Source: a virus
Virus record (IMG/VR): IMGVR_UViG_3300031673_000519
Coordinates: 1 to 22,614 of that record
Length of the DNA stretch: 22,614 nucleotides
Direction: 5' to 3' (one strand)
Position numbers and translations under genes: made by a program. Shown here piece by piece: positions 1-22,614 of the stretch (its first letter is position 1; every line of letters begins with the position of its first letter). The notes under the pieces are model-generated. The model worked only from the letters and a program-made list of their open reading frames with translations, was not told the origin of the DNA and searched no databases.

Positions 1-178
1 AAGCTGCAACAACTGCGTCATATGTTGCTGAACCTGCTCCAAGATTAACAAACGTTGCTCCATCTTCTGATATCTTGAGCTTGTCTGTTCCACTATCGAA
101 ATACATAACCCCTTTTGCAGCTGAAGGTGCACTTGCATCTGGTTCGAGTTTAATGCTTCCAATTATATTTCGTGTCAT
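1..178 (-). CDS. Virion/tail-fibre-like protein, 5'-terminal fragment
   Basis: The start codon and the first 59 residues are present; the rest lies beyond the left edge. The ATG is preceded by AGGTGA at a good SD distance. The segment reads MTRNIIGSIKLEPD, then a 'G-V-M-Y-F-D-S-G-T-D-K-L-K-I-S-E-D-G' stretch. This is the kind of 'YFDS.TDKL..S.DG' element common near the N-terminus of phage tail-fibre and receptor-binding proteins. The preceding gene (stop at 190) has a similar LYADSDDDKLYFYNGSGW element, so both probably belong to the host-recognition end of the tail. The assignment is by motif and position only; the C-terminal domain that would define it is not in the window. Confidence 0.7.
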   Translation of the reverse strand, partial: MTRNIIGSIKLEPDASAPSAAKGVMYFDSGTDKLKISEDGATFVNLGAGSATYDAVVAA

Positions 179-189
179 TTTGATTTCAC

Positions 190-1062
190 CTACTTGATCC
201 TCATTATCCAGACAACCTCAGTATATCCTGGGAGGTTATTGTGAGCACCACCACCGCCTGTTGAACTTGTGGCATTTGTATCATAACCATCATAAGGAGT
301 ATTACCACCTGTTGATGAATTTGTCCTGTCACTTGGTTCTCTTGATGTATGTGTGTGTGCAGGCATCTCTGGTATTGAAAGCGTATGAGTATCAGCTCCA
401 CCAGTTGAGCCAGAGGTCGTATTACCTCTAAGCATCCTATTTGTTCCGCTATTTAAGGTAGGAATTGTCTGTCCATTAATTGGGCTTGCTGCATCTGAAA
501 CAGTCCCTCCATTACATTCAACAAATTCACCAGGTAATGCAGGAACACCAGATATAGATTTCATCCAGGCAATAATTCCTCCTATCGGAACCATACCAAA
601 GCTTGATACTCCAGTAGTCCCACCAAGAACAACTACATTTCCAGTGGTAGCTACCGCAAACTTAAGATTTACAGTATTTGAATCTGTAATATCAATTACA
701 TCAGGTGTAATTTGTTCATTATTATTGTCATAAACTTGAACTACTGGAGTGCTATCTCCGAGGCTATGGGTAATGTTAACATCTGTCTCAGAGGTGATTG
801 CTTCTGCATATCTATTGACACTTCCAGAACCAGTTATATCCACCCATCCAGAACCATTATAAAAATACAGCTTATCGTCATCTGAATCTGCATAAAGCCT
901 TCCAAGAGCAAGATCTCCGTCAGAAGGGGCTGAAGAGGTTGCAACAAGTTGAGCACTTGCAGTAATTAAATACTCTGTTCCATCCTCTATATAATCATTT
1001 ATATCGTTTTGCCTTTGTGATGTGATTAAGTCTCCTGGACTCACATCTGCTAATCTTGCCAT
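190..1062 (-). CDS. Tail fibre protein with a tail-collar-like C-terminal domain
   Basis: The 290-residue protein has an N-terminal region ending in LYADSDDDKLYFYNGSGW (about 53-73), a beta-rich middle, and a C-terminal half typical of phage tail-collar/fibre tips. That half has G-G-I-I-A-W-M (about 160-166), P-G-E-F-V-E-C-N-G-G (about 175-184), a 'P-T-L-N...R-M-L-R-G-N' segment, EMPAHTHT, a Gly/Ser/Thr-rich loop, and ends NLPGYTEVVWIMRIK. The HTH histidines and the terminal 'YTEVVWIMRI' closely match phage collar domains, which bind the host surface and trimerise. The start has GGGTGATTGG upstream. It follows a 59-residue gene by 14 bp and precedes another fibre-like gene. The function as an adsorption protein is inferred from the family. 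Confidence 0.85.
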   Translation of the reverse strand: MARLADVSPGDLITSQRQNDINDYIEDGTEYLITASAQLVATSSAPSDGDLALGRLYADSDDDKLYFYNGSGWVDITGSGSVNRYAEAITSETDVNITHSLGDSTPVVQVYDNNNEQITPDVIDITDSNTVNLKFAVATTGNVVVLGGTTGVSSFGMVPIGGIIAWMKSISGVPALPGEFVECNGGTVSDAASPINGQTIPTLNSGTNRMLRGNTTSGSTGGADTHTLSIPEMPAHTHTSREPSDRTNSSTGGNTPYDGYDTNATSSTGGGGAHNNLPGYTEVVWIMRIK

Positions 1063-1076
1063 TTTCCAATCACCCT

Positions 1077-1256
1077 TTATGGCTTCTTTATATACTTGAG
1101 ATAATCAAGAACATCTCCGCCACCTATCGAAATCTTACGAACCTTAACAAACCAATTGATAACGTCTTCTCGTTTTATCTTTGGGAGGTGCGCAAGTAGA
1201 TCCTCGGCTTGGCCAGAGAACTTGAGCTCAACTTCAACAATTTTTGTTTTGTTCAT
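1077..1256 (-). CDS. Small hypothetical protein (59 aa)
   Basis: A 59-residue ORF starting MNKTKIVEVELKFSGQAEDL and ending in DYLKYIKKP. Its ATG overlaps the stop of the upstream 121-residue gene in an ATGA arrangement, which implies translational coupling, and it fills the gap before the tail fibre gene almost exactly. No SD is visible, consistent with coupled initiation. It has no signal peptide or membrane segment and I recognise no family. Its position between two tail genes suggests a small tail or fibre-assembly protein, but this is inference from location only. Confidence 0.6.
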   Translation of the reverse strand: MNKTKIVEVELKFSGQAEDLLAHLPKIKREDVINWFVKVRKISIGGGDVLDYLKYIKKP

Positions 1257-1618
1257 TTTAATGCAAGTTGGATATTTCCATCACTTATCTTGACAATACG
1301 TTTGAACGTATGACCGTCAATGTTTGTTTTCCAGCCAAAGCAAAATGTCTCAGTTCTAACTGAGTTTTGACCGATGGTGTTTCTCACTCGCTTAAAATAA
1401 ATCAAGTCAAAGTCATTCTGAGAACCGAAATTCTCAAACTCAATCTTAACTCCTTCAAGCATAAAGCTTCCGTTTACCAAGTCAACTTCGTATGGTTTGG
1501 AGTTGACTCTAAGTTCAAATGACTTTAGCTTATCAAGCTCTATGTCTTTGAACAAACTTTCTCTTCCATCGCCAAATTGCTTTAGCTCTCTTCCGTCAAA
1601 ATATTTAGCAATCCACAT
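1253..1618 (-). CDS. Hypothetical virion-module protein, paralogue of the next gene upstream
   Basis: The 121-residue protein begins MWIAKYFDGRELKQ and is mostly beta-predicted, with D-L-I-Y-F-K-R-V-R near residue 75. It resembles small 'WxAKYxDGxxLxQ' proteins that I associate with phage genomes but cannot name. It lines up along its length with the 153-residue upstream product: DGRELKQ with DDTELEQ, DKLKSFELR with DNVKEFRIV, YEVDLVNGSF with YSVDTVNYKF, IYFKRVR with IIFKRRNQ, and FGWKTNIDG with IGFKIDG. The gene starts 2 bp after the upstream stop without a clear SD, suggesting re-initiation. Function unknown; it may be a tail or neck component or a regulatory binding protein. Confidence 0.7.
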   Translation of the reverse strand: MWIAKYFDGRELKQFGDGRESLFKDIELDKLKSFELRVNSKPYEVDLVNGSFMLEGVKIEFENFGSQNDFDLIYFKRVRNTIGQNSVRTETFCFGWKTNIDGHTFKRIVKISDGNIQLALK

Positions 1619-1620
1619 AA

Positions 1621-2082
1621 TTATAATATAGGTTCTTCAGTAGTCTCTCGAGGATTTACAACCTCTTCGGGAAGCTGACCAACTTTTGCGCGAACATCCA
1701 TTGTATATGAGGTTCCATCAATCTTGAATCCAATTATAAATGTTGTCCGAGCTGGATCAACTATATTCCCAAATTCATCAACTCTGATTTGGTTTCTCCT
1801 CTTGAATATGATTGTTGCCCTACCTGTTCCAGAAATTCCTCCTGGAGTAATATCCTCATTGTGTGGTGTAGCTACAGTCCCTTTATAGAACTTATAGTTC
1901 ACAGTATCAACTGAGTAAAGATTTGGTGTGCCCTCGTTCTGTTCAACGATTCTAAACTCTTTGACATTATCAGCATTGATTAATGTAATGACATCAGAAT
2001 AAGGATTCTCAGAACCTCCTGCATCCTGCTCAAGTTCAGTATCGTCGTTCTCAATTGCCAACCATTGATATTTAAGTGCCAT
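1621..2082 (-). CDS. Hypothetical virion-module protein (153 aa)
   Basis: The 153-residue protein begins MALKYQWLAIENDDTELEQ. It has a strong SD (AAAGGAGGAGATACAC before ATG). It appears to be a longer paralogue of the 121-residue downstream protein, with insertions around residues 45-60 and 80-95 and an acidic, proline-containing tail (EEVVNPRETTEEPIL). The core motifs IIFKRRNQIR and TTFIIGFKIDGTSY suggest a beta-sheet domain. It overlaps the end of the triple-fusion glycan enzyme by 11 bp, so it is probably co-transcribed with it. No catalytic motif is visible and I do not recognise a named family. Confidence 0.7.
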   Translation of the reverse strand: MALKYQWLAIENDDTELEQDAGGSENPYSDVITLINADNVKEFRIVEQNEGTPNLYSVDTVNYKFYKGTVATPHNEDITPGGISGTGRATIIFKRRNQIRVDEFGNIVDPARTTFIIGFKIDGTSYTMDVRAKVGQLPEEVVNPRETTEEPIL

Positions 2083-4636
2083 GTGTATCTCCTCCTTTCA
2101 ACTTGACAACGACAATAGCTTCCTCGAACATCCTACCGTCAGTATATCTCCTGTCTTTGATGTATCTATGTTTGATACTTGTTTCATCAATAGGGAAATA
2201 ATCTGAAATCAGTTTATAAATGTCTGGCATTTGCCATATTCTCGGATGCTCTTGCCATGGTTCGTCGTTTATAGGAATGACTAAAATTATCTTTCCATCT
2301 TTTTTTACTAATTTTCGCATTTTTATAATTATCTCTTTTGGATCTTCGAAATGTTCGACAATATGCGAAGCAGTAATAACATCAAAATAAGACTCCTCAA
2401 ACTCATCTGTATTCTCTATTGGGTGGTTTGCATAGAAGATTGTTCTGTCCATTTCCCTGCAGTAATCAATAGCTTCATGGCTTATGTCTGTTCCCCATAT
2501 CTCAGACTTAGGGAATCTATGCCTCAAGAATCGTGTGAATGAACCAAGAGCACAACCCACATCAAGGATCTTATCTCCATCGGAAATAGGGGTTGCTAAG
2601 ATTTCATCCCTCTCTGGATCGTCTCGGGCCATAGGTTTATTTGCCTTCTCCTTAGCATACACACCATCCCAATACTCTGGAGAGTTCATTGCAATCTCTT
2701 CTTGTGGCTTTGGTGGCTTTGGCGCAGAGTCAACTGTGAGCTCGTCTTTCTTAGGGAATGTCATACCAAATTCATTGAACTTAGCATATTCCTCTGGAAA
2801 GAATTCCTTAATCCATTCATTAGAAATCTTATCCCACGAATAATCGTATCTCAGACAAGCTTCATGCATCTTCTGCCACGTCTCTTTCTCTGTTAAAATC
2901 TTGACGCATGCATCAATAAACTTCTGTTTGTATTCGTCAGTGTAGGGATTTCCCTCAATCTTTATACCAACATCATCAGGAACTGTTTCATTCAATGCAG
3001 CCTTAGCAGATGTTACAATAGGAGTTCCTGCAGCCTGGGCTTCGAATACAGTGATACAACAAGTTTCGTCATATGTGTTTGGATATGCCAGAAGCTCAGA
3101 TTCCATGAATTCTTTTGCAAGCTCCTCTTGTTTGATTGTTCCTTTATAATGGACTCCAGGTAGTTTCTTTGCCTCTTGATATAGGGACTCCCATTTCGCA
3201 TCGTCATATGCAGGACCATAAACCTTCATGGAACTGTAGATAAATAACTCCGCATGCGGAACTTTCTCTCTAATCTTTGGCCAAACTTCAATAAGAACAT
3301 CAAGCCCTCTGAATGGTGTGCTTGAATAAATACATTTCCCAGGTATCTTTTTAATCTTCTCTCTGTCTTTAAATCTTCCAGAGTCGATTCCATTCCTTGC
3401 AATAAAGAAAGTCTCTTCTGGAATCATCGTATATGCGAGTCGGATATTACGCCTGTGCCAGTCTGTAAGAGCAAAGATTTTATCTAAGTTAGGGAGTGCT
3501 TTTTCAATGCCTGACCAGATAGGATCTGTTGCAAGGTCATGCGCCCAAAGACAAACCTTCTTTGCATTCATCTTCTTGAAATCTGTTCTTTGTAGAAGAT
3601 CTACATTCCTCGATAAGATAAATAAGTCTGCGTTTGTTGCTGCAATATTCTCTGCTTTAGCACTCTTTATATCGTGGTATATGACATTATCATATATTCC
3701 AGGTGCATCGCAATTCGCAAATACATGCACATTGAATTTGAATTTGTTTGCAAAGATACGACTGAGATTGATAACATCTCCCTCAGATCCTCCTATGCCA
3801 CGCTTCTCGAGCTCGTCGCCTGCAAATGGATTTGCTGTTGCATTGAAGAAACAAATAGTTTTCTTAGACTCATCCATGCCAAGTTGTTTCTTATGCTTCT
3901 CAATAATATCTGCTCTTCCAACTTGGAGTAACTTCTGCTCTGAAAGCTTTCTTACTTGATCTTCTCCAGGAAAGAATCGTTTTGTTTTATAATCAAGATG
4001 GTCACATAGAATTCCTGTATCACACCAAACTTCAAAACCACATTCTCTTGCTTTAGTGAAGAAATAATGATCTTCACCAACTGGACACTTCATCTTTTTC
4101 CCATCTGTATCTGTATGAATCCAATTCTCAAGAAAGAAAGGCATACCTCTTTTCTCAAATTCATCAAATACACTCATATGAATTAAACAACAGCCTAACC
4201 CCGAACCAGCTACTTGGATAAGTTCATCAAGAGGAAAACTATCGTATGGGCCATCACCCATCTTCTTAAATATTACAGGTCTTGCAGGATCAGTTTTTGT
4301 CCAATACATTCCTGTTAGGATTTTCTTTCCAGAACTAATCATACGATTTACAGCATCATCTGGAATGAATACATCATCATCAATAAACATAATCCATTCA
4401 AAGTTCATGGCTCTGGCCTTGTGGACAACTTCGGTTCTTGCATCAGCCCATCCTCGTCCTTCTACAACAAGGTATTTCCAAAACATTCCGATAGGAAATG
4501 TGCCTTTAATCCTATCCATATGCATCATCCATTTCATAGAAACCCAGCCCCGGGTTATTACGCCGACGCCCATACCAACTGTTTCTTTCTTCTTTTCTTC
4601 TTCTTTTCTAAATTCTTCTGGTTCTTTAAAATCCAT
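2072..4636 (-). CDS. Tri-domain glycosyltransferase (GT-A) - glycosyltransferase (GT4/GT-B) - SAM methyltransferase
   Basis: I chose the ATG at 4636 (854 residues) because GGAGG lies 10 nt upstream; an in-frame GTG at 4690 would add 18 hydrophobic residues but has no SD. Domain 1 (about 20-240) is a GT-A-type fold with an acidic D-D-D at 86-88, a glycine-rich GSGLGCC at 144-150 and GEDHYF at 187-192. Domain 2 (about 255-610) is GT4-like: GIGGSEGDV near 280-287, WAHD 364-367, ARNGID 413-418, and the family signature FEAQAAGTP at 531-539. Domain 3 (about 650-845) is a class I methyltransferase with motif I LDVGCALGSF at 691-700 and HIVEHF at 758-763. One polypeptide could thus add two sugars and methylate one. 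Acceptor and sugars are unknown. Confidence 0.85.
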   Translation of the reverse strand: MDFKEPEEFRKEEEKKKETVGMGVGVITRGWVSMKWMMHMDRIKGTFPIGMFWKYLVVEGRGWADARTEVVHKARAMNFEWIMFIDDDVFIPDDAVNRMISSGKKILTGMYWTKTDPARPVIFKKMGDGPYDSFPLDELIQVAGSGLGCCLIHMSVFDEFEKRGMPFFLENWIHTDTDGKKMKCPVGEDHYFFTKARECGFEVWCDTGILCDHLDYKTKRFFPGEDQVRKLSEQKLLQVGRADIIEKHKKQLGMDESKKTICFFNATANPFAGDELEKRGIGGSEGDVINLSRIFANKFKFNVHVFANCDAPGIYDNVIYHDIKSAKAENIAATNADLFILSRNVDLLQRTDFKKMNAKKVCLWAHDLATDPIWSGIEKALPNLDKIFALTDWHRRNIRLAYTMIPEETFFIARNGIDSGRFKDREKIKKIPGKCIYSSTPFRGLDVLIEVWPKIREKVPHAELFIYSSMKVYGPAYDDAKWESLYQEAKKLPGVHYKGTIKQEELAKEFMESELLAYPNTYDETCCITVFEAQAAGTPIVTSAKAALNETVPDDVGIKIEGNPYTDEYKQKFIDACVKILTEKETWQKMHEACLRYDYSWDKISNEWIKEFFPEEYAKFNEFGMTFPKKDELTVDSAPKPPKPQEEIAMNSPEYWDGVYAKEKANKPMARDDPERDEILATPISDGDKILDVGCALGSFTRFLRHRFPKSEIWGTDISHEAIDYCREMDRTIFYANHPIENTDEFEESYFDVITASHIVEHFEDPKEIIIKMRKLVKKDGKIILVIPINDEPWQEHPRIWQMPDIYKLISDYFPIDETSIKHRYIKDRRYTDGRMFEEAIVVVKLKGGDTHGT

Positions 4637-4743
4637 TCTATTCAATCCTCCAAGTATAATCAAAGATATAATTATTAGAAAGCGTATCACTATTTTTAAA
4701 GTCTCTTCTTTGCATATCTATTCAACCAACCTTAGATTAGATT

Positions 4744-4766
4744 AATAAAAAAATAAAATAAAAAAT
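4744..4766 (-). terminator. T-rich tract, likely archaeal-type terminator
   Basis: Read on the minus strand, the sequence just after the stop of the 168-residue gene is an almost uninterrupted T tract (T6, A, T4, A, T7). There is no stem-loop. Such tracts are sufficient terminators for archaeal RNA polymerase. A TTTAAAAATA element at about 4691-4700 follows it and could be the promoter of the tri-domain gene. Confidence 0.5.
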
Positions 4767-4773
4767 TCACGAT

Positions 4774-5280
4774 TTAGACTTCATCATACTGAAGCGTGAA
4801 TGTTTTTTGCTGAACAGGTCCTGCACTTGCAGCTCCAGTAATTGACGCCTGAACAACGATAAAATCTGAGTCTCCTACAGCTGTCAGTGAACCTGTTAAG
4901 GAACCACCGATACCGATGTTAGCTGCTGTTGGATCTGCGACTGGCATGGCATTTGCTGCCTGTGCGTCTGCTGCATTTGTTGGTGTGACATAAGTGTCTG
5001 TTCCACCATATGAAGCAGTTGTTGCAGAAACCAATAGTGTTTCTCCTGTTACATAGCCCGATCCTGATGCACTCATCCAGAACTGAAGGTTATCAATTCT
5101 CGTGAACGAACCAGTAAAGTTTGCTACAGCCCATTTACTGTATGAATATGTTCCTGCAGTAATAGGGTAAGTAGACGGTGCCAAGTCAGCTGCGTTTGTG
5201 CTTCCAAGATTAAGATTTGTTGGGACTGATGTATCTCCTGCTGTCAGGTTATACTCAATCCAGCTAAATGTTGCGACCAT
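4774..5280 (-). CDS. Probable virion structural (tail/decoration) protein
   Basis: The 168-residue protein begins MVATFSWIEYN and is rich in Ala, Gly, Ser and Thr with no lysine-rich or membrane segments. Features such as 'YPITAGTYSYSKW', 'NLQFWMSASG', 'DFIVVQASITGAASAGP' and the ending FTLQYDEV resemble a widespread class of tailed-phage structural proteins that start F-S-W-x-E and end in Q-Y-D-E. The SD is strong (TTGGAGGTAAAAGAAA before ATG). It follows a 51-residue gene and is followed by a T-rich terminator, so it closes a transcription unit. The exact role (tail tube, decoration or baseplate) cannot be set from sequence. Confidence 0.7.
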   Translation of the reverse strand: MVATFSWIEYNLTAGDTSVPTNLNLGSTNAADLAPSTYPITAGTYSYSKWAVANFTGSFTRIDNLQFWMSASGSGYVTGETLLVSATTASYGGTDTYVTPTNAADAQAANAMPVADPTAANIGIGGSLTGSLTAVGDSDFIVVQASITGAASAGPVQQKTFTLQYDEV

Positions 5281-5299
5281 TTTCTTTTACCTCCAAGGT

Positions 5300-5455
5300 T
5301 TATTTATGGTAGACAGCGACATAACCTACGCCGTCCCAGAACACAGAGATTACTTTATGGGCTGGAACTCCTTCGTCTTGTAGAGCGGTTGTTACTTCAC
5401 CGAGTGTCCCTTCCAATGTGAAAAAATCCCCATATGTGTTTTTTGCTACAGCCAT
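5300..5455 (-). CDS. Small hypothetical protein (51 aa)
   Basis: A 51-residue ORF, MAVAKNTYGDFFTLEG...VISVFWDGVGYVAVYHK, with a GAGAGGG sequence 8 nt before ATG. It ends 20 bp before the start of the 168-residue structural gene. The pattern 'H-K-V-I-S-V-F-W-D-G-V-G-Y-V-A-V-Y-H-K' is typical of small beta-hairpin proteins encoded beside phage structural genes. No enzymatic motif is visible. It is the first gene after the glycan cassette; the AT-rich 78 bp upstream may contain its own promoter (see 5456-5533). Confidence 0.65.
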   Translation of the reverse strand: MAVAKNTYGDFFTLEGTLGEVTTALQDEGVPAHKVISVFWDGVGYVAVYHK

Positions 5456-5533
5456 CCTTATTATCCCTCTCTGAGTTTAATAGATTATAATTTAATCTGT
5501 ATTTCGACTAATTATTCGAATTTAAATAGTTTT
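5456..5533 (-). promoter_or_regulatory. Intergenic spacer with possible TATA-like element and inverted repeat
   Basis: This AT-rich gap separates the double-GT2 gene from the 51-residue gene. On the minus strand it contains TATTTAAATT (about 5519-5528), a weak TATA candidate, and a 6-bp inverted repeat with a 5-nt loop (AGATTA/TAATCT, 5482-5498). Either a weak promoter or a processing/termination site is plausible. Confidence 0.3.
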
Positions 5534-6949
5534 CTATATATCCTTCCATTTATTTCGGAAATACCATTTGTTCTTTCCAAAATCTTTGTAGGTTTTTGTC
5601 CCTTGATGAAGTGCCAATATATGGCCTGCATAAATCACAGAAATGCCAATTCGCATAGCTCTCTTTGCCCAATCTGCATCTTCAAGACCCCAATCAAGAT
5701 TATAATTTGAATCGAATAACCCAATAGTTTCTGCATTTGCTCTAAGGATTGAAACATTACCTCCCCCCATCATGCGCCATGGTTCATTAATATTTAACTC
5801 ACGATCTTCCAAGTCTGTTATCTCACCATCTTTGTCAACCTGGTTCCTTCCATGAATTGCTAACAGATTTCCGTTAGCATTATGTAGATTGATAACCTTC
5901 TCAATAAACTCATGCTCAGGGATCATATCTGCATCGAGGAAAACAATCACTTTCCCATAAGCAAGTTTCAACCCTGCATTCCGAACATTGCATAGGGTGT
6001 ATCCTTTGTCTGGATTCCAGTAGTATTGATAATTCAAAGGGTCACATGATTTGACATATGAGAGCACATCTTCTGAGCTACCATCATCAGCAACAATCAC
6101 TTCAAAGTTATCATACGTCTGGTGCCTAAGTCCATCAAGAGTCCGTTTCAATTCTTCAAGATTATTGTATGTTGGAATGATTACTGAAACAGCATAATCA
6201 AACTTGTTTACTCCACGAAGTTCTTGAGCTATATCAAAGGCTTTCCTTATTTGCTCTGGTTGTTCAGCAATAACTTCCTTGATTCCTTTTCGACTCATAT
6301 CAGTTTGTTCTTTCTTATTCTCTCTACTGATAGATTTATTATGACGAACATATCTGATAAGTGGTTCTTTGATTACTTTGAATCTACAGCATTTGATTGC
6401 AAGCTCAGAAAGGAATACATAATCAGACCCATACCTATATTTCTCACGATAATTTGCTTTATCAAGACACTCCTTCCTAAACATCACTGTTGGATGAAAG
6501 CATTGATTCTCTTTATAGATCATATCAAATAGATTAAATTCTGGAGCTTCGAAATGTTTTACCTTAACTGAATCATTTGGATAATTTATAATTACTGAAC
6601 TATAGACTACATCAACTCTTGGATTCTGGAGTAGTGTGTCAACCTCAACTTGCAATCTCTGTGGAAAATTGATATCATCGGAATCCATAACAGCAATGAA
6701 TTCTCCTTTAGCCATTGAATTGCCTATATTCCGCGCAGTAGGAACTCCCTTGTTCTCTGGAAGTTTTTTGTATCTTATTCGTGGATCTTGGAAGCTATTG
6801 ATGAATTCTTCAAGCTCTTCTTCTGAACCATCATCGATTATAATCAATTCAAAGTTCTCAAAGGTTTGGTTTAGAATACTTTTCAGAGTCTCAGCTAAGA
6901 GATTCTTTCTGTTATAGACACACATTACTACACTTACAAGTGGTTTCAT
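5534..6949 (-). CDS. Double GT2 glycosyltransferase (two fused GT-A domains)
   Basis: I chose the ATG at 6949 (471 residues): it forms an ATGA overlap with the preceding stop and has GGAG upstream. An ATG 18 bp earlier is possible. Domain 1 (1 to about 235) has SVVMCVYNR, IIIDDGS (37-42) and the metal-binding DSDD (89-92). Domain 2 (about 253-471) has SVIIPTYNN, IVADDGS (285-291), DAD (339-341), GLEDADW (421-427) and a downstream H448-Q-G. The two-domain layout, with the second domain carrying the ED-motif of polymerising enzymes, recalls chondroitin/heparosan-type bifunctional synthases. That suggests addition of two alternating sugars, but polymerase activity is inference. Confidence 0.88.
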   Translation of the reverse strand: MKPLVSVVMCVYNRKNLLAETLKSILNQTFENFELIIIDDGSEEELEEFINSFQDPRIRYKKLPENKGVPTARNIGNSMAKGEFIAVMDSDDINFPQRLQVEVDTLLQNPRVDVVYSSVIINYPNDSVKVKHFEAPEFNLFDMIYKENQCFHPTVMFRKECLDKANYREKYRYGSDYVFLSELAIKCCRFKVIKEPLIRYVRHNKSISRENKKEQTDMSRKGIKEVIAEQPEQIRKAFDIAQELRGVNKFDYAVSVIIPTYNNLEELKRTLDGLRHQTYDNFEVIVADDGSSEDVLSYVKSCDPLNYQYYWNPDKGYTLCNVRNAGLKLAYGKVIVFLDADMIPEHEFIEKVINLHNANGNLLAIHGRNQVDKDGEITDLEDRELNINEPWRMMGGGNVSILRANAETIGLFDSNYNLDWGLEDADWAKRAMRIGISVIYAGHILALHQGTKTYKDFGKNKWYFRNKWKDI

Positions 6950-8202
6950 TTTATCATGCTTCTCCATCCAATCTCTTCAAATGCTTGGATTGTTTTAGTT
7001 CTATTCGCTTTATGCCACGGCCTTCCCCAATTCCCATGTCTGTTCTCTGGAAGGTCTGTTGGTTTACAAGGATATATCGAAATAACATAAGATGGTTCTT
7101 TAGTAACCATTTGAATGGCAAGACCAAGAGCAAGATCCTCCTCATGATACTCATGAGCTTCCCTAAATTTAGGATTAAATACTGCTCCGATGAGCTCGGT
7201 TCTCACAATCATTACTCTGCCAACTGAGAAGTCAATAGGCATCTCCTTTATTCCATAATTACTTCCTATATAGTTACGGTCTTTGTCAAGAACACCATAT
7301 TTTAAAGAGATAAGACTTTCTGGATGCCTCTTACAACATTCTAATAAATATTCAATGGTCTTCGGATGAAGCATTAAATCGTCATCCTGGAAGACAGTCC
7401 ACTCTGTATCTGGAAGGATAGCTGGAAGATTCTTTATCCACGAACCATAATTCATATCACTTTTAATAACTCCATCAATCCGTTTTATTCCGTCTGCGCT
7501 ATATGGTGTCCAATCAAGATTGTTGCCATTATCCCAAAATATTATCTTTGCTGGAATTGTGCTCTGTTGAATACCTTCAATAATCATAGGAATATTTTGC
7601 TCTCGATCCCAGGTAAGACAGATAACCGTAACATCAACTGGATGGTTAACCAATTTAATCATACTCATCCAGGTAAGCTCCTTGAAGTCCTTATAGAACG
7701 GCTTAGCAGGGATCTTCTCAGTTTCATGATATTCTCCAAACCTCCAATCCCTTGGACTAAAACACTTACCCCATTGCTCTTGACTTTTGATCCTAAGTCC
7801 ACTATCATAGCTATCGTGCTTTGGATAGTTCGCTGGCGCAGAAGCGATTAGTAATCCCTTTTTCTTAAGAACCCTACGGATGTGCCATACAGACGATTCT
7901 ATGTCAGACGCAGATAAATGCTCTATGACGCTTGCAAAGATTATAACATCATAACTATTGTCTGGATCAGGAATCTTGTTTATTTGGCATACTAAATCAA
8001 CTCCTGGAGCGTCCTTGATGTCAGTATTAGTTACAGTATGTCCTGCATCCATTAAAGGTTTTAAAAGCATATTGTAGATATGGGGTTGGGATACTTTGAA
8101 ATAAGTCTCATCGCCACTCCCAACATTGAGGATATCCAGCTTCTTTCCATCTGCGAATTGTCTGATCCAATCATATATCTTGTAACATTCTTCCTCATTC
8201 AC
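6946..8202 (-). CDS. SAM methyltransferase - GT-A glycosyltransferase fusion
   Basis: The start is uncertain. I favour GTG at 8202 (418 residues), overlapping the TylF-like stop by 8 bp; longer in-frame starts at 8250 or 8319 lie wholly inside the upstream gene. Numbered from the GTG, the N-terminal half is a class I methyltransferase: LDILNVGSGDE (22-32), a D-I-K segment at 61-63, and ASVIEHL (90-96). From about residue 188 a GT-A-like domain starts (VDVTVICLTWDREQNI), with IIFWDNGN and the acidic FQDDD (271-275), then HEYHEEDLALG as the likely catalytic region. It ends by overlapping the double-GT2 gene. The fused pair may extend a glycan and methylate a sugar or cap. Substrates are unknown. 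Confidence 0.8.
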   Translation of the reverse strand: MNEEECYKIYDWIRQFADGKKLDILNVGSGDETYFKVSQPHIYNMLLKPLMDAGHTVTNTDIKDAPGVDLVCQINKIPDPDNSYDVIIFASVIEHLSASDIESSVWHIRRVLKKKGLLIASAPANYPKHDSYDSGLRIKSQEQWGKCFSPRDWRFGEYHETEKIPAKPFYKDFKELTWMSMIKLVNHPVDVTVICLTWDREQNIPMIIEGIQQSTIPAKIIFWDNGNNLDWTPYSADGIKRIDGVIKSDMNYGSWIKNLPAILPDTEWTVFQDDDLMLHPKTIEYLLECCKRHPESLISLKYGVLDKDRNYIGSNYGIKEMPIDFSVGRVMIVRTELIGAVFNPKFREAHEYHEEDLALGLAIQMVTKEPSYVISIYPCKPTDLPENRHGNWGRPWHKANRTKTIQAFEEIGWRSMIK

Positions 8203-8830
8203 CTTTCTGCCACCACCGTTCTGTATAGTCTGTAATAACAAAATTAACATGCAGTCCTCGTTTCTCAATGAATTCGTCAACTGCTTTTTGACATCCTTCC
8301 CAATGTCCATAGTCATCAATTATGATATATCCGCCAAGGGCAACTTTATCATACAAACTATCAAGACAGACTTTTGTTGATTCATACCAATCCCCATCAA
8401 GTCTTAGAATAGCAATCTTATCTATTTTTGCAATAGGAACAGTATCCTTAAACCACCCTTTTATTATCTCAACTTTGTTTTTAGGAATATCATATTCCCA
8501 AAGAAGACTCTTAATCCAGTGGATCCCTGCTGCAGTTTTGCCAGTCCAGTTAGATGCTTTATCTCCGTCTTCTTTTGTTGGGGCTGGCATACCTTCAAAT
8601 GAATCAAACATCCATGTTTTACGATCTTCATCGTGGGCATGGATGGCCATCAGAGTTGATGCGCCACCAGTATAAATACCACACTCGACAAAATCTCCTT
8701 CGATGCCTCGCTTGTTAACATCAAGGCATAACTCATACAGGTTACTCAATCTCTTTTTTCCAATCTTTGTGAATGGAAGTAAATCGTCTACGAGTATATC
8801 TTTTTTTAAATCGTTGTATGTATAAGTCAT
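8195..8830 (-). CDS. TylF/MycF-like O-methyltransferase
   Basis: The 211-residue protein matches the macrocin O-methyltransferase (TylF) family along its whole length. It has EGDFVECGIYTGG (44-56, SAM-binding loop), MFDSFEGMPAP (74-84), ILRLDGDWYESTKVCLDSLY (141-160) and YIIIDDYGHWEGCQKAV (168-184). The acidic residues in LDGD and IDDY are the metal-binding positions known in this family, which methylates sugar hydroxyls using SAM and Mg2+. The start has AGAGGGAATGAA upstream and overlaps the preceding stop (ATGA). In this operon it most likely methylates a sugar on the viral glycan; the family also includes antibiotic-sugar enzymes, but nothing here suggests antibiotic synthesis. Confidence 0.9.
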   Translation of the reverse strand: MTYTYNDLKKDILVDDLLPFTKIGKKRLSNLYELCLDVNKRGIEGDFVECGIYTGGASTLMAIHAHDEDRKTWMFDSFEGMPAPTKEDGDKASNWTGKTAAGIHWIKSLLWEYDIPKNKVEIIKGWFKDTVPIAKIDKIAILRLDGDWYESTKVCLDSLYDKVALGGYIIIDDYGHWEGCQKAVDEFIEKRGLHVNFVITDYTERWWQKGE

Positions 8831-9888
8831 TTCATTCCCTCTAAGTATATTTTCTTAATCTGCTCAAGAGTCATATTTTGTCTTGAATATGGTTTTGGCC
8901 CTGGGTTCTTATTAGGCCATATAATCTTTCTTCTTGCAATTAGTTCACCAAGAGCCGGTCTTAAATCATTCTCTTTTATCATTCCAGTATCAAACTTTGT
9001 GAATACCTCATTCCAAAGCTCAGGAGAATGATATGCACTAAAGCACGGAACATTCAAAAGATTTCTAAATGCTTGATGATATGCTCCTTGCCACCTGCTC
9101 CCTCGTGTATAAAAGAATTTCCAAAACTCATAATCATTCTTAGTCCCCTTCTTCCAGACTGTCTGGGCATTTAATGCATCACCCCAACATCCTGTCCAGA
9201 AAACAACCTTTCCGAGATCATCAATAACTGATTCTAATCTCTGAAAATATCTAAAATCAGGAGGATTGACAAGACCATCTGTTGCAATAATCTTTCTCTT
9301 GATAAACTCCTCTGTTTCATCATCCTCTCCATCATCAGCAATTAAAGTAATATTTTCACAATTAAGTTTTATAAATTCTGCAACGATGACAGCATTCGGA
9401 GCTCCTGAAAATGCAATCCACATATTAGGAAATTTCTTCTGCGCAAGAAGTATAATCAAACTATCTATGCCACCAGTAAGACAGACATGAAATGTTTCCG
9501 GACCATATTCTTCCTCAACTTGGTTAATCCATTTTTGAATTAACTTAGCTTGCAATTTAAGATATGTCTTTGGATCTTTGATAGTTGGAGTTAACTCCCC
9601 ACTGAACTTTTGTCTTTTAGGATATGCAATATGTAAAGGGAGTAATCGTTTAACTTCAATATCATGAGAATCTGGATGACTTGACCAATTGCCACCAACA
9701 AGTTTAATCTCTTTATTCTCAACAAACGATTCTTTGTGCTTGATGAGTTCAGCTGCACTTGAGGATGCAACAAGAAAGTTATCATTGACATAATAGAAAA
9801 CAGGATAAACACCACAACAAGTATCTCTAATAGCAGAACAATAATGGACTCGTTTATCAGACGAGTATATCATAATATCTGTTAGCAT
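8827..9888 (-). CDS. Asparagine-synthetase-like ATP-PPase (amidotransferase domain)
   Basis: The ATG at 9888 (353 residues) is preceded by GGAGGTGGTTGACT, a strong SD, so I prefer it to an upstream ATG at 9930. The core has the PP-loop LTGGIDS (137-143) and a later WTGCWGDAL (231-239), equivalent to the 'SG.G.DEL' loop of asparagine synthetase B. The N-terminal about 100 residues look like a remnant of the AsnB glutaminase fold, but no Cys follows the initiator Met (MLTDIM), so glutamine hydrolysis by the usual Ntn mechanism is not expected. In bacterial glycan loci such proteins amidate uronic acids. Here, between a glycosyltransferase and a methyltransferase, sugar amidation is the best inference. 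Confidence 0.8.
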   Translation of the reverse strand: MLTDIMIYSSDKRVHYCSAIRDTCCGVYPVFYYVNDNFLVASSSAAELIKHKESFVENKEIKLVGGNWSSHPDSHDIEVKRLLPLHIAYPKRQKFSGELTPTIKDPKTYLKLQAKLIQKWINQVEEEYGPETFHVCLTGGIDSLIILLAQKKFPNMWIAFSGAPNAVIVAEFIKLNCENITLIADDGEDDETEEFIKRKIIATDGLVNPPDFRYFQRLESVIDDLGKVVFWTGCWGDALNAQTVWKKGTKNDYEFWKFFYTRGSRWQGAYHQAFRNLLNVPCFSAYHSPELWNEVFTKFDTGMIKENDLRPALGELIARRKIIWPNKNPGPKPYSRQNMTLEQIKKIYLEGMK

Positions 9889-10612
9889 AGTCAACCACCT
9901 CCCGATAAACATCCAGCTTAGCATATTCATCGGGGATAGTAGGTCCTATGTCGGCTCTCACCATTTCAACAACTGGTTTTTTCCCACCATATCTTAATTC
10001 AAATAACTCTTCAATGGTTTTGCCAGTCATGACACTTTCCCTATAAACACATCTCTTCGCAATACGCTCTGGTGCTTTATTAAATTTAAAATGAATTGTA
10101 TAAATACCAGAAATATAATCAAAATTATCGGCATGGAATTTTGCAAATCCATCATCATCTGCATAGAAATCCATACCTGGTGATTTAATAAAACATGAGA
10201 AACCGACATCTTTAGGACCAAAGACCTTCCGAGTAGTCTTTGTCAAATCACGAGAAATCTCAAGATTGCCAAATCGGTAGAATGTGTTTGGTTTAAGTTT
10301 AGAAATAATTTCAAGGTAATCATCTTTTCGCTCTGGAATAAAAACAATGTCTGCATCCAAGCAAACAATAATTTCGTGCTTGGCTCGGTCAATTAACTCA
10401 TTCCTCACTTTTGGATTGGATCTTATCCTGCCTGAGAAAAGTCGTATCTTATCAGGAGCAATATTCAATGCCCTCATCATTTGAGCATATGAAGTATCAG
10501 AAGAAGCATCATCAAATACAAGAATCTCGTCTGCAAAAGCTAACGCTGACTTTATAGCAAAGAAAACCATACGTTCTTCTTCATAACATGGGATAATACA
10601 AGAAATTCTCAT
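9857..10612 (-). CDS. GT2 family glycosyltransferase
   Basis: The 251-residue protein opens with CIIPCYEEERM. It has ILVFDDASSDTS (30-41; the nucleotide-binding DD) and IIVCLDADIVF (85-95; the DxD metal site), the hallmarks of a GT-A/GT2 transferase. The rest contains KVRNELIDRA and SGIYTIHFKFNKAPERIAKR. It is shorter than processive GT2 enzymes and has no membrane segment, so it is probably soluble. It is the first gene of the glycan operon. There is no SD, but a TATA box lies about 25 bp upstream of its ATG. Its end overlaps the asparagine-synthetase-like gene by 32 bp. Confidence 0.88.
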   Translation of the reverse strand: MRISCIIPCYEEERMVFFAIKSALAFADEILVFDDASSDTSYAQMMRALNIAPDKIRLFSGRIRSNPKVRNELIDRAKHEIIVCLDADIVFIPERKDDYLEIISKLKPNTFYRFGNLEISRDLTKTTRKVFGPKDVGFSCFIKSPGMDFYADDDGFAKFHADNFDYISGIYTIHFKFNKAPERIAKRCVYRESVMTGKTIEELFELRYGGKKPVVEMVRADIGPTIPDEYAKLDVYREVVDYANRYYDILV

Positions 10613-10632
10613 ACCATGTTAATTAAAAAGAA

Positions 10633-10640
10633 AATATAAA
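10633..10640 (-). promoter_or_regulatory. TATA box for the glycan operon (leaderless start)
   Basis: TTTATATT on the minus strand, centred about 25 bp before the ATG at 10612. No SD precedes that ATG, so transcription probably starts at or next to the start codon. The flanking T-rich sequence (10621-10644) could also serve as the terminator of the upstream 100-residue gene. Confidence 0.5.
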
Positions 10641-10651
10641 AAGGTTTCTAT

Positions 10652-10954
10652 TTACGCTGCACGAGTTACGAGCTTCCAGGTTGGACTTGCTTTTGTCCCT
10701 GCGTTGATATAATGATTACTGTTTGTTATATCAATACAAAGAGAGCCAGGTCCTGCAGCTCCAACTCCTGTTCCAGATGTTCCATCTGTAGGAACCCCTG
10801 CATTAGTCAAAATAGCTGCATCATTTGTAAGCTTGATATCTGCTCCACCAGGTGTGACATTAGTTAAATCAACCCCATACTTTGGTGTTGCGTTTGCTGC
10901 GTATGCGTAGGAGTTAGCCTTAACTACTCCTGAATGCCATCCGAATCGTCCCAT
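10652..10954 (-). CDS. Small virion-associated protein (100 aa)
   Basis: The 100-residue protein is Ala/Gly/Thr-rich with few charges, beginning MGRFGWHSGVVKAN. It ends with GSLCIDITNSNHYINAGT and SPTWKLVTRAA, a motif ('...Y.N.GT...P.W..VTRA') I associate with phage head-decoration and tail-fibre proteins. The SD is clear (GGAGGAATAAAAA before ATG). It lies just after the capsid gene terminator, which may let through a fraction of transcripts, and just before the promoter of the glycan operon. A capsid decoration or head-tip protein is the best guess. Confidence 0.65.
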   Translation of the reverse strand: MGRFGWHSGVVKANSYAYAANATPKYGVDLTNVTPGGADIKLTNDAAILTNAGVPTDGTSGTGVGAAGPGSLCIDITNSNHYINAGTKASPTWKLVTRAA

Positions 10955-10984
10955 TTTTTATTCCTCCATTTAACCATCTCTTTT

Positions 10985-11016
10985 AAAAAAAAAGAGAATT
11001 GCGAGGTTTCCCCCGC
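10985..11016 (-). terminator. Hairpin plus T9 terminator after the capsid gene
   Basis: On the minus strand, 11 bp past the capsid stop, GCGGGG-GAAA-CCTCGC folds into a 6-bp stem (one G-U) with a GNRA tetraloop (11001-11016). It is followed by AATTCTC and nine Ts (10985-10993). This has the form of a bacterial intrinsic terminator. The adjoining CTCTTTT/AAAAGAG repeat makes a second, weaker stem. Confidence 0.7.
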
Positions 11017-11030
11017 ACAACAAGAAAACT

Positions 11031-11969
11031 TTATGCGTCTGATACGTTTATGATAACAATCGCACCTTCTTGTAATGTCTTGCACTGATAAGCCATATCA
11101 AGATAGACTCTGTATTCAGCCTGGTTCTTTTCATACTCAAAGTCCAGTGTTGGCCTCTCTCCGTATGCAATACCATATGCTACTTTAGCTTTTACCATAA
11201 AGCATGTATGGCCTGCAAGTGCTCCGCCACCCCATGTGGTTGCAGATGGGCACTGTTCGGTTGAGATAACCTTGATACCGATATACCTTCCGATCTCTCC
11301 ATTCATGACAACCTCATTGCTACCATATTCAGCTGCGTTAACGAACTGAGAATCCTTCATTAGGGCCTCTTCGTTAGCTGCTGCTATGAACAAGACAAAT
11401 GGTTTATCTGGCTCTGGATACCAACCGTTAGCTTTCAAATACCTATTCGCCTTGGCAATAAGATCAGTTGTCAAGACATCTCCAGCCTCAAGTGTGGCTG
11501 TGCTTGTTGCGTCTCCGCCGTAAAGTGTAGCTGCAGGGGATGAAGCTGCTGCAAGAGCAGTTCCAAATGCAATATCTATTGTTAGAGCTGCATCATAAAC
11601 CATTTCCTCACGAGCCCACTTAACAACATCAACCTGGGAAGTTCTAACAACGTCTTTTGAGACTGCTGCTCCAAACTTAGCGGTTGCAGGTGTAAATGTA
11701 ACTGTGTTCAGGTTATCCACCTGAGTCATAGTTCTATCAACGCCTTCTGCTGTTGTTGCGGTAAAATCAAGATGTGATGTTGCGACAGGAACCTCTACGT
11801 CCTTGTTACCTGGTCGAACCATTGTAACCCAAGCGAACTGCTCGAAGAACATCTTTTGCTTTGCTGCTGCAAGAATCTCTTGAATCCAGTATTTACCCTG
11901 AACTGTAGAAATACCTGTTGTGGCAGTAGTCGTATCGCCTGTTGCGAAGTCTTGCATTGTTTGTTTCAT
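11031..11969 (-). CDS. Major capsid protein (HK97 fold)
   Basis: The product has 312 residues from the ATG at 11969, which sits 6 nt after GGAGGT; an ATG 6 bp earlier abuts the SD and overlaps the scaffold stop. It has the size and composition of HK97-fold capsid proteins: an N-terminal arm (ATGDTTTATTGISTVQGKYW), a 'VRPGNKDVEVPV' strand, an alpha-rich segment VSKDVVRTSQVDVVKWAREEMVYDAALTID carrying the spine helix, and a C-terminal 'EYRVYLDMAYQCKTLQEGAIVIIN'. It lies immediately after the prohead protease/scaffold gene and before a strong terminator, the standard place for this gene. The N-terminal arm is nearly repeated at the C-terminus of the ligase-like protein encoded at 13561-15258. 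Confidence 0.9.
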   Translation of the reverse strand: MKQTMQDFATGDTTTATTGISTVQGKYWIQEILAAAKQKMFFEQFAWVTMVRPGNKDVEVPVATSHLDFTATTAEGVDRTMTQVDNLNTVTFTPATAKFGAAVSKDVVRTSQVDVVKWAREEMVYDAALTIDIAFGTALAAASSPAATLYGGDATSTATLEAGDVLTTDLIAKANRYLKANGWYPEPDKPFVLFIAAANEEALMKDSQFVNAAEYGSNEVVMNGEIGRYIGIKVISTEQCPSATTWGGGALAGHTCFMVKAKVAYGIAYGERPTLDFEYEKNQAEYRVYLDMAYQCKTLQEGAIVIINVSDA

Positions 11970-11971
11970 TT

Positions 11972-12574
11972 TCATACCTCCGGACCAATACTTTTTAGAT
12001 GTGCAAGAAGCTGTTCGTCAATATCGCCTTTCTCAGACATCTCTTCTGTCTTTACAGTTTTTTTGTCCGGCTCATTAAGCTTCTTCTCCATCATAGTCAC
12101 TTTCTCTGAAAGCTCCTGAATGGTCTTGTCTTTTTCCGAAACATCTTCACTGTTCTCAACTTCTTCAGTTGTTTCAGTTGCGGACTGGTCAGATTCTCCT
12201 TCGGTAGAGTCAGATTTCTTTTCTTTCTCTTCTTCTGAGTTCTCAACAGTCTCAGTTTCTGAGTTCTCTGCTTTCACTTCGCTCTTTGCTTTGAGTTCCT
12301 CAACGTCCTTTTTCATGGAATTAAGAATACTCATTATGTCCGAAAGTTCAATGGATTCACTCATCTTCCTCTTCTCAAATGCAGCTGCTGCATCCTTGAT
12401 GGACTTTCCTGGATTCTTCTTAAGGAAACCTTTAACAAAGTCTGTGTATTCAGAAAGCTCATAATCAATATCAGACATCTTATGCTCTGGTTTAGTTTCA
12501 GGGGTCTTTTCAGTCTCCTTATTCTCGACCTTTGCCTCAGTTGCCTTTGCTTCCTCGACTTTCTTTTCAGTCAT
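11972..12574 (-). CDS. Nested scaffolding protein (internal in-frame start)
   Basis: Within the protease-scaffold frame, an ATG at 12574 (residue 178 of the full protein) is preceded by GGAGGTAAACAAA, one of the best SDs in the window. The full-length gene has none. Starting here gives a 200-residue protein made solely of the acidic, coiled-coil scaffold region, beginning MTEKKVEEAKATEAKVENK. This is the same logic as lambda C/Nu3, where a separate scaffold is made in excess over the protease fusion. Its existence is inferred from the SD and domain boundary. Confidence 0.7.
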   Translation of the reverse strand: MTEKKVEEAKATEAKVENKETEKTPETKPEHKMSDIDYELSEYTDFVKGFLKKNPGKSIKDAAAAFEKRKMSESIELSDIMSILNSMKKDVEELKAKSEVKAENSETETVENSEEEKEKKSDSTEGESDQSATETTEEVENSEDVSEKDKTIQELSEKVTMMEKKLNEPDKKTVKTEEMSEKGDIDEQLLAHLKSIGPEV

Positions 12575-13105
12575 TTTGTTTACCTCCAATGGTTTTTTTT
12601 CCTGTCGCTGCGCATTGTTTATATACGCAGTCTTAACTGCAGGATTAATAACAATACTAAAATTATCAAATCTAAATTTCAACATTGAGCCTCCTTCCTC
12701 ATGGCCTGATACTTTTGGGCTGATGCCCATCTTCGCGCCATAAGCAAGTTTCATCGCGGTTGATTTGTCTATAATAAAAAGATCGCCAACAACATCGCTT
12801 CCAACCATCCTTGGGTTGCGAACCTCTCCAATCCACTCGCGTGATCGTAAATCTTCGTGGTCATTAAATAATGACCTGATTTCTTTTTTGTCCCATTCGC
12901 TTTCAAGGAAAGCTGCGTTGATAGACTTATCACTGTAATGATAGCCATTCCAAACTCCTGGACTCATTAGAATTTTGTCTTTAATAACATAAGGAAGTGT
13001 GATGTCCTTTTCTAAATCTTGAGATTCAAGTTTCTCAATTTTTTGTAGTAACTCTTGGACAACCGGTTGGTCATATAAGGTTTCGATAGGGATTTCTGTT
13101 TCCAT
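11972..13105 (-). CDS. Prohead protease fused to scaffolding domain
   Basis: The 377-residue protein has an N-terminal HK97-type serine protease domain: MSPGVWNGYHYSD (47-59), NDHEDLRSREWIGEV (81-95) with the likely catalytic His83, and MGISPKVSG (126-134) with the likely Ser129. From about residue 165 it becomes a charged, low-complexity, coiled-coil-like region full of Glu, Lys, Ser and Thr, typical of delta/scaffold domains, ending VTMMEKKLNEPDKK...HLKSIGPEV. The protease cleaves scaffold and capsid arms during head maturation. The gene has no SD but has a TATA box about 32 bp upstream. The capsid gene follows with its start at the end of this frame. An in-frame internal start at 12574 is described separately. 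Confidence 0.88.
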   Translation of the reverse strand: METEIPIETLYDQPVVQELLQKIEKLESQDLEKDITLPYVIKDKILMSPGVWNGYHYSDKSINAAFLESEWDKKEIRSLFNDHEDLRSREWIGEVRNPRMVGSDVVGDLFIIDKSTAMKLAYGAKMGISPKVSGHEEGGSMLKFRFDNFSIVINPAVKTAYINNAQRQEKKPLEVNKMTEKKVEEAKATEAKVENKETEKTPETKPEHKMSDIDYELSEYTDFVKGFLKKNPGKSIKDAAAAFEKRKMSESIELSDIMSILNSMKKDVEELKAKSEVKAENSETETVENSEEEKEKKSDSTEGESDQSATETTEEVENSEDVSEKDKTIQELSEKVTMMEKKLNEPDKKTVKTEEMSEKGDIDEQLLAHLKSIGPEV

Positions 13106-13132
13106 TGTAGAACTAAAAGCAATTATTCACAT

Positions 13133-13140
13133 TTATATAA
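13133..13140 (-). promoter_or_regulatory. TATA box for the protease-capsid operon
   Basis: TTATATAA on the minus strand, centred about 31 bp before the ATG at 13105. That ATG has no SD, so the transcript would have a leader of only a few nucleotides. The box abuts the stop codon of the 53-residue helix-turn-helix gene, which separates the head operon from the packaging genes. Confidence 0.6.
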
Positions 13141-13141
13141 T

Positions 13142-13303
13142 TTACTCACAGAATTGTTTTTGGTATCTCCATATTGTATGAGTCGATCGGTTCAATGCTT
13201 TAGCAATCTCAGTCCTGAATCTCCCGTTTTCAGTCATTTCCACAATTTGTTCAATCTCTCCTATGGAAACTTCTATCTGTCCTACTCGTCTTCCTTTTGG
13301 CAT
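13142..13303 (-). CDS. Small helix-turn-helix DNA-binding protein (53 aa)
   Basis: A 53-residue ORF, MPKGRRVGQIEVSIGEIEQI..., whose C-terminal half reads GRFRTEIAKALNRSTHTIWRYQKQF. That is a good helix-turn-helix: 'R-T-E-I-A-K-A-L' as the first helix, 'N-R-S' as the turn, 'T-H-T-I-W-R-Y-Q-K' as the recognition helix, like the Hin/homeodomain-like class. It begins 4 bp after the DUF6582-like gene and ends at the promoter of the protease operon. No SD is evident. It could be a transcriptional regulator of the adjacent promoter, or, less likely, a small-terminase-like DNA-recognition protein. I cannot tell which from sequence. Confidence 0.65.
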   Translation of the reverse strand: MPKGRRVGQIEVSIGEIEQIVEMTENGRFRTEIAKALNRSTHTIWRYQKQFCE

Positions 13304-13307
13304 AGTA

Positions 13308-13574
13308 TTATTCTGAAATTTTTATTCCATATTTCTTTGCAGCAGCCTTTATCCTGGCTTTTATATTTCCAACTTGCTCAGACGAATAAAATCTCTGGTT
13401 CTTTGGAACGTTGATATAGCTCCAAGCTGCACGAACATGGGCTTCTGTATCAATAGGATACCTTTTTACTTTATCTGATTGATACCCAGGGTCTGCATAT
13501 GGAACTTTTCCATATGGTTCTTTATTTGCCATGAATGCTTCCTTAAACTCGTCTATTGTTTCAATTGGCATCAT
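13308..13574 (-). CDS. DUF6582-like protein (88 aa)
   Basis: The start is taken as ATG 13574 (or the adjacent ATG 13571), because AGAAGGTGAAA lies just upstream; a longer in-frame ORF to 13727 lies inside the ligase-like gene. The sequence YADPGYQSDKVKRYPIDTEAHVRAAWSYINVPKNQRFYSSEQVGNIKARIKAAAKKYGIKIS matches a short domain ('YADPGYQ.D...RYPID...H.RAAWSYI....N...Y...Q...IK.RI..AA...GI') found across tailed phages next to or fused to head-maturation proteases. Its exact role is not known. Here it lies two genes upstream of the prohead protease, consistent with that association. It overlaps the ligase-like gene by 14 bp. Confidence 0.8.
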   Translation of the reverse strand: MMPIETIDEFKEAFMANKEPYGKVPYADPGYQSDKVKRYPIDTEAHVRAAWSYINVPKNQRFYSSEQVGNIKARIKAAAKKYGIKISE

Positions 13575-15258
13575 TTTCACCTTCTTGTTGGCATGGCTTT
13601 TTCTTCTTAATGTATTTTCCTTGCACTGTTGGAATGCCAGGGGTTGATGTTGTTGTATCCCCATGAGAAACAATGATCCATGCATCACTTTCTTCTCCAG
13701 GAGAATAGACAGACTTGGGACCGTCATATCTTTTTATTACGGCTCCATTAGAACCCTTTAGATTTTTCAGGAAGGTTATTGTCTTCCTTGCTTTATCAAT
13801 AGATTCTGCTATGATGCTACTAACTTCTTTAATGTTGGGGGTGAAATTCAATGAATGTAGAATTTGCTTTCGCTGGAACCATTCCTTCTCTGTAATATTG
13901 TCCCCAAGTCTGAGAATATCAAAACAATTAAAAATTATTTTCTGTTCAGGAATTTTTAGTTGGCCTGAAACATATTTTTCTATCTCTAAATACCCTGAAG
14001 TATGATGTGTGATGTCACCGTTAAGCGTGAAATCCTTATTACTCATAGTTTTTGCCTCTTTTAAGACAATTGGAAAGAATTTTGAAATGTCTATGCCGTG
14101 ATTTGTGTAAATTTTTACAGAATTTCCGGCTTTGACTATAATTCCAGGGTATCCATCATACTTTTTCTCGATTGCATACTTAGAACCAGTGTCAAACATA
14201 TACTTGATAGCGTCTTCTATCTTATCAAAAGTCTGTTTTGGCTGCATTAATGCCATTTTTTGTGAAAAAGTCACAGAATCATCAACTAAATCCGGTTTTT
14301 CGAGATTTTGTCGCACAAGTTTTAGATCATAGAGTGGCATAGTAAAACTATTCGGCGCAATAGACCTCTTCCAAACAAAATTTAGTTCATCCCACTTAGC
14401 AAAATCATTGCATGCCTGTAATTCTACAGCTTTTTTGAAGAAATCTGGTGGATTGTCCATCTGAAATTGGATGCTACTGCCTTTTTCCGAAATTGTAGCA
14501 AAACATTCCATCACAGTTATATCTTTAAATTGACTGATGTGTTCAGATTCAGACAGATTTATCAACGATAACCCTTTTTTATCTTTTGAGAGGAGTGTGA
14601 AGAATTCTTTGGCTGCAGGTGTCATTCTTTTTGGATCAAAATCGCAATCTCGCGACATAAGTTCCTTGTAAAGATGTTTTCCAAGCTTTACTATCTCAGA
14701 AATATCTCTTTTTAGTGTTTTTCCGTTCCGAAATTGACTATACCAACAAGTAAGTATCTTCCAATCATCTGCCAGATCCATTGTTTCCTCAACTTCAGGC
14801 GTATAAGCAGAAAGATTTAAGGAATGCTTGAAGGTTCCTGGCTCAACAAAATCAAAATCATCTATGAACACATCAAATTCGTTCTCAAGCTTAATTCGTT
14901 TAGGCGTTTCGAAGATTTCTATAACCTCAAAGGGATAACAAAAGAGAATTTCCTTGTTTGGCCACCAATTTTGACGCTCATCGTCTGTTACATGGTGCTT
15001 ATCAAAGTCATCAGAGAACTCTTGTATGGTTATTTTCTCCGGATTACCAAGTTTTATGATGCCATAGGCCAATCGTTCACCGAGAAGATACTGTAATTTC
15101 CCAATTATGCTCTTATTGAGCTTGGAATTGATGATTAATGTCTTATGTCCCTCATAAATAAGCCTCGAATGGTAAGAAGAGAGGTTGATTCCACTACGAT
15201 TTTCCTTTAAGGTTTCGGAAATATCACAATCGCTACTCGCTTTCGGGGGGTTTTGCAT
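13561..15258 (-). CDS. ATP-dependent DNA-ligase-like protein with extra N-terminal domain and capsid-like tail
   Basis: The 565-residue protein has GAGGATTAAAAA upstream of its ATG. Residues about 30-140 form a domain with 'G-H-K-T-L-I-I-N-S-K', 'HHVTDDERQNWWPNKEILFCYPF' and 'F-E-T-P-K-R-I', which I compare tentatively to PUA/ASCH-like phage domains. Residues about 340-530 are a nucleotidyltransferase core: K-Y-D-G (366-369; Lys366 would be adenylated), LNGDI (412-416), FDILRL (446-451) and NGAVIKR (504-510). Motif V lysines and the OB-fold are absent. Instead, residues 533-549 repeat the N-terminal arm of the capsid protein, and the last residues are KKKKPCQQEGENDAN. It lies between portal and protease, an odd place for a ligase. 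Activity is uncertain. Confidence 0.75.
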   Translation of the reverse strand: MQNPPKASSDCDISETLKENRSGINLSSYHSRLIYEGHKTLIINSKLNKSIIGKLQYLLGERLAYGIIKLGNPEKITIQEFSDDFDKHHVTDDERQNWWPNKEILFCYPFEVIEIFETPKRIKLENEFDVFIDDFDFVEPGTFKHSLNLSAYTPEVEETMDLADDWKILTCWYSQFRNGKTLKRDISEIVKLGKHLYKELMSRDCDFDPKRMTPAAKEFFTLLSKDKKGLSLINLSESEHISQFKDITVMECFATISEKGSSIQFQMDNPPDFFKKAVELQACNDFAKWDELNFVWKRSIAPNSFTMPLYDLKLVRQNLEKPDLVDDSVTFSQKMALMQPKQTFDKIEDAIKYMFDTGSKYAIEKKYDGYPGIIVKAGNSVKIYTNHGIDISKFFPIVLKEAKTMSNKDFTLNGDITHHTSGYLEIEKYVSGQLKIPEQKIIFNCFDILRLGDNITEKEWFQRKQILHSLNFTPNIKEVSSIIAESIDKARKTITFLKNLKGSNGAVIKRYDGPKSVYSPGEESDAWIIVSHGDTTTSTPGIPTVQGKYIKKKKPCQQEGENDAN

Positions 15259-15261
15259 TTT

Positions 15262-16515
15262 TTAATCCTCAAGGTCCTCAACTTTCTTAATATAGTCTTG
15301 GATTTTCATATCTACTGGTAGCAGACCTGCTTTAATGTAAGATAAAATCCTTTTAGACTTCCTATCGATTTCATCTATGCCAACCATATCCCAATCAAGA
15401 CGTGGAACTTCCTTAAAACCTTCGAGTTCAATGAGTGGTTTGAACATTAATTGTTCAATCGCTTCTGTTGTGTTTTTGATAATATCTCTCAAGGTCAACT
15501 GGAACAAATCACTCATGTTATTCAAGGTTGCTCTGTTAGTTGCTTCTCCACTTCCTGTTGCATATGGCTTAGGAATACCCATTCCTGTTATCTGTTGGTC
15601 TTGGAAATAATCAAGATGATCTTGTAATTTTTCAGTTTGTTTAGCCTGCAGTATGCTAAGATTATAATAATAAGGTGTTGCGATTTCTTTTTTGAATGTA
15701 AGACTTTTCAGCTTATCCAACATTGTCTGGACCTGCTGAGGTGTTGGCTCGTGTTGAAGATCTCCAAGCTGTGCCCAATAGATTGGGAAGCCATGCCTCC
15801 AGATCGCATTTGCAAGTGCTTCTTCAACATTTTGTTTACGGATAGAATTGGCATATGTCGGTTCAATGAGTCCAAGGCCATAGAATCCATCACCAACTGT
15901 ATATAGATTTATAAGCGCGATTTTTTCACGGTCAATAAAAGTTTGGTTAGGTTGTAAGGTAACTCTTGATGGTGCTTTTTTCGCATTGGTATTAGGAGCG
16001 TGGCTGTAATAAGTCGAGAGAGTCTGTGTATAGCCAACTGCCCTCCCAAGAGAATCAAGCACTATCCTTTCAGAACTATCTTTTGCATAGTCCATGGTTT
16101 TAGGATCGACCATATCCCAATCCACAATCCTATTTCCTTTCTTGTTGAAAACATTTTCAACCCACGCTCTACCATAGATACATTGATGGAGAAATATTCT
16201 GGATAGAATTTCTTCCCAAGTAATCAATGAACCAGAATTACCGAGGTTATGGACAAAATTCCTTGTAAACTCAAGAACTTTTTTATCCTTTGCTTTAATC
16301 ATATGCACTGCAGACATTATAGTCTGTTTGATTTTATTGATAGAATTAAATACAGTTGTATCATGGATATATATTAATTCAAGCTCTTGAAGTGGGGTTC
16401 TCATAATTCCAGGAGTTTGCTTTTTTGCTTTTGGATCTGCATCTTCTTTTGTAGCTGCAGTTACAGCCATTTGGAATGTGGGGTCAACTCCAAGTGTTTC
16501 AGATATAAGTCTCAT
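15262..16515 (-). CDS. Portal protein
   Basis: The 417-residue protein has the layout of tailed-phage portals: an N-terminal wing with 'ELELIYIHDTTVFNSINKIKQTI' (about 46-66), 'SLITWEEILSRIFLHQCIYGRAWVENVFNKKG' followed by 'D-W-D-M-V-D-P', and a clip/stem region 'GFYGLGLIEPTYANSIRKQNVEEALANAIWRHGFPIYW'. The crown-like end contains LDYFQDQQITGMGIPKPYATGSGEATNRATLNNMSDLF. The dodecameric ring forms the DNA entry vertex. The SD is strong (GGAGGAGAAAA before ATG). It overlaps the upstream membrane-protein gene (ATGA) and is followed 3 bp later by the ligase-like gene. Identification is by overall pattern and position beside the terminase. Confidence 0.88.
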   Translation of the reverse strand: MRLISETLGVDPTFQMAVTAATKEDADPKAKKQTPGIMRTPLQELELIYIHDTTVFNSINKIKQTIMSAVHMIKAKDKKVLEFTRNFVHNLGNSGSLITWEEILSRIFLHQCIYGRAWVENVFNKKGNRIVDWDMVDPKTMDYAKDSSERIVLDSLGRAVGYTQTLSTYYSHAPNTNAKKAPSRVTLQPNQTFIDREKIALINLYTVGDGFYGLGLIEPTYANSIRKQNVEEALANAIWRHGFPIYWAQLGDLQHEPTPQQVQTMLDKLKSLTFKKEIATPYYYNLSILQAKQTEKLQDHLDYFQDQQITGMGIPKPYATGSGEATNRATLNNMSDLFQLTLRDIIKNTTEAIEQLMFKPLIELEGFKEVPRLDWDMVGIDEIDRKSKRILSYIKAGLLPVDMKIQDYIKKVEDLED

Positions 16516-17036
16516 TTTTCTCCTCCACTAAATCGCCCAGGAGCCGATCTCGGTCCGCGGATTTTAACAATAATAGATACGATTTCATATTTCACAAAAT
16601 ACACTGATAGACCATAAGCAACAATTGAAAAGATATTGAACCGAGCATTGAGAAAAAACCAGAAAATGTAATTGACTAAAAAGCCATAGAGAAAGATTAT
16701 AATTGAGTAGTCTTTAGCGAACTTGAATCCTGTGTCAAGGTGTTTTTTAATAGTTGCCTTCCAGGATTTATGATACAGTTGCTTCCATTGTTTTAACTTA
16801 ACAACAATTCGTTTATGTAATCTGACTAAAGGGTATATGACGAAACGAAGAATAAAGCCCCAAAGAATAGAGAGTGCTTTCCCAAGAATGGTGATTAGAT
16901 ATTTTAAGAAATTTATTGTGGCATGCCAAGCTTTTGGAACATATGACCACAATCGCTTTAAAAGTTTTATGGCAAGATGTCCAGTGGGAATCTTTTTTTT
17001 CTCGTGTCTTTTTTTTTTGTGGTATCCAGAAGTCAT
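16512..17036 (-). CDS. Basic membrane protein of unknown function
   Basis: The 174-residue protein begins with a strongly basic segment (SGYHKKKRHEKKKIP). It then has a hydrophobic stretch at about 42-68, with a possible break, a second at about 110-128 (YSIIIFLYGFLVNYIFWFFL), and a third at about 134-156 (IFSIVAYGLSVYFVKYEIVSIIV), ending RGPRSAPGRFSGGEK. It looks like a three- or four-pass membrane protein with a positive N-terminus inside the cell. It sits between the large terminase and portal, with its own TATA box and no SD, so it starts a transcription unit. Holin-like or other membrane roles are possible, but no family is recognised. Confidence 0.75.
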   Translation of the reverse strand: MTSGYHKKKRHEKKKIPTGHLAIKLLKRLWSYVPKAWHATINFLKYLITILGKALSILWGFILRFVIYPLVRLHKRIVVKLKQWKQLYHKSWKATIKKHLDTGFKFAKDYSIIIFLYGFLVNYIFWFFLNARFNIFSIVAYGLSVYFVKYEIVSIIVKIRGPRSAPGRFSGGEK

Positions 17037-17059
17037 AAGTTTTCATATTACTATTCCAC

Positions 17060-17067
17060 TATATAAA
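17060..17067 (-). promoter_or_regulatory. TATA box for the membrane protein-portal unit (leaderless)
   Basis: TTTATATA on the minus strand, centred about 27.5 bp before the ATG at 17036, which has no SD. The spacing is that expected for an archaeal promoter whose transcript begins at the start codon. The same octamer is present upstream of the plus-strand gene at 22006-22013. Confidence 0.7.
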
Positions 17068-17086
17068 CTTTTTGTAAATTGTAGAT

Positions 17087-18490
17087 TTAAATCGCAACAA
17101 AATCTAAGAACTCTCTGGCTTCTGATATTGGTTTACAAGCTAAAACAAGACTGATGGCTGTATCGTCATGCGGTGCAGTGCTTAAATAAGTTATGTTGCC
17201 CACTTTAGTTTTAGCTTCTGTAAAGGAAATCAATTCATTGACTAATATGTTTGTATAGCCCAAAGTCTGGTCGTTCTTTTCATTTCGGGGAATAATAATC
17301 CTCCGTTCCTCAAATAGTCTTCTAAGTTGAAGAAGCATTTTAGCTCTACTTTGTGATGAAAAATCTGGAGCCTCAAATGGAATCATCTTTTCGCGGAGCC
17401 GTTCAGCGATTGCTGCGCCAACATTACTTGGATCTATTACAACTTTTGTAACTTTATATTTTTCAATCAGTTGTTCGATTCTCATCATCTTACCGACGAG
17501 AGATAATCCTTTATGTCGTTCACCATGCCTAATAACTGCTTTGTCACCAAGCCGTTCAACAATTAGATATGAATCAAAATCAGCCCTGGGTCCACTGGCG
17601 ATAGCAAAATCACAACCAAGTATTACCATACTATCTCCTTTAATCCTCTCGCCAAAAGACATAGTATAGTCGAATGCATCTTGGACGAGCTCGGGTGTAA
17701 ATATTGCATTCTCAGAAACTGCTGTTGGATTACATAGATACTCACGCTCAAAAGCTGCCTGACCTATTTCATCACGGATTAAAGCAAGGCGTTTTCGATC
17801 AAACCTTTCAGGCCATAATAATTCATCATCATCACTTATTGCTTTATATTTTTTGGAGGTCCATGCAGGATTCCTTGCAAGAACTTCCATAAGGTCTGCT
17901 ATTGATTCTGGGGTTGAGATTGTTGCAACGGTTCCGTGCTTTGCTGCAGCTCTGGTCACAACGAACCTAAAGAAGATTGATTGATCCACATAGGATGCTG
18001 CTTCATCGCATAGAATAAAATCAACGTGGTATCCTTTGATGTTTTCAGTAAATGGTTTACAATATATCTGGCAACCTGATTTCACTAAGATATCTGTCTT
18101 AGTCCATTTAGTTGTTCTTACTTTCTGGTCCGGCATTAATTCTTTTAGATATTCATTTTCTTCGATAGCAATCCTAATCCTTTCCAGGACCTTGACTGCC
18201 TGTGGAATTGACTTAGAAATGATTAGAAATTCTTTATTCTTCTCAAACATACATCGCCATAGAAGATAGCTTGTTCCAAGGATTGTCGTTTTCCCAAATC
18301 CTGTGGGTGCAGTGATAGAAACCCTCTCAGAGGTAGTAACCATATGTATCCATTCCATATGAAATGGTTGAACATCAAAACCAAGAACATCCTCAGCAAA
18401 TGTTTTGAAGTTCAGTTTGAAATCCATGACCTTACTGATAAATGTGCTTGGATCATTTTCGTTATAATCCTCTCCGAAGATTTCAATCAT
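17087..18490 (-). CDS. terL: Terminase large subunit
   Basis: The 467-residue ATPase-nuclease drives DNA into the prohead and cuts it. The ATPase domain has Walker A APTGFGKTT (61-69), Walker B DFILCDEA (157-164, with D162/E163) and the coupling motif ISTPES (191-196). The RNase-H-like nuclease domain has GCDFAIASGPRADFDSYLIVER (292-313, D294), VVIDPSNVG (350-358, D353) and APHDDTAISL (439-448, D442/D443). All three acidic metal ligands are present, so the enzyme looks intact. The start overlaps the stop of a 96-residue gene (ATGA). No strong SD is present, consistent with coupling. Confidence 0.97.
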   Translation of the reverse strand: MIEIFGEDYNENDPSTFISKVMDFKLNFKTFAEDVLGFDVQPFHMEWIHMVTTSERVSITAPTGFGKTTILGTSYLLWRCMFEKNKEFLIISKSIPQAVKVLERIRIAIEENEYLKELMPDQKVRTTKWTKTDILVKSGCQIYCKPFTENIKGYHVDFILCDEAASYVDQSIFFRFVVTRAAAKHGTVATISTPESIADLMEVLARNPAWTSKKYKAISDDDELLWPERFDRKRLALIRDEIGQAAFEREYLCNPTAVSENAIFTPELVQDAFDYTMSFGERIKGDSMVILGCDFAIASGPRADFDSYLIVERLGDKAVIRHGERHKGLSLVGKMMRIEQLIEKYKVTKVVIDPSNVGAAIAERLREKMIPFEAPDFSSQSRAKMLLQLRRLFEERRIIIPRNEKNDQTLGYTNILVNELISFTEAKTKVGNITYLSTAPHDDTAISLVLACKPISEAREFLDFVAI

Positions 18491-18777
18491 AGTGCGGATT
18501 GTGGTTCACCTGATTTCTTCTTAGTAACAGTCTCAACAAATTTCTCAATCTGTTTCCAATCAGCACTTCTTAATCCATTGATGTATTTGATTAATTCATC
18601 ATTCCTGGCAGTGAGCTCAGCTATACTATCTCCTCGCACTGTCCATTCATAATACCTAAATCCTTTTGCAGATTCCTTAGTATTAATCCGAAAGGTTGGG
18701 TCTTGCACTGATAGTGGTTCTCCTATACTACCTGATACTGATTTCCGTTCATCCTCAGTCAATGGGGCTTCTGCCAT
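18487..18777 (-). CDS. Hypothetical protein upstream of terminase (possible small terminase)
   Basis: The 96-residue protein begins MAEAPLTEDERKSVSGSIGEPL and contains FRYYEWTVRGDSIAELTARNDELIKYINGLRSADWKQIEKFVETVTKKKSG. Its C-terminal half is predominantly helical and amphipathic (48-90). It overlaps the large-terminase start by 4 bp, the usual place of the small subunit, but I see no clear helix-turn-helix, so small-terminase identity is only a positional guess. It starts 2 bp after the preceding stop, with AAGGACGTGG upstream. Confidence 0.65.
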   Translation of the reverse strand: MAEAPLTEDERKSVSGSIGEPLSVQDPTFRINTKESAKGFRYYEWTVRGDSIAELTARNDELIKYINGLRSADWKQIEKFVETVTKKKSGEPQSAL

Positions 18778-18779
18778 TT

Positions 18780-19040
18780 TTATTCCACGTCCTTCATTAT
18801 ATCTTTTTTTCCTACAATATCTTCATAGTAAATTACTGGCTTATCCCAGATAATCACCGTAGCAACTTTGTCTTTAAATTCTTTAGGAACATATATGACT
18901 GCGCTGGTCTTACCACCCCTGATATTGCAGGTTGAGACTTGGACTGAGTTCCCAAACATTTGTTTGAAAGCTTTTTCCACGTTTGTTATTTTTAAATCTT
19001 TCTCTGTTAGCTTATAGGGTATGACTCTTTTCTCTGGCAT
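18780..19040 (-). CDS. Hypothetical protein (86 aa)
   Basis: The start chosen is ATG 19040 (MPEKRVIPYKLTEKD), because GTTCAGGAGGGAATAGAAAA precedes it; a 22-residue upstream extension lies inside the ARPP-1-like gene. The protein has a mixed alpha/beta pattern: KITNVEKAFKQMFGNSVQVSTCNIRG, then GKTSAVIYVPKEFKDKVATVIIW. It has no cysteine clusters, membrane segments or known catalytic motifs. Its 4-bp spacing after the ARPP-1-like gene and 2-bp gap before the 96-residue gene place it in the same operon as the terminase. Function unknown. Confidence 0.7.
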   Translation of the reverse strand: MPEKRVIPYKLTEKDLKITNVEKAFKQMFGNSVQVSTCNIRGGKTSAVIYVPKEFKDKVATVIIWDKPVIYYEDIVGKKDIMKDVE

Positions 19041-19044
19041 TTTT

Positions 19045-19980
19045 CTATTCCCTCCTGAACCCAAGGACATGCACAACACGATTATAGTATTCTGTAAATT
19101 CTCCACTCACAGTCTTACTTGAAATCATAGTTGTATTATCATTGGCTTTATTTGCAGTGCCGGTTTCCAGTCCGAGTAGAAATGACCTAATCAAAGGTTG
19201 GATCATATCTTGTCTGAAGACTACATCGAAAATCTTTCCGTCCGTTTTCTTATTGACTATTTCTGAATAGGTGAGAGCTACGTTCTCTCGAAACTCCTTC
19301 CACGATAGTGGATGGTCGAAAAATTCTACAGCATAAACACCAGTTTCATCAAGGATGACTACACCTATCTGATTTTTAGACAATGGCATTTCTTTAATAA
19401 AGTCTTTGACATCATTCGAAGCTTTCTGATGCTGGATGTGGGAATAGAGATCGTCTTTAGCATAGTTCGCCTGATAGTCATGGGCTGTGCTACCTGATGA
19501 ACTGGTAAAAGACCTCACTTTATTCCATACAGCTGACTGTCCACCCATGGAACATAATGATGCTGTTACACTTGATGGGGCGTAGCCCCCTGCCACGAAA
19601 GCAGCTCCTCCTGAGATTGGGTGAGATTCATGCACGCATCTTGCTTTGATTATGAGCTTGCTGTTAGCATCCACGACCACGCTTGATTCCGCGCTTCTTG
19701 TTTGAGTGCTGATTCCTTTGAACAGCGTGCCGGCCCTGATGAATACAGCAATGCTGCTTAAATTCTTAAACAGCACTTCATCAATCTTGCCTGTATCTTC
19801 GATTACATAATCATTTGTTTTAAGCTCTTCAAATATGATATAGTCCCTTGGGAAGGTTCTATCGCGGAGTATCGGAACGAGAGCTCCGACATGCTTATCA
19901 GACAGCCGCCAGGCTTCGCCGAAGGCGAAACCTTCTTTTTCGCTTGCGAGATTCGCAAATAAATTGACCATGTTCTTCAT
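19045..19980 (-). CDS. ARPP-1-like (DUF6569-type) protein
   Basis: The 311-residue protein follows the layout of the ARPP-1 (ARG and rhodanese-phosphatase associated) family. It has 'VFIRAGTLFKGISTQTRSAESSVVVDANSKLIIKARCVHESHP' (about 79-121), equivalent to the 'LLLDGEELVGAKQNRVVNTSVLVPA...VPVSCVE' core. A 'GGQSAVWNKV' (about 146-155) is equivalent to 'DQ..VW'. Near residues 205-230, 'QIGVVILDETGVYAVEFFDHPLSWKEF' matches the family's 'G.V....G.V.G.DLFD.P'. Its biochemical role is unknown; related proteins occur in NAD/ADP-ribose and conflict-associated loci. The SD is GAGGAG, and the stop of the preceding gene touches the start. The gene is GC-richer than its neighbours and carries two short GC palindromes, hinting at acquisition. 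Confidence 0.7.
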   Translation of the reverse strand: MKNMVNLFANLASEKEGFAFGEAWRLSDKHVGALVPILRDRTFPRDYIIFEELKTNDYVIEDTGKIDEVLFKNLSSIAVFIRAGTLFKGISTQTRSAESSVVVDANSKLIIKARCVHESHPISGGAAFVAGGYAPSSVTASLCSMGGQSAVWNKVRSFTSSSGSTAHDYQANYAKDDLYSHIQHQKASNDVKDFIKEMPLSKNQIGVVILDETGVYAVEFFDHPLSWKEFRENVALTYSEIVNKKTDGKIFDVVFRQDMIQPLIRSFLLGLETGTANKANDNTTMISSKTVSGEFTEYYNRVVHVLGFRRE

Positions 19981-20112
19981 TTACATCAGCTCCTCATAGA
20001 AGATATCCGTAGCAGAAGAAATTACTTTGCCATTCTCGGTGATAACATCCAGCTCTTTGACAAGCTTTTTATCCTCGAGATCCTTTTCTATTCTAATTGT
20101 TTCCAATTCCAT
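19981..20112 (-). CDS. Small hypothetical protein (43 aa)
   Basis: ATG 20112 (MELETIRIEKDLEDKK...IFYEELM) is 9 nt after GGAGG; an ATG 9 bp upstream touches the SD. The ORF ends with TAA directly before the ATG of the ARPP-1-like gene (ATG-TAA-ATG), so the two are probably coupled. It is rich in charged residues, with 'KKLVKELDVITENGKVISSATDIFYEEL' as a possible beta-hairpin and helix. No family recognised. Confidence 0.6.
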   Translation of the reverse strand: MELETIRIEKDLEDKKLVKELDVITENGKVISSATDIFYEELM

Positions 20113-20374
20113 TCTTTTCATCCTCCAACTTTTTGAATTCGATAACAGTTGGCTCAACGCTTGTTTCCATCATTGCGCCTTCAACAACTTCTGTCCCTTG
20201 CTTAGATCTTGTCTGGAAATACAGCTCAACAATATTTGTGCGTGGATTGACATAGACATGAACTAATGACATATCATTAGGGAGATCAGTTATCATTTGG
20301 ACCTTAATTGGTTCTCTTCCGCAAAACACACTCTTGATAAGTTTCGCCGTAACATCTATTCTGATTATTCTCAT
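20093..20374 (-). CDS. Hypothetical protein (93 aa)
   Basis: The 93-residue protein begins MRIIRIDVTAKLIKSVFCGREPIKVQMI and contains 'LVHVYVNPRTNIVELYFQTRS' and an acidic C-terminus (EFKKLEDEKNGIGNN). It looks beta-rich and soluble. It starts at an ATGA overlap with the 36-residue gene, with AAGGAG 11 nt upstream, and its end overlaps the 43-residue gene by 20 bp. No motif identifies it; a small early or accessory protein is likely. Confidence 0.65.
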   Translation of the reverse strand: MRIIRIDVTAKLIKSVFCGREPIKVQMITDLPNDMSLVHVYVNPRTNIVELYFQTRSKQGTEVVEGAMMETSVEPTVIEFKKLEDEKNGIGNN

Positions 20375-20481
20375 TTTGGCATCGACTCCTTATAGTAATC
20401 ATAATTAATATTAAAGTCTTTGACTTCCTTTGTCCTTATGAAGTAAGGTATTTCTGAACTTGTCTCGTTGTCGATTTCCAT
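20371..20481 (-). CDS. Very small hypothetical protein (36 aa)
   Basis: A 36-residue ORF, MEIDNETSSEIPYFIRTKEV...YKESMPK, joined at both ends to its neighbours: TGATG (1-nt overlap) with the upstream 80-residue gene and ATGA with the downstream 93-residue gene. This double coupling is the main support; there is no SD. It is Glu-, Asp- and Tyr-rich and has no recognised domain. Confidence 0.5.
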   Translation of the reverse strand: MEIDNETSSEIPYFIRTKEVKDFNINYDYYKESMPK

Positions 20482-20723
20482 CATACATAGAACGGCGCAT
20501 GGGTAGAGTCATCTTGGACAGTCACATGATAGTCGCCATCTACTTCCTTCTCATAACAACCATTGAGAAAATGCTTTAATGACATTGCCTCTTCTTTATC
20601 AAAATTAAGTAAAGAGTCATCTTGGAATACGACAGATAGTATTCCAGCAGAATTAATGCCAAAGCATTTGATTTTTTTATTCTTCTTTATTTTGGTGTTA
20701 ACCACTCTTTCTATTTCCTGCAT
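20481..20723 (-). CDS. Hypothetical protein (80 aa)
   Basis: The 80-residue protein begins MQEIERVVNTKIKKNKKIKCFGINSAGILSVVFQDDSLLNFDKEEAMSLKHFLNGCYEKE and ends VQDDSTHAPFYV. The Lys-rich N-terminus and the 'FDKEEAMSLKHFLNG' helix suggest a small alpha/beta protein. The SD is strong (CAGGAGGAAGAGA before ATG). It lies directly downstream of two GC-rich hairpins. No family recognised. Confidence 0.7.
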   Translation of the reverse strand: MQEIERVVNTKIKKNKKIKCFGINSAGILSVVFQDDSLLNFDKEEAMSLKHFLNGCYEKEVDGDYHVTVQDDSTHAPFYV

Positions 20724-20736
20724 TCTCTTCCTCCTG

Positions 20737-20763
20737 CCCGTTAGGGCAATACGCCGTAGGCGT
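20737..20763 (-). repeat. Two adjacent GC-rich hairpins
   Basis: GCCC-GTTA-GGGC (20737-20748) and ACGCC-GTA-GGCGT (20751-20763) are both perfect inverted repeats. On the minus strand they lie directly before the GGAGGAAG SD of the 80-residue gene. The second extends, with a small bulge, through GCAA/TTGC. They may be a transcript-processing or pausing structure, or small dispersed palindromes (see also 19577 and 19915). Confidence 0.7.
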
Positions 20764-20845
20764 TGCGCTCGACATTAGACTTTCGATGATAAGGAGAGAT
20801 TATCGCGATCTCACCTCTCGTGTCACTCTTTTGAGCCACTATCAT
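20741..20845 (-). CDS. Possible 34-residue ORF
   Basis: A 34-residue ORF (MIVAQKSDTRGEIAIISPYHRK...VLP) fills the gap between the 50- and 80-residue genes. It has no SD and its 3' end, including the stop codon, is made of the two GC-rich hairpins, so it may be just a structured spacer. I list it at low confidence because every other gap in this operon is filled with a short ORF. Confidence 0.3.
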   Translation of the reverse strand: MIVAQKSDTRGEIAIISPYHRKSNVERNAYGVLP

Positions 20846-20857
20846 TTCGAACCAGTA

Positions 20858-21010
20858 TCAAGCTTGCTCCCCGCGATTGAAGACTTTGATTCCGGCTTTG
20901 TCTAAAGCCTCAATCTCAGCCATGATATGTGCATGCTTCTGTTTTTGCAATTCATTCATTGCAGTAAACCATTCCTCTTGGAGCTTTTCTTTATTATACA
21001 TTTTGTGCAT
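20858..21010 (-). CDS. Small hypothetical protein (50 aa)
   Basis: A 50-residue, mostly helical ORF: MHKMYNKEKLQEEWFTAMNELQKQK... ending FNRGEQA. Its upstream AAGGAAGTGAG is a good SD and it starts 5 bp after the stop of the zinc-ribbon gene. It is charged and rich in Glu, Lys, Gln and Ala, as in coiled-coil mini-proteins. Function unknown. Confidence 0.6.
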   Translation of the reverse strand: MHKMYNKEKLQEEWFTAMNELQKQKHAHIMAEIEALDKAGIKVFNRGEQA

Positions 21011-21015
21011 TGCAC

Positions 21016-21414
21016 TCACTTCCTTGCGTCAGCAAGTGCTTTACCAAGCACAAACATATTGGAAATGATAAGCTTTTCTCCTGCATCGATAGCTATGATT
21101 TCTTTGTTGCAGGCAGCGCATCTTGTAGCTCCTGGATATTGGATGTTCGTTATCCGTGTGCAGCTCGGACACATCACATCGAAATTTACGATGGTAATTT
21201 CGTGCGCAACCTCACTGCCGTGAGCATCTTTTATCCTTCGAACATAGTTCTCAGCAAGCTGTTCGTTTTTAGGATTCACATATTCAACAAACTTAGCTGC
21301 TTGCGTCCCGGGGGCAGCTTTGATAGCGGATGCAGCTACAACTACTGCTTTCTTAATCTCTTCCGTGATGTCTGCCTTAACTTCTTCTTTGACTTCTTCT
21401 TTCTTATCTACCAT
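21016..21414 (-). CDS. Zinc-ribbon protein of unknown function
   Basis: The 132-residue protein has a Lys/Glu-rich N-terminus (VDKKEEVKEEVKADITEEI), an Ala-rich helix (about 22-45), and a two-knuckle zinc ribbon CPSC (82-85) and CAAC (99-102) spaced by 13 residues. That is the classical Cys4 arrangement of transcription-factor and adaptor ribbons. It ends LIISNMFVLGKALADARK. The SD is GAGGCGATAGAT before ATG, and it follows the HNH gene by 2 bp. It may bind nucleic acid or polymerase, but this is inferred from the ribbon alone. Confidence 0.7.
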   Translation of the reverse strand: MVDKKEEVKEEVKADITEEIKKAVVVAASAIKAAPGTQAAKFVEYVNPKNEQLAENYVRRIKDAHGSEVAHEITIVNFDVMCPSCTRITNIQYPGATRCAACNKEIIAIDAGEKLIISNMFVLGKALADARK

Positions 21415-21416
21415 AT

Positions 21417-21647
21417 CTATCGCCTCGTATTCCAGTTACGCCAAGAGTCTCCTCGGTTGTTATCCTTGAAAGCTCTAATAGCTCTGCTATGTGCTTCTTG
21501 ATGGCAAGAACGGCATCTAAACTCGAGATTCTCTGGACGGTTGTCCTGATGATTGCTGTTCTTATGATGGACCTCAAGGTTATCTGATGCGCCACAACAC
21601 ACGCATCTACGCGAATACTTAGCATTAGCTATTTCTCTGTAACCCAT
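21417..21647 (-). CDS. HNH endonuclease (76 aa)
   Basis: The 76-residue protein has a compact HNH fold: CVCC (15-18), LEVHHKN (24-30), the Asn in NRPENLEFRC (36-45), and CRSCHQEAH (45-53), so the zinc-binding Cys pairs and the H-N-H catalytic residues are all present. Small HNH proteins of this size are often encoded beside terminases and act in DNA cleavage or packaging. Here it is the first gene of the minus-strand cluster. It has no SD, and a TATA box lies 28 bp upstream, so it is probably translated from a leaderless transcript. Confidence 0.9.
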   Translation of the reverse strand: MGYREIANAKYSRRCVCCGASDNLEVHHKNSNHQDNRPENLEFRCRSCHQEAHSRAIRAFKDNNRGDSWRNWNTRR

Positions 21648-21671
21648 AGAATATTCAATGTCACAGCTTAT

Positions 21672-21679
21672 TTATATAA
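21672..21679 (-). promoter_or_regulatory. TATA box for the leftward operon (leaderless HNH start)
   Basis: TTATATAA on the minus strand, centred about 28.5 bp before the ATG of the HNH gene at 21647. The absence of an SD fits a leaderless transcript. It is followed upstream by a 10-bp palindrome GCTATATAGC at 21702-21711. Confidence 0.65.
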
Positions 21680-21786
21680 TTTGTGTTTTATCAAGGCAGT
21701 TGCTATATAGCCCCCCTGCAAAAATAGCCTGTCTACCGAATTACATGACTTGTATACTTAATGGAAATGACCTCTGTGAAATAGAT

Positions 21787-21810
21787 ATTGTAATATATAC
21801 TATTGTAATA
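21787..21810. repeat. Direct repeat ATTGTAATA x2
   Basis: Two identical nonamers, at 21787-21795 and 21802-21810, are offset by 15 bp. They lie in the AT-rich divergent region just before the first 19-bp operator copy. They may be iterons or protein sites; no further copies of the full nonamer were seen nearby. Confidence 0.5.
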
Positions 21811-21822
21811 CTACATATTATA

Positions 21823-21841
21823 ATGTTACACAATATAACAT
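21823..21841. promoter_or_regulatory. Operator-like inverted repeat, copy 1
   Basis: The 19-bp sequence ATGTTACACAATATAACAT has ATGTTA/TAACAT arms. It is the first of three copies with the same 7-5-7 geometry and consensus ATGTTAC(N5)(R/G)(T/A)AACAT. Confidence 0.7.
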
Positions 21842-21851
21842 AGATATACTA

Positions 21852-21870
21852 ATGTTACATATAGTAACAT
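21852..21870. promoter_or_regulatory. Operator-like inverted repeat, copy 2
   Basis: The 19-bp ATGTTACATATAGTAACAT is a perfect 7-bp inverted repeat with a 5-bp spacer. It is centred 29 bp from copy 1, close enough for two dimers on the same region. Confidence 0.75.
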
Positions 21871-21886
21871 AGATAATGAATTATAT

Positions 21887-21900
21887 ACCTCGATCGAGGT
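21887..21900. repeat. 14-bp perfect palindrome
   Basis: ACCTCGATCGAGGT is its own reverse complement and stands out as the only GC-rich stretch in its neighbourhood. It could be a protein-binding site or restriction-like site in the control region. Confidence 0.6.
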
Positions 21901-21987
21901 GTATCCTACAATATATATATTAGACTATACACTTCTAATATTCCTATAAGAATATTATTAAATAAAAATATTCCTCTCTCCCTTGTA

Positions 21988-22006
21988 ATGTTACAAAACG
22001 AAACAT
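21988..22006. promoter_or_regulatory. Operator-like inverted repeat, copy 3, abutting a TATA box
   Basis: ATGTTACAAAACGAAACAT, the third 19-bp copy. Its right edge overlaps the first base of the TTTATATA box at 22006-22013. A bound dimer would cover the BRE position and block the plus-strand promoter, the classical location for an archaeal repressor. Confidence 0.75.
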
Positions 22007-22013
22007 TTATATA
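22006..22013 (+). promoter_or_regulatory. TATA box for the plus-strand transcription unit
   Basis: TTTATATA preceded by CGAAACA, a plausible BRE. A start about 26 bp downstream (near 22036) would give a leader of about 385 nt before the ATG at 22422. A second TTTATATA at 22281-22288 is part of the repeat array and could also act as a promoter. Confidence 0.6.
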
Positions 22014-22058
22014 GTAGTAGTCCTTTTCTCTATATATTGGAAAGTAAACCATAGAAAC

Positions 22059-22077
22059 CTATTGCATATAGCAATAG
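22059..22077. repeat. 7-5-7 inverted repeat CTATTGC/GCAATAG
   Basis: A perfect 7-bp inverted repeat with loop ATATA that overlaps the first unit of the 15-bp repeat array. As RNA it would be a stable stem-loop near the start of the leader. Confidence 0.6.
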
Positions 22078-22345
22078 CTATCTATCGAAAGCATTTGTAG
22101 TTTGATATAGTGATAGCTACATTAAAGCGATTAGATAGTATTGCCTTAGCGATAGCTTTAAAGAATCTCCTTGAACGGAGTAAGTGATGACCTATATAGA
22201 GGTAACTCTCTCGTTTTATAGGCAACCCCGTTGTGCATAGTGTCAGCTATGCTAACTATACTGGGTGAGAGTTATTAGGCTTTATATAGCGACAGCTACG
22301 ATTACGAAAGATTAGTAGTAATTAAGAAACATATAGCGAGAGCTC
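22066..22345 (+). repeat. Array of seven degenerate 15-bp repeats in a probable structured leader RNA
   Basis: Units at 22066, 22105, 22144, 22194 (weakest), 22235, 22284 and 22331 match ATATAGCGAYAGCTA. The steps are 39, 39, 50, 41, 49 and 47 bp. Most contain TAGC-N4-GCTA, able to form a small hairpin. Between units 4 and 6, TAACTCTC (22203-22210) pairs with GAGAGTTA (22266-22273), the contiguous ACCC/GGGT adds to it, and GCATAG/CTATGC (unit 5) forms an internal hairpin. This nested pairing is best explained as RNA structure, but the strand is inferred. Confidence 0.6.
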
Positions 22346-22417
22346 TCGGCTTCTTGTTCAGTTATTTTATTTTAAAGCCGATTTGTAATTCAAATCGAGT
22401 AGTTACACGGAGGTAAC
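22337..22417 (+). promoter_or_regulatory. Overlapping inverted repeats and SD-containing hairpin before the plus-strand gene
   Basis: Three inverted repeats compete for shared bases: CGAGAGCTCTCG (22337-22348), TCGGCTT with AAGCCGA (22346-22352 and 22375-22381), and CGATTTG with CAAATCG (22379-22397). A final hairpin GTTAC-ACGGAG-GTAAC (22402-22417) holds the SD (GGAGG) in its loop and stem. Such an arrangement can control translation of the next gene. No known riboswitch class is recognised. Confidence 0.55.
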
Positions 22418-22421
22418 GAAA

Positions 22422-22614
22422 ATGACCGAACAAATAGCAGAAGTAAAGGTTTCAGTAGAGACACGACTCGCCCAGATTATAGTAGCATTGGACGAGAAGG
22501 AAATGGCTAAGCGTAGAGGCTTCAATTTCTCAGCAGAGTATTTGCAGGAAAAGGTAGCTGAAGCTAAAGAGAAATATAAATCTCTTAATAAGTTTCCAGA
22601 TAGCTTAGTCAAAG
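22422..22614 (+). CDS. Hypothetical protein, 5' fragment (plus strand)
   Basis: The first 64 residues of a plus-strand gene cut by the right edge: MTEQIAEVKVSVETRLAQII...DSLVK. It is charged, helical-looking and contains 'EYLQEKVAEAKEKY', but no recognised domain. The start has CGGAGGTAACGAAA upstream. It is the only plus-strand gene and begins the divergent, probably early or regulatory, unit. The long structured leader suggests that its expression is regulated. Confidence 0.75.
   Translation, partial: MTEQIAEVKVSVETRLAQIIVALDEKEMAKRRGFNFSAEYLQEKVAEAKEKYKSLNKFPDSLVK

Follow-up and report, generated by a model that had tools for sequence, protein, structure and literature searches.

Copies of the capsid N-terminal arm in other head-region proteins of uncultured tailed viruses: a candidate docking tag

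Lambda C and Nu3, and herpesvirus UL26 and UL26.5, are pairs of a protease and a scaffold protein that share a C-terminal segment and so enter the procapsid together. The shared C-termini arise from nested genes and, unlike the arm copies described below, are not copied from the capsid protein. In phage T4, the capsid targeting sequence (CTS) forms an N-terminal propeptide that the protease removes. This short stretch is conserved on internal proteins that otherwise differ widely; it encapsidates them into the precursor core, and foreign proteins can also be packaged by means of it (PMC3012670). Encapsulin targeting peptides are short, mostly C-terminal and disordered, and are present on an enzyme encoded near the gene of an HK97-fold shell (PMC6668986). 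These papers do not describe either signal as copied from the shell protein (PMC3012670; PMC6668986).

The DNA analyzed here, termed the window, spans the complete 22,614 bases of an IMG/VR virus record. The gene order on its minus strand is terminase, a short open reading frame, Mu-like portal, ligase-like gene, DUF6582 open reading frame, protease/scaffold-like gene and capsid gene (Table 1). A segment of the capsid N-terminal arm is found a second time, in the tail of the ligase-like protein, and in related viruses such segments are on several different proteins. This resembles the T4 CTS in that a short packaging segment would be carried by diverse proteins. However the T4 CTS is N-terminal, whereas the window family has its segment at the C-terminus or internally, as a copy of the capsid N-arm. 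The likeness to encapsulin peptides lies in the short, disordered, mostly C-terminal segment on an enzyme whose gene is close to that of an HK97-fold shell. Encapsulin systems have an HK97 shell without phage morphogenesis genes, whereas the window has terminase, portal and protease/scaffold genes and is thus a virus; in addition, the window peptide looks like the arm of its own shell protein and not like a complement to it. No description of such capsid-arm copies was found in open-licence papers.

Table 1. Features of the head region of the window
Feature	Positions	Strand	Basis
Major capsid protein gene, 314 aa	11031..11975	-	TIGR04387 E 6.3e-26; PF25209/PF05065; AF2 pLDDT 82; Foldseek
Capsid N-terminal arm segment GDTTTATTGISTVQGKY, residues 13-29, source form of the tag	11889..11939	-	Translation
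Protease/scaffold-like protein	11972..13105	-	Homology to S77/prohead protease-annotated ORF, BK059162 (Altivir_8)
DUF6582 ORF, start overlaps end of ligase-like gene	13308..13574	-	PF20223 E 3.4e-20
Ligase-like gene, 565 aa: N-terminal domain and nucleotidyltransferase domain, then tag and Lys-rich tail	13561..15258	-	PF01068 E 2.7e-12; archaeal DNA ligase fold; alignment; AF2
Basic tail IKKKKPCQQEGENDAN directly behind tag	13564..13611	-	Translation
Arm-copy tag GDTTTSTPGIPTVQGKY, residues 533-549	13612..13662	-	Translation; profile match E 3.3e-6
Mu-like portal protein	15262..16515	-	PF06074 E 2.6e-12
Terminase large subunit	17087..18490	-	PF03237/PF17289; phrog_38

The capsid arm and its copy in the ligase-like protein

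The capsid protein is a member of the N4-gp56 family (TIGR04387, 91.4 bits against a cut-off of 60), and its model matches the capsids of phage N4, GP4 and HK97 in Foldseek (E ≤ 1e-11), i.e. the HK97 fold. The arm segment GDTTTATTGISTVQGKY and the ligase-like segment GDTTTSTPGIPTVQGKY are identical at 14 of 17 residues, and their DNA is identical at 36 of 51 bases (71%). An earlier note on this DNA had reported the same peptide agreement, together with a DNA identity of about 70% estimated by eye; both figures hold, the first on minus-strand translations. The note placed the segments at the correct coordinates but missed that both genes are on the minus strand, and translation of the plus strand at these positions gives nonsense. 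The tag ends 16 residues short of the C-terminus of the ligase-like protein. When all open reading frames of the window are searched, the best local score is 73 as compared with about 32 ± 3 for shuffled arms, which is 13 SD above.

Codon usage gives an indication of how the pair has been maintained. The 14 identical residues have the same codon at 5 positions and a different codon at 9, where an agreement of 5.7 is expected at synonymous saturation with the codon usage of the window. Over 18 arm-tag pairs, a few of which are weak, 101 codons are shared and 116 differ. As synonymous codons are near saturation, the pairs are either old or fast-saturated and have been kept by selection at the protein level.

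The AF2 models, which are of monomers only, show pLDDT values below 50 for capsid residues 1–26, with a helix from residue 25. The ligase-like model is confident through its last strand (523–531) and falls below pLDDT 50 from residue 534 to the C-terminus. The shared segment is predicted to be flexible in both proteins and lies within unrelated folds, in keeping with a linear motif. A clear Lys-rich stretch is found behind 14 of 16 tags (counted by eye from a listing), and K/R make up 39% of the stretch behind tags versus 15% of the whole proteins.

Arm copies among related viruses

Searches with capsid and ligase alignments gave approximately 80 capsid-bearing loci (denoted by L numbers) and further ligase-like loci. 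An alignment was needed for the ligase-like relatives, since a single-sequence search of viral_contigs with the ligase-like protein gave no relatives; the ligase-like query found generic ligases only in the phage collection. Relatives are located in a Nanoarchaeia bin, a Methanosarcinales bin, an Altiarchaeum virus and an Omnitrophota bin, and the tag-bearing family is one of uncultured tailed viruses whose hosts are probably archaea for the most part.

The ligase-like gene of the relatives is found in the same slot, between portal and protease/scaffold. Besides the window, tagged ligase-like proteins are encoded by L005/L017, L007/L038, L008/L039, L016/L030, L018/L031, L021/L035, L033, L034, L040 and L041, at least 11 related viruses in all. 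L098 has a short degenerate ligase-like protein that ends in GSPYSGHVLEPA and a Lys-rich tail, and this sequence matches the virus's own arm, GSAYSGYELEPA. Copies in L048, L051 and L037 are weak and are excluded from the established set. Fourteen viruses have a capsid identity to the window of about 60% or greater; 13 of these have a ligase-like open reading frame and 11 of the 13 have the tag, the exceptions in this closest clade being L032, which has no tag, and L037, which has a weak tag only. The peptide is thus real beyond one genome and is not a private duplication, as relatives keep it. Overall, the ligase-like open reading frame is present in 40 of 69 viruses and a recognizable tag in only about 13; it is absent from many of the more distant viruses that have the gene. 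For the approximately 27 viruses that have a ligase-like open reading frame without a recognizable tag, the explanation would be either excessive divergence of the tag or the use of another route.

Conservation is higher in the tag than in the protein that carries it. Mean identity of the tag over 11 tagged ligase-like proteins is 61%; the ligase core reaches 43% and the residues that follow 24%. T15 and G21 of the arm are almost invariant in 48 capsid proteins. The tag is found behind the core, behind the OB-fold or ahead of a LAGLIDADG domain, and with this variety of positions behaves like a mobile linear element. When the tag peptide was used as query, a scan matched only ligase-clade contigs that were already known. 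A search of Genome_contigs gave 4 capsid relatives; no arm copy was found in the three included in own-arm scans (L107, L108 and L110), nor in Altivir_8, Bacteroides phage BS162P1 or Streptomyces phage GiJojo.

A profile was built from the capsid arms of eight other viruses, with the window omitted, and was searched against 1691 open reading frames. It matches capsid proteins first and then ligase-like proteins only, those below E = 0.01 being L038, L041, L040, the window (3.3e-6), L030 (5e-5), L035, L033 and L031. The similarity thus survives a profile search. A permutation test on 69 viruses scored every arm against the upstream open reading frames of all of these viruses. Own-arm pairs sum to 2559, re-paired arms give 2161 ± 47 with a maximum of 2388, and 0 of 100,000 permutations reach the own-arm sum. 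Seven other 36-residue segments of the capsid protein show no excess in the same test (z of −1.3 to 1.7, the arm having 8.6). With per-protein shuffles, ten matches are within the Bonferroni limit for 238 tests, i.e. L072, the window, L030, L086, L038, L041, L040, L091, L075 and L017; each Gumbel p-value is estimated from 300 shuffles. The own-arm scans cover the retrieved stretches, and a copy lying elsewhere in a longer genome would escape them. For L040 and L041, the fit of the tag to arms of other viruses equals or exceeds that to the virus's own arm.

Four of these ten are not in ligase-like proteins and were overlooked by the earlier note. The arms of L072, L086 and L091 are of other types, and each is copied just past the protease domain of the protease/scaffold protein. 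The copies and their own arms are, in that order, KLSDETTSSVSSGSEISDANSNQKIKYGKK and ELANETTSTVSRGSAISNVYVNQPIMYGEE, KLDGETQNSGIKGKPVGSDELKPRE and ELTGETTNSGIKGDSVTSTELQPVE, and KMEETKSTDVRGKKIESKGLQPI and KLAESEPNDTRGSSVASYGLQPV. L075 has an own-arm copy at the C-terminus of the portal. The p-value is ≤ 3e-5 for each of the four, whose capsids have 34–40% identity to that of the window. No arm copy is present in the window's own protease/scaffold protein. All confident tagged proteins come from the head-assembly block, from terminase to capsid gene. That unrelated arm sequences, in differing carrier proteins, display the same own-arm relation is the strongest sign of function. The protease/scaffold protein of L086 (4876-6180) has a Gly-rich sequence, GPGGHVPDGTGPHGSGGGPGNGKADGSG, immediately ahead of the arm copy.

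The ligase-like protein of the window has an archaeal DNA ligase fold (PF01068, 47 bits), and its motif I, KYDG, fits KxDG. An OB-fold is absent by alignment and from the AF2 model, which is disordered past 534, and motif V is degraded, reading DAWIIV where L030 reads DAWIKF, so that the motif V lysine is gone. Given these two features, ligase activity of the window protein should not be assumed. The proposal that the tag replaces motif V and the OB-fold fits the window, where the tag begins exactly at the end of order (534). However L030 and L038 carry both an OB-fold and the tag, thus replacement is not the rule. The protein shares a nucleotidyltransferase of DNA ligase fold with DNA ligase D and MBL-ligase-phosphoesterase architectures (PF01068 + PF12706), and many relatives are far larger, with MBL, OB, PE-like and LAGLIDADG domains added. 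The window protein differs from these architectures in the missing OB-fold, the degraded motif V and the location of its gene between portal and protease/scaffold.

Several relatives show further changes. Motif I has decayed in L008, L034 and L035 (KNYQG, KMHGG and KKYGG) and the tag is retained, which suggests that some of these proteins lack ligase activity. In L007/L038, L008/L039 and L034 the tag is directly followed by a fused LAGLIDADG-like domain. L048 (2775-7619) encodes a 1614-aa MBL-ligase-PE protein with an intein-like insert inside the PE-like domain, and the ligase-like protein of L031 (3931-6456) may carry the tag twice, with the additional copy, ATTTKTKGISKISG, upstream of the main one.

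Proposed docking role and alternatives

The peptide is probably a docking tag that mimics the arm and draws accessory proteins into the procapsid. The capsid N-arm is flexible and would presumably fold onto a partner during head assembly, either a neighboring capsid subunit or the scaffold. The copy in the ligase-like protein, on a disordered tail or linker with a Lys-rich stretch, could take the same site, and the tagged protein would thereby be built into the procapsid; we infer both the binding to the arm's partner and the packaging in the virion. Some relatives bear the copy on the protease/scaffold protein or on the portal in place of the ligase-like protein. A packaged enzyme may act, e.g. 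in sealing or cleaning DNA ends. Copies on portal, protease/scaffold and repair proteins fit docking: the genes of all three belong to the head block, and portal and protease/scaffold have to get into the procapsid. Of the three functions suggested in the earlier note, the cargo or prohead signal is the best supported, in that relatives keep the peptide and profile similarity persists.

More tentatively, tailed viruses might copy their own capsid N-arm, as an interchangeable self-tag, onto any internal protein due to enter the head (repair enzyme, portal or protease/scaffold), with tag and arm co-evolving and with a DNA-end-repair enzyme riding in the particle to the next host cell. If true, the cargo of HK97-fold viruses could be predicted from sequence alone, by the presence of copies of their own capsid arm in other proteins, and this would provide a testable rule for enzymes that travel in particles. 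It would also point to the packaging of DNA-repair enzymes by viruses of which little is known, and suggest a simple protein-loading route for HK97-type shells.

The segment may instead be a recognition or cleavage site of the prohead protease, as had also been suggested, with the capsid arm trimmed and the ligase-like, protease/scaffold and portal proteins cut at the same sequence. The arm is at the capsid N-terminus, a frequent place of cutting by prohead proteases, the copies of L072, L086 and L091 are just past the protease domain, and some copies are interdomain (L038, L039 and L030). However the window's protease/scaffold protein is an expected substrate and has no motif, the protease/scaffold proteins of other viruses with tagged ligases give no significant match, and arm types vary widely though the protease is homologous. 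The SPN3US prohead protease recognizes only the three residues A-X-E (PMC10052503), whereas the similarity here extends over 17 to more than 30 residues. Weakened by the length of the segment and by its absence from the window's protease/scaffold protein, a protease site is unlikely, though it stands as the main rival to the docking tag.

Binding to a partner outside the shell, e.g. a tail-side, decoration or host protein, would make the segment a shared interaction motif and not a packaging signal. The same sequence evidence supports it as supports docking, but the confident tagged proteins, portal and protease/scaffold included, are all encoded in the head block, and such a partner is rather improbable. 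A non-functional recombination or segment duplication between neighboring genes is more doubtful still. The capsid and ligase-like genes are about 1.6 kb apart and modules of the head region are mobile; against this, synonymous saturation accompanies protein conservation, the tag is conserved above the ligase core, and own-arm matching recurs in three different carrier proteins, all of which disfavors recombination as the sole source of the peptide. Chance likeness of Thr/Ser-rich linkers is rejected, for although the segment is Thr-rich, the composition-preserving arm shuffles, the permutations, the control segments and the clean profile search all speak against it.

Neighboring genes

Neither Pfam nor PHROG gives a match for the protease/scaffold-like protein of the window. 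DH and GIS motifs are seen to be conserved in the sequences, and the putative protease assignment is based on these and on the homologue in the Altiarchaeum virus Altivir_8. DUF6582 forms an open reading frame of its own in the window (13308-13574) but is within the protease/scaffold open reading frame of L004, L005 and L072, and thus looks like a mobile head-assembly module; no literature naming DUF6582 was found among open-licence papers.

On the terminase side of the record an ARPP-1 domain protein is encoded at 19045-19980 (PF20208, E = 6.5e-17). Downstream of the capsid gene, large glycosyltransferase- and methyltransferase-like open reading frames are found in series at 2072-10612, and an asparagine-synthase-like open reading frame is at 8827-9930, both as judged by eye.
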